Shown here piece by piece: positions 1 to 64,000 of a stretch of DNA of 64,000 nt (the first letter of the stretch is position 1; each line of letters opens with the position of its first letter). A program made the translations under genes and the position numbers. The notes under the pieces are model-generated. The model saw nothing but the letters and a program-made list of their open reading frames with translations. It was not told the DNA's origin and made no database searches. The stretch is from Cucumis sativus. Taxonomy: Eukaryota; Streptophyta; Magnoliopsida; Cucurbitales; Cucurbitaceae. The stretch covers positions 4,526,001-4,590,000 of the forward strand of contig NC_026657.2 in NCBI RefSeq assembly GCF_000004075.3. The letters are read 5' to 3'.

Positions 1-79
1 TATTTATTAAAATAAAATAAACGGAGAGGTCGGCCGCTCCGCGTAGCGATCACGTCGCGACACCATTTAGAAAATTAGT

Positions 80-284
80 AGTATTTAGTAACATGGTTTC
101 ACAAAAATTACGAAAACTAATTCAAACATCAATTAATTGAATACATGGATCGTATTAGCAACATGGTTTCACAAAAATTATTACGAAAATTAATTCAAAC
201 ATCAATTAATTGAATACATGGATCGTATTAGTAACATGGTTTCACAAAAATTACGAAAATGAATTCAAACATAAATTAATTGAG
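80..284. repeat. Tandem repeat, about 70-73 bp x 3
   Basis: Three consecutive units share the core acatggtttcacaaaaatta, which starts at 91, 161 and 234, each followed by a stretch containing aattcaaacat and aattaattga. The units differ by a few substitutions and a 3-base insertion. No coding potential is seen. The repeat may continue a larger array cut by the left window edge; the unit does not match any family I recognise. Confidence 0.85.
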
Positions 285-354
285 CAGGAGAGGAAAAAAA
301 AATGAAAAGATGAAAACCTTGAGACGGTTAAGCAAATTTCAAAAGACGAATAAA

Positions 355-452
355 GCATGGAAAATTACGGCTCGAGAATCACATATTTATACCTAAAATG
401 AGTCTGCATGGAAAATTACGGCTCGAGAATCACATGTTTATACCTAAAATTG
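355..452. repeat. 51-bp tandem duplication
   Basis: The segment starting gcatggaaaattacggctcg at 355 recurs at 406 with almost no change (one visible substitution in acatatttat/acatgtttat). This indicates a recent local duplication. Confidence 0.85.
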
Positions 453-459
453 CCGACTA

Positions 460-2440
460 TTGTTAATCAAGAATAACCATAATATTCTATAGGAAAAATG
501 ACATGTTTCGTTGATTACTTCCCTGTAACATATTGGTTGGTTTTTGAAGGGAATGGTAAATATTCCATCTTATACGATTACACGAACAGAGTAGAAAAAA
601 AATTATGACAATAAGGTTACATTTTCTAAATTGTAAAAATAATAAATTTAAAAGCCGACAACCCTTATAATTGTCATAGCCCTATGATTATCATATGATA
701 TTATTAATTTTTTAATATATAAAATAATAATAATAATAAATGGCACGAGCTATTTTTTAAAATATGTTTATCTCCAATTTTTCAAAAGATAAAGTAGAAC
801 AGCTCAAATTTGCTTTATTCACCTCTCAAAAGTCAGATGTGAAAAAAGAAAGAGAAGAAAAAACCTTATGATTCGTTTTCGTTTTCTTTTTTTTTGTTCT
901 AATTTTTCTATAAATAAATTTCATTTGAATTTAGATTTTATGTTCCTAATTTTTGTGTTTGTATGTATTTGGTTCAATTAAATTTTGTATTTAAGAAGTG
1001 TAACAAATTTGAAAATTAACATGAGAATGTAACAACAAATTATTAGATTTCTCAACTAAATCTATAAGTTTCAAAGGTTTATCTTCCACTTCCATACTTT
1101 TTTATGTACACCCAATTTCTTTTTTTGTGGATCAATTAACACATTCTTCAAACTTTAACAAATAGCATACAAAATATATTATTTTAATTAAACTTCTAAT
1201 TTGATTTTATTGAGATTACATTTGAAAATAGTTCATGGGTTCAACTACTACACTTTATAGGAGTTTAATTGATAATATTATAAAAATTGCTTATTATTTA
1301 AAGGTGTAAATTGATACTTCTACAAAATGTCAAAATTTAGATCGATACCATTATTAGTTCAGATTTAAAAATAATACAACTCAAAATTTAGGGAATGAAA
1401 ATTGATTTTTTTTTTCATATTAAAGTTTACAAAATAGGGTATTAGGATGATTTATTCGAATATGCATTATAAAAAACTTATAAAGGATGACCTATGGGAG
1501 AGAAAATGGAGAAATGAGAGTGTTGTGTTCATCACTCGTCTTATTGAGAATTTTTTTCTGATACTTTTTTTTTCATTTATTCCATTTTGTTTATTACTTT
1601 TAAGTTTGTTTGTTCTTTTTCTCTTCAAAAAGTTTATTTTTCACGTTTTGTTTGTTCTTTCCTTTCTTCTTCCCTTGTTTCATTTCTTCCCCTTTTGTCC
1701 ATAATTTTATCCCGCAGACTCTGAGATTTACTGACGGCTTCCTTTGTCACTAGGGGCATTTTTCGATCCCCCTCCAGCAAGGCTGCAATTTTTCTGAGCG
1801 TCGGAGCTAGAGTTCACCATTTCGCATTGCTACGAAACCAGCTTTCTCTCAGTGCTCTTCTAGGCATTTCCTTGCAAGGCTTCGACTACTTAACTAAAAC
1901 GACAAAAAATTTGAATTAATTTGCCTTTGAATGCTTGAGACTTTTGTTATTGTCCTCTATTTTTTAATACGCTCTTCAACGTTTTTTCTTTGTCTCACTC
2001 TATATAAAGGTAACATTATATCATTCTTTTTTTAAAAAAGAAAAAATTGCATTTGGTATTCAAAGTTATATATATGACTAGCTTTCATTATTATTTTTGA
2101 TAAATATTCCACTACTATTACTGTTGTTATTACCAACTTAAGTGGGTTAGTCATGACATCCGTTTCTTGTTCCTTTCAACAACAATGTTGAAGCTCTCAT
2201 CTTAGCAGTTTCGTAAACTATAAGATCCCTTAGGAAAATGAAAAAAGTACATTTATGTAGTAAGAGACTGAAAATACTGAAAATAAATTAGTGAATATTT
2301 TCCAAATATTCAACATTCCTATAAACGTAGAAAAATTTTCCATGATGCCTAGAGGCTACATCCATGAGAAGGAGCTTCGATCTTGAAGAATTTTAAATGA
2401 GTACACCATTCTTTCTTTTCTAGCTCTGTAAAAATTATTC
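460..2440. other. AT-rich intergenic DNA, no gene seen
   Basis: The stretch is AT-rich with homopolymer runs and short (TAA)n at about 724-740. The only longer reading frame (1447-1704) is a T-rich, Phe/Leu-rich low-complexity translation. I see no domain, RNA gene or clear transposon end. Confidence 0.6.
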
Positions 2441-2494
2441 TATGTTCCTCTAATATCTAACTTTACATTATATGAGGTATGCACCTTTAAAACA

Positions 2495-2880
2495 TTATGT
2501 TCCTCGACTGTTGCTGATCCTAACTTCGCTGCTGTTGCTTCAATCCAATAGCTAAAATCTGACAACTTGGCAGCATAGTCTTCAGTGAGGTATACTGAAG
2601 AAGAACAAAGATGTCTGTGTACGACGGGCGGATCAAGCTGGTGCATATGGTCTAAGCAGTATCCTACTCCCATTGCTATTCTCAGTCTCATATCCCAGTC
2701 CAGGTGCTCAGATTCTTTTACTACAAGAGGGATGATATCATGAACTTTGGAAGAACAATGCACAACTCTTCAACATGTTTATAAGAAAAAAAATAAAGCA
2801 CTTACTGTGGAGATGCTCAAAGAGAGTTCCATTTGGAGCATATTCAAAACCATCATCCTTGTGAAGGGCTGTGCTTCTTA
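2495..2880 (-). pseudogene. Fragment of an MRH1/MDIS-like LRR receptor kinase, frameshifted
   Basis: The minus strand encodes part of a protein-kinase domain close to the plant MRH1/MALE DISCOVERER group of LRR receptor-like kinases. In order it reads EAQPFTRMMV, EYAPNGTLFEHLH, then KESEHLDWDMRLRIAMGVGY, CLDHMHQLDPPVVH and LTEDYAAKLSDFSYW. An 85-bp intron (2721-2805) still has GT-AG borders and joins HLH to IKESEHLDW in frame. One base is missing at 2846-2847 between the codons for V and E, where the family has VFEY, so the reading frame is broken. The LRR and membrane parts, the N-lobe lysine region and the C-lobe end are absent; similarity stops near 2495. The degenerate HRD and DFG positions (HRH, DFS) are usual in this kinase group and are not evidence of decay. 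I interpret it as a dead duplicate. Confidence 0.85.
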
Positions 2881-3850
2881 ACAAAACCCGATAAGAGAGA
2901 GAGAAAACAAAAAAACAATCTTATGTCTCTTTCTTTTTCCCTATTTTTTAGAGAGAAGAAAAAAAGACCGAAAGGCTTTTTTAAAAAAAAATAACAAGGA
3001 AGGTAAAAGAAAGTCAAAAAATAATAGAAAAATTCATATACGTGTTTCTTAGAGAGAAAAGAAAGATTCAAATCCTAAATAAAACTACTCGTCGATGAGG
3101 TGCAGATCTTTGGGAGTAAATTCTTACATGAGATTTGATTTTCTATAGAGGAACAAAAAAAAAAAAAAAAAAAAAGTAAAAACACTAACGTAATGAAATG
3201 AATAAGAAAAACACACATTTTGGAGAGATTTTCTCTAAAAAAAATTCTTCCTACATACTCACTCTAACTAATTTTTTTCCTAAGCCATTTTCTTTCTCAA
3301 AGAATAATTCTTTTTTTAAGAAACTCTCCCCTTTCCAAATTAGAAGGGTCCCTATTTGTAAACTTGAGTTGTAGCACAAATTAGGAAAAAAAAAATAAGA
3401 ATAAAATCAAAATTTGATATTACATTAATAAAATAAATTTTCATTTTCCTAAAATAAATTAAATAAGATATTTTGAAATTTTGTGAAAATAAATTAATAA
3501 ATCAAATGGATATTAAAATATTTTTATTTAAAATTGATTTTCTTTTTTTCCTAAAATGATTTAATTAAGTCAAACGTGATATTAGAAGATTTTATTTAAA
3601 ACAAATTCATTTACTTTTTCTTAAGGTAGTACAAATAAGATAAATGTGATATTAAAATATTTTATTTAAAATAAATTGATTATTTTTATTTCCTAAAATA
3701 ATAAAAATGAGATATTATAAGATATTATGTTATTACTAATTTTTTACCTTTTTTTAAAAATAAATAAATAAAACTTTAGCAATTATTACTAATATTATTT
3801 TATTTTAAAATATGGGTAGGATAAAAAAAGGTGACTACATATTCATCTAA
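2880..3850. other. AT-rich intergenic DNA with poly-A run
   Basis: There is a pure A run of about 20 at 3155-3175 and many repeats of the type ttttatttaaaa..aaattgatt between 3420 and 3720 (loosely spaced, about 60-70 bp apart). No coding region or RNA gene was recognised. Confidence 0.5.
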
Positions 3851-3959
3851 CAAATATCTAATTAATTCCAATATCACAAAATCAAATTATTCTCATTATG
3901 TGAAATGAAAATAACGTCCAATAAGTTAATTCTAATTAAACAAAAATAAGATAATTATC

Positions 3960-4860
3960 TTAGTTTTTTGGGGTGGTACAATTGTTCTGTGCACAAAAGT
4001 CATGTGATGAGGGTATCCATAGATGGCTAGAGTTTCCATCACATAGACTAGATCGAGATGAAGGCCTCTATGGACACCTACATTTTTTCATATCATAATA
4101 GCTTCAAAGAGGTAGGATACTACTGGCGCCTAGAGTTTCGTTTCGTCGATACATGAAAAGTCAAGGTATAGCAAGAAGTAAAAGAGAAAGGTTTGAAAGT
4201 TAAGCTTGAGAAAAAGAATTGCTTTGCTAACTTTACTTATTGTTTATAGTTTTTAGTAAACATGTTTTGTTTTAAAAGTTGGTCACTCACGAGGTTTTAT
4301 AGCTCACCTTTAAATTTTTTATTTTTCTTATAGGTAGAGATTGTAGTTTTGACGCCTAACATAAATCTGCCTACTCTGCTAGAAGTTGGATTTAAAATTT
4401 TTTAGCACGACCTATTCCATTTTTGCGTTATGATGGTCTGTAGTTAAAATTAGTATTGAATATATAGTTGTTGTGGCTGTAATAGATTAGTAAGAAATAC
4501 TTGAACTGAGTTCGTAAAGCTATAGTTTTATATTGTTGAGGATTCTGATTTCATTTATGTCTACATAAGAGACTTGAGTAAACAAGTTGTCCAATTGGTT
4601 GGATGCTAAAACTATTATGAAGTCTTATATCTTTAGGTTTTAGATGTTTTTCGCAGTGTGTATGTTTACAAAGAGATAGTTTAGATTCAAGTTAAGGGCA
4701 GACAAGTATTATTAGAAGAAGAACCATGTCGATCGGCTTCACGCCTCTTTCTCGGGCTTAATGAGGAGAGGCTCCGGGATGGGGTGTAACAAGTAATGTA
4801 ACGAACAAGCTTCCATTCACTCTAAAATACACTCTTTTAGAATACCTTCAAATTGTTTTT
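3960..4860 (+). repeat. Possible LTR or untranslated end of a retrotransposon
   Basis: This non-coding block lies directly upstream of a primer-binding-site-like sequence at 4861. It ends with the GC-richer stretch ggctccgggatggggtgtaa near 4770-4790, a style common at plant LTR ends. I could not define TG...CA borders or a target duplication, so the boundaries are only approximate. Confidence 0.3.
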
Positions 4861-6085
4861 TGGTATTAGAGCCACAATGGCTTACATTGAAACCAAATCC
4901 TTCCCAAAGAAACCCAACTAAAAGAAAACTCTAATCTTCAAACATCAACCAACGGAGCTTAAATGAGCAAAACCATGGATGAAGGTATTTGTTACCAAGT
5001 TTGATAGCATCCCTAGCTTCACCTACCTATTCAACCAAGCCACCTCCATAAAATTAGAGAGAGGTAACTTCCTTTTGTGACAAAGCATTGTTCTTCCTAT
5101 TCTGAAAAGTTATAAGCTCAAAGGCCACCTAACTAGAACTACACCTTGCCTAGATCACTTTATCATCATTCCACCTTGTAAGGATGAACCGGAAGTGCTA
5201 TTGCTGCTCAATAGAGAGCATGTTATATAGATTACTGCAGACCAGTTACTTGTTGGTTAGCTCTGTAACTTGATGACACCGGGAGTTGGCCACACAAGTT
5301 ATAGGACATGATGAAGCAAAACCCTTGAGGTATGATATTCTAGAGTACTTTAAAGTTCAATCCAGATCTCAGGAAGATCATAACCGACAACTTCTTCAAG
5401 AAACTTGCAAAGGTACAATGAGAATGTTTGGTTATTTGTCTACAACGAAAACTTATTTTGATAATTAGCAACTTGCAAGATATCCTATGGATATGAGAGG
5501 TTGTATTTCTTATGTTGTTGGTAGGCTTGATCATGAATACAACCTAATAATATGCGTTATAAGAAGTCAATAAATCTCTTAGAGCAAGATACAATTTAAG
5601 TTGTTATCTTTCAAACAACGTTGTAAACGACTTCAAACCTATAAGAATCTGTTCCTATGAATGTTGCCCAAGTTGAAAAGTCCTCTTCTAACCAACCCTA
5701 TAGACCACCTCAGTATCCACCCAATCGAGAAGGAGAAGACAATAGGTGAAGAGGATGAAATTCACCTTCCACAAATCGTCCCATGTGCCAAATTTAGGTG
5801 AAACTTAGGCACATTACTATTATTTTCTACCATTAGTAAGACAAGATGGATAACAATTTAACTGCAAGTAAACCACCATCTACCAACCGTACTTCACCAA
5901 AACCAATTTTTCTTCTTGCCTACCCTAAAACTCTCCAAGATCCCACTTGCTATATGCACAGTAGTGCAACCAATCACGTTACATCTAGCTTAGGTAATCT
6001 CTATTTCCAACACGAATATTTTTGGAATTTAGATCATAAACTCGTAGTTTGTAAGTTTAAAATCATATTCTATTCAATAAAATAG
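4861..6085 (+). pseudogene. Ty1/copia gag-protease remnant
   Basis: This is a decayed 5' part of a copia-type retrotransposon. At 4861-4872 tggtattagagc resembles the usual plant copia primer-binding site (tggtatcagagc). Downstream, broken frames give gag-like text: KAWMKVFVTKFDS, a stretch ending LMTPGVATQVIGHDEAKPL, and DILEYFKVQSRSQEDHNRQ. Near 5940-5990 the residues CYMHSSATNHVTSS match the region around the protease active site (family DSGATNHVT). The catalytic Asp and Gly are changed here, so the protease would be inactive. Several stops and frameshifts interrupt it, and no integrase or reverse transcriptase follows. The zinc-knuckle region around 5780 is degenerate. Confidence 0.7.
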
Positions 6086-6099
6086 TTATTAAGGAATTA

Positions 6100-7560
6100 T
6101 TAATGTAAATGAATACTATAATCTTGAATTCAATAAACTAAGGTCCCAATGCTATCTTGTATGAACTTGAACTTTATCTAGAGACATGACATCGATCAAG
6201 TTTGAGTACACAACTTAAACGATCTATAATATATGAATAAGGTTGGACATCTTATTTTGAGGATACTATAAATACGCCCTTTTGTAATTATTACAAACGG
6301 GGTGATCCTAAATCGTTCATGAAGAGACATGAAAGTGGGGGCATCTAAAGAGTTTATATAAGACTGGAACCATGAAATAGTCACTCTTTTGTTATAACAC
6401 CATTTAGTATTTAAGACCAACTATTTCTTTCTATTGATGACCTAGTTAACTTAATCTTAATTCTAAGTTAACTATGAACTCCTGTTCACACGTGATTATT
6501 CGTAGATCTGCATTAGTTGGAAACATAGGGTGCAAAACAGAATTCACTTCTGATCGTTTTAGAATTAGTAGATAAGTTATTTCCTAATGTTCTGAATTCT
6601 TGGTCTTGAACAAGGAGCACCACGCTCTCATTAATATGAAAGGGATTCGTTTTATAAGTTGGACATGAAACCAACTATTCATTAGAAGATCAATGGGACT
6701 TAAGGAGCAAAATGTAATATCTAAGGTAAAACAGTAATTTAACCCAACCGAGATAACAAAGAACCTGTGAAGAATTAACTAACTAATCATGGTTATATCA
6801 GATGGACACAAATATATCTATAGAGAGAGGAGTAAAACTACGAGACTTTAGTAAAATGACCCATGTTTTAATGAATGTTGATTAGCTCAAACTAAAAAAG
6901 ATTAGCCAATTAATCTTAGATCATTGGAGTCTATGATCTATAGGTTCATTAGGTTCCTCTACTAGCTCATATAGAATAAACTTATAATGATATGTTGAAT
7001 TAATTTGAATAGTTCAAGTTAGTAAAGGAGAAAAAAATTGACAAGTATATATGATATAACTATTTGTTACCATTTAAGAGATAAAGTTTCATGTTTAAAT
7101 GTGATTTGAATATAAAAAAAATATGACCGAGGATTCATATTCGGAAGCTAAAAAATGATGGAAATTGTCAAAGTTGTAAAAAGATAAAATGTTGACTTTT
7201 GACTAAGAAATGTCAAACTTTGAGTGAATCTATATTCAAATGTGATTTGAATTTTGAAAAAAATGAAAGTAGATTTATGCTCCGGAGGTTGACATTTGTC
7301 AAGGAGGATAAAATGGTAAAACATCAAAATGTTGACTTTTGGTTGGAAAAGTTAAAGTTTGTTAACTAATATATGAAAAGACCATGATGTCCTAGTAGAA
7401 AAATCCACCATTTTGTTGAATAATTCCGTTAACTCCTAGTGGGGTAAGTGGTTGCATATGGTGTTGACACGAAGCCCACTAAAAAATAGTGAATTGTGGG
7501 GTGTTGAGGTATTGTAAGGTGTTGGGCTCTCGGAACATACATATAAACTTAATTTCAATT
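6100..7560. repeat. Probable copia LTR-type sequence with internal duplication
   Basis: The block has no open frame. Its text around 6295-6370 (ggggtgatcctaaatcgttc, then gagacatgaaagtgggggca) resembles the 44150-44260 segment of another LTR in this window. Two related segments at about 7095-7225 and 7235-7350 both begin aaatgtgatttgaat and end near atgttgactttt, an internal tandem duplication. Exact LTR ends were not found. Confidence 0.45.
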
Positions 7561-8880
7561 GTTCAAACACTTCTGATCTTTTATAATAATTCACCAATTT
7601 TTTTTTATTTCCTAACTTTCATCCCTATTCCATCTTAATCCTCAAATTTCCATCTCACTCTCATTGTCTATACTTATTGGGTCCCACTACTCGATTTTAA
7701 GTTGGAAGACTAGTAAGTCAACACTAGTAGTTTGGGTTTAGTTCGTGAGAAGATATGAGCAATCTGGAGCTACGAAGGTATAATTTCTATTAACCCCATT
7801 TATGTAATTTAATGTTATGCATGTTAATTAAGTTGCAATTGGAGTTTAATTTCATCTAAATAATTATGATGTGCATGTCTAAATTTCCATCAAATACACA
7901 AGTACAACCTTTGTGGTTATTGGTATTGATTCTAAATTATCTATTACTCATTAGGATCTGTTGAGAGGCTTGTAAATTTGGAAAATCACATGAACTTCCT
8001 TTTCCTGTCTCTACTTGTCGTGGTGCTTCATTATTATCAAAGCAGATTCACTTCGTGTTTTTAAATAGTTCAAGTCCTTGATTAAGTTGCAATTGAATGC
8101 CAAAATCCCAAAAGTGAATGTAATTTAGTATATATTTGTAAACATATACTATTCTGTCTCCATTTTTAATCCCATCAGAAATGAATTGTCTTATATAAAG
8201 GGGTATAATCGTATAAAAAGTAAAAAAAAGTCTACCTGCGACAATTTTATTATAAATTTTAATATTTGTAAGATTTGTTATATTTCAATTTGTTATTTAA
8301 TAATTTGTCATTTCCGGTTATCTTTTATAATAAAGGCTTAATTTTTTTTAAAAAATTGCATACGATAACATTTTGAGAATATGATATAGCAATTATAGTA
8401 CATTGTTTTAGAATTTTGTAAATATGACAAAATTTTCACTTATTCATCTTAAATTTGATATTATTCCTAAACTACCCTTCAATAACTTATTTATCTTTCT
8501 CTTTTTAATGTTCTACTCATTATTTATTTATGCTTTCACTTTTTAAGGCCCTAATTATTTGTTTATTCTTATACTAGAAAAATTATTTATTCTTTCTGTC
8601 TTAATCTTAATTTTAAAATATTAATAGTACAATAATTGTAATATGAATAATATAATATAATGATCGTTGAATTGGAGTAATTTAACTTCATTTGTGATTA
8701 ATTTTTACTTTCTTCGATGTGTATTTTAAGTTAAATTTGATTTCAAATGATTTTGTTTTATTTTTTTACATTATTTTTTTAGTTTTACTTTGTCTTAGTT
8801 TCGTATGTCAGTGTTGTGATATACTTATATTATATGTATTAGTTGGTTAATATACTTACTACGTGATTTTCATTTTTTCA
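7560..8880. other. Intergenic, AT-rich, no gene seen
   Basis: No domain or RNA gene was recognised. A T-rich stretch of about 8340-8880 carries many short A/T runs and leads into the agtgtatca-type repeats. Confidence 0.5.
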
Positions 8881-8899
8881 AATTTTATGCAGTTCATTA

Positions 8900-9290
8900 G
8901 AGTATTGTTAAGTGTATGAATGATGTACCTCAGTGTATCATTATCAAGTATATTAACAATATATTGTTAAATCATATCAGTAAAGTGAATCATTATCAAG
9001 TATATAAATCGAGTTTACAAGTGTATATCAATAGTATATCAAGTGTATAAGTAGGACTTCAAGCATATCAAGTGCATTTAATCAATCAATTGTATAAGTA
9101 AAGAGTATTAAATGTATATGCAGTGTATCTGGTGTATCAAACATATATTAGTATGTTTCAGTATTAAGTGTATCAAAGAGTATCAAGTGCATCAAATCTA
9201 TCAATCAAATGTATCAGGTGTATGAACAAGTATCAGGTGTATCAAGTAGTGTATTAGGTGTATCAAACGTATATTAGTAACGAGGGCATT
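8900..9290. repeat. Degenerate short repeats based on agtgtatca
   Basis: The words agtgtatca, aagtgtat, aggtgtatca and caagtatc recur dozens of times at irregular 8-20 base spacing. This is a diverged minisatellite or subterminal repeat zone, and a weaker patch of the same words occurs at 14660-14760. It may be the inner part of a non-autonomous DNA transposon, but its ends were not identified. Confidence 0.6.
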
Positions 9291-9393
9291 TGTGACATTT
9301 TACCTTTTGATGTGTGGGTTAATCTTTGTTTTTGCCATTTTCGCAAATAATAAAAATGTGTGTGGTATAGACTTAATTATTATAACTTATTTT

Positions 9394-9709
9394 TGTTGGA
9401 AGCTTACAACGAACACCTCAAATAGATAATTACCAAATAGAATATTTAAGAAGAAAAACAAACTTTATTGAAAGACTCTAACTCTTGGATAATTTAGATT
9501 ACAACATTTCAATCCTATTTATAGGATTTTCATGAGCATAACTCATACCACAAATTAAACACAACATTTTAAAACTTACACTTAATTAATATGAAAACTC
9601 ATATTAAATTAACTTTAAACATTTTAACTCCCAACCTTTAACTTTTTCTAACTCTCATGAATCAATTCACATCTAACTTATTCATTTAAAACATGTTTAA
9701 TTTTCAACA
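9394..9709 (-). mobile_element. Solo LTR with 5-bp target-site duplication
   Basis: The 316-bp element begins TGTTGGAAGC and ends TTTTCAACA, giving perfect TGTTG/CAACA termini. It is flanked on both sides by ATTTT (9389-9393 and 9710-9714), the 5-bp duplication expected for LTR integration. Read on the minus strand it contains a TATA-like box (TATAAATAGG, near 9520), so the element points leftward. No internal retrotransposon sequence adjoins it, so it is a solo LTR left by LTR-LTR recombination. The superfamily is uncertain; its size suits a small copia LTR. Confidence 0.88.
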
Positions 9710-9714
9710 ATTTT

Positions 9715-10890
9715 GGGATTTTTGGAGGTGACCCAAGTATTTAACCCCGGCCAAAAGTTAGGAATCAATAACTTTAATTGCTATTTATAAAGTCAATAAC
9801 CCCAACACCCATAGAAAAAGGAATAATTGTTAATATGTGAATTTGATTAACCGATGATGAACTGACCGATCCTTCTCTAACTATTTTTTTTTTTTAAATA
9901 AAATTTAAAAGCAAGTGTACACATGAGCTATTTATATGATTTTATATAAAAGATATGACAAATCAACTTTATAAAATATCAAAAAATATGAAAAAGAAGA
10001 AAGAAAAAAGCATTTTATAAGAACCAAAGTGTATGTTCAACAAGTGGGAGATCATATCTCCACTTGGTGTAATAAAGTATTGAGGTTTGAACAGGAATTT
10101 TGAATGGCCCTCCTCCTCTCAATATGACAATGGAATTTTATGAGAGCTCAAAACCCATTACACCAAACAAGCATATTCCATTGTTGCTCTAATAAAAAGG
10201 AAGAAAAAAAAAATGCCAAATCTGAAAGATGCCAATTTCATTTTCAAGAAAAATACACAGAAAAAGAAAAAGAAAAGTTTCATGATCTGATTTGAGGAAA
10301 ATTATCAAAAATATCAAATTTGACTAAATATTTACGGCATGGAAAATATGGCCATTGATTTAATATTAAGAATAAAATGGCAGTTGGGTATTAATAAAAT
10401 GAAGAATATGAAATGTTTGTACTTTTAAAAGTAAAGATAAGAGTCAAACAACAAACCCATAAGATATTCCTTTCCAATAATTTTGTATTAGTCCTTTCCA
10501 ATTTTGGATTACAAATATTGTTTTATTAAATATCTAAAATAATTAATGTTTTTGCTGTGATTGGTAAGAAAATTATTAAAAACTCAGGGTTATTTGCTTT
10601 ACTAATTTTGTTTTTAGAACCCCAATTTAAAATTGATTGATTACATGTAAGGAAATAATTATTGATGCCACAAAGTAAATTGAGAAATTACCAAAAATGA
10701 GATTATTTGGATGGGTATTGAGAGTTTTGAGATGGTTTTAAAAAAAAAAGGAGACTTTTACTACAAATATGTTGTAAAAAGTCTATATTACTATTTAATT
10801 AAAAAACCCTAAAAATTAACTTGGTGTAATTTTCTCATTTTCCTTCTCCCTCACGTTCTCTTCTTGTGTGGCTTTCTCCTTCTCAGCTCT
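9715..10890. other. Intergenic, no gene seen
   Basis: AT-rich sequence without recognisable coding or repeat structure. It ends in a C/T-rich patch (10840-10890) that could be the former 5' leader of the LOB-domain pseudogene. Confidence 0.5.
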
Positions 10891-10937
10891 TCTATTAGGG
10901 CAAAGTGCAGTTCGACTTCAACTCTTCTCCTTTCTCA

Positions 10938-11127
10938 GTTGTCGTCGCGTTTCCTTCACCATCGCCAACCGTTCAGGCCTCCATGGTGGTTAGTTCGTAT
11001 GCGGCATGCAAGATTCTCCGTTGGAGATGCGTCGAGATTGGCGGCCTATTTTCCTCCCTTTGAGCCTCTCAAGTTCACCATTGCTCACTGTATCTTCGGC
11101 GCTAGCAACATCATCAAATTGCTTCTG
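10938..11127 (+). pseudogene. LBD1/LBD11-like LOB-domain transcription factor, broken first exon
   Basis: One frame reads SPSPTVQASMVVSSYAACK then ILRWRCVEIGG, and a second frame continues AYFPPFEPLKFTIAHC and IFGASNIIKLL. Together they match the LOB domain of the LBD1/LBD11 group, which has SPCAACKILRRRC, then APYFPPTEP, KFTIAHRVFGASNIIK. The exon ends at a donor-like CTG|GTACGT (11127/11128), where I expect the intron in these genes. The zinc-finger-like C-x2-C-x6-C-x3-C motif is damaged: the first Cys is Tyr and the last is lost in a small deletion near 11035 that also shifts the frame. No second exon was found downstream. It cannot make a functional LOB protein. Confidence 0.75.
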
Positions 11128-12190
11128 GTACGTCCTTAATCCCTAATTTTCTTTTTCTCTCTTTCAAATTTTGAGTGTTATCTTCTTGTTTCTAGGTTTA
11201 GAAATTATGAATTTCATTCTGGAAATTGAAATTAACCTTAAAAACTTGAGGAAAAACCATCTAATTAGTTTGGAAATTCTGTTTGAGTACTTGAAGTCAT
11301 CTCTGGCTAGAATGAAGTTAATACTGAAATTGATCAAACGATATCCTTATAATCTATGAAGAATTCACAATCCTATTCTGTTTGATTAATTTTGCTGGAT
11401 GAAAATTTGGAGCTATTATATTCAAGCATCATGCAAATTAGTAGAATAAAATGAAAACACCCCAGCTGTTTTTGGAGTTGGAATAATGTAGCATTTTTTA
11501 AGAGGTTGGGAGTGAAATGATGACTTTAGATGGTTGAGATTTAAAAAGTGTCATTTAAGAAATTTTTGGATGCTTTTGGTAGCCATAGTGACATGAACTT
11601 CTTGTTCTAAAATGTGGTAAGGTAGCTAGCTCAAAAATTTTAAAGCATCATTGAGTTGGATCCAAGTTTATTTGTTTTACTCTACACATTTTTGTTTTGC
11701 AGTATGCTCAAATAATGTACTGAGTTTCTTACTTCTCAGTCTCCATCGAAGGTTCGTTAGCGAGCAGTAACTTAACATGATTCTTGGGGCGATTGGTGGC
11801 TACAAAAGAGTCGTGGTGGGTCATTACAATGGTCACAATACCAATATACCAATAGACAACCTGTTAGATTTGATATACACTATTAGGATGTTTTGTTTGT
11901 GGTCACGTTTTGTTTATATGAGGAAACTGTATTAATTTCATTTTGTGCATATGTTCATTTGTGTACCAAGTTTTAGTTTGCTGAATATTTATATGTTAGT
12001 TGTATAAAATAAGTTGGAAACTATTAATTATATCTAGTTGTGATAATGCAAATTTCAAGTTAAAGGTTTTTTTTTGGAGTTAATTGTAGGTTGCGTATCA
12101 GGGGTCCCAATGACCTGGATTTTGATGTTTTTATTTTAGCATACAATTTTTTTTGGCGTTTTTTAGGATTTTATGTATTACTTTTTTTTT
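11128..12190. other. Intergenic, no gene seen
   Basis: This is where the intron and second exon of the LBD-like gene should lie, but no GAS block or leucine-zipper coding sequence is visible. AT-rich, no repeats noted. Confidence 0.5.
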
Positions 12191-12194
12191 CTTA

Positions 12195-12825
12195 TCATCC
12201 AACATAAAAACATGTGCGAGATAAAACATGAGGGCTTAATAAACTTACTACACATGCATAGAATCACTATAAATAACTTAGAACGGGTAGCAATTTGATT
12301 GTGAAACTTATAGTGAAAGTTTGAAACATGCGAGATGCTGCGAGATAGTTTTGAGATGCGTGTAAGATAAAAACATAAATGCTTAATAAACATGCATAAA
12401 ATCAGATGAAACAGCTTCATGAAGAATTAGTCAATAATAATGACGATGATGAAACTATGGTATAATGTAAAATCCGTACCAATAACAAGGTTTGTTCTAC
12501 GCACCTATCTCGCACGTTTCAAACGTTCACTATGAGTTTCACAGTCAAATTGCTACCCCTCATAAGTCATTTAGAGTAATTTTGTGCATGTTTAGTAAGT
12601 TTATTGGGCTTAATGTTTTATTTTGCACACATCTCGCACCTACCTCTCACGTTTCAAACTTTCACTATGAGTTTCACAATCAAATTGCTACCTCTCCTAG
12701 GTCATTTAGAGTGATCTTGTGCATGTTTAGTAAGTTTATTAGGCCGAATGTTTTATTTCGCACAAATCTCGCACCTATCTCGCACATTTCAAACTTTAAC
12801 TATTAGTTTCATAATCAACTTTACA
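12195..12825. repeat. About 137-bp repeats in inverted arrangement
   Basis: On the + strand three direct units start near 12508, 12645 and 12779 (ctcgcacgtttcaaac and variants), each followed by tcactatgagtttcaca, caaattgctacc and tgcatgtttagtaagtttat. The left part (about 12195-12412) carries the same unit in reverse orientation (gtagcaatttgattgtgaaa, then gaaagtttgaaacatgcgag), one full copy and one short copy. The two orientations are separated by about 90 bases. The apparent ORFs at 12178-12420 and 12492-12806 are translations of the repeat. Confidence 0.85.
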
Positions 12826-12829
12826 AGGG

Positions 12830-13390
12830 GAGGAAGAAGAGATAGAGACATAATAAATAATGATGAAAAAGAAAAAATTGCCATTACGTTTGTGAGAAGA
12901 AATAGGTGTTGATGGATGGAGAAAATAAAGGTGCCATGGAAGGGAAGGAAAAAGATAAAAGAAGAAAATGAGAGAGAAAATGGAAGGGAAAGATAAAAGA
13001 AAAAATTAAAGAAGGGTAATTTAGACAATTCATCCTCAATTTGTCCTAAAAATCAATTTTTTCAAAATCAATCCCAAAAATCTTTTATCCCTCTATTTTT
13101 GGTAATTTTCAACTAAATTTAGTACTTCGGAGCAGTTTTCAATTAATTATATATTAAATCACTTAAAATGAAAATAAATGAATTTTTATACATCAAATAT
13201 TAATTATGTTTTTAGTGTAACTACTACAAATATTTAAATAAATTCAAATTACATTAACCAATCTTATACCTTTTCATTTAGGGGTTTTTTAAAAATATAA
13301 AAAATTGGTAAAAGATTTATTTCAAAAACTGAAAAAGTCAAGAAGTCCAAAATGAAAAAAATACCAAAAATACTCTAATAAACACACCAT
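12830..13390. other. Intergenic, purine-rich then AT-rich, no gene seen
   Basis: 12820-13010 is G/A-rich low-complexity sequence (gaagaagagatag-like), followed by ordinary AT-rich DNA. No gene or RNA recognised. Confidence 0.5.
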
Positions 13391-13960
13391 TAATCGAACA
13401 CATAAACGTGAGTAATCTTTTTCTAAACGATCGTGTACTATAGTCTAAATAAATGATCTACAATCTTTTAAGTCATGATACATGATCGTGTGTAGTTCTT
13501 TTTAAATATGGGGAAAAGACTTCAATTTTAAACAATCGTGTTAACCATACTAAATGACTGTGTTGACTATGGTAGATGATCGTTTAGAGCATATCTACAC
13601 GATCGTGTAGTTCTTTTTTTAATTGATGAAAAAAAGGTTTCAAATCTAAACGATTGTGTGGACCATGCTAAACGGTCGTGTTGACTATGGTAAGCGATCA
13701 TTTAGTTTATATCCACACGACTGTGTAATTCTTTTTAGACAATGGAAAAAGAGTAAAATCTAAATGATCATGTTCACCCAGCTAAACAATTGTGTTGACA
13801 ATGCTAAGTAATTGTTTAGATAATATCAACACGATCATGTAGTTCTTTTTAAACGATGGAAAAAAAGCTTCAATTTTAATGATTTTGTTGACCATGTGGT
13901 AAAACATCGTGTTGACAATGGTAAATAATCACTTAGATCATGTCAAAATGATATTTAAAC
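13390..13960. repeat. Array of about 117-bp units with acgatcgtgt core
   Basis: The phrase gtagttctttttaaa recurs near 13494, 13610, 13728 and 13843, giving a period of about 117 bp. Each unit holds several short words such as aacgatcgtgt, gttgactatggtaa and gatcatttag. The array is diverged, with single-base changes and small indels. It is the tail of a larger element that continues to about 14260 and is present again, inverted, at the right end of the window. Confidence 0.85.
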
Positions 13961-14260
13961 GATATTTATATTATTGAATATGAGAAATATGAAATAACTT
14001 CAAAGAATCTTGTCGAAAACGATAAAGATGAAATATGAGATTTAAACATAAGAATAAATTGTTTAAAAATAGCAGAAAGAAAATCTAGAAGAGATAAATA
14101 AATCGCAAAGAACAAAAAAAAAAAAAGTAACGAATCGTCCGCAATATCCAAAAGAAAAATCTGAAAATTATGAAAATATTCTACCAGTTTCATGAAATTT
14201 TATTTTTTGTTACACAATCGGTAAATATTTTTATGTTTAAAATTTGTTACGGTTATCAAA
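13960..14260 (-). repeat. Leading part of the 117-bp-repeat element, copy A
   Basis: Read on the minus strand from 14240, this segment contains aaaatatttac, tgtgtaacaaaa, agaatattttcataa, atattgcgg and tttgcgattta in order. The same landmarks in the same order appear on the + strand at 63470-63605. This shows that both arrays belong to one dispersed element family. No protein domain is visible. Confidence 0.7.
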
Positions 14261-14780
14261 ATTAACCTTTCATTTACTTGTATACTTTTTTTTTGTGATT
14301 TTTTTTTTTTTTTTTGCTCATGCGAGTTACAACACTGATTTAGTTTTTATATTTTTGGTGTATTTTATAGTTACTATTAAACTTTTAATAGTTGTTTTTA
14401 TTTATGTCAATGAAAATGATGTGTGAATTAGAAAATTGTAGTTAGTTATGTCAATAGTTCATAAAAAAGTATCTAATCGATTTTATTACTACTATGTCAA
14501 CAATATATCATAATGGTAGAAAAAACTTAATTTATTAGAAATCATGCAGCTAGCAAATGTATTAACTTTTTTAATACAAACATTATTGTATATGATATCA
14601 ATAAGCAAACATATTAAATCTATAGTCCATCAACATATTATCAGATATTAATAAGCAAGAATATTAAATGTTCCAAGTGTATCACAATACATAAGATATA
14701 TAAGAATCTTATAAGACATGTGTATCATTTATCCACCCTTAAGTACTTAGTGTATCAATATGAAAAGGTAAAATAGTTCA
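14260..14780. other. Intergenic, AT-rich with weak agtgtatc repeats
   Basis: A long T run lies at 14298-14314. The words tattaaat, agtgtatca and ataagatatata are scattered at 14580-14760. No gene recognised. Confidence 0.5.
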
Positions 14781-14783
14781 TTT

Positions 14784-15282
14784 TATTACAGGAAAAAAAA
14801 GGTCTACAATAGCTAGCTAAATACGTTATCGCAGACATTTTATAGCATTTTACAAAAAGTCATGATAGTCCACGCTTTTAAAACTCTAAAATTTTAATAG
14901 CGCTTTATAAAAACTATAAAAAGCATACATTTTGAAAAGGTTATAAAAACATCTTTGTAATAGCGTATCTTCTATTTATATCATTTATGATGGCGTTTTT
15001 CCAAAGTTATGAAAAACCTTTTATAGTGTCTCATGAAAGCTATAAAAACTGTGCATTTTGATGGCGTTTTGGAAAGGTTATTAAAATAACATTGTAATAG
15101 CATTTCTTTTATTTATATTATTTATAATAGTGTATTGTTAAAGCTTTTTATATTATTCATGTCAAGAAAATCTATTTAAAAAGCTTATAATATAGAAAGA
15201 GTTCGTACCATCAAAATGTTATTTTCACAAACGATTTATATTGTCATGTACCAAATGCTTTTTTTTTTTTTCTCCTATAGTG
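14784..15282. mobile_element. Short non-autonomous CACTA-like element
   Basis: The right end read inward on the minus strand is CACTATAGGAGAAAAAA, a typical CACTA terminus. The left end, tattacaggaaaaaaaaggt, matches it apart from changes in the first bases. Between them are subterminal repeats of the kind tttataaaaa, aatagcg and gcattttgatggcgttt in both orientations, as in CACTA ends. The about 500-bp length and the lack of coding sequence indicate a deletion derivative. A 3-bp target duplication was not convincing (ttt versus tct). The transposase gene on its right is probably a relative. Confidence 0.6.
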
Positions 15283-15499
15283 TCTATAACCAACCATTAG
15301 TTACAAAAAGGTAATATGATATATAAATGTAAAACACTTGAAGCTAATTGTTGTGTCTTAGAAATGATATTTTTGGGGTTTGTACAATTGTTCTTTTATC
15401 AACCTACAAAAAAATTATGAACAAAAACTAAATGAGTAATTATGTTTATACACAGATTTTGGTAGAAAAAAGCTAGCTAGAAGTTAATAGTTAAAGAAT

Positions 15500-17450
15500 A
15501 TACATACTTAAAATAACTTTGTCAACAGGTCATGTTACTGTGCTTCCAACAACATCCTCAATGTATATCATCTCTGAGTTAGGTCTCCATAAAAATGCAT
15601 ATGACTTCTTTGGCAATTCCACCCGAACTCTAACAACATGTGGACCGAGAGGAACATGGTGAACAGTAACTTTAGGATCATTTGAGGATCATCGACCTTC
15701 AGCAACCACCACTTCTGTACCACCCCAATCTAGCATTGTGCACTTGCAAAGAGTATTATTGTTATTAATACTTTATACCAACGAGGCAATATAAAATGCA
15801 ATATTAAACATAATGAGTAAGTTATAACAATTAGGAATAAACAATTACAGACCTTACCAGAGGTGAAGTTCCAATCAGTTTAGTAGCAATATTGTTAAAA
15901 ATTTGATCATTTGTAGCGTTAGAAAGTTGGTCTCTTCCATTACTCTAAAGTTAGAAAATAGAAAAATAATGCATACAAGTTAAACAATTAGAAATAAAGA
16001 GTATAAACCTATGTTAAAGTATGCTACGAAACTTCATACTTGTGATTTAAGAAGGTGGGATATTAAAAGATTTTATTTGAGACATTTCAACCTCCATCTT
16101 CTCACACATTTCTTTGAGTTTGACATATTGGCCATACTTTTTAGATAATAAACAAAAATTCGATGAGGTGACTCCAAATCCAAATGCTCTAATATGATCC
16201 CGATTTGGATCAAGAACTTTACTTATTGTATCGTTTGCCACATTGTTTGAAGAAATGTTTATCCCTTCATTGTCAATCTCTTTGATGTGCTCGTAAATTG
16301 CATAAATGCGTAAATACTCATTTCTCTAAAGCCAACACCAACTAGTTTTTTCCACAACTCCCCTTCCCCGAAAAAAGATATCATAAAGCAACACATACTC
16401 AACAAATGGTTTTAGTCATTCAAAGAAGATCTAGTACAACTTCACAACTCAACAAGTCAAGTATTTGATATTCCCCCGACTCATACATTTCTAAAGCCAA
16501 CAACAACTAATGAAAACATCTTTAAGCATCCTTTTCAACCCCCTCCCCTCTCCAAAAAAAAAATAAAAATCATAAAAGTAACACATACTCAACAAATGGT
16601 TTTAATCATTCAAAGAACATCTACTACAACTCCACAACTCCACAACTCAACAAGTCAAGTATTTGATTTTTCCTAACTCACACATTTCTAAAGCCAACAA
16701 AACCAATGAAAACATCTTTAAACATCCTTTTCTACACCCCCTCCCCCTCCAAAAAAAAAAAAAATCATAAAGTAACACATATACTTCAAGAAATGGTTTT
16801 AGTCATTAAAAAAAATATCAGTAGTAGAACTCCATAACTAAACAAATCAAGTATTTCTCCTAACTCATACATTTCTAAAGCCAACAACAACTAATCAACA
16901 AATGTTTATTGAATAAAAGAGATTTTGAAACTTTACCAATGTTTCTGCAACTTCCGAGTTAACGGGAGTTCCATCTTTCTTCCTATGTGCTCTAGTCCAT
17001 AGTTCGACCCTTGTCCCCGATGATGGGTCTGAACAATTTTTTTCTTCAAAAAATGCAATGTAGTTAGATATAGTACTAAATTTAACAAAATCATTATATT
17101 TTTAATTTAGAATAATCAATACCATATATTCTCCCGAGCGAACTTAACCCTTACGACTACATGCATGTGGAAGTTGCCTCTTCATCAAACACGTACAAAT
17201 GTATTAATCATCAAAAGCATTAAATGTACGTATGTATCTTTTAAAACAAATGGCATTGACTTACCTTGAATCTTGAACTCTTCTTTTCTTTCACACAGTT
17301 CATCCAATCTTGCATAGATTGTATATTGGATGACTTCATTTTACACAGTCATTCATTGTTAGAAGTTGATTGAATTTGTTTCACCACTCCTGCTCACCAC
17401 AATCTATCCATCTTTTGGAAAAAATCTCCTTTTTGTCAATCTTCCTTAGC
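15500..17450 (-). pseudogene. CACTA (En/Spm-type) transposase-related gene, decayed
   Basis: Minus-strand exons encode parts of plant CACTA proteins. At about 16940-17045 SGTRVELWTRAHRKKDGTPV matches the Transposase_24 region (family: W..TH..KDG.PV). At 16050-16235 ISKVLDPNRDHIRAFGFGV is followed by a short coiled-coil-like KLKEMCEKMEVEMSQIK. At 15525-15745 LDWGGTEVVVAEGR, a stop, then VHHVPLGPHVVRVRVELPKK and FLWRPNSEMIYIEDVVGSTV match the TNP1-type C-terminal domain. An in-frame stop after AEGR (near 15690) disables the product. Introns separate the exons, and one carries its own direct repeats (16325-16900). The N-terminal TNP2-like part was not found. Confidence 0.8.
16325..16900. repeat. 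Direct repeats of 166-197 bp within a transposase intron
   Basis: The word ctaaagccaac starts at 16325, 16491, 16688 and 16875. Each interval contains cataaag(t/c)aacacata, aaatggttttagtcatt and aacaagtcaagtatttg, with poly-A tracts of different lengths after a C-rich run (ccccctccc). Three units of 166, 197 and 187 bp are visible. They lie between the two Transposase_24-like exons and have no coding potential. Confidence 0.85.
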
Positions 17451-20400
17451 ATTGTATCTTAACTACAATATTTCAAATAATTCAAAGATAATGTTCATAA
17501 ATAGGCCAAGAGTAAAAAATAATAGAAGAAAATAAACAAGAAGACAATAGAAAGAACAAGTATGAAGAAAGCTAAGAAAGAAAAAAAGTAATAAGTGCAT
17601 TAGAGTCAACATATCATAAATATGAATTTAAAGCAAAGCAAACGAGAACCCAAAAATCCAGCTCTCTTCTCAAAAAGTATATAAACAACATCATAAAAGC
17701 AAAGGTAACAAGAACCCACACTTCAAAACAAAGCCAGTATTGAAGCCACAAGGGCATTTGGAAAAAGAGTAAAAGAAAGGGGTATAATAGAAAAGCATGA
17801 GCATAGTGAAGAAGATAGCCCAAACAAAGAGAATATGAATGAAAATATTTATTGGGTTGCTGTGATATGCGCCCAAAATGCCTCTCGGGATCGAACAATC
17901 CATACCTACCCATTGAAATCAATAAATAATCAAGTTGAATGGAAGATGAAATTTGGAAGGAAATGGATACGATAAAGAAAGGGAAGAACAAGTGGGTTTA
18001 AATTTTAGAGATATGTTTGTCAAAAGAAATAATAATTAATTATATAGTTATTATTAAATTTGTAATCTAAAGAAACTTCAAATAATCAACAACAGATATT
18101 CATGTCTATTAATCTTGTATGAGGGCTAAACACTAACTCACTAAAACGAATTAATTGACAAAATCAAATTGAACGAAATTAAAATTTTAGATTTCTACTA
18201 AAGCATTGATATAAAAAACCAAAAATGAATCAAACCAAACATTTGTATTTCAATTCATATACCTCCAACTCCATAATTTTCAATTTCATTCAATTTTGCT
18301 GTCTAATGAGACCACCAAAAATTCCAGGCTTGTATGAATATGAATGAAATATTAAAAAGAATATACATACATACATGAAACAACAAAACATTTCTCTTAT
18401 TTAAGAAGAAAAAACTTATTTTATTAATTAAAATAATTTATAAAATTAACATCTTGGCATGGATCCATTGGTCAAAAGAAATAATAATATATAATAATAG
18501 TTTGAGAAACATGAATTATCAATATGATTCTTAAATAAGATTGATAAAACTTTAAAGGTTAGAATTTGAGAGGCACCCAATAGACAATTCTAACCAATTT
18601 CAGGTTGCTAAGTCATTAGTTTTTCACAATCAAAGTTTGTAAAGGCTTACTTATTTACAATTCACACAACCAACAATCCAAGTTTTGTTTTGTTTTATCT
18701 CTAGGTAAGAAACTGCACTTTCATTGAGAGAAAAGTATATTGGAAGATACAAAAAACAGAGTCCTCCCACAAACTAATTGCAAAAAATTCAAATCAAGCT
18801 CATAATTATAAAAATGTTAGGTTACAGACACTCATGAACGCATTAAAACTAGCAACCTACTCGAACATCGAACCCTTTTCTCACGACAACCTCCTTAAAT
18901 AATCTACCATATTTCTCAAGACATTATACACACTAAACAAAAAAACAAACCTACTACAAAATCCTGCCCTCATATCAAACTGGAGGAGTACCTCAGTCAT
19001 AATACCACAAGTCATGCCTCGAGCTAAACGTAAACCAAACGACCAAGGAACCTTATGAATTTAATTAGTTGGTTCTCCCATGTGACCTCCATACGTGAAA
19101 ATATTCAACTTAGAATAAAAATAAGTTTAAGCACAAGTTGTTAACAAACCTATGACTAACAAGAAGGATAAAACCCCTTGAACAGAAAAACTAGAATGTA
19201 AAAAGGAACTTTCGTAACAGCCAGACATTTAGGAATCTAGACACATAGTCAAAACTCAGACATCCTGGGATCTATTAACAAAATCAAAGCAAAGAGTTAC
19301 ATTTATTTTAAAACCAACTTGAATTCAACATTTATAAAAACTCATATACTAACCAATTCAAACTCAATTTTTTGGGATCCCAGATAGAATATTGGAAAAC
19401 CTCCAAATTCATTAAGACAACCAAATAAACACAACGAAAAACAAGAAAAGAAACTTGAACTAAACATGGAAATGGTTCAAATAGATTATCTCCCATGCCA
19501 CTTTGATCCGACTCTACTGCCAGCCTAGGTTCTTTTCGTTCTTAACTCAAAAGAAAGTTTTGGAAGAAGAAAAAAGGCAAATATTTTTTAAAACACAGAG
19601 TAAGAGTCCGAGAAACGGATCATGCAAAAGCAACATGCAGGTTTTATATAGAGGGAACTGATCATGTAGCCTAATTAATAAAAGGAGAGAAATTTCCGAG
19701 AAACTAGCTAAGTCTTTATTATGAATGAGAAAATATGTAATACAAGGGGATTCTATTTTTATAGAGAATTACAAAAAATCCTAGAAGGATAACTATAGGG
19801 GGGTTAACAACTAATTTGGTAATTAAAACATAATTAATCAATGATTAACCAAGAAAAGAATTTCAGAACCCAAGTCAGAAATGGATGGATCAGTGTTGAA
19901 AACCTAATTGAGGCAACAAGGTATAGGAATCACCAACTCTACCAACATGGATTTTATTTAAGCCGAGTGGCTTGGTTTGAAAGGGTGATGGAAAACAGAA
20001 GGTGGGTTATGGCGTCTTGTTCACTTCACACACGCAACCAAATGGAATAATGAAAACTCTTTGAAGCGATAAACATTTCAGAGGGTTGAAGTTTCGAATA
20101 GAATTGAATCAAAAAAGATGAGAAAAATAAAATATAACACTACTATCGAGATACAAAGAGGAGAAGACATCAATAGCTTATACTATAAGAGGATGATAAC
20201 AAACAACAAACATAAACAATGGTCTTGGAATAATAGAAGAAAGACATATCTATGATATATTTAAAAATTTATTGAGGTATTTTAAAAAGCAAAAGTGAAA
20301 GGACTCACACTTTTAAGTGCGAGGTGTGATTTTGGACAAAAATGAAAAGACCTTGCAAAATCTCAACCGACTTGAAAAAATAGTATACAACCTATTCTCT

Positions 20401-20940
20401 CAGTCTATACTTCTCAAAAGAGTAAGGTAAAGGAACACAAATCGAGAAGTCAAAAGTCTAACAACATTCAACAAAAACAACACCAAACCAAAAGTTCACT
20501 CTTTATCACCAACAAATGTGGTTGCTAGAAATGCAAAATGTTTAAGTTATTGTGATACTTTTCATGTGTGTTTTTTAAAAGAAAGATTTAGATGAAAGAC
20601 CTAAATTTATTAAGAAATTTCACGAATGTCATAAATTATGATTTATTTTTTTATTAGGTTTTCGTAAATTTTTATGACATTTATAACCTTATAATAATTA
20701 TTAATTATATATAATTTTTTAAATTAAATTCAAATGATTTTCTTATTTATATTATAATAAATTAATTTTATGTAAATGACAACTTCCTTCCTTATTTGAC
20801 CGAGTAATTAAGGTATAAATTTATTATGGAAATTAATTAGAAGTATTTTATTAATTCAATATAAAATAATTTTTTTTAATATGGAATCATTTAATGATTA
20901 AAAATAGCATTATATCATTATTTGCATCACCCTTCAACAT
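17450..20940. other. Intergenic, probable retrotransposon debris
   Basis: No intact domain was recognised. A minus-strand frame at 17614-17991 is rich in Phe/Leu and has no family I know. 19690-19830 resembles a leftward-pointing LTR (ctttattatgaatgag, then ttctatttttatagagaatt), similar in style to the solo LTR at 9.4 kb but without clear ends. 20630-20690 holds a short imperfect inverted repeat around atgtcataaat/atttttatgacat. The rest is AT-rich. Confidence 0.4.
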
Positions 20941-22250
20941 TCTGAGATAAAAATTCTGGCGTCGACGAAGATATCGTCTTCTTCATAATTTAATTTCGAT
21001 TGTTTCTTCCATCAATTTCGCTGTTATCAGTATTATTCTTCAATTTGGTTCTTTAGTTTATTTCGAAATTTCGTTTTATATACAACTTTCGGTTAGTTGT
21101 CTTTCTCAATTACTTTCTTTTTCTTCAAATTTCAATCAATTACTTTTGTTTTCCTTTTCTTCAAATTTCGTACTTTACCGAGATTTTACTTACACATATA
21201 TACCACTTCATATATACAATATGACATATGTATTCTTTCTTCTTTCATTTCGTACATATATTTTTTTTCTTAAAAAAATTGTGCTTTCTTTTTCAGTTTT
21301 ATAGCAAATATTCTGGTCATGTTTCTTTTATTTTGTTTAATTTTTTATAGTTCGACATATAATTTTTATTAAATATCCCGTCGTTCGCATATACTATGAT
21401 ATACCACTGAATAATAAATTTATGTTATATGATTTGTAACATATATACTACCGCATATATTCAATAATATATACATTTTTTTTTAATGTTCTGTGCTTTT
21501 TTCTTACTCCGTTTAACATAGATTATTTATCCGACCAATATTTTTTTTCATTCTTACATATATACTACTGCATAATACATATATCTTATGTGATTTATCA
21601 CATTACTATTCAATACATTCAATAATACATGAATGATGTTATCATCGATATACTCAATATACCATAGTGTATTTCAAATACAAAATTAAAATTCTTACTA
21701 ACCTTAAATGAACAATATATACTATAATATACTCATAACCACTATTGTTTCAAACATAACTTATTATTTATTACATCTAAAATAAAAACACATGAGCCAG
21801 CTTAACAAATTGATAGCATAATCTTTCATTCATAAAATATACAATGTATTGTTTCATATATACTATTCATAAACCAATTTAACATTCAACCATTTTTTTT
21901 TTCATACAATTCCTTGGATCTTCAATTCTTTCATCAAAGCCTCTCTCTAGCCCATGCAAGCCTCTCTTTCTCGGGTGAAGAATGAGACTTTTTATAGGCA
22001 GCTTTTGGAGGAAAATTATTGTTATTCTAGCCAATTCAACCGTGATATTAGCCTTGTCACGTTACATCAACTTCAACTACATCCTTGTCGTCTAGTGAAT
22101 CTTCCTCACGTGATGATGTGATTCCTTGTCTAGAGGTGTTAGTCGCTAAATGTGTTTCCATCGCGTAGTCTTTACGTGAGATGTCCCTTACAATTTACTA
22201 GTTTCTTCCTTTATAATCATCTTGCGTTAAGATATGGAAATTGCGCAAAA
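20940..22250. other. Intergenic, no gene seen
   Basis: The region contains leader-like pyrimidine-rich text (20955-21150) and many copies of acatatatac/catatat words (21180-21760). No gene, RNA or element end could be supported. A possible short minus-strand reading (EEDSLDDKDVVEVDVT, near 22060-22110) is too brief to classify. Confidence 0.4.
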
Positions 22251-22289
22251 CAGGCATAATACTTATGTAAGATGTATTTCGACATACTT

Positions 22290-22590
22290 ATGAATTTACA
22301 AGATAAGTTATGCGTTTTGATCCTCTTCTTATACGTTTTGACCTCATTATTTTGATAAAAGAGGCTATAATAACGGGTATTTATACACGTTATCAATAAT
22401 CTTGCGATAAAACACTAAAAAAGGGTAAAAAAGGCGTGGAGACTTATGCAAGTTGAATTCTCTTATATTTATGAATTTCTGATAGAAGCAACGATTTTGA
22501 CACATTATCATGCGTTTTGGCTCAACTGATCTACCTATAAGGCCATAATTACTTGTATTTCTCTACAAGTTATCACTTGCCTTGTTGCAT
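22290..22590 (-). repeat. Two related LTR-like segments
   Basis: Two segments, at about 22310-22400 and 22485-22585, share gcgttttga, a g(g/a)c(c/t)ataataac-like block and a final (c)acaagttatca-like block. The second matches, in reverse, the left end of the insertion at 30438 (tgataacttgtagaaataca, then ttattatggcc). They are probably pieces of one LTR family. Confidence 0.5.
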
Positions 22591-22857
22591 CTTATTGTAA
22601 CATCACAAATTTTTAGAGATTTTTTATCTTAAATTATTTGGTTAACCTTGAGGATTGGGATTAAAACTGAATTCTTTGGTTAAGATAATTTATGTTGAAA
22701 TTTACGAAATTTTAAAATAACTAATTTATTGGAGAACATTTGGTCAACTAAAAGAATTGGGAATTTGAGTTGATTTGGAATCTTGAAAGAAAAAAATTGG
22801 TTTTGGTGGAATTGGAATTAATTAAGTATATATATATATATATGGACATGTATATAA

Positions 22858-24165
22858 GGAAAATTGCACCAAATACCACAAATTATAAAATAAATGTAAT
22901 TTATAGTACAAGGGAACAATATTTGCAAAAATAAATTTTTTTACCAGTTATAGGGTAATTTTTTTTTAGATGTCAATTTTGCTCTTCAATTTCCTTCCTC
23001 TCATGTTACCGATGATGATTTCTATCAATGACATCAAGCATGTCAATATATTTTTCATGAATTTATCACTGATAACTTAAATTTGAATTTCTAAATGATA
23101 TAAATCTTGATAGCATAACTTGTAATCAATAATTTATTTCAACAAAACTTGCAACTATATCAATTTTATTTATGTTATCAATAATAGAAGTTATCATATT
23201 GATAGTATGTTATTAGTGATTCAAAGCTATTATCGACAACATGTTAATCAGATCTCTTTTCTTTGTCCATTTGTGCTAAAAACAAGCAACCACAATATCA
23301 CTTCATAGTAGCATTACCTTGATGCCATTGGTATATAGTAGCCTATTAGGGATATTACTTATAGATGCTATCAATGATCATATCCTTTTATTTCTATCGT
23401 TGATAGATATTATAAGTGATAGCAATAGAAGAATATCATTGATAAAAAATATCAATTGATAGCCTAATTTAATTCGCTCAATTTAAAATTGATATGTTTA
23501 CCAAGGAGATATCACTTATAAAAAATGTCCTTGTAATGATATCACTTATATTTGCTATCAATGATATCCTGCAATCATTGATAAATAATATTAGTGATAT
23601 CATTTTATATTGATAGAAATATAGAAAAATTACTTATAATAGCTATCATGAATATCAATTGATAGCAACATCACTAATAGAAGACATCAGTTATAGCAAC
23701 TAATATCACATTTCTCAAAATTGAAAGCTATCGTCGGTAGTAGTTATCAACAATAGCAGCTAATTATAGCAACTGATACCATATTTCTCAAATTGAAAGT
23801 TACTCTACCTTGAGTGGCTATCATTGATAATAAAAGCTATCCCTAATAGTCGTTGTCAATAATATCAACTAATAAAATATTTCTTCAATTAAAAGTTATC
23901 ATTCATAGTATCTATCAATGATAGCAACATATAATAGTTGACGATTGCTATTAATTATAGCTTTCAATTTAAGAAAACTGGAAATAAAATATTTGTAATG
24001 GTGACATGTTAACACTAATAGTAGCAATTAGTGATAACAACTATTATCAATATTCACTAATTGTAGCTATTAGGGATAGCTTTCAAAGTGACATCTATAA
24101 TATTCACTAATTGTAGCTATTAGGGATGGCTTTCAAAGTGACATCTAATAATGACACGACGTGGG
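22858..24165. repeat. Dense diverged repeats of tatcaatgatagc type, with a 50-bp duplication
   Basis: From about 23040 to 24130 the words tatcaatgata, gatagc, ttgatagc and their reverse complements recur very often, so both strands look alike. At the end, a 50-bp unit starting tattcactaattgtagctat is tandemly duplicated (24051-24100 and 24101-24150) with one change (gggatagc/gggatggc). The left edge (ggaaaattgcaccaaatacc) looks like the border of a non-autonomous element. No coding sequence is present. Confidence 0.7.
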
Positions 24166-25551
24166 GTTTAATAAGTGACATATGTGTATGTGTTGCCTAA
24201 TAAGTGTCTCCTTGTCCTTCATAGATCTGCCCCTATTTCAAATCAGATTGTACATTAATACATATTACTAAGCCTTCAAACTACAATAACTAACTAACAA
24301 ATAGTTATAACTTATCTATTATAATAATCGTCCTCCCAAACACTTCAAATTGTCACGAGAGGAAGCCTTAAAAATCTAAAACCCACATGGAGTTGGTAGG
24401 TAAAAGAGGAATATAAACCAATAAGGTAATTCAAGAGGATTGGTAAGAGATATTTAAGAAACATGAGATTATGTTGAGAGAATAGTTAAAAGAAATTTAT
24501 TTGTTTGGTTAAGTCAAATGTTGAATGGATTATTCAAGCAGTACGCTCTTCGTCCTCCAATCCCTTCTGGGAAGAATTAAGGAGATAAGTAGTAAAGCAA
24601 CAACGTAGAGATTGACACAAAGTTTTATGAATTTAGAATCTTATATATACTATGTTTAGGTTAAGAGAAATATATTAGCTCAAAAATGGACGATTTAAAA
24701 CACATGCCATAGCGGTACTTTTTGTTACAATTTGTTTGGTTCTTTGTTTTCTAATCTAACTTTTTCGAAAGAAAAACCTACCGGTAAAATCTTACCCAAA
24801 AGTTTGAGAATTTTTTATTTCATAATTTGATTAAAAATTCAAATGAGTGTCTATATATATATAAAGGTGAAACACATGGAGTAGCGAGAGTAGTTATATG
24901 ACAAATCAATTTCTAAAACAAAATCATGACAATGGAGACTATACATAAGTGGCTGAATTTAATACATAAATCAAAAGAGTAAACGGTGTGAATTTGTGTT
25001 TGAAAGACAATCGACCCGTTACTCTAATTCAATCAAATCAAGTACTTAAAAACCAATAAATCAATCAAAATATATTATTGATTTAGAATCATATATATAA
25101 TAAAAGTAATCGACACGAATTAAACAAAAATTGAGGAAACCACGAAAGGATTGATGTTGACTTTACATTTGAAAGAAAATGACACCATATTCTAACTTTA
25201 GCTAGGGTTGGAGGTTGTAGGGCTTTTTATTTGCTTTTATCTTCCCCAAAAAGGTAAATTTTTCTACCACATCAAGATAATGGCATCTAAGGCAAAGTTG
25301 AGAACCCAAATATGCCCTGCCACATTATCACCTCGCCACTAACCCAAGAAAAAAAAAAAAGACAACCAAAAGCAAGATTCCAATTGCCTTTACAGCCCTC
25401 TAAATATTCCCAAAGCATTTTCTCTTGTGCAATGCCATTCTTTTCTATCACCCTTTGTCTTTACATATGTTATAATATTAATAGAGCTCCAAAACACTTC
25501 CAAGTTTCTTCTTGCACCCTAGCCACATAGAACTTCCCTCTTCCTTTAGCT
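24165..25551. other. Intergenic and upstream region of the heat-shock gene
   Basis: No gene seen. The last about 100 bases before the ATG at 25552 contain a TATA-like ttataatatta (25470-25480). I did not find a clear array of nGAAnnTTCn heat-shock elements in the last 300 bases, so heat induction is not supported by the sequence alone. Confidence 0.5.
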
Positions 25552-28269
25552 ATGGCCACTTCAAAACAACTAGAAGTCCATAAAGAAGATCACCCTACTC
25601 CGTCAAAATGGAGTGTCTCTTTGGGAGAAGAGGTTTTTAGAAGATTTCTAGGGCAAGCTAATTCAGCTATTCAAAAGGTGTTCGGCGATGGCTCGCTGTT
25701 TAGTCCGTTGTTGTTCGGAAAGTTCTTTGATCCCGCTGATGCTTTTCCACTATGGGAGTTTGAGTCTGATCTATTGTTGTCCAACCTTCGTATCTCTGGA
25801 AAATCTTCAATAGATTGGTCTCAAACTGATCAAGAGTATGTTCTACAAGCAGAATTACTAGGTATTTGATATTTTCCACTTATTCTTTCATCTTTCCTTT
25901 CCACCGCTTTCAACACCTTCTGCATAATTTGAACTATAGACCTCTTGGTTGTTATATAATTTAACTTGTGTAATCTTTCATAGTTTACTTGGCATGTAGT
26001 TTCAAAGCTTTAAGAATCTGACATTAAAATTACATTAATTTTATAAAAAAAAGGTGTAAGGGAAAATTTTCCACAAAGTTATACATGTGACTAAACTTTG
26101 GTAAATGAAAGTGCATTTAAATTTAGGGGTTAAGCAAGAGAATATACAACGAAAGGATATTGGAATAAATGAATTTAAGGTGCTTAAGAAATGGTTAAAA
26201 TCACTCCTCCATTTTAAAATCAATCTAATTTTTTTTAACGATTTTAAATCAATTTTAATAATATAAAGGTGTGCAAATTGAAACTTGAAATTGATTTTGA
26301 TTTTGAGTGATTAAAGCTTCGAATCTATATATATATATATACTATGAACAAAATACTTATAGCAAAAGGCAACAAAAATTGCTTTTGATCCCATGTTGTT
26401 TATGAGGATGTTTGAATTGTTAACAATTTCATATAGAACAAATTTAGTTATATATGTATTTTTAAATTTGTAAAATTTAATCTTTATTGAAAAAGATTTT
26501 ATCAATATTAATATATCGGTTTTTATTGTTTTAGAATTTAGAGTTTGTAGCTTCTAAACATGTTTTCCCTAATTAGTTTATTTACTAATATTTATTTTGA
26601 AAAAGAATTGAAATAAAATAACTTTTTCTTAAAACACTTTTTCTCGACCGAATCTAAATAAATCCTTAGAAATGTCATATTAAGTGTCAAGGACAAGTTA
26701 AACCATTAAACCATTAGAGAGAATAAATTGTTACAAAAATTTAATCTATTAATATCATTTTACATTCAAAATTTAAGTTACATTAGAAAACAAATTTTAC
26801 AAATGTATATGAATTTTGTAACATTAACTAAAAAAAACCAGAACGTTAAAATTTTAAATTTACATTATTATTATTTGACTGATGGAGTAAAGACCCACAT
26901 CGGAAATATCTTGAACTTTTCAAGGCTTTAATTAATTTATTATAAACTTCGGAAAGAAGGGGTGTGGGCAAGTAACCCTACGCGCATTTCTAAACCCTAA
27001 ACCTTTGAATCAGTGAAAGGGGACGTTCGCCGGAGTTTACCCCTATGGACCTTTAAAAATAAACGCCGATGCACGGCGCGTGGAGCCTTTGAGGTTAGCA
27101 GGCGGTGGCCGAGCACCTACGCCAATGGTGGCCTGCGGTTCACTCATATACCTCGCCTCTTAATCACCCCCACCTTTTATTTTGCCCATTTTTTATTTAT
27201 TCCTTTTTATTTTTTAGACTTCAAAGTCAACTTTTATTTTCTAAATAAAGTTACTTTTATCTCAATTCTACAAGCTTCTTTGAAGACAAAATTTTAAAAT
27301 TTAAAAGATAAAACTAAAAATTCAAACACCCATTAAATTCTTTTGAAAATTTAAGAACATGTTGAACTCAATTTTAATGTTTCAGGGAGGGTAGTTATAC
27401 TTCAATTTATAAATAAAACATTAAGTGTATTAATTAATAGGCCATTATTTTTACAATATTAGTTCTTGTGAATGCCTTCTAAAATATGTTGGAAGTTGCC
27501 AACAAAATTTGTGCATGTACTAAGGAATCAAGAGGTTATTGATTCAGATTCTCCACCCCTAGTTGCAACGCCTTTTTTTTCTCTTTTTTCTCTTTTTTCT
27601 CTTTTTGGTGCATCAAACCCTTTTTAAGCTTTAATTAAGCTAGTATGATTTGTATTTTGAAAAAAAAAAAGATGACAAATATATTATAGTAAACACAGAA
27701 ATTTGTAGTAGGAAAAAGTGCTTTTGAACTTTGATCATTGTTAAGAGAGCATTTCTCAAACATTTATTTTGCAGAGATTTGAAGTTGAAAGGATGATAAA
27801 GAGAATAGAATTTAATGCTGAATTATGTGTATCCCAACAACACTACATTTTAAAAGAACTCCCCAAAGGGCCTTCCTTCAATTCTCTCTTGTTGCTACGT
27901 ACTCATACAAAAAAAAAAAAAAAAGTTGGGTGATAATGTTTGATTTGACACAAAGCAAAAATTTGACAAAACACAGAAGCTTGGAGAAATGCATTACAAA
28001 TCTCCATAGAAGAAGATGGGAAGGTGTTAGAGATAAGTGGTCAATTGAAGGAGCAACAAAGAGAAGGCAAGACGACGGTCGATTGGCGACGTGTCCATTG
28101 GTGGGAGCATGGATATGTTCGACGTCTCGAGTTGCCTGAAGATGCTGATTCGTCAAGAATGGAGGCTCGTATCAAGAATGACTTGGTTCTTGAGATCAAA
28201 ATTCCCAAGTTAGAAACGAATCAAGGTAGTGAATCAAAGAGCAAAGATAATTCTGATGAAGATGCTTGA
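25552..28269 (+). CDS. Class VI small heat-shock protein (21.7 kDa class VI type), two exons
   Basis: Exon 1 is 25552-25861 and exon 2 is 27977-28269, giving 200 residues. The exon 1 donor is CTAG|GTATTT and the acceptor CACAG|AAGCTT keeps phase 1. An acceptor 3 bases later is also possible but would drop one residue that the family keeps. The N-terminus KWSVSLGEEVF, VFGDGSLFSPLLFGKFFDP and FPLWEFESDLL is typical of the plant class VI protein (Arabidopsis At5g54660). The alpha-crystallin domain follows: QISIEEDGKVLEISGQ, WWEHGYVRRLELPEDAD, then LVLEIKIPKLE. It should act as an ATP-independent holdase that binds unfolding proteins. No targeting peptide is evident, so a cytosolic or nuclear location is inferred. 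The charged C-terminus (KSKDNSDEDA) lacks the I-x-I motif of class I members. The 2115-bp intron is long and contains a GC-rich island. Confidence 0.9.
26892..27178 (+). ncRNA. Candidate structured RNA gene with plant snRNA-type promoter, in the heat-shock gene intron
   Basis: GACCCACATCG at 26892-26902 differs by one base from the plant upstream sequence element (RTCCCACATCG) that drives snRNA, U3, MRP and 7SL genes. About 24-37 bases on lie AT-rich TATA-like boxes (tttaattaa; ttataaac at 26940). A sharply GC-rich block (about 26955-27170) follows, in an otherwise AT-rich intron. It can form hairpins: CGCCG-ATGCA-CGGCG near 27063-27077, GCAGGC...GCCTGC near 27100-27138, GGGG...CCCC near 27020-27044. 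Its two ends can pair (ggtgtggg near 26960 with cccccacc near 27167-27174), and a T run (TTTT) follows at 27175, as for a Pol III end. The predicted RNA is about 215-220 nt. I could not match it to U1-U6, U3 or 7SL; an RNase MRP-like RNA is a guess only. The overlapping 94-residue reading frame looks incidental. Confidence 0.3.
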
Positions 28270-29140
28270 GTTGTTTGTGAGCAAATTTCTAATGATAAAT
28301 GTGTTTAACTTAAACTTAATTTACATATTGGATGTGATTGTGACAAAACAACAAGAATGGATCTCAAATTGTGTATGTTGTTGTTATTGCTGACCAACTT
28401 ATGTGGACGAGAATACAAACACTTTCAAAATGTCTTGTATAGAATTTTCATTTCATGATTTTTATATCACCAATACATACATTTATGATCAATAATGAGC
28501 GAGGGATTTGAAGGATTGTAATTTAATTAACCTTTAAAGTGATAAATATAACTATAAAATTAAGTATTGAAGAGCAGTGGAAAGTTAAATTATAAAGAGA
28601 TAAATAAATAAATAATCACTAAATAGATTAGTGACCTTGTTATATCGAGTAAAATACTTACTACTTCAGTTGAAACTGAATTATATATATTGGTGGTAGA
28701 ACCACTTAAGTTGAGCTAAAAACTAGGTGTAGTTGAAAATAGAATTGATGAATGTGCAACAAAATACTCATTAAAATGCAATCACTCAACATTATTGTTG
28801 TGTCTCACCTTCATAAGAAATATATGCATGAACAATCAACCATGCCAGCATGGTATAGAGGCATGTCACGTCTAATTTGTTGGAACCAATTAAGAGAATG
28901 ATTAGATGTAGCCTAAACTGCACCTATTTCATAATTCTTATTTCTTTTAAAAATAAAACAACATAGTTAAGAAGATGAAAAGATTCAAATAAAAAACTAT
29001 TGAAGTTAAAATGGACTTAGAAAATGAGACTGACTTGAGCTAGACTCAAGCAAGCATGCTTGACTACCAATGTTGAGGGTAAGCCTCACAAAATACCTAA
29101 TGGGATAATGTCTCATTCACGTCTCAATCTATCCCTAAAA
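28270..29140. other. 3' flank of the heat-shock gene, intergenic
   Basis: The likely 3' UTR and polyadenylation region of the heat-shock gene come first. AT-rich sequence with no recognised gene follows, up to the edge of a Mutator-type element near 29140. Confidence 0.5.
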
Positions 29141-29904
29141 CATTTTAAGGTTTTATATTTTAAAAGTAGCGCACTTTTAAAAAACTTACGTTTTTGTTCT
29201 TCCCATGCAATTTTGACCTAGATTATCCCTGAGATTTCATGTTTTGCTTTTAAAATTCAAAATAAAAATATGTTCAAGTTACAAAAATGTCCTTGTTTAC
29301 TCGAACATTTGATATTCAATTTTGTTCAATATAGGCTTATCATTTTTGGTCGAGATTGAAAGTTTTGATGCTCTTAAGATTGACTAGTTTTTGCACTAAA
29401 AACCTTAAAAAGTGTATCCCCCAAGTGTATCCCAAGCTTAAATCTGTAGGGGTAATTAACTTTGAACTATTTGATAGTTTAGGGCTTTGTTTTAAATTTA
29501 GGGTTTAAGATTATTTGTGAAATATGAAGTTATTAGAGATGTTTTTATATCTGATTTTAAGTTAATGCCAGTGGTTTCATTCGACTAATTTCAACAATTT
29601 TATCAATCTGGTCTCTCGTAGATGATGAGTCTCGACCAAAATTGATGAAATTGCTCTGAGTTTGTTAAATGAGTCATGAGATTTGTTACGTTTCATTTGC
29701 ATTATGTGAGGTTCTCAATGTAAATTTCGAACAAGATTAACCCAAGATACATCACAAAATGCATGTAAAATCCTAATATTGTGGTATCCCAGTACAATAA
29801 TGTGGCTAGAGTTCCATTGTTAATTCATGTTATTCTCTGTTGAGATTATTCCAAGTTTTAGGACATATTGATTTTGTCTTGTTATGTGTGTTTTGTGTTT
29901 AACA

Positions 29905-32480
29905 GATGCCTTTTGCCACTAAAATCAACAATGCAGGCTTCTTCCTTGCAAACTTGACATGTTGTTTACATTTAGCAAAGACTGTCTCGAACATTAAAAA
30001 CAAGTTAACAGCTAGGTAAATCTATATGTTTAGGAAAACCTTGTTTAGACATTTCTTGGACGTTAAGTTGGATTTTAATGAAGTCTTGTGTCATTACATC
30101 TTGCTGAAAGAGTTTAAGGATCAATAGAAGAGCATTATTAGCTTTAAATTACTAGGTGAAAAGGTCTCCTTCAAGTAGGAAGATTTTGACATTATCACGG
30201 GATTGAGGTATAGGCTAAGACGTGTGGTTGAATTTGAAAAAGATAAAGCCCTTAGACTGCGACGATTATATTTGAGCAATAAGACGAATATGAACGGTGC
30301 TGAGTTGAATAAAGATTATCTATATATTCCGTTCAAGAGCAACGGGGTTGTGGTAAAGATATCCCAATTTCATTAAGAAACCTACTTATAACCAGTCCCT
30401 AGAATTGTATAGCCTATACATGTTTTCCTTCACATTTTGATAACTTGTAGAAATACAAGTTATTATGGCCTTTTAGGAAGAATAATGAAGTCTCAACACG
30501 AGCAAACGAAAAAAGAAGCATAGCTAAATAGATTAAATAAGACAATTACGTGTTAGAAGTAGCAAAATATTTGTATGCCTATTTATCACAGTTTTATGCC
30601 TTAATCCATGTTTTTAGGCAAAAAAGAGAAGAGTAGCCAAGCAACAAATGTCAAGCGAGGAGACATGCAATCACCAGGCGATAAGAGGAATGAAGCAAAG
30701 AAAATTACATCGTTAGAAGAAAAAACAATTGGTGCGCATGTCAGAAAAGGATGAAAGGGACGTCTGTAGCGCGAAACAACTTTATGAGAGATTTGATAAA
30801 GTCCAAACGACGTTAAGTCCCATAAATCTTCACCTATAAATAGAAGGTTGTATCTTCAAAACAAGCATGCAAAATTTTGGAGAACAGGCTTAGTTCATCC
30901 TTCATTGTCCTTCTTTGTTTTAGTTGAGAGCATGGAATAGAGTTGAGAGAAATCCCCATTCATGCTTCCCCTCAGTGTAATAGACAGAAAATAGAGTTGA
31001 GATAAATCCTCATCCATGCTTACCCTCAGTATAATAGGTAGAAAACAGGGTCGATGAGTGTGAGAAATTATACTCAGAGACTCGATGCACATCTCTTTAC
31101 TTCCACTTGTAATTTTCCTTTGTGTTGTATTTGTAATTTGAACATCATGGCCGAAAGGCTTAAAGTTTTAATTTTAAATACAATTTTCTTCTATTTTCAT
31201 TCTCTCATTTTTTTATCTTTCCATGTTATTACTTCTATGTGAAAAGTAAATGATATAGGGTGTAATTGATGCTAGAGAATTTGAATGTCTACATTAGTCG
31301 TCTTGTTCAGTTAAATGTTGTAGTCAATACCTTATTCTATTCGAGAGAAAAATGAAGTAATGAATATCGTCACCTAATAAGTGATGACATAAATTTAGCT
31401 AAATAGGCGGTAAAACAAAGGTAGTAATACATTCTTGCAGTTGAATTCCTCCTTAACATACATATTAAAAAATGTGAGTGTGTGTGGCGATAAGGCATCG
31501 AGAGGTTGCTCGCTTTAATATAGGATGAGTTGCATATAATTTAGTTAGGTGGATTAGATATAAATCATCTAGTAACTTAAAGTACTTGGATCCCAAAAGA
31601 CGAGCAAGTGTAGCGAATGCACTGAGAGGTTGCTTGTCTTAAATTTGAAGTTAATAAATGCATGCATTTGTATCGCCTTGACATATTTATTACCCTTGTA
31701 TTGCACGTAATTACTTAGATTTTCATGCATCCACGTCGTCTAAATATAACTGAGTTCACATTCCATAAACCACGAACCATGTCCACCTTATTTCTCCAAT
31801 GCATGTAGTAAGATACATTTAGGTTAGATAATAATGTCCATAAAATTATACTGTACAAATACCATACGTGGCACTATATCACATAATTGAGAGCTTATGT
31901 TCATTAATTCTACGTGTTTGATCTTAGCTTACCTAAGAAAGCTCTATTTTCTCTTACACTTGGACAAGAGGGAGGAAAACTTGTACGCACACGATGTATC
32001 TTTAAAGTTAGCAATGCATAGGAATGAGTCAACACCTTTTATCACATGAACCCATCTTAGACCCCTAACCCAGTCGCACACTTAGAGCCACATTATAACA
32101 TAAGTACGAAATGAACCAAAGCACCTTTTAGGTTAGTAACTCAATGCTTATTATGTGTTTTTTCTAATAGTTATATGTTTGCATTAGCGTTATTATTGCA
32201 TCTATAGGTTTGAGCCCACGAGATAGTGTCGTCCATTAGTGGGCAGGTTGCCAATAGGGCTTCACATGATGCAATACCACATACCATGTGATGGACTTGC
32301 ACATACTCACCCATGTTGAAGGTGATTTAGTTACAAGTTTTTGGGTCGCAAATGGTACAATGTGATTCATTTTCATCCTCTACCTGTTGATGATCAGGCT
32401 CGCATAGTGGAGATTGACCCGACGACTGACGAGCGTGCGTACTTGGATCAAATTCTTAAAATTTCGACGACATAAAGTTA
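29905..32480 (+). pseudogene. DUF1985/Ulp1-like transposon protein, copy A
   Basis: Readable parts are FFLANLTCCLHLAKTVSN, then MFRKTLFRHFLDVKLDFN, HYILLKEFKD and VSFK followed by EDFDIITGLRYRLRRVVEF. This is the characteristic N-terminal DUF1985 block (pattern FGHFL...LLR...EFALITGL). Stops interrupt it at several points. After the inserted LTR-like DNA, ARIVEIDPTTDERAYLDQIL (32400-32460) matches the linker region of copy B. The Ulp1 peptidase part is missing. The protein is not functional. Confidence 0.6.
30438..32135 (+). repeat. LTR-like insertion inside copy A
   Basis: The block starts tgataacttgtagaaataca, contains a TATA-like tataaatag near 30834, and carries a 54-bp tandem duplication at 30937-30990 and 30991-31044 (atagagttgagagaaatc / atagagttgagataaatc). 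It splits sequence that is continuous in copy B, and part of the target between B positions 34716 and 34960 is missing here. The 3' border is approximate. I interpret it as an LTR or LTR-retrotransposon remnant. Confidence 0.5.
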
Positions 32481-32670
32481 TGTGAAAGATCCACCTACCC
32501 CTATCCCTATAGTTCGGGGTTTACACATTTCATCATCAGCATCCCTAAGGAAGTACATGCTCAATTCCAATTGGTCAGGTGGTCAGCTTAAATGCTAACC
32601 TCTTAACACACTACCATCTTCTCGCTATGCGGACCACTGAACATATGAACAAGATATATGGAGGAAGGGA

Positions 32671-32675
<5 letters not shown>

Positions 32676-32730
<55 letters not shown>
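32676..32730. repeat. (TA)n microsatellite
   Basis: An uninterrupted run of about 27 TA dinucleotides. It lies between the truncated end of Mutator copy A and the duplicated flank of the first tRNA gene, so it may mark an old break point. The ORF running through it at 32579-32773 is an artefact. Confidence 0.95.
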
Positions 32731-32734
<4 letters not shown>

Positions 32735-32832
32735 TTAATGGGGCTAAAAAATCTATACAACATATATATTTAAAATAACAAAGGAAGTGAACTTAACAAA
32801 CATAAGAAACGGTGAAGAAAGTGAAATGGTGT

Positions 32833-33010
32833 AGACTGTGATTGTGTTGCATTTTCATTACCTTTGGTTAGTTTCTCCAATCTAAAAAAGAACAAGTATA
32901 GTAAAAATCTTAATCTCAACATCTATAAAATCAAAATTAGTAAAAAAAATACAAAAACTTGGTGATTGTCTCATTATTATTAAAAGAGATATAGCCCTTT
33001 GTAGATTTGC
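32833..33010 (+). repeat. Upstream flank duplication, copy 1 (with 38970-39150)
   Basis: This block (agactgtgattgtgttgcat, then tacctttggttagtttctcc, aatcttaatctcaacatcta, attgtctcattattatta) matches 38970-39150 at most positions, with scattered substitutions and small gaps. Each copy lies some hundred bases upstream of a tRNA-Ala gene, so the tRNA genes were copied together with flanking DNA. Confidence 0.85.
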
Positions 33011-33204
33011 CTGTAATCTCATATAATTGTTAAGCCCACACAATTAAATATTATGACACTCCTAAAAGTATCACCTACCAAAATTGATAGAATTATGTTT
33101 AGATAAGCAATAATGGAAGAAAAATGTAAGAGAACACCAAAATCCATAAATGTGTAATACATTAACATTACATATACATAAACTTAAATTTTAACAAATA
33201 GTAA

Positions 33205-33277
33205 GGGGATGTAGCTCAGATGGTAGAGCGCTCGCTTAGCATGCGAGAGGTACGGGGATCGATACCCTGCATCTCCA
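33205..33277 (+). tRNA. tRNA-Ala (AGC), copy 1
   Basis: A 73-nt cloverleaf: acceptor GGGGATG/CATCTCC with discriminator A, D-arm GCTC...GAGC, anticodon stem CTCGC/GCGAG with loop TTAGCAT (anticodon AGC), and T-arm CGGGG-ATCGATA-CCCTG. The T-stem has a G-U wobble where copy 2 has G-C. The A box (TAGCTCAGATGG) and B box (GGGATCGATACCC) are intact, and a T run follows at 33280. No intron and no encoded CCA. It decodes GCU (and GCC/GCA via inosine). The about 105 bases upstream match those of copy 4. Confidence 0.97.
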
Positions 33278-34299
33278 TGTTTTTATATTTAACAAAAATT
33301 AACCTAAAAGTGAGTTGAGATCCAAATTTATCCTACTATTGAGTCCATTTGGATCAAAGAAATTGATATTTATTCATATTTATATTTATATAAACTTATA
33401 TTGTATCTTAATTTATGTAAAGAGGTGGTTAGAGGTATATTTTATATTAATTTTCCAATTTCACTTAAACCATCTTCCCCTTTCATGCATAACCTCTCCT
33501 CATCTTTTACACAAACCCACGAGAAATTTTGAAAAGTACATTTTTTTGCTTTACATTTCAAAAGTGGCACACTTTGAAAAAACTCATAAGTTTGTTTTTC
33601 TCAGTCAATATTGGTTGAGTTCGTCAACGAGATTGTGTGTTTTTTATTAAAATTTTTGAAAATAAATTGATATATCAAATTACCAAAATACCCTTGGTAT
33701 TTCGAATGTTACATAGTCTCCGAAAGCACTAAATGACAAACATTGTGCTCATTTCGATCGAGAAGTGAACGATTTCACTCCTACAATTTGAACGACTTTC
33801 AATAACTTTTCCTTCGTGAAACATTTTGAACTCATTTGTCCTCTTAAATCTCTCAAGGTGAAGCACCTTTAACGATTTCATAGTTTACGATTTAGTTTTT
33901 AGTATGAAATTTTAGGCCGATGTGAAACTTTGTAGTTGGTGGTCTGGTGTAGTTAGATGTACAACATTAGTTTAAGTTAATGCATGTGGTCTCCTTCAAT
34001 GAATCTCAACCATTTCATCAATTTGGGGTCGTGGAGATAAAGAATCTTGATCAAGATTTATGAAAATATCTCGAGATTCGTTGAAAGAGTTTCGAGATCT
34101 GATACGTTTCACATGCATTTTGTAGGGCAACCTTGAGGTCGATTTCACCCGAGATGGATACCAAGATTACCTTACATAATGCATGTGAATCTCATATCTA
34201 GTGGAATCCCAACAATGTTTCTCGAGATTAATTGGTGTTTCATGTTGTTCCCGACTAAGATTAGCCCAAGTTTTAACACATTATACATTTTGTGTTCCT

Positions 34300-37280
34300 T
34301 GCAAACTTGACTTGTTGTTCACATCTATCGAAGAATGTGTCAATTATAACAAATAAGTTAACACTCAGGTAACTTCACATGTTTAGAAAAACTGACTTTG
34401 AACACTTCTTTGGCATGAAGTTGGTGTTCAATTGACCTCTCTACCATTACATTTTGTTGAGAGAGATCGAGGAGGACAATATAACACAATTAGTTTTAAT
34501 TTACTGTGTAAGAAGGTCTCCTTTGGGTTGGAGGACTTTGACATAATAACGGGGTTGAGGTATAGGCTCAAATGTTAGGTCCAATTTGAATAGGACAATT
34601 AAACCCTATCGATTAAGAAAGTTATATTTGAGAGATAGAAAGGGTATGAGTTTGAGAAGGATTACCCAATCCTTCAGTTTGAAAATGACGAGGTTGTGGT
34701 GAAGATTTGATATTTTACTTCATCGAGCTTGCGATGATAGGTTGAAAAAGGAGACAACACATGGATTGGACGATGCTGGACTTGATTGACTATTGAAAGG
34801 ACTTTATTAGCTACGACTGGTGTGAGTTGGTATAATCCAAGACCTTTGCTACTTTGAAAGGGGCACTTAATGGAACAGTTGCCTTGCACAAGAAGAAACT
34901 TGCGAATAACAAGTCCCCGCATTTATATAGCCTCTACGAATTTCCCTTCGCCTTTCAGGTTTGTGATTACATGCTCATTATGTTTATTTTTTCATTAATT
35001 ATATGCTTGTATTAACGATATCATTGTGTTTGTAGGTCTGGGCCTATGTGTGAGACTCGAGTTTGGAATATAAGGGTTTTCATTTTTTGAAGAAGGTATT
35101 CTTAAGATTTAGGCGTTTTGAAGTTTGCGTCGAAGCTAGACGATGTGATAAGAAAGGTACGTATCCAAGCTCTGTCAACACAAGGAAGTTGATGTTTGGT
35201 GTTGAAACACGAGATGAAGTTAGGCAAGGAGAGTTAAGTATTTTGAGAAAATGTTTAATCTTGACTTGATAGCTAATTACGTGTTGGGTTTAGACTAAAC
35301 ATGGTCTAAAATGCTAAGTAAACTGACACGTGTAAAGTTCTAAGTAGGAGTTGGCAAGCTAAGAGAAGCTTAAGGGTGACTTATCTAGTTAAGGATGCGT
35401 ATAAATAGGATTGAAAAATTTAAAGAAAGTGTTGCCCAACTAAGAGAGCATTAGGTAAGAAGAAGTGAGTTGGAGTAAGGCATTCAAAGGAAGGGAAGAA
35501 ACTAAGTATGTTTGTGAGTGATTTTCTATAAGGAAAAAAAAAGTGTTTTGAAAACATTCTTTCTAAGTATTTATGTTATTTTGAAACATATAATGTGTAT
35601 TGTAATATTGTTAATGGTTATACTTGATTATCGAACAAGGAGTTTCTAAACTAAAGTTTCGATGTGATGATTGTATGTATGTATGTGAGTACTCATTGGC
35701 TATTATTCCTATCGATGAGCTAACTATTATGTGCATCTAAATGAGTAAAGGCAACCATGGGGTGCAAGGACCATATGGCGGTAGGAAGTGGACCAATGAG
35801 TTGAAAGGAGTGTATTGAGTTATCAGCTTGAGCAATGAGAAATGAACCGAGAAATTCTCCAAGGGATGCTAGTGAAATGAATCCCAATAGTTTATGTGTG
35901 GGAATGGTTCATGTTTTTTGCGAAAAGAATAATTGGAGGCTAATGTGTGATTTATGTTTTCAAATTGGAAGTTGAGAGTCTCGTTATGAAAATGAATTTA
36001 TATGATTGTATTGTATTCTCCAAAAAGGTTTTCCAAAATATCACTGACTAAGTATTTGACTTATGGCTTTAAATTTTCATTCTCCAAGTATTAAGGCGTT
36101 GAGTCCAAGTAAAGAAGGGTAAGGCGAGCAAGCTAGGCGCTGAGGCATTAAGCTAGGTGTTCTAAATGTGAAGTTGTGCTAGGTATTAGACAACCTTTTA
36201 CAATAGTTCTTTGTGGTTAAGAAATCTTGCAACACATGTTGTTAAGTATTAAAAAGAACTTGTATGTTTTATCTTATGTTATAAAAGTTAAGCTTAAAAT
36301 TTAAACTATAAAATTGATGTGTTAAATAAGCTTACTAGACGTTCTGCATGCAATCTCGCAAAGAGATACGTGTTGAGTGTCTAATCGGTCATGCCTCCAC
36401 ATGGTCGCGTGAAGTGATCTTAGGACAGGGTCTTGACACTACGAGACAATATCATCCATCAATGGGCGAGTTGTGCATAGGGAGTCATGATCTATGATAC
36501 CACGTATCATGTGATGGAATTGAACACACTCACCTAGGTTGAAGGTGATTGAGTCTCAGTTCGTCGGGTAGCAAATGGTTCATTACAATTCATTTTCTTC
36601 CTTCACATTCACTATAGTAGTCTTGGGTTTTGTCTCTTAATTAGCCCAAGTTGATGTTTTAATTTTAGGTCCGGATACATGAGATTCAACTTACAGATGA
36701 TGAGCGTGATTACCTTAATCAGAGAATTTCGACAACAAAGGTTACAAGGAAGGCCCTCATAACCCTCCTCCTCAGCACGTCGAGCATGCCCTACCACGCA
36801 CTCACGTCTAACATCCCCCTCCTCCTCCTATCCAACATTCTCACTCTCCTCATGGGGATGATGGTTGTCTCACCACATCTACAGAGCAGTCTACTCAGAT
36901 TGATAAACCTCAAAAAACATGTGATTGAATTCAACATGTATTATTGACCATAAAGGACCTTCTGATGGCATTGGTTAAGTATTATTATTATTTAGAGGGT
37001 CGCTCGCCTGGTTGACGTTGAGTACACTTGGGTTGAAGACGATACCATATGGAAATACGTCATGGACGAGTTATCAGATTATCACAAGGCATGGATGAAC
37101 ATTGACTTCATGTACATGCCTTACAACATCAAGGTATGCCACTAGGTTTTGATCATATGTTTGACATGGTCGAAGGACAAATCAACATTTGAGATTTGTT
37201 TATTGATTTGACATCAAAAGTAGACCTTGATAAAGAACTCGATAATATAAGGTGTGTTGTGCTGGCTCTGCTGTTCTGCG
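34300..37280 (+). pseudogene. DUF1985/Ulp1-like transposon protein, copy B
   Basis: Readable pieces are the DUF1985 block (SFGLEDFDIITGLRYRLK near 34510-34570), KKKLANNKSPHLYSLYEFPF (34890-34940), then, beyond the insertion, IHEIQLTDDERDYLNQRIST (36672-36731). Next come YTWVEDDTIWKYVMDELSDY and AWMNIDFMYMPYNIK (37020-37130), and DLFIDLTSKVDLDKELDNIR (37195-37254), which resemble the region leading into and through the Ulp1 cysteine-peptidase fold. Many stops and frameshifts. I could not see an intact His-Asp-Cys set. Not functional as it stands. Confidence 0.6.
35055..36435. repeat. About 1.4-kb insertion splitting copy B
   Basis: Copy A reads continuously from tttgagcccacgagatagtg (32208-32227), whereas copy B breaks after gggccta (35041-35047) and resumes at about tacgagacaatatcatcc (36438). 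The inserted DNA begins tgtgtgagactcgag and ends near gggtcttgacac, TG...CA-like ends with partly inverse-complementary tips (gagac / gtctt). It has no domain I recognise. A solo LTR is likely; the target duplication is ambiguous. Confidence 0.55.
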
Positions 37281-37289
37281 ATGACGTGT

Positions 37290-37585
37290 TCATGGTGAAG
37301 CCCAATCTACCTCTGACATCGTGGCCTTTTGACCATGTAGTTTAACTAAGATAACATCATCTCGTTTGTCTTCTACCTCTCTCAAGAGAATGTAGTGGCA
37401 GAACGGTCCATTGAAAACCAACTTCACGCTCAAGAAATGACCAAATGTTATTTTCCTAAACATGTGTACTTGCTTGGGTGTAAGATTGCTTGTTTTTTTA
37501 TGTTCGACACTATCTTTGCTAAGTGCAAACAACATGTGAAGTTGGCCAAGAAAAAGTCCTTAGAATTCATCTTTGTGACAAGAGG
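37290..37585 (-). pseudogene. Inverted DUF1985 fragment in the right arm of copy B
   Basis: On the minus strand LTCCLHLAKDSVEHKK-like text precedes MFRKITFGHFLSVKLVFN, PFCHYILLREVEDKRDDVI and LVKLHGQKATMSEVDW. This is the same N-terminal DUF1985 block as in the left arm but in opposite orientation, and it is better preserved there (an 81-residue frame stays open). It shows that the inverted arms include the start of the coding sequence. Confidence 0.7.
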
Positions 37586-38440
37586 CATCTAAAAAAAACA
37601 CGTAAATCTATATTCTATGATGAATCTCAGGTCAATCTAGGGACAGTCTCGACCGAGAAAATATGAATAAGTAATTGAATTTGAACAACATTGCACTGAG
37701 ATGTCACAAGATTAGGGCTTTGCATGCATTTTATAGGGTAATCTCGGTCTAATCTCGGGCAAAATCATCTCTGAGGTTATCTTACAAAATGCCTATGAAA
37801 TGTATCTAATGTCGAAACTCTTTCAACAAATCTTGAGGAAATTTCATAGACTTCAGTCGAGATTCATCATCTGCACGGACCCAGATTCATGACATTGTCG
37901 AGATTCATCGAAGGAGATTAGGAAAAATAATATCATCAAAACTAGCTCAGATTAACTCAACAATAACTATATCAAAACATCAAAACTACATAATTTTCCA
38001 TTTTCCTTAAACTTCAAACTGAAAACTAAACTATCGAATTGTTCAAAGTAGTTCACCTTGACCAATTGGAGTAATAGGATGGCTTTTTCAAAATTGGGGA
38101 AGCACGAATCAGGAAAATTTAAAATATTTTGGGAGTGTTCTCGCTTAGATCTTGGAGAAATTAAGAAAAGTATTTAGAGTTTAGGGTTTTGTGAGAATAT
38201 CAAACATTTTGGTTCCAAGGTAATTTTTGTCATTTAATGTATACCTTTATTTCCTCAAATTTTTAATAAAAAACGCACAATCTCAGTGGTGAACTTGAGG
38301 AAGAGGGATTGAGAAATTTCCTTGAAAGAGTTTTTAAAAATTTACAAAGTATCACAGAGTCGATCTTAGTTGAGAATGACCGAGAAAAATAAATTTATGA
38401 AATTTCTAAAACTATGCTACTTTTGTTTGAAACATATTGA

Positions 38441-38965
38441 TTGAGCATCCACATTGTAAATTACCTAGCCGTTAAGAAGAAGAATTAAAGTTTAGTCGAG
38501 TATGAGCTACATGGTTAATAGTTATGGCATGTTGAAAATTAATTTATGGTTAGCTTGTCATCTTAGGTAAGAGCAACAATTTTCGTTGGCTGCTACAACT
38601 GTTGTTTCATGATCTGATCAAAATCTTTTCCAAGCAAACTAATGAACTCTGTTAATTGGTAGTTGTTGCATTCTGCTTGCTTGTTACTTTGGTTAGCTAG
38701 CTATTCTTGAAGCTTCGTGCTCCTTTTTGTGAAGTTTGTTCGGTATCCTAAAACACCCCCTCCACGATTACACCATTGTTTTTGTCTTCATGGTGAATGC
38801 TCTTTCTGGTTTCTCTTAAATTTTACTGTTTCTTTTGCTTCAATTGTATGGTTGATCGACAATCGAGTTTGGTGGTGTTGTCTTTTTTTATGTATCTCCT
38901 GTAGGATTTTTTTATTGAGGTTCAATCTTGGGAAATTGCTTAACAACAAAGATAGTGGAAGCGTG
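38441..38965. other. Intergenic between Mutator element and duplicated tRNA flank
   Basis: The short frame at 38717-38968 has no recognisable domain. Nothing else seen. Confidence 0.4.
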
Positions 38966-38969
38966 TGAA

Positions 38970-39150
38970 TCTAGACTGTGGTTGTGTTGCGTCTTCATTT
39001 CCTTTGGTTAGTTCGTCCAATCAGGGAAAGAAGAAATATAGTAAACAATCTTAATCTCTACATCTATAAAAATCAAAATTCGTAAAAGAAAGTATAAGTT
39101 GTGATTGTCTCACTATTATTAGAAGAGATACAGCCCTTCGTAGATTTGTC
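38970..39150 (+). repeat. Upstream flank duplication, copy 2 (with 32833-33010)
   Basis: Matches 32833-33010: agactgtggttgtgttgcgt, cctttggttagttcgtccaa, aatcttaatctctacatcta, attgtctcactattattaga. Lies about 370 bases before tRNA copy 2. Confidence 0.85.
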
Positions 39151-39517
39151 AAAATCGGGTGTTCGTTGAAAATAATTTGTTTTGTCATCATTTTATAAAG
39201 ATGTAATTTTTTCTTGAAAGGTCTTTTAAATCAAAGAAATAATATCATACGTGGTTAGGATCTTACATTAGTGTAAGGCAATGAAAGAATTTAAAGTTAA
39301 AAGTCGTTAAGATTTTGCCATGATATGTGAGTATAAAGTTAGTTATTAACAATGGAGAGGTGTGAGTGTAAGGGTAAACTAGACATTAATAAAAAAAAAA
39401 GTAGGAGCGAAGAGGGAAGTGAAAAAATCTCCACTCTCTTAACCCTTTTTTAATATACTAAAGATTTTAACGACTTATGTTTTAAATATATTTGTGTCTT
39501 TTTTGCCTTCCATTCAA

Positions 39518-39590
39518 GGGGATGTAGCTCAGATGGTAGAGCGCTCGCTTAGCATGCGAGAGGTACGGGGATCGATACCCCGCATCTCCA
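39518..39590 (+). tRNA. tRNA-Ala (AGC), copy 2
   Basis: The best-paired copy: T-stem CGGGG/CCCCG is fully Watson-Crick, with the same acceptor, D and anticodon arms as copy 1. Intact A and B boxes, T7 terminator starting at 39593. The 5' flank of about 100 bases (gaagtgaaaaaatctccact ... cattcaa) matches that of copy 3. The 3' flank (attaacctaaacgcaaatta, from about 39640) matches that of copy 1 and an orphan patch near 40665. Confidence 0.97.
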
Positions 39591-39594
39591 CATT

Positions 39595-40885
39595 TTTTTG
39601 TTTATATATTTTTTAAAATATTATTTTAATAAACATTAACCTAAACGCAAATTAAGGTCCAATAGTGACTCCGTATTTTTATTAAAACGTCGAGAATAAC
39701 AAAAAGTAGAAAAATGCATAATTTTTTTTAAAAAAAATTCAATACTTGGCCGGTTAAAAGTGTCAAATCTAGTTTTATTTACTTGACTTTTAAAACATGT
39801 CAAATACATTGCAAGCCTAATTCTCTTGAAAAGTTCAAAGAATATAAGGTTAAAGTTGATAATGAATTAAGTACCACAATAAAGATACTTCGACCCAAAA
39901 AAAAAGATGCAGAGAAATCTATTAGGAATCAAAGATGAAGAATGTAAAAGTGAGAGATTAAAGAGAGAATAACCATAAACATCATTTCCAAAACATAACA
40001 AAGTGGCGTGAGGATGCCAAAGAAAAAGGTTTTTCCATTTTATATTATTATTTTGTAATTAAGTATGCTTTTGATGTAAAGATGTAGGATGTGGTTACTA
40101 CTATAACATATTATGAATCTTGTAATTGAGAGATCAGAGGAATTTTTTTTTCTCTATTTGTATTATTTAAATAATATATTTTCATTTAAATTTACTTATT
40201 CATTTCAAAACGATAACTAGCTATAATTTTTGGAAAATTTGTTAAATAATTATACTTCTTGAATATTGTAGAAATACATAAGATATATAGAATTAGCACA
40301 AATGTCCAAATAATAATAAAGTTGATGTCGATGTCGATGTCCAAAATTTCATTCCATTTAAACATTAAATATGTAATTGATACATATAAAAATACTCATC
40401 GATCTAAAGTTTGATTGAATTGATTGTTTCATAATCATACTATCAAATTCTTTACATCTTTTAGCTCATTTGATTTATACACCGCATATAACAAGTCTTA
40501 CAGAGTAAGAGGTCTCTTAAGAATAAAGCTGAAAAATGTATTTCCAAAAATTGTGAGTAAATAAATATAACTTCATACTATTTGTGTGATTAATTGCTCT
40601 CTTTTTATTTAGTCAAATAAAATGAAAAATTAACGTGCATAAAACACATGTTATCAACTAGTTAACCTAAAAGCAAATTAAGGTCCATTAGTGTTTTGTT
40701 TATTTGTAAATAAATTAAAAGGTGATCAAATGCTACTACTGACTCCAATTGGAATATTTCCTTCAAAGATTGAACAAAACAATAGAAGACAATGCATGAA
40801 ATACAAAATTATGATCCATACTAAGACACCCTATTTTCACTATAATTTTAACTAAAATTAAATTGTCAATTTAAGATAACAACAC
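39595..40885. other. Intergenic with an orphan tRNA 3' flank
   Basis: At about 40663-40705 gttaacctaaaagcaaatta followed by aggtccattagtg repeats the sequence that lies downstream of tRNA copies 1 and 2, but no tRNA gene precedes it here. The rest is AT-rich. A short gatgtc repeat (gatgtcgatgtcgatgtc) lies at 40324-40341. Confidence 0.6.
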
Positions 40886-41110
40886 TACAAGAAATATATA
40901 GGTTTATCGATACTTCAGATCAAAGAAACTGAGGTTGGAGGGTGAAAAACGGTCATAAATGAGAAAAATGTGAAATTTTGGCCGAAAAAAATGAAAATTT
41001 CAAATTGAATATTTCTTGACACATTTTTGCGTCATTAAACAATGACATTTTTATGTGTCATTGTAAACCTAATAAAATTAAGGTTTCATTAAAGACAATA
41101 AAAAAGTTTT
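40886..41110 (+). mobile_element. CACTA element terminus 1
   Basis: CACTACAAGAAAT at 40886-40898 is the canonical plant CACTA end. The following 200 bases hold subterminal repeats around tgacacatttttgcgtcatt and aatgacatttttatgtgtca, in both orientations, as in CACTA elements. The matching far end (atttcttgtagtg) was not found downstream, so the element is truncated or its other end has diverged. A C/T-rich, leader-like region follows (41110-41330), part of which (tttcccaatttcacttaaac) is also found at about 33444-33463. Confidence 0.65.
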
Positions 41111-42830
41111 TCTTTTCCTCCCTCTTCACGAAAATAAAAATAAAATATGATATTTATATAATTTTATATTTTATATTTTATATTAGTTTCCCAATTTCAC
41201 TTAAACCCTCTTACCCTTTCACTCACAAATTCTCTTCCTCTTTCACACAAACCCTTCCTCCCCTTTCGCCGCTCGTTGGATTTGCTGGCCACTCATTTGA
41301 TATTTCATCTGTTACCTTAACTACAAGAAATCGAGGCATTCTCGATGTCGAAAAGGGTGTTGGCAAAATGTACATCTGGAATGGCCCACCATTCATGACA
41401 AAGCTATGCATGTGTCAATGGAGAAATCAATTATGGCATCTACATTTAAACGTCGTGAATGGTCCACCAATCCCCAACGTCAACGTTCACAACATCAGGG
41501 AAAGAAATATTATTATTTTATTTTTTTAATTTTCCCAACATCATTTAGACAGATATTATTGGGAATGTGTAAACCTATTCTTGATGTTTCACTTTATGGT
41601 CGAGAGTAGAGGGATCTCTTGACGTCTTCGAAGTGCGTTGGGAGATCCCCTACATATTTGAGTTTTGCGTAAACATAATTTAGAATTCAAATCAAAAGAA
41701 AAAAAAAGGAAGATTAGGTTGAGAGAGAGAGAGATCGTCGTGCCGATGTTGTCCGTTGTTTGTCGTCCTATTTGACAACCGCTCATTGTCTTTTGTCGCC
41801 TACTCTGTCGTACTACCCATGTCCGACGTTGACGCTTGCCCTATCCCTTTGTTCTTTGAACTTCAAAAGTTATTTTTTTTATAAAAAAATTTCCCTTAAA
41901 CTCTTTGATAATTTAAAGTTAGTTTGTGGTTTAATTAGATTTTTATTTGATTTTGTTGGAGTGGATTAATGGATTGTAATTAATTAGTGTGTACAATTTG
42001 TGGAATGTTGTGATTGTTGTTGAGAGTTGTTGTATTTGTGGAATAAATTGTTAAATAAACAAAATAGAGATTGGGTGAATAATTACATATGTTGAAAGTA
42101 AGGTTCTTTGAATAGTAAAACAATAAAACGTAATATGGAGAGAAAGAATAGAGAGCTCTCGTTGTTATTGTTGTTCTTGTTGGAATCCATGGAAACTTTA
42201 ACTAAAATAAAAGTAAGGTTTTACCATGTTGTTCTTGTTGTTATTGTTGAAATCCATGGATTGAAGAGCTCTCAATACTTCGAATATTGTTAGAGTGTTT
42301 ACTGTAAAGAGTGCAAGTTGAAGAACATTTCGTGTATGAAGAGAATTTAAGATTTCATTGTTGTTTTGTTTTAGTTAATTAGTTTAACTAAAGTATTATT
42401 ATTGTTTTGTTTTAGTTAAATACTTTTAGTATTTAGATTTCAAATTAGTTTTAGGTGTTAGATTTCAAATTAGTTTTAGTATTTAGATTTTGATTTAGTG
42501 GTCGGTTTTAGTGTTGTTAGGATTTAAGATTTAAGATTAAAGTTAGAATTCAAAATTCAAAATTGAAGAATACATATGTTGGGGAGGTTGTTCTTTGTCT
42601 GTTTTTTGTTATTTAAAATTACATAAAACTATGTTGAAACTTTGCATTTATATTAATGTATAGATTGTATATTGTATGTATTTTTTATATTAAATTTGTT
42701 GTATTTCAGAATTACAATTTGCTATTAAAGGAACAGAGAAAGAAAAGGAAGAATATGAGAAGACTGTAGAAGAGCTTAGGTGCAAGAATTTCCTTCGACT
42801 GCGTTTGAGGATTTCAAATCCAATAATTTA
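41110..42830 (+). other. Interior of truncated CACTA-like element, no clear gene
   Basis: An open frame of 158 residues (41053-41529) spans the leader-like region and has no domain I recognise. The section near 42108-42300 contains leucine-rich text with a local repeat (ccatgttgttcttgttgtta, gttattgttgttcttgttgg). 42360-42490 repeats tttagatttcaaattagttt. Function unknown. Confidence 0.35.
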
Positions 42831-42834
42831 AAAA

Positions 42835-43221
42835 TGATAGAATGTGCAAAGAGAAAAGTTGAACATTTCTATGAGCTGCGTTGAAAGAAATATGAGGTTA
42901 CTTCAAATAGAAACGACCCTTACTCTGGTGGTTCTAGAAAATTTGTTGGAAAAATAGGAGCAAAAAATGACAAGACCAAAAATGGAACAGGTAAGCCATA
43001 GAAAGTTTCATTTACAAAATATGCAAGTGGGAAACTTTCTATGGCTTACCTGTTCAATTTTCGGTCTTGTCATTTTCGGTCTTGTCATTCTTTTGCTCTT
43101 CTTTTTCTAATCAATTTTCTAGAACCATCAGAGCAATGGTCGTTTATGTTTGTCGAAATTCCATATTTCTTTCGACGCAGCTCGTAATAATGTTCAACTT
43201 CCCTCTTTGCAAATTTTGTCT
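42835..43221. repeat. Long inverted repeat with a 21-base loop
   Basis: The left arm (42835-43009) and right arm (43031-43221) are reverse complements over about 175 bases. Closest to the loop, caggtaagccatagaaagttt pairs without a mismatch, and further out aagttgaacatt, gagctgcgt and ggttctagaaaat match. The right arm has an extra 15-base duplication (attttcggtcttgtc occurs twice). A transcript would fold into a near-perfect hairpin. The left arm looks like former coding sequence (AKRKVEHFYELR-like), preceded at 42715-42790 by KGTEKEKEEYEKTVEELR. Confidence 0.9.
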
Positions 43222-43867
43222 ATGTCCCTATGATTATACTAGACAGTTATGTTGAGGCAATCTTTTTAGGTTTTATTATTCATGCAATTTCTAAACCTAT
43301 AAACATGTACTTTTTTTAATATTTGAATTAATTTTCATATAATTTCAATTTGGTATTTTAATAATTTTTATTAATTTTACGTTAATTACTTTTAGAATTT
43401 GATTGAATTTGATCCCAATAGCAAAAAAAAAAAAAAAAAAGTATTACAAAAAAGTTTTTCCAAACGCACAAAACACATTGGGCATGGACACCTATTGTTG
43501 ATGAATGTTGTAGGATTTTCTTTTCTTTTATAACTATTATAAAACAAATTACACATCTAAAATCTAAAATCTATAATAAAGGTATCTTGCATGTTCATCT
43601 AGGTTAAATATATCAACCAAATTTTTCATAGATTTAGATCGATATCTTGTCAAACTGGTTACAAAGAGGCTCACTTGATTTGATCTTGTCAACAAGTCAG
43701 ATAAGATAAATAAGGTTAGAGGTTCTTAAGCTGACGGTTTACAAAACATCTGTTTACTTAGAGATCGTAATCAATTTTTTAACCTAGTTAACCTAGTTTT
43801 ATGAACATGTGGAAGAGATGTGAGGTAATGAAACTGGTTTATCAGCTAGACATCGTAGGTTTAAATT
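43222..43867. other. Intergenic, no gene seen
   Basis: AT-rich, including a run of about 18 A at 43424-43441. No gene, RNA or element ends supported. Confidence 0.5.
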
Positions 43868-43868
43868 G

Positions 43869-44306
43869 TTGGGATTTATGTCCTAAAACTCGTAAATAGT
43901 AAATATATAATTCATTGATCGTTATTAATTAATTAATTAAATGTTATTATTATTATTTCAATCAACGTTATTAATTATATTATTAGTTTTCTCTTAATAA
44001 CCTAAATTGAATAATCTAACATCATGAGTTGTTTCATGAGTCTTCAATAGTATGTAGAGACATACAATGATCAATGTTCAAGATCAGCTTAAAAGGTCTA
44101 TAGTATAAGGATAATGTTAGGTACATTATCTTGGTAACACTATGGATACGACTCACTTTGTATTTGATATAAATACAATGATCAAACGCATTCATGTAGG
44201 TGACATGCAAGTGAGGATATCATAAGCAATGAGTTTGCACAAGATCGGACCACAAAATAATAACCACTAGATGTAATTTCGTTAACTAGTTAGGTTTCTA
44301 TTTCAT
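43869..44306 (+). mobile_element. Copia-type LTR fragment, interrupted
   Basis: The segment begins tgttgggatttatgtcctaa, a style typical of plant copia LTRs. It contains gacatgcaagtgaggatatc and tgagtttgcacaagatcgga, related to the LTR-like block at 6.3 kb. Similarity to an LTR stops where the CACTA-like end at 44307 begins, with no CA terminus before it. It is either truncated or interrupted by that element. Confidence 0.5.
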
Positions 44307-44515
44307 TACTCTACAACAAAAGTGACATACTATGACAGTTGTATACATCCCAAATTGAATTGAGGGAAGAAAAAATTGTCATAAATGCCAAAATCCGCAT
44401 TTTTGTCGGGAAAAGAAAAAAAAATGGATTTTGAGAATTTATGACAGTTTTTTTTGTCACAAATTATGACAACTTTTAATTGTCATGAAATATAAATAAT
44501 AAAAAAATAATTATT
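44307..44515 (+). mobile_element. CACTA-like terminus 2
   Basis: tactctacaacaaaag at 44308-44323 resembles a degenerate CACTA end (cactacaacaaaa). It is followed by inverted subterminal words: tatgacagttg, attgtcataaatg, tttatgacagtttttt, aattatgacaactttt, aattgtcatgaaat. A pyrimidine-rich leader-like stretch follows, the same layout as terminus 1 at 40886. No opposite end was found. Confidence 0.5.
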
Positions 44516-47500
44516 TCAAATTAAAAGAAAAAGAACGAAGAAAAAAAAGGGGGGAACTTGCCTTTACGTGAAAACAACTTTTCTTTTCTCAATTTTCTAA
44601 AACAAAAGAGTCTTTCCTTTTTTTTCCCCCCATTTTTCATTTCCCCCAGTTTCACGAAAAAAAACTCTTCTTCTTTCTTTTTCTTCCCCTTCCAATCGCA
44701 CGATTTCCCTTCTCCACCACATGTCGTCAATTCGCCACAGTGGTTTCGCACATGTCGTCGATTCCCCTTCTCCACCATGCTCTCCGCTCAGTGATAGCTC
44801 AAGGTGCTTATTGCGTTAATGCTCCTCTGTGCAATTTTTCCACAGTGAAGGCTTCTCCATCTGATGCCTCTTTGCAATGTTCTTTTCTTCACAACTGTTT
44901 CACTCATATCAAAACCCTCCTCCGTCCGCCGTCCCTATGCCCTATCTCACTCATTGCCCTCTCACTCTTCAGACTACCAACCATCTCCTACCTTCATCGT
45001 CTGTGGCGGTCTCTCAGGTACTTATGAATCTAATATTTACTCTTCGTACTTTTCTTTGAGTAAGTCATCCTAGAAAAGATAGTTTTATGATATTTGAGTA
45101 AAGCTTTAGGATATTTGCAAAAATTGCAAAGTGGTTTCTAGACACAAAATCACATGGTCGAAATTTAAGAGGAATCGAGTTCTTGCTCCTGCCGATTTTT
45201 TCAATTAAACTTGAAACTCAATTCTCAACATTGCATCTAAGATATGTTCTTCACAAGTTTCTATATTTATTCCTTAATTTTTCTAGTTTTCTAGCTGCCA
45301 CTAAGTAAATGAATATTATTTTGTGTTGCCCACCAATTGTTTGATGAAATGTCCATAAAATGACTCATGAAGTTTCTTATTTTAACATGTATCTATGTAT
45401 GAAATTTTTTTGTTCAAAGTTTTAATAAAGTTGTTTATTATTTTAATAAAGTAGCAATACTTGTTGGGATTATATTTTTTTGCATTCATGCAAAAACTTT
45501 CATTAAGCTTAAAGGTTGAGTTATATATTCAACTTAGTTACAATATCATTCTGATAAAATTTTTATACAGATTTAAATTAACGTGTATTTTCATTTGTTA
45601 ATTGAGATTAATTGGACAGAGCATATATCAGTGAAATGATGTTGAGAGGTATTGTTTTCTTATTCAAAATATGTCATTCTCATCATTTTTTGGTTGAGTA
45701 AAACGTTTGCTTCTAGAAGGGTATGAAGTCTTTTTCTATGTTCAAAATACACTTGCTCTTTATATGTATCTTCTTTATTCTCATGACATTATATGTTAAT
45801 CATTTTTTTAAAATTATTGATACGTGATGAGGACTAATTTTGTATGGGTTGGAAATTTTGTTACTCATATGTTTGATTGCTTGTTAATCTGTTTCTGTTT
45901 GTTTTTTTCTTTCAAAATTTATGGTACATTTGGAGAAGCAAAAACCTAATATTACTATTGAATTCTATGTAAAAATTCATAAAAGTTTGCAAGTTAGGTA
46001 ATTGTAGCTTTAGCTAAGTCTGCATTCTATTTTGCATTTGGAACTAAAATTTGGTGATATTAATCAATTGGAGTTCTGGGGGCTTTATGACATTATATAA
46101 CTATTTTTTGTTCTTTTTAAAATATAATTTATGCATGTTCCAACTAAATATAGCAATTGCACTATTCTTTTAATGCTTTTGGATATCTTTTCTTTTCCTT
46201 TAGTTACTGAATTTGAGTGTTTGGTTGATGTGTGCTTAAATTTATCGGAACATAATCGTATATTATAAACAAAATTGGGCAATCGGTTTATAGTTAGGGA
46301 GAGAATCCCTACTCTCTCAAACCAAAGATGAAGAAAGAAATTCTGTAAACATGAGTCATGGAACCCCAAAGTTGAAGCTCAAGGTTCGTTTATTGTTTTG
46401 ATTATATTCTATTTAAAGAGAAGTAAGAATTTGGCTTCTTGTCTTAATTCCACTTTGAGGCTCCATCTTCAAGATTGCTTATTCTACCTCTTGTTTTCTT
46501 AAGATGTTGGATTGTTATATGCGGGTGGTGTCCTCAATTTGAAGTTTTAGTAGATTTAGAGGCATCAAACTACATAGATTTTTCTTTCTCTAATCTATAA
46601 TTATAAAGCATGCTTAACTTAGTTTGGATTATAAGAAAATTTATTTCTGTAATTGTTTCTCAATGTACGATATTTTAAGTTCCTAATTAAATTTGAAAAG
46701 GCCTCTGTAAAATCTTCTGTTTCAAAGGGCTTTAATCCCTTCATATATCTAGTATAAAAGTTATGCTCGGATGTATTACCTAGACTTAGGATTTTTTTAA
46801 GTTAACCTAAATAAAATCCTGAAGTAAAAGAATACCCTTAAAATTGTTATAGAACACTTCAGCTAAAGAGGTAGTATTCTTTTAACTTTAACATCCCTAA
46901 GAGTTCACGCGTGAGGTCTATGTAGAGCTTTGGACTGTGCATAGGAGCAGACCTCCTTTAGAGAGTGCTTGCATCGACCAATATTAAGGTGAATATAGAA
47001 AGTAGTTTATAGTAAGCGGGTGAGGGATATGTGACAACAAACCCCACGGTCTTTTCCATTAGGTCACACCGTGAGATTCCTATAATGGCCCGCTTGTCTA
47101 TCCTGGAGTGACATTCCCTTCGGAGGGTTGTGTTATAGAATTTAGAACACTACAAACTCCAAATAAGGTAGGTTTTCTTAGATCAGTTTTTCATATTTAT
47201 CACACCCCATTCTAGGTTTTTCCCTCTAACCTAGATCATGGTGTGAATTTACTCTTTAAAAACATTCCTTTTCAAACGTAAGATTGATAAATACTTTTCA
47301 AGAAATTCTATAAAAATATTTGCACCACCTCCCCTAAAATACGGGTTAGCCAAACCTAAAAAGAGGGAGAATTTTTCACTTCTATATATATAAGAGATCT
47401 TCAGACACAAAATGTCCTCAAGTGTGTCTCACCACACACTCATCCAGACTAGTTCAGAATCTCAATTAGAGTTTATATCCAACTAGAAATTTAGTTACAA

Positions 47501-47640
47501 AAGATTACAGTCTATTAATAAAATTCTCAAACACATATCTATAGCACGGCCTTCTTCACTACCTCTAACAATCTCATAATGCAATATAAGATTAAATACA
47601 TACATACAAAAGAAATGGGAATCTACAAATGGTGATGGAG
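44516..47640. other. C/T-rich leader-like stretch, then AT-rich DNA; no supported gene
   Basis: 44560-45030 has open frames in all three forward phases, all made of C/T-rich low-complexity sequence. A donor-like caggtacttatg occurs at 45015. 46880-47480 is less AT-rich and looks like an LTR or untranslated retrotransposon region (ttcacgcgtgaggtctatgt; tctatatatataagagatct near 47382), directly upstream of a copia gag scrap. No protein domain was recognised. Confidence 0.4.
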
Positions 47641-47689
47641 AGCTCAATGAACCATGTAAGAAGCAGTTTCAACATAACACAAAACGCAT

Positions 47690-47871
47690 CGAATACTATG
47701 CAATCGTTTCAGTTTGGTTCAATTTTCAAATGTTTTATGAACACCCTTACCAGCATGTCTGATGTTTTGACAAAAAAAAAAAAAAATGAATCCTTAGCCA
47801 CGGCTAAAGAGATCATAGATTCATTAAGAAAAATGTTTGGAGATATAGAGATTTTAAATATTATATTTTAA
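47690..47871 (+). pseudogene. Short copia gag fragment
   Basis: The frame ends with KNESLATAKEIIDSLRKMFG (about 47782-47841), which matches the conserved gag segment SLATAREIMDSLREMFG of plant copia elements. It stops a few codons later, and no further gag or pol follows. An A14 run lies just before it. Confidence 0.65.
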
Positions 47872-47879
47872 AAAGAGGG

Positions 47880-47978
47880 AAGTGAAAAAAATTTCCACTC
47901 TTAACCCTTTTGAATATAGTAGAGATTTTAATAAATTATATTTTAAATACTATTGTGTCTTTTTAACTTTTCATTCAA
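47880..47978 (+). repeat. Upstream flank of tRNA copy 3, duplicate of 39410-39517
   Basis: gaagtgaaaaaaatttccac, ttaacccttttgaatatagt and attgtgtctttttaactttt, ending cattcaa, match the 5' flank of tRNA copy 2 almost throughout. The tRNA gene and its upstream 100 bases were therefore copied as a unit. Confidence 0.9.
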
Positions 47979-48051
47979 GGGGATGTAGCTCAGATGGTAG
48001 AGCGCTCGCTTAGCATGCGAGAGGTACGGGGATCGATACCCTGCATCTCCA
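47979..48051 (+). tRNA. tRNA-Ala (AGC), copy 3
   Basis: Identical to copy 1 over all 73 bases, including the T-stem CGGGG/CCCTG wobble, although its 5' flank resembles copy 2. Intact A and B boxes; a T5 terminator follows at 48054. The mismatch between gene identity and flank identity suggests gene conversion or sampling of a shared ancestor. Confidence 0.97.
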
Positions 48052-49800
48052 GGTTTTTATATTTTCTAAAAAAAATTGTTACATTTGATTTTTCAAGTGT
48101 AAATAATATGTAAAACATTCTCTTTTTTACAATTTTTCTTTATTTTAACTTTATCTATTTGATATGTGAAGAATAATTATTCAAATAATATCTATCCCAA
48201 GTCATTATTTCTAGTTCATTCAAATTTTAAAATATGTTCAATATACAAAATAGGTCTTCTAATACATCCAACAAATAACTATTACAAAATATTCAAGCTA
48301 CATTTTGTCAACAAAAAAGATATATATCATCCACACGAAAACACATTGTTTAACACAATGCAATCTTAAAGTTGATCTTTTTTATCTTTTAACTGTACAT
48401 GATCGCATACATAATTTGTATTCATATTTTTTGTCCTTTTAACTTTCACATGCATAATTTGTGTTCATATGTACGTTCTAGGAGGCATTGTGTTCAATCT
48501 GCATAAAAGCGTAGAACAAAAGTTGAAGTTAATGTAAAATTTAAAAATAAAAAATAAAAGCCAACAAAGTAGAAAAAAACTACTTGAGTCATGCTTCTTT
48601 GAGTCGTGATGGAGTTTGAACAAATCTCATGAAAGAGTTTTCCTTCCTTTTAATCTAAAAACATTGAGGTGATAAAATTATTAGTTAATGTCACATTTGG
48701 AGTATACAAATATCACATACATGTACACATACCAAGGATATCTTCAATCTTTTAGCCCATGGTTGAGTTGCACTCTTGTTTTGTCTTACTTTACCATTAC
48801 ATCTCCGTGCATTATGACATTTTTTACCACATTTGCTACAAGTTATGTCTATCATTTTTTTTATGTACTCAACTATATTACTTACTTATCTTGTCCCTCT
48901 TCCTTTGTCTTTTAGGTGTCCATATAGTAAGAGAAGTACAGGGTTCATGGCCACATTTCCATTCTATTAATTTGTTTAACATAGTGAGAATAGGTTAAAA
49001 TGAAGGTTTCTTTATAGAAATACTTATTAACAGACTTCTAGACTCTTCGTAAGAGACCAAATACATTGGATATAGCATGTGAACCCACTTATAGCATGTA
49101 CATATGTGTTTTTTCAAATAAACAATATATTATTCTCTACCCCGCATTTTCAACCTTAAACATCTCCTCGCCAGAAAATCTAGGTGCCCAATTCCTAGCA
49201 AGCTATTTACTCCTTTCTAACTTTGTTTGAATACTTGGACACAACAATCCTAAGAATTTTTGTGTTTGCTCTCTATTTTTATGAATTCTCCTCACAGGTT
49301 CTTTCTAATAATTTCCATCATGGTTAAGATAGGCTTACTCTTAGATGGAAGAATATAAAAGGTGAAACACCCGTTCAAGTTGTTTAGCAACATGTGGACT
49401 TTGCATTAGACCTAAATGCATGTTTGGACCAATGACTTGGTTGTATAGCTTCCAACCAATTGTAAGTTGTCAAATCCACTTAACTAAGCCTCTTTAATTC
49501 CTTCTCAAAAGCAGATGTTGTAGTAGCTTTTGTAGAGTTCCAAAGTGCATCTTTATACAAGTTTCCTTCGAACATAGATATAAAAAAAATTAGAAAAGTT
49601 AGTTTCTTCCTAGATATAAAAAAAACTCACTAGAATGTTACCTTTAAACTTGGCTTTAAAGTTAACATACAAGTGTCTAACACAACAAATGCTTACAACA
49701 GGTGCCACAAATTCAACGATTGGTATAAAAAACTCTACAAATAGAAGAATGATTAAAACTAAAGGTATAAAAATAAGAAAAGCTAATTTCAATGTCTATT
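48052..49800. other. Intergenic, no gene seen
   Basis: AT-rich DNA with several short frames lacking domains (48166-48369, 48688-48998, 49610-49792 minus). Some could be diverged remains of the Mutator element whose transposase fragment starts at 49828. Confidence 0.45.
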
Positions 49801-49827
49801 ATTATCAAGATTAAATTTTCATATAAC

Positions 49828-50326
49828 TTACTTTTTTTGTTCTTCTGGATTGAAAGTCCACCTTACATCTTCGATATCATCCAATAGTAGTTGAAGGAAC
49901 CAAATCCACGACTCTTTTGACTTAATTTCTACTATTGCATATGCCAGTGGAAATATCTCATCGTTGCCATCAACTCCAACTGCAGTCAACAATTGCCCCT
50001 TACATTGTCCTTTCAGGTGGAAACCATCTATGCGAATAATCGACTTACAACCACTTAAGAGTCCCTTCTTACGAGCATTTAGACACATGTACAATCGTTT
50101 GAATATCGGTTGTACTCCATTAACTTGTCTATCAACACTCTACATAACTTATTTCCTCCCAGTATTACAACAACTTATCATTTTGTTATTTTGATGCTTC
50201 CTTTATCATTTTAATGGCAATCAGTTTTTCTCAATAAGCTTGATTTCTCGAAATGTATATATTGAACTCCTTCCTCATGGTCTCTTGAATTGCAGCCCAC
50301 TCCCAATTAGGTTGAGTTTTGAATCT
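49828..50326 (-). pseudogene. MuDR-type Mutator transposase fragment
   Basis: The minus strand reads KTQPNWEWAAIQETMRKEFN, then, after stops, CKSIIRIDGFHLKGQCKGQL, LTAVGVDGNDEIFPLAYAIV and KESWIWFLQLLLDD. This is the classical MULE transposase domain (pattern IDGxHLKGxYxGxLL, A.GxDGNxxxxPLAxAxVExExxxSWxWFL), including the first catalytic Asp in the RIDG motif. The N-terminal zinc-finger part and the C-terminal SWIM finger are missing, and frames break between 50100 and 50220. Similarity ends at about 50326, exactly where the duplicated tRNA flank begins. Confidence 0.85.
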
Positions 50327-50329
50327 TCC

Positions 50330-50437
50330 ATTTAGATAAGCAATAATGGAAGAAAAATGTAAAAGAATACTAAAATCCATAAATGTGGAATACATCAATA
50401 GTTCATATATGTACACTTAAATTCTAACAAACAATTA
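50330..50437 (+). repeat. Upstream flank of tRNA copy 4, duplicate of 33100-33204
   Basis: tttagataagcaataatgga, agaaaaatgtaa, aaatccataaatgtg and cttaaattctaacaaa match the 5' flank of tRNA copy 1 nearly base for base. The match starts abruptly at the edge of the Mutator transposase fragment. Confidence 0.9.
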
Positions 50438-50510
50438 GGGGATGTGGCTCAGATGGTAGAGCGCTCGCTTAGCATGCGAGAGGTATGGGGATCGATACCC
50501 CGCATCTCCA
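50438..50510 (+). tRNA. tRNA-Ala (AGC), copy 4
   Basis: A 73-nt gene with two differences from copy 2: G instead of A at base 9 (gatgtggctc) and a T-stem first pair of T-G (TGGGG/CCCCG). Acceptor and anticodon arms are unchanged and the A box still fits the TGGCNNAGYGG-type consensus, so it may be active. A T4 run follows at 50513. It lies head-to-head with the Mutator fragment and just upstream of a PMD fragment. Confidence 0.96.
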
Positions 50511-50789
50511 ACTTTTGCTTATGTGGGGAGAGAAAAAATGATATCATGTACATGTTACATGTAAGTGTGCGTGCAAGGTAAATGGGTGTTTTTTTTATAC
50601 GTCGTGCTGAACTTGAATTTTAAGTTTCATATTATTTATTTAATATTACTTTGTTTCATATAATATGTTGTGTTTTGAATTATTTGAGAGCCATACAAAG
50701 CTGTCATAAATAATTTTCCACAGTTCTTTACAAATGGTAATGACATATGACGAACAATTAGTCCTTTTATATGTTTTTACATTGGTGAG

Positions 50790-51505
50790 TAAATTAGACA
50801 GTTCGGTCTTTAACAAGGTGTTCCACGTGACTGTAATACTGAACCACTTTTGCACAACATTGATTTTGAGGACTGCTGATTGGTCAGATAGAGTTGTCCA
50901 TTTAGTGATGGAATGGTTAAATCGCAGAAGGTTTATTCTTCTGGGACCTCCAATTGGACAATTTGATATGAATGTAACTCAAGAATACATCCATTGGTAC
51001 AAAAACATTATCATACTCTATATCACTCGATCGAGAGCTGTTATGGGTCATCTGGTACACATTAAAATATTATTTAATTATTTTAGTACAAATTTATTTT
51101 CAATTACTTTCTAATTCATATTAATATTTCATATAGATGGAACAATAGTAGACTTCGAGGTGTGCACATGATCCACAACAGGTCCTAAATATATGAAATG
51201 ATAACAAACAGTACATGGAGACCATTTACTTTATGTACGGTGTGCCTAATTGTATCTGCTCCAATTCAAAGGAGACATGCTCGAGTGTAAAGTCTGATCA
51301 ATTGGAAGAAGTTGACCAAAACGTGGAAGAAGTGGCTCCCGTGACACAGACACAAAGCGAGCATGGTTATGTTAGTCTAGTAATGATGATGCCAACATTT
51401 GGAACGACATATTATGATTATGGAGTCGGTCAATCGTCAGACTTTAGAACATGGTATTACAATTCAGAAGCAGGTTCATCATCATCAAACTTTGGGCAAC
51501 AATAA
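50790..51505 (+). pseudogene. MAIN-like / plant mobile domain (PMD) protein, C-terminal fragment
   Basis: The first part reads ADWSDRVVHLVMEWLNRRRF, then IGQFDMNVTQEYIHWYKNI and YITRSRAVMGHLV. This matches the end of the PMD domain of MAIN-like proteins (often labelled phosphatase 7 long-form homologues), with the pattern W..R..hi......FDM.VT.eY..WY..ITR..ITR..A.MGHLV. A donor at GGTCATCTG|GTACAC (about 51054) and an acceptor near 51138 are plausible. The second part (METIYFMYGVPNC ... EVAPVTQTQSEHG, DYGVGQSSDF) is a Ser/Gln-rich tail, reached only past stops. PMD domains occur both in host genes and in Mutator and other transposons; here it lies beside Mutator debris. Probably dead. Confidence 0.65.
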
Positions 51506-51509
51506 TGTG

Positions 51510-52575
51510 ATTTAGAGAGCGATCCATCATCTTCATACATGTGTGGTCATGTCGATATCCGTGCAATCAGATGAGCAACAACAACAAGAGAATCATGAAA
51601 AAAAACAGCAACAGAAGTACAGAGTCGCTGACGACAACCAACTAAAAATCGATGACGTTTAGGTTGTGGAACATAACTTATTCTTTCATGCTCGACCTAA
51701 GTAAGAAAACGGTGAAGAGATGTAAAAAAAACTTTCAAAAATCTTTTATAACAACTTTTCTATCATTTTTTTCCTTTTCTATCATTTAGAAAAACTTATT
51801 TAAAAATATTTTTCTTTTATAACATTTTCTTAATTAATTACTTTTTTAATTAAAAAAGTAATTTTTAATTTTTAATTATTATATACATTTTTTTAAATAT
51901 TTTTTTTAAAATCTTGATTTCAACTCTTTTAGAATCATTATTAATATTAATATCGTTAGAGAGAAAATAAAGCAAAAAGTAGAGATAATATCATTTAATC
52001 ATAGCCTACTGGATATTAGAAAATACATATCCTAATTTTATGGTCTTCAATTAATGCAAAAACAAATAGATTAAAACGGTAAATATCCATAAATTTTAAA
52101 AATTAATGAAAACATACAATTTTAAATTAAAGAAAAACATTCATCAATTTAAAAATAAAAATGACACACATTTTTAATAAGTTTCAATAACAAAAAATTG
52201 ATTTTCATTAAAAAAATAGATTTTTTTATGGAGAAAAAAAATAAATTAGTATTAAATTAAAAATTAAGAATTTAACTTTTAGAAAACGAAAAGTAAAATT
52301 CAAATTGAATAAAAAATAAATATATGAGAAATAGGAAAGGACTAGAATTTAGTTTTTAAGAAAAAAAATAAAATTCAAATTGAATAAAGTTAAAAACTTA
52401 TATAAAAAATAGAAAAGGTATAATTTAGTTTTTGAGAAAGTTTTTGGTGGTTCAAATCTCCCATTCTTGTCTTGTTAATAAATATTAAATGTATTATAAA
52501 AGTTGAAATCATTTAATGTATTTAGATAATAAAACTTTTTTCATTATCCAAATGTCATCATTTCAAAAGTTTAAA
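51510..52575. other. Very AT-rich intergenic DNA
   Basis: 51540-51700 may still be the diverged tail of the PMD gene (Gln-rich codons in cagatgagcaacaacaacaa). 51720-52575 is almost pure A/T with aaaattaa repeats; two segments at 52255-52340 and 52340-52440 resemble each other (aaattcaaattgaataaa). No gene. Confidence 0.5.
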
Positions 52576-52579
52576 AATA

Positions 52580-52915
52580 AAAATAATTATATTAATTTTT
52601 ATAAATATAATAAAACACCAAAATATATACGTTCACTGTAACAAAATCAAAAAAATGTATGATGTTGATCATGTTTTAAAAATATTTTAGGTTTGCGCTT
52701 TCTTACATTTTTTTTCTTTTCATCGTCTTTCTTCTTTCTGCACCTCTTTTTTCTGAAATCATGATATTTGTTTTCAATCAATCATAAATTTTGTATTTTT
52801 TTTCAAAGTGTTATTTGGTTCAACATCGTGCGACAAATATAATAGATGTTGAAAAAAATCATTGAGATATTGGTATTACATTTGAACAATCGTGTACTAA
52901 AGAATCTTTAAAAAA
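52580..52915 (+). repeat. Partial copy C of the 117-bp-repeat element
   Basis: ttttataaatataataaaac, accaaaatatatacg and ctgtaacaaaatcaaaaa match the start of the element at 63440-63500 (ttcataaatgtaacaaaaca, tcaaaatatttacg, tgtgtaacaaaagcaaaaa). A C/T-rich stretch follows, and a single aacaatcgtgta-like word near 52885. The tandem array is absent. Confidence 0.6.
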
Positions 52916-53249
52916 TTGTTTTAATTTAATTTAATTTATCATCGTGGAGTATATTTGGTGGGTTTGTTATATTTTTTAAAAACACACTTATAAATATATA
53001 ATATGAAACCCATTTAAAAAATATTAAAATTAGAATCAAATTTATGAATAGAGTAACAAAACAAACATATATGTGAAGAAATAGAATATAAGTCAATTGT
53101 GTTTCTCCACCAAGAGGTCTCAACTTTTCCCAATAATTTATGTTTTCCAAAGTTAACGGTCACCAACAATAAACAAAATATTATCCACTTATGATTGAAA
53201 CTTAGATGAAGAACTCGCTTCTCATTTTCTTCTTTCTTTTCTCTCATCA

Positions 53250-54281
53250 ATGGCCTTCGATCTTCTCAAATTTCATTCCCAAATAACCGTACCTGCTAAA
53301 CCCATTTTCCCTAATCTACTCCCCACCAAGAATTTCTTCCCTCTCCTTCCAGTTCCTCCCTCTCAGCTCTTCCCAAATCCCCATTTCCATGTCTCCTTCT
53401 ATCTTCCTCATTCAACTCACATATCAAGAACAATCCCTTTTATACTTCATTCTTCTTTGTCTTCTTCAACCCCACCCACCTCAAAACACGATGCCATTTC
53501 CCAGGCCAAAACCTGCCTCTCTACCACACTCGAAAAGCCCCTCAACAACATTAGGTTTTCCGGTAAGATCATCAAGAAGGCAAAGCAACCCAGATTCCGT
53601 GTGGAGATTCCGGTCGTTGATGAATCGTCCGCCTCTCTGATCGAGCTCGCTTATGAGGTGTTTGGGGACTTACCCATTAAGAGAAAAGGGTCCCCTATTA
53701 AAATTTTACTCGTTTGGTCTAACTCCATGTTGGCTGAAGCTGCTAGTAAAGCCTTTCACTCTCGTTCTGCTGATCAAGTTGAACAGATAGACGTTTCTTC
53801 AGTTGATGGATTAGATGCTAGAATTCTGAATTCTAATGATGTGGCAGTGTTTTTGGGGCTAAAATCTTCTCAAATTCGAACTATAAAGACTGTTACAGAT
53901 GGTTTTTATCCTAAGCCAGTGGTGATTTTCAACCCCAAATGGGCATTTGAGGAGGAGAGTGAATTTGGTGAGCTGAGTGGGTTTATTGGGTCTTTTGAGG
54001 TTATTTATTCCTTCATGGGTTTGGAAGTTCAAGGGATTTTGAACAAGAGAAAAGGGATGATTTTCAAGTGTGTGAGAAATGGGGTCTTGAGTGGTGAGCT
54101 ATGGAATGTGCTTGTTGAAGAGGAAGGAGGAGAATTGAAGGCGGTTTCGAAGTTCAAGGCGCGTCCATCAATCACAGAGGTTGAGAATGTGTTGTACAAT
54201 TTGATGGCCATGAACTCACCCATCACCAAGTCTGCAAAGTTCTTGAGGGATTTGGTCTCAAACGTAACTGGGAAAAAGTAA
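53250..54281 (+). CDS. Plastid-type DUF1995 domain protein
   Basis: An intronless 343-residue frame starting with ATG in a tATGGCC-like context. The first about 80 residues are rich in Ser, Pro, Phe and His with almost no acidic residues, as expected of a chloroplast transit peptide. The DUF1995 region begins near residue 112 with KQPRFRVEIPVVDE and continues through KILLVWSNSMLAEAASKAF, FLGLKSSQI, KPVVIFNPKW and SFEVIYSFMGLEVQG, to RPSITEVENVLYNLMAMNSP near the C-terminus. The family includes LPA3, a photosystem II assembly factor, and Arabidopsis At5g27560, which I believe is nearer to this length. A role in plastid protein assembly is inferred from the family only. The frame is undamaged in a repeat-rich region. 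Divergently placed CDS: none; the next gene (GAUT12) converges on it from the right. Confidence 0.75.
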   Translation: MAFDLLKFHSQITVPAKPIFPNLLPTKNFFPLLPVPPSQLFPNPHFHVSFYLPHSTHISRTIPFILHSSLSSSTPPTSKHDAISQAKTCLSTTLEKPLNNIRFSGKIIKKAKQPRFRVEIPVVDESSASLIELAYEVFGDLPIKRKGSPIKILLVWSNSMLAEAASKAFHSRSADQVEQIDVSSVDGLDARILNSNDVAVFLGLKSSQIRTIKTVTDGFYPKPVVIFNPKWAFEEESEFGELSGFIGSFEVIYSFMGLEVQGILNKRKGMIFKCVRNGVLSGELWNVLVEEEGGELKAVSKFKARPSITEVENVLYNLMAMNSPITKSAKFLRDLVSNVTGKK

Positions 54282-55136
54282 GTTTCATGTCCATGTCCAT
54301 CTGCCTCCCTATTTGCCTTTAGGTCTAATCTAAAACAAATGTACTTGCTTTTGGAATGTTCTCTTTAGTTCTCCAATCCCTGTTCTTCCATTTTCTATGT
54401 GTGGCTTCTAGGAAAATTGACAACCCATTTTGAAAATGACATGAAAGTTTGCATGCATTATATGAATTAAGTTAAAATACACTATTCGTTCTGTACTTAT
54501 GGCTCTTAAATTATTCTAATTCTTGTACTTCTATATTGGTTATGTCTTTGAGTTAATATTTAATTAAATATTTGATTGAGAAATAGCTTATGCCTAAATA
54601 TAAGGAATTAAATGAAGTTGACATATCTCCTAAGGTGTTTCTGTTATCTGCCTATTTGTATACCTCAATAACAATAAGATTTTTGGCGATTAAACTATGG
54701 CCTCATTTGATTATTTTTCAATCTGTTTACGTTGAACCATTACATAATTCTTATGCAATTGGTTTATCATGACTCCATTTGTATAAGTGTTCTCTTTAGT
54801 AATTAGTATTTTAAGTAGAAGTGCACCTTTTTAAGACTAGTTAATGTAATTCTCAGCTTGCAATGCAAAGCCTTATATTTTCAATCTTTGTACCATAACA
54901 AAAGTACCTAAATCTACAAAAATTTGGAAATGGCATTCGGGTTTTATGTGTATAAGGAAAGAAAAAGTTACTAGTATTGAAAGATGGGAATGGAGAAAAA
55001 GATGAAGAGCAAGCAGAATCCGAAAGTAAAAGTTGCAGCTATCATCTCGTATCCCGTATCAAAGAACTCTCGTGTGTTTCTTCTTTGCATTTACAAGTAA
55101 TTCTTTATCATCAGTTGAAGAAAATTTCTTCCCAAC
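54282..55136. other. Intergenic region between two convergent genes
   Basis: Holds the probable 3' UTRs of the DUF1995 gene (+) and GAUT12 (-). AT-rich, no repeats or RNA genes noted; the small frames at 54590-54772 and 54977-55165 have no domain. Confidence 0.6.
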
Positions 55137-58100
55137 CTAGGAAGCTCTTATATGGCAGCTCTTGATAAATTTATCAGAGAAGCTGATATATTTTGTCCAT
55201 AATGGCCGGAGCTGTGGAAAGGCTATCTCAAGCCATGGCTTCGCTCGGCCATTGAAGTGGATGACTCCAGCAGTCTCTGCATCAGCAAAACTTGTATTCT
55301 CTTGATACCCTAGGCCCAGCATATGCCAAAATGGATCGATGATATGAACGTGACCATGAAATGCTATAAGGCCAGGAGGCAAAGTCCCAAGCTGCCATAA
55401 ACTTAGGTCCGATTTCAAGTTCTGGATAGCAAACAGTTTCCATTCAGCCCTTATGTTTGAAAATGTAGATTACATAATGTAGCAAGTGAAAATTTGATTC
55501 ATGATTCAATTGAACCTTACCTGTTCAAGCCAGTGATGATATGTGAGGCTTATGTTGGTCTTTCTCCAGGCTTCAAGATCAAAGATGTTCATTCCGTAGG
55601 CCCATGCACATTCATTCGGATCAAAAGTTTCTGCTATTAAAGGATGTGAGAAGTTCAGATAGTTTTTTAATCGCTTGGACATTACAAATTTATCTTCTCC
55701 TCTACATGTTTCCACAGCTCCATTAACCTTCCCATTCATATCGATGTCCCACAAAGGTGAAAGATCAGTTTGAATCACAATGTCATCATCCAAGAACACT
55801 ACCTTCTTGAGACTTGGGAACAACTGCACGCAGAATTTCCGTTCATTAGGATTCACATAGTAAAGCATCAAAGATAGATCTATTGGGAGTTTTGCCTTTA
55901 ATGGAACACTTTCTTGCCAGTTTACGAGAAAAATCAAAAGAACATCTTCCTTCAGATAAAAACAAGCGTTAATTACGTTTCATAGAAAGAACTCGTTTAC
56001 CTCTGGTAAATGGATACGAATGTGATTCATCACGGAATTATATTTGGGACTCAGTGCCTGCAACTTTGATGCAATGATATTAGGCTTTTCAGTCTCATTT
56101 GCAACAATGGCAGATGACCCTCCTCTGAATTGTGACCTGACCTTCTGGTCTTTTTCCATTGCTTCCAAAACTGGTACTTTACCCTTTGTAAACCAGTCAA
56201 AATGATGCAATGCCTTAACCTCAATAATTGCAGGTGATAAAGAGTGAAGGGAAAACCATGCTTGCATAGGGAAGTAAGTCTTCCTATCAGTGATTATATG
56301 GAGAACAACTTTCTGCGGGCGTAAAGCATTGTGCACGAGGGATTTGGCGACGACAGATGCAGCAAGCACATTATCAGTGGCAAGGACGAAGTGACAGTAG
56401 GAATTGTCAACGAGGGCCGGTACAAGTTCTGCTGAAGGAAGCTGGAGGCGAGCAGCTGCATTGGTTGAGTGCTCATTGGCAAGCCTGAGGGCAAGGCAAT
56501 GGAGCTGCTTTGGTATGCTGCTAGATGCTACATGCCTATACAAGTATTCTTGAATTTTGGCAGTTCTGGTTCTTTGTTCCATAAGACTGACCTGCAAGAT
56601 ACGTATGAACTTCAAATTAATACCTTTACAATAATGAAACCTGACAAATGTAATACCTTAGCTAAGATGCTCTAAAGGATTTTAAACAATACGATTGTGG
56701 AAGTGGTGATTTGTTTCTTAAATGATTAACATATCTCCTTGAGATTGGACACTTCATTCTCCTCACACACCTAACGCTAACATAATTGGATTTAGGTGAA
56801 GGGTGTGTTTCAAGAGGTTGCCGGTTAATAATTAATAATAAACTAAGAGATGAGGGATAATAACCATTTTTCTGAGTTTGAGAGCAAAGGTTTTTGCATC
56901 TGGTTTGATTTCCTTTATCTCAGCCATAAAATCTTCTAGAGTCTGAGGAATATTGTCTAATCTTCCTTGAAGTTCATCTTTGCTCATAGGTTTATCCAAT
57001 ATTTGATACATAACATCTGGAACCTGACCCAAAATCCAAAAAAATATAGAAAGTTTTAGTGCAAAGTTCATCAATAGTACCTACATAGACATTGAAATAT
57101 GCCCTCAGACCAGAGGTTTGGAGATTACTTTTGGTTCCAATCTGCTCCCCAAGAGCCTTGGGCCTAATTTTTTCCCCAGACAACCTACCATAAGATAAAG
57201 AAGTTTAGACTATTAGTAGCTGCCATGACTTATTTTCAAGTCAGTGTTTATTTAATCATCCTAATTTTCTAATTTATTTATCATAATAATGTCATTAATG
57301 GTACAAAAGAATAAACTTATTTCATATGTTAATTTAGACTTTGTTTGATAACCATTTAGTTTTCTTGCTTTTGAGCATCAACCTTATAAATGCTACTTCT
57401 ACCTAAGGGTTTACTCATTCCGTTATCTACTTCTTGGGAGTGTTCTCAAAATACAAACTAAGATTTGAATACTTGAATAAATCAGTTTTTAAAAACTTGT
57501 TTCATTTTTTGAATTTGGCTATACATTCAAATATTTATTTAGGAAAGTTGTAAGCATTGGAAAAAGGGTGAGTTAACAAGCACAGTTTTCAAAACAAAAA
57601 ACGGACCATAATATTTCGTTTGACATTGTTAGATTGTGCAAAAGTTCTAATAAGAAAAAATCTCAACTAGGTGGGATATTTAATTTCAGTACTTTAGTTA
57701 GATGCTTTCCATACTTCCCTTTTGTTTCTTGGAAAAACTAATCTGATGGTGTCCAGTGGTAGGAGTTGATTAGGTTTTGATAAGGTACGATCTTAACAGT
57801 TTTCAAAGTTAATACGCTTGTTGGGTTTCTGGAGGTATAAAAGATAGAACATTAGACAATAGTGGCCATTGAGAAAGTGCAAAGAAAAACAAAAAAACTT
57901 CTATCTTATGCTTCGAAAACTTGCTTAGGCTGCACATCTTAAGTTAGGCATAGAGAGGCTCTAGTTAGATGCCTTACATACTTTCCTTTTCGGGATCTCT
58001 CTACTTCAGTTTCTGCTGTTCTTGTTTTTAAGTTTATTGATAGTAAGACATCTAAGAAATTAGGATCAAATTTGTACCTATTAGATTTGTTTTAATTTCT

Positions 58101-58612
58101 TAAAATATTTCGTTTAAGTAATAATAAATCTATCTTAACTGGGAAATGGATAATTTATTTTAATAATAATCTATAACAGATCCCAGAATGTAAGTATCTG
58201 TATCTTCATCTCCCTTCTTATTGTTTTCCTTTAGGCAAGACATTGAGGGTTAAATCTTTTTGGTTTTGGAAAGCTTTCAGCTGACATATTATTCAGAATT
58301 CTCTTTTTTCTATATATGCAAATTCTTCCGCTTCTTCTGTGTGTATAAGATAGAGAGATTGGGGGGGTGGAGAGAGAGAACAAAGCTTAAAAGTAATGTA
58401 CCTAGAGTAGAACATTTGCTTTCTCCATCAATCGTATCAACTGCTGTCAACACGAACACAAACCGGAGAAGAAAGGTGAAGAATAGAAGTGAATAGATAA
58501 GCATTCGACATGAAACCTTTCTTGATCCAACCTTCACTTTGATGTATTCTCTAACACCTTTGCCTGGGAGAACTGTGACATGCCTCAAACTTGGTGATAT
58601 ATGAAGCTGCAT
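55137..58612 (-). CDS. GAUT12: Galacturonosyltransferase 12 (IRX8), six exons
   Basis: Exons (minus strand) are 58402-58612, 57129-57184, 56865-57023, 56001-56591, 55521-55823 and 55137-55421, all with GT-AG borders and consistent phase. They give 534 residues, against about 535 in Arabidopsis GAUT12. It begins MQLHISPSLRHVTVLPGKGV, has a type II membrane anchor at about residues 37-57 (LIYSLLFFTFLLRFVFVL) and a GT8 domain in the Golgi lumen. The metal-binding DDD is in VVFLDDDIVIQTDLSPLWDI (residues 351-353), with CRGEDKFVMSKRL, ECAWAYGMNIFD and HFNGRAKPW (495-503) following. The match to GAUT12 is far closer than to GAUT13/14. GAUT12/IRX8 is needed for glucuronoxylan, thought to act in making the xylan reducing-end sequence, and for normal secondary walls in vessels and fibres. 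All parts are intact, so the gene should be functional. The first intron is 1.2 kb. Confidence 0.95.
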
Positions 58613-60013
58613 TATTTTCCAACAGAAGCAGACAACAGCTATTGCTAAAAACACTATTACAAATGGCAAATTGAAGTGAAACCCAAATCCCAGGGAAAGC
58701 TAGCCAGGTTAGAGTTCTTCCTTTGAGACAGTTATTTCATTTGACAATCTCCCAAAGAAGAACTGAATTTGAATTGCAAGATCCAAGGAATAGATATGCT
58801 GTTTTTGATGGTGTTTAAGGTTGCTATCTCTTACCTAACCTTGCTTAGTATTTGGGCTAGATGTTTCAGCTTTTATCAGTAAGTGGTTTTTTTGAATTCA
58901 AAGGAGAGGGAAGGGGGTTGTTAAGAAGAAAGGGACATGGGACTGATAAGAAGCTTTGTCTGTTTTACTGGTTTCTTTTCATTTTCAAGAAGGGAAGTTT
59001 GGAAGGAACAGAATAAGAAAGAATAAATAAATAACTTCAAACTTTCTTTTAAAGCAGAAGAAGAAGAAGAAGAAGAAGAAAGAACTTGAAATGTGAAACA
59101 GGGGATGGGGGGAGGGGTTGGTGTTTGGCTTGGCTTTGCCTTCACATGAAGTTTACAAATGTTAGTCTCAAAAGAGTTTGAACTCTGAAAGAACATAGTT
59201 TCTAAATAGAAAGGGACTTTTCCCCTTTCTCCTTCTCTCTCTTCTGTTGGTTTGGTTGGTCTTTTTTGGAGTGAAAATGCAGAAACCTTTTTTTTAATCC
59301 TTCTGTTGCATGCTTGCCTTGTGATTAAGTTAATTCAAGCTATCACAAGTCCTTAATTTTTCCCTAATCAAACAAATTCTCATGATTACTCCATTAAATT
59401 TCTCTTGAAAAGGGATTGATCATTCCATATTTTACTAATCACTGAGGGAAACTTCAGATTGGATTGTTCCTTTCATCAAATATTGTGTTGTACTTTCTCA
59501 ACCACCAGGCTGATTTTAAACTCACTTCATTTGGTTAAAGTGAGTAAAAGGGCAAAATTTTCTACAAATTCACAATACATACTTTTCCTTGATTTGTATT
59601 ATTAGTGTCGATTTTGACTACTGTTTGTTATGAGCATTAAATTCTAATGTAAATAATTCTATCAATAAACTTTCCATTTTAATGAAATTTTTGCAGCTAT
59701 GATGAAGCATTTGGTTTTTGTTAATGTTGTTTGTTCTATATTATTTCCATTAAAGAAGTAATGATCTCAAGTCGAGAGTAGGTAGACAATACTAATAATA
59801 TCAAGCAGAACAATGATTTGATTCAGACTATGAAATTTCATAAAGCAAAACGGAAATTCAGAATGAAGTTGAAGGATTAGCAATGGAAGATTGAGATTTT
59901 TATTGCCAAGAAAGCACAATTACAATCATCTGTAAGCAAAATTCTTCATTGCTGCACTCAAATAAAAGAAGGGGTTTTTGAAATTTGAACAAAGAACAGA
60001 AGGCCGATAGAAA
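58613..60013. promoter_or_regulatory. 5' leader and promoter region of GAUT12, with (AGA)n
   Basis: There is no gene between the GAUT12 start and the CHCH-like gene. A (AGA)n run lies at 59056-59081; on the transcribed (minus) strand it reads CTT repeats, common in plant 5' leaders. The 58921-59196 frame is a translation of this pyrimidine-rich stretch. The transcription start and any secondary-wall NAC/MYB sites could not be fixed by eye. The 59700-60013 part includes the 3' end of the CHCH-like gene's transcript. Confidence 0.4.
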
Positions 60014-60220
60014 TCAAACACCGGTGTCGAAGTCATTTCTCCCGGATTGCAAAGATGGATTTGATTTCTTTAGGGAACAAGAAAACATGAAGGCTTGTAT
60101 TTGAGACTCGCACTTGACACGATCGCCATTATTTTCCTGCAAACATTTCTTGAGAGCTTCAACATCACATGGCGATGGATTCTTCGTCACAGCCCTAGAT
60201 TTCTCGGTTATACCATCCAT
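60014..60220 (-). CDS. Small Cys-rich CHCH-like protein
   Basis: A 68-residue frame with four cysteines: C18-x7-C26 and C37-x10-C48, in PCDVEALKKCL and RVKCESQIQAFMFSC. Two short helices bearing paired cysteines recall the CHCH (coiled-coil-helix) proteins imported into the mitochondrial intermembrane space, many of which assist respiratory-complex assembly. The spacing is not the standard CX9C, so the subfamily is not settled. The ATG at 60220 is the first in frame after an upstream stop and starts MDGITEKSRAVTKNP. Its codon use is not that of the surrounding repeats, and the frame is followed by a clear TGA. The upstream 150 bases are less AT-rich, as for a housekeeping promoter. Function beyond this is inference. 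Confidence 0.65.
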   Translation of the reverse strand: MDGITEKSRAVTKNPSPCDVEALKKCLQENNGDRVKCESQIQAFMFSCSLKKSNPSLQSGRNDFDTGV

Positions 60221-62800
60221 CGAGTTTCAACTAGTAAGCGGAGAATTATGATTTTGTAACGCAAATTAAATTGAAATGGAGAAATCGTAGAAAATTGTAA
60301 CTGTGGAAGGGAGATGTAAATCCGATCGAACACACTCCGCGCGCAGCCGATGAACCACCGCTGCTAAGCTAATGAAGAAATGAAAGAATAATAAGATTTT
60401 TATGTAGACGACTCAGTTCCGCCATTGGGGAATTCTAACCCTAATATAACTCAAAATTTCAGATTTGGATGGCACATTTTCTTGTCCACTTGGTGATAGC
60501 ACTCGAAATGTGCTATTTTACTCTTCTTAATTCTAGGTCGTTCCCTTGTTTAATGTGGCTTAATTGTCTAATTTAAAGTTAATTAGTGTTTATGAGTAGA
60601 ATGAAACATTTGGAACGAAACGGTGCTAAATCATACCAGTTTGAGATAGAATCATATCGAGTTACAAAAATGTCTTTGGAGCATAAAGGAAGCGTTGTTG
60701 CGCTCGCCAGGTGCCTATACCCAATATGCATCGATGCTCATTGCTTCAACAAGAAGTGCCAAGCATTGTAGCATTCATTGATTATATATATATATCTTCA
60801 TTTTTAGGGTTAGAGCATCATCCATTCGTCTCTCAGTCGAATTTTTTTTTTCTCTTCCACTTGTTTTTTTTTTTTTTGTTTCCCTTTTTCCTCATGTAAT
60901 CGATGAAGATAAAACTTTGAATTGATCTTCTCCATCTAGATGGAAAGGTAAGTTCCTTGTTCATTAGCATAGGTATTTCAAAATAAAATGTAACTTTAGG
61001 AGATTTTCTCTTTAACATAAAATACGTATCTTGGCTACGGATTTCTTGTTGGTTTACTTGCTTTATGATTATATTCTCTCATATCGGTCTGACAAACAAC
61101 TTGAGATTATATGATTGAATGCTTTAGATTAATTTATAATATGTGACATGAAATTATGGTTAATCTTAGAGAAGCACAAGGTTAGATAGGCTTGCAATTT
61201 GTTGTCTATAACGAATAGTAGTGCTTCCATTGACTTAGGGGAAATAATACTGAATATCTTATTAGACAAGGTTGGAAATCAAGCATTCATATATTGTAGC
61301 ATAATCCTTAGAGCGTAATGTGATTAGTGAAGCATGTCAGGTACAAGTTTGACTTGTCATTCTCAGCTAGTTAGGCTATTAAGACCATTGATCCAACTGT
61401 TCTTCTACACCAACCCCCTCTTTACCAATTGAAAACACAGTTTTGTGAGTTAATCTTTTGTGCTTCCCTATGCTTTACCTCATTTAAGCTATTGATACTA
61501 CTTGTTAGCTGAAATTCTCGATCGATGATTTATAAATATTATTCGATCGATAGAGCACCTTAACACTTTTTACCACGTGGCTCAGTATTGCTAATACTTT
61601 TAGTGTCAATTTTTTTACTTTTAGCAATACGTTTTATGTGCCACCGAAAATAGTTTTTCTATTTGAAGTTCAAACTTTTGGTGAAGTTTAATACCACAAC
61701 TTCACGCTGTTTTGTAACTTGTTTAGGGTTAATAAAATATGAAATTGATATCCGTGGTCGGGGTCGACCTCTTTAAACAAAAACATCTTGATAAGCTTTG
61801 CACAATATACAATGACTAACATCATAAGTTGTGTACTAATTAATAACATTTTATACATTTTCCTTTATGCTTATATTTCCATTTTGGAGCTTTGCGTGAA
61901 AATAAAGTTTGGATATGTTTGTTGAATTTGAATAAAGCACAAATCCCAATACACATGTCCTAGGTATTTTACTTTAATTTGATAAATATGAAATATAGTA
62001 TAATACTTCTCAATTAACTTTGGGAAACTCATATAAGTAGGTGACAGTAATTTTAATTCTTGAAGGTGTTACATTTAATAAATTCTTCAATGTTCCACTA
62101 TCTATTTTTAAAAATTGATTGACCAATTAAACACAAATTAAATTTTGAATTATTTTACAAGACTTGAAACAATTTTAAATTTATATGATCTGTTCATGTA
62201 TTTAAAAATCATATGGAATACATTTACCACAATTATTAAATTGATAAGTTCATAAATTTGATAGAAGACTATTCAAAATTCATAACTATATTTTAAACAC
62301 AACTTATTAAACACATTTAATTGTTATTATTATTTTTATTTTGTATTACATTTCATTTTTTCCCATTTCTCATTCATTTATGTTAACATTTTTTGGTTGT
62401 CTGTTTTATCATTAAAATAGAAAAATGAAAATTAATCTGTTTTGAGAAAAATACATTTTTTTTATTAGAGTTTGTGTCTATTTTCTATTTTGTCCCCTCG
62501 TTTTTTTAAACGTTACATTTTTAGTTCTTAAATTTTGAACCTAATTTCAAATTTTTTTTATAATAATCTAATTACAATTTAGTTAGTAGATTTCAAAGTT
62601 CTACAACTTCTAAATTTCAAGTTTTAAATTTTAAACTCCAAATTTCATTAAACCCTGATTTTTAAGCCTTTAGTGTTCATGTATATTAATTAGTCTAAAG
62701 TAATTATAAATGAAATATAGTTAATTAAGCTTTTTCTTGCACATTTATCATAATAGGTTTAATAAATTAGCTAAATCCACACCACACAACTTTTGGTTTT
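60221..62800. other. Intergenic, no gene seen
   Basis: 60221-60420 is the likely promoter and leader of the CHCH-like gene. The 60586-60771 frame (LEHKGSVVALARCLYP) resembles repeat text more than a protein. 61500-61640 holds short inverted motifs (ctcgatcgatga/attcgatcgatag; attgctaatac/agcaatacg). The rest is AT-rich, 62300-62650 extremely so. Confidence 0.5.
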
Positions 62801-62859
62801 ACAAAAATGTTAAAACTCAAATCCAACTCCAACCGATATTTGAAAATTGAAAGTTTAGG

Positions 62860-63400
62860 TACTACTGTATTACTGTTAATAGTTGTCGATATTTGGAATT
62901 ATGCTACATGTACTACTGTTAATGGTTGTCGATATTTTGTTTTATTTATTGATGACTACATTTTACTTGAATCTACTTTCTTAAACACCGTTCTTCTTTA
63001 TATCAAATCTACGCTGATTTTGCAAATATGGTTCACACACAATTCTCTAGCACAATTAAAATTCTTCACACCGATAATGCAATGGAATATGAGGACTCTC
63101 GCTTTCTTTCCTTCATTGCCCAACACTTTAATTCAACGTTCATTTCTTCACACCTTCCAGCAAAATGGAAGAGTAGAACACAAACATCGTCACATTTTAG
63201 ACTCTGTTCGTGCCCAACTTCTTTATGCTTTTTGTCCTGAAATTTTTTTAGGAGAGGTTGCTCTCACCTCTGTTTATATCATCAACTTCCTTCCTTCTCA
63301 ATTCATTCAAGGAAATAATTTAATTACTAGACAAATCTCAACATTTTGCATCACTTTCAAGGAATATTATTTCATTAAATACTTAAATGTTGCATTTTTA
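62860..63400 (+). pseudogene. Ty1/copia integrase core, frameshifted
   Basis: Pieces of the copia integrase are visible: VDIWNYATCTTVNGCRYFVL (first catalytic Asp region, with FIDDY just after), then in another frame IKILHTDNAMEYEDSRFLSF (second Asp), then HTFQQNGRVEHKHRHILDSV (catalytic Glu after the QNG turn) and GEVALTSVYIINFLPS. At least two frame changes occur between about 62990 and 63150. No protease or reverse transcriptase borders it. The three acidic positions remain recognisable, but the product cannot be made in one piece. Confidence 0.85.
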
Positions 63401-63429
63401 GGTTGAATAATTAACTGTACAACATTGGA

Positions 63430-64000
63430 TATTTATAATGTTAATTTTCATAAATGTAACAAAACATCAAAATATTTACGGCCTGTGTAACAAAAGCAAA
63501 AAGCTCATGAAGCCAGTAAAATATTTTCATAAATTTCATATTTGCCTTTAATATTGCGGGTGATTTGCCACTTCTCTTTCTTCTTCTTCTTTGCGATTTA
63601 TTCATCTTCTATTCCATATTTCTTCTGCTCCTTTTCCAAAATTTACTTTTTCTATTTTATTTTTCTTTCTTTCTTTCTTCATCTTCTCTTTCTTTCTTCT
63701 AGCTCTTCTTCCAAAATATCAAAGATCATTTAAATATCATTTGATATGGTCTAAACAATCGCTTACCTAATCAACACGATCTTTTAGTATAGTCAACATG
63801 ATCATTTAGATTTGAAGTCATTTACATGATCATGTGGATATGATCCAAGTGATCGCTGACCTAGTCAACACACGATCGTTTAACATGATTAACACTATTG
63901 TTTAGATTTGAAGCCCTTTTCCCATATATCGTTTAAAAAGAACTACATAATCATGTAGATATAATCTAAACGATCGTTTACCATAGTCAACATGATCGTT
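63430..64000 (+). repeat. 117-bp-repeat element, copy B, running off the right edge
   Basis: Landmarks in order: tcaaaatatttacg, tgtgtaacaaaagc, gtaaaatattttcataa, aatattgcgg (63549-63558), tttgcgattta (about 63590), a C/T-rich stretch, then from about 63720 repeated aacgatcgtt(t), gtcaacatgatcg and catgtagatat words with a unit boundary at aaaaagaactac (63937). This is the same structure as 13390-14260 in the opposite direction. The array continues past the window. Confidence 0.85.

What the first reader, a model, noticed from the sequence alone, without database searches (positions are those of the whole stretch)
33205..50510. Four tRNA-Ala(AGC) genes on one strand, spread by segmental duplication
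Four 73-nt tRNA-Ala(AGC) genes lie at 33205, 39518, 47979 and 50438. The flanks pair up: the 5' flank of copy 1 matches copy 4, that of copy 2 matches copy 3, a block further upstream of copy 1 (32833-33010) matches one upstream of copy 2 (38970-39150), and the 3' flanks of copies 1 and 2 match. So the genes moved with their surroundings in several rounds, not as simple tandem copies. All keep A and B boxes and T-run terminators.
Basis: partly seen in the sequence, partly recalled or inferred. Interest (0 to 1): 0.7.

Follow-up and report, generated by a model that had tools for sequence, protein, structure and literature searches.

The report
Locally duplicated plant alanine-tRNA gene cluster
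Four near-identical alanine-tRNA genes in a plant chromosome, most likely cucumber, arose by old local DNA duplications whose flanks were later reshuffled around the tRNA genes; this is an ordinary kind of gene cluster with an unusually readable history.

Summary
Four tRNA-Ala(AGC) genes lie on one strand at 33205, 39518, 47979 and 50438. The pairwise flank matches are real; apart from the far-upstream block, searches of the 226.6-Mb genome, most likely cucumber, found them only here. The genome holds at least 22 AGC genes.

Two corrections. The 32833-33010/38970-39150 block is a dispersed repeat, 6 places. And the flanks tell no single history: by 5' flank the pairs are 1-4 and 2-3; by 3' flank, 1-2. 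In pairs 1-4 and 2-3 homology ends at the tRNA 3' end. The four dated blocks have similar divergence (K2P 0.13-0.16), about 14-18 million years at the rate used for cucumber.

Best reading: old local duplication, then short repair or recombination tracts anchored in the one sequence all four share, the 73-base tRNA body. That mechanism is inferred. The cluster is loose, lies among transposon debris, and is of a known kind. No sister genome was available, so the synteny test could not be run.

The parts
33205..33277 (+). tRNA-Ala(AGC) copy 1; C64>T, giving a G50-U64 wobble in the T stem (stem pairing by inspection)
39518..39590 (+). tRNA-Ala(AGC) copy 2; identical to the consensus of the 22 AGC genes found
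47979..48051 (+). tRNA-Ala(AGC) copy 3; C64>T as in copy 1
50438..50510 (+). tRNA-Ala(AGC) copy 4; A9>G and C49>T (U49-G65 wobble by inspection); T run of 4 only
33098..33204 (+). 5' flank type alpha of copy 1; only other genome match is at copy 4
50331..50437 (+). 5' flank type alpha of copy 4
39410..39517 (+). 5' flank type beta of copy 2; matches copy 3 (genome search was made with copy 3's flank: 2 places)
47873..47978 (+). 5' flank type beta of copy 3; only other genome match is at copy 2
32792..33009 (+). block A upstream of copy 1 (81% with 38939-39148); low-copy dispersed repeat
38939..39148 (+). block A upstream of copy 2
33283..33325 (+). 3' motif after copy 1, matching 39621-39662 after copy 2
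39621..39667 (+). 3' motif after copy 2; a second copy lies at 40662-40693
40662..40693 (+). second copy of the 3' motif (30 of 32 identical to 39636-39667), beyond inserted sequence
33436..33518 (+). block C after copy 1; matches 41172-41254
41172..41254 (+). block C after copy 2; only other genome match is after copy 1
39890..40595 (.). dispersed repeat between copy 2 and block C; 48 match rows incl. self, 40 of 331 candidates scored
48205..50139 (-). broken MULE (Mutator-like) relic, antisense, between copies 3 and 4

Best explanation
These are four ordinary nuclear tRNA-Ala(AGC) genes made by local DNA duplication. Shown: two segments (block A - tRNA 1 - motif - block C, and block A - tRNA 2 - motif - block C) are colinear, the second with extra sequence inserted; copies 3 and 4 share with 2 and 1 only about 107 bp of 5' flank plus the tRNA gene. 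Shown: in copies 1 and 2 the homology partner changes at the tRNA gene. Inferred: after or around the segmental duplication, broken DNA was repaired by copying from a neighbouring tRNA gene, using the shared 73-base tRNA body as the homology anchor and running about 107 bp into the 5' flank before rejoining. Each gene therefore kept a body and terminator but could receive another copy's 5' flank. Function: by sequence, Pol III genes for an alanine tRNA; expression not tested.
For: Genes. Flank matches confined to the cluster by these searches: alpha in 2 places, beta in 2, block C in 2, 3' motif in 3. Boundaries: in both 5'-flank pairs homology ends at the tRNA 3' end, followed only by a T run. 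5' flanks of 1 vs 2 score 21, near the unrelated mean of 19.2 (253 of 886 unrelated pairs score as high), although blocks A and C of the same segments differ by only K2P 0.139 and 0.162. In simulation, 0 of 500 flanks at 14% or at 25% divergence scored 22 or less, for either of the two flanks tried. Similar divergence of the four dated blocks: 0.131, 0.127, 0.139, 0.162, standard errors 0.028-0.049. A second cluster in the same genome (C4, three Ala genes) shares 3' flanks, but 5' homology ends by about -45. Yeast precedent for breakpoints at tRNA genes: PMC2675101, passages seen.
Against: No direct evidence for a repair event. At 35% divergence the simulation gives scores of 22 or less in 46 and 61 of 500, so very old flanks could look unrelated, although the outer blocks argue against such age. 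Block A, one of the two outer blocks, is a dispersed repeat, so much of the 1-2 link rests on block C (83 bp) and a 43-bp motif that a plain genome search did not recover. Body variant T64 is shared by 1 and 3, agreeing with neither flank pairing, and occurs in 4 of 22 AGC genes; it is a CpG transition, so recurrence is likely. Weak 3' similarity of 1-3 (22 of 886 unrelated pairs score as high) and 2-3 (37 of 886) blurs the picture. Direction of copying is undetermined: the MULE beside copy 4 could not be followed past the gene.
Confidence: 0.55

Rival explanations
1. Plain segmental duplication plus reciprocal loss: an ancestral unit held two Ala genes (beta then alpha between blocks A and C); it was multiplied, and copies 1 and 2 are units that each lost a different member, while 3 and 4 are a unit that kept both.
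For: Order beta-alpha of copies 3-4 fits; similar divergence of the four dated blocks; a second 3' motif at 40662 could mark a lost gene.
Against: Blocks A and C were not found around copies 3 and 4; no place near 40662 is among the 30 best of a tRNA-body scan of the window; it does not explain why homology of 1-4 and 2-3 ends at the tRNA 3' end.
Confidence: 0.25
2. Independent short insertions of a roughly 180-bp piece (5' flank plus tRNA) as filler copied during break repair, with no pre-existing tRNA gene at the receiving site.
For: Both shared pieces are of similar size (186 and 195 bp) and abrupt; copy 4's piece lies about 200 bp from recognisable MULE transposase sequence.
Against: Two independent inserts would both have to end at the tRNA 3' end; copies 1 and 2 sit at the same place of colinear A-C segments.
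Confidence: 0.15
3. Transposon or RNA-mediated spread (MULE capture, SINE-like or tRNA retroposition).
For: MULE relic near copy 4; shared pieces end at the mature tRNA 3' end.
Against: No CCA after the gene in any of the four copies; the shared piece begins about 107 bp upstream of the gene; flanks alpha and beta were found in only 2 places each.
Confidence: 0.05

Closest known systems
Arabidopsis tRNA-Cys cluster, chromosome 5 (PMC10701932; passages incl. part of the abstract seen)
   Same: Four same-anticodon genes in diverged repeat units (84-94%) with transposable-element (Helitron) marks.
   Different: There the genes sit in regular tandem units of about 0.4 kb; here spacing is 2.5-8.5 kb and the flanks are mosaic.
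Arabidopsis tRNA-Pro and Ser/Tyr/Tyr (SYY) arrays (PMC12308677, PMC11700998; passages seen)
   Same: Local amplification of nuclear tRNA genes.
   Different: Tandem arrays; this cluster fails the within-1-kb definition used in PMC11700998 and PMC12652284.
Yeast rearrangement breakpoints at tRNA genes (PMC2675101; passages incl. part of the abstract seen)
   Same: tRNA genes sit where homology or synteny changes; recombination between near-identical copies is one cause its authors suggest.
   Different: Inversions and translocations there; pieces of about 180 bp within 17 kb here.
Concerted evolution / gene conversion of tRNA genes (PMC4981973; passages seen)
   Same: Near-identical paralogues; conversion named there as a contributing factor.
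   Different: Here about 107 bp of 5' flank is shared as well, in pairs.

Membership tests
Nuclear plant tRNA-Ala(AGC) gene | Cloverleaf score above the Rfam tRNA cut-off with AGC anticodon | tested here: met
   4 of 4, 55.7-60.3 bits against 29
Nuclear plant tRNA-Ala(AGC) gene | Upstream CAA motif and downstream T run (named in PMC11700998) | tested here: met
   CAA within the last 10 bases before the gene and a T run of 4 or more starting at +3 in 4 of 4; the TATA-like patterns used matched only in copies 2 and 3
Nuclear plant tRNA-Ala(AGC) gene | Transcribed and charged | not testable with these tools
   no expression data
Tandem tRNA cluster as defined in surveys (neighbours within 1 kb; PMC12652284, PMC11700998, passages) | Neighbouring genes within 1 kb | tested here: not met
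   start-to-start spacings 6313, 8461 and 2459 bp
Local segmental duplication | Homology beyond the gene confined to the region | tested here: met
   alpha, beta, block C and 3' motif found only here; block A not confined
Local segmental duplication | One pairing explains all flanks | tested here: not met
   5' pairs 1-4 and 2-3; 3' pair 1-2
Retroposed tRNA | CCA after the gene | tested here: not met
   0 of 4
MULE-captured gene | Gene inside MULE terminal inverted repeats | not tested
   only transposase remains were identified

The most novel reading that the evidence does not exclude
tRNA gene bodies act as short recurrent homology anchors through which neighbouring copies swap their 5' flanks, so that a plant tRNA family exchanges upstream regulatory sequence among members while the coding body stays constant. 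The C4 cluster, where 3' flanks are shared but 5' homology stops close to the gene, would be the same process.
Probability: 0.25. Interest if true: 0.5.

Novelty: new member of a known kind. Interest (0 to 1): 0.25.

Why it matters
It is a small, datable case in which tRNA gene copies can be told apart by flanks and body variants, so gain, loss and flank exchange of plant tRNA genes could be followed across Cucumis genomes. If flank exchange anchored on tRNA bodies is general, upstream flank and gene body would have separate histories in tRNA families. As a finding in itself it is ordinary.

Tried and rejected
Simple tandem duplication of a two-gene unit: it predicts flank order alpha-beta-alpha-beta, whereas alpha-beta-beta-alpha is observed. 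Block X (32210-32379 vs 36433-36602) as part of the duplication: dropped, 24 matches in the genome (self included) and higher divergence, K2P 0.266. Reading the shared T64 of copies 1 and 3 as kinship: set aside as unsafe. 9 of 13 differences from the consensus among 22 AGC genes are CpG transitions (binomial 3e-5; by distinct changes, counted by hand, 5 of 9, 0.008). A CpG-decay signature special to this cluster: not supported, 3 of 4 genes here against 5 of 18 elsewhere, Fisher 0.12. Polarity from the MULE near copy 4: relatives aligned only up to about 50124 and nothing was found past copy 4; an open frame at 50231-50416 that looked MULE-like by eye had no Pfam match. tRNA remnant near 40662: not among the 30 best places. 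CACTA-type terminus: one exact match at 40883, but 9 matches with up to 2 mismatches against 12 expected; not followed. Genome-wide RF00005 count: not informative, only 63 of 17,665 candidates scored. The literature search for a cucumber tRNA-Ala cluster listed 2 papers, both on animal mitochondrial genomes by title.
Full report
WHERE THE WINDOW LIES. The window is C3:4526001-4590000 of a 226,625,048-base genome in 88 contigs; contigs C1-C7 are 22.5-40.9 Mb. The published cucumber assembly has 226.2 Mb and seven pseudo-chromosomes (PMC6582320, passages seen). I take the genome to be cucumber. The match of individual chromosome lengths is recalled, not looked up.

THE GENES. Four tRNA genes are found in 64 kb, all tRNA-Ala(AGC), all on +, all above the Rfam cut-off. 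A search with copy 1 and its flanks found 44 places in the genome, 40 of 42 first-look candidates having been scored. The 40 places outside the window were fetched in 31 regions (32 were fetched; one is a MULE region). With the window they hold 43 tRNA-Ala genes: 22 AGC, 17 TGC, 4 CGC; the 44th place is a partial copy. These counts are lower bounds. Chained within 20 kb of each other lie seven groups; this one, with four genes, is the largest. The others hold 3, 3, 2, 2, 2 and 2.

THE FLANKS. Copies 1 and 4 share 89% over 186 bp from -107; copies 2 and 3 share 88% over 195 bp from -108. These 5' flanks were found nowhere else (2 places each). Against 886 unrelated pairs of tRNA-Ala 5' flanks of 120 bp (top score 44) they score 142 and 121; the other four pairs in the cluster score 15-22, like unrelated flanks. 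With 300-bp flanks one unrelated pair of the 886 scores 146, above both. In both real pairs the homology ends at the last base of the tRNA, followed only by a T run.

THE OTHER PAIRING. Copies 1 and 2 share block A upstream (81% over 220 aligned columns), a 43-bp 3' motif (79%) and block C downstream (86% over 83 bp), in the same order. Block C was found in these two places only. The motif pattern, written from these sequences, was found at three places, all here; a plain search with the near 3' flank of copy 1 found only itself. Block A is not confined: six places, 66-84% outside its own position. Between motif and block C, segment 2 holds a dispersed repeat at about 39890-40595, 48 match rows with itself included, and a second copy of the motif at 40662. 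A further upstream match, block X, is a dispersed repeat (24 matches) and is dropped from the argument.

WHAT FOLLOWS. Blocks A and C date the 1-2 duplication at K2P 0.139 and 0.162. The alpha and beta flanks date the 1-4 and 2-3 events at 0.131 and 0.127 (standard errors 0.028-0.049). At u = 4.5e-9, used for cucumber in PMC6582320 (passage seen), that is about 14-18 million years, each with an error of about 3-5 million. If the 5' flanks of 1 and 2 were as old as blocks A and C they would still align: in simulation 0 of 500 flanks at 14% or 25% divergence score as low as observed, for either flank; at 35%, 46 and 61 of 500 do. So the 5' flank of copy 1, of copy 2, or of both was most likely replaced. 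The shared piece ends at the tRNA body, the only sequence seen in all four copies. Repair copying anchored in the body explains this with fewest steps. A rival with an ancestral gene pair and reciprocal loss explains the order beta-alpha of copies 3 and 4, but not the sharp ends. That both 5' boundaries fall at -107/-108 is unexplained; with two cases it may be chance.

A PARALLEL. In the C4 cluster three Ala(AGC) genes, two of them followed by a Ser gene, share 3' flanks. Under permissive scoring their 5' homology ends by about -45; the strict 120-bp 5' flank scores are 17-18, the unrelated level. The strict 120-bp 3' scores are 29, 42 and 148, the first of these below the unrelated 99% mark of 32. 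The window is not alone in having homology that ends near the tRNA gene.

BODY VARIANTS. Against the consensus of 22 AGC genes, copy 1 and copy 3 carry C64>T, copy 4 carries A9>G and C49>T, and copy 2 is identical. Over all 22 genes 9 of 13 differences are CpG transitions. The T-stem ones leave a G-U pair (by inspection). C64>T is also in two distant copies, so it is no marker of descent.

CONTEXT. A broken MULE relic lies antisense between copies 3 and 4: transposase domain in the open frame 49828-50139 (Pfam MULE, 3.6e-10) and a 71% related copy on C5 covering 48205-49396. The alpha flank of copy 4 begins about 200 bp beyond the last transposase match.

KNOWN OR NEW. Local tRNA gene clusters are common in eudicots: 40 of 44 genomes in one survey, counting three or more genes within 1 kb (PMC11700998, passages seen). 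This cluster fails that definition. Rearrangement breakpoints at tRNA genes are known from yeast (PMC2675101, passages seen). I found no paper on this cluster; the one search aimed at it was. New member of a known kind. Nothing here shows expression or function beyond intact-looking genes.

Noticed in passing
L026 (C4:15056305-15065596): Three tRNA-Ala(AGC) genes, two of them followed by tRNA-Ser(AGA); 3' flanks homologous, 5' homology ends by about -45.
   Followed up: partly
C6:18475187 and C6:18550914 (L039, L038): Two tRNA-Ala(TGC) genes about 76 kb apart with the 300 bp compared on each side identical: a recent duplication or an assembly duplicate.
   Followed up: no
L022 (C2:3460932-3462611): Three tRNA-Ala(AGC) genes plus a partial copy within about 600 bp.
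   Followed up: no
33098 and 39410: Both shared 5' flanks start at nearly the same distance (-107 and -108) from the tRNA gene; unexplained.
   Followed up: partly
39636-40693: A 32-bp direct repeat (30 of 32 identical) flanks about 1 kb that includes a dispersed repeat.
   Followed up: partly
53250-54281 +; 55506-56615 -; 27967-28269 +: Neighbouring coding sequences: DUF1995 protein, family 8 glycosyltransferase pieces, HSP20-like open frame.
   Followed up: no
12500-12818 and 13490-13946: Tandem arrays of 135-bp and about 118-bp units.
   Followed up: no
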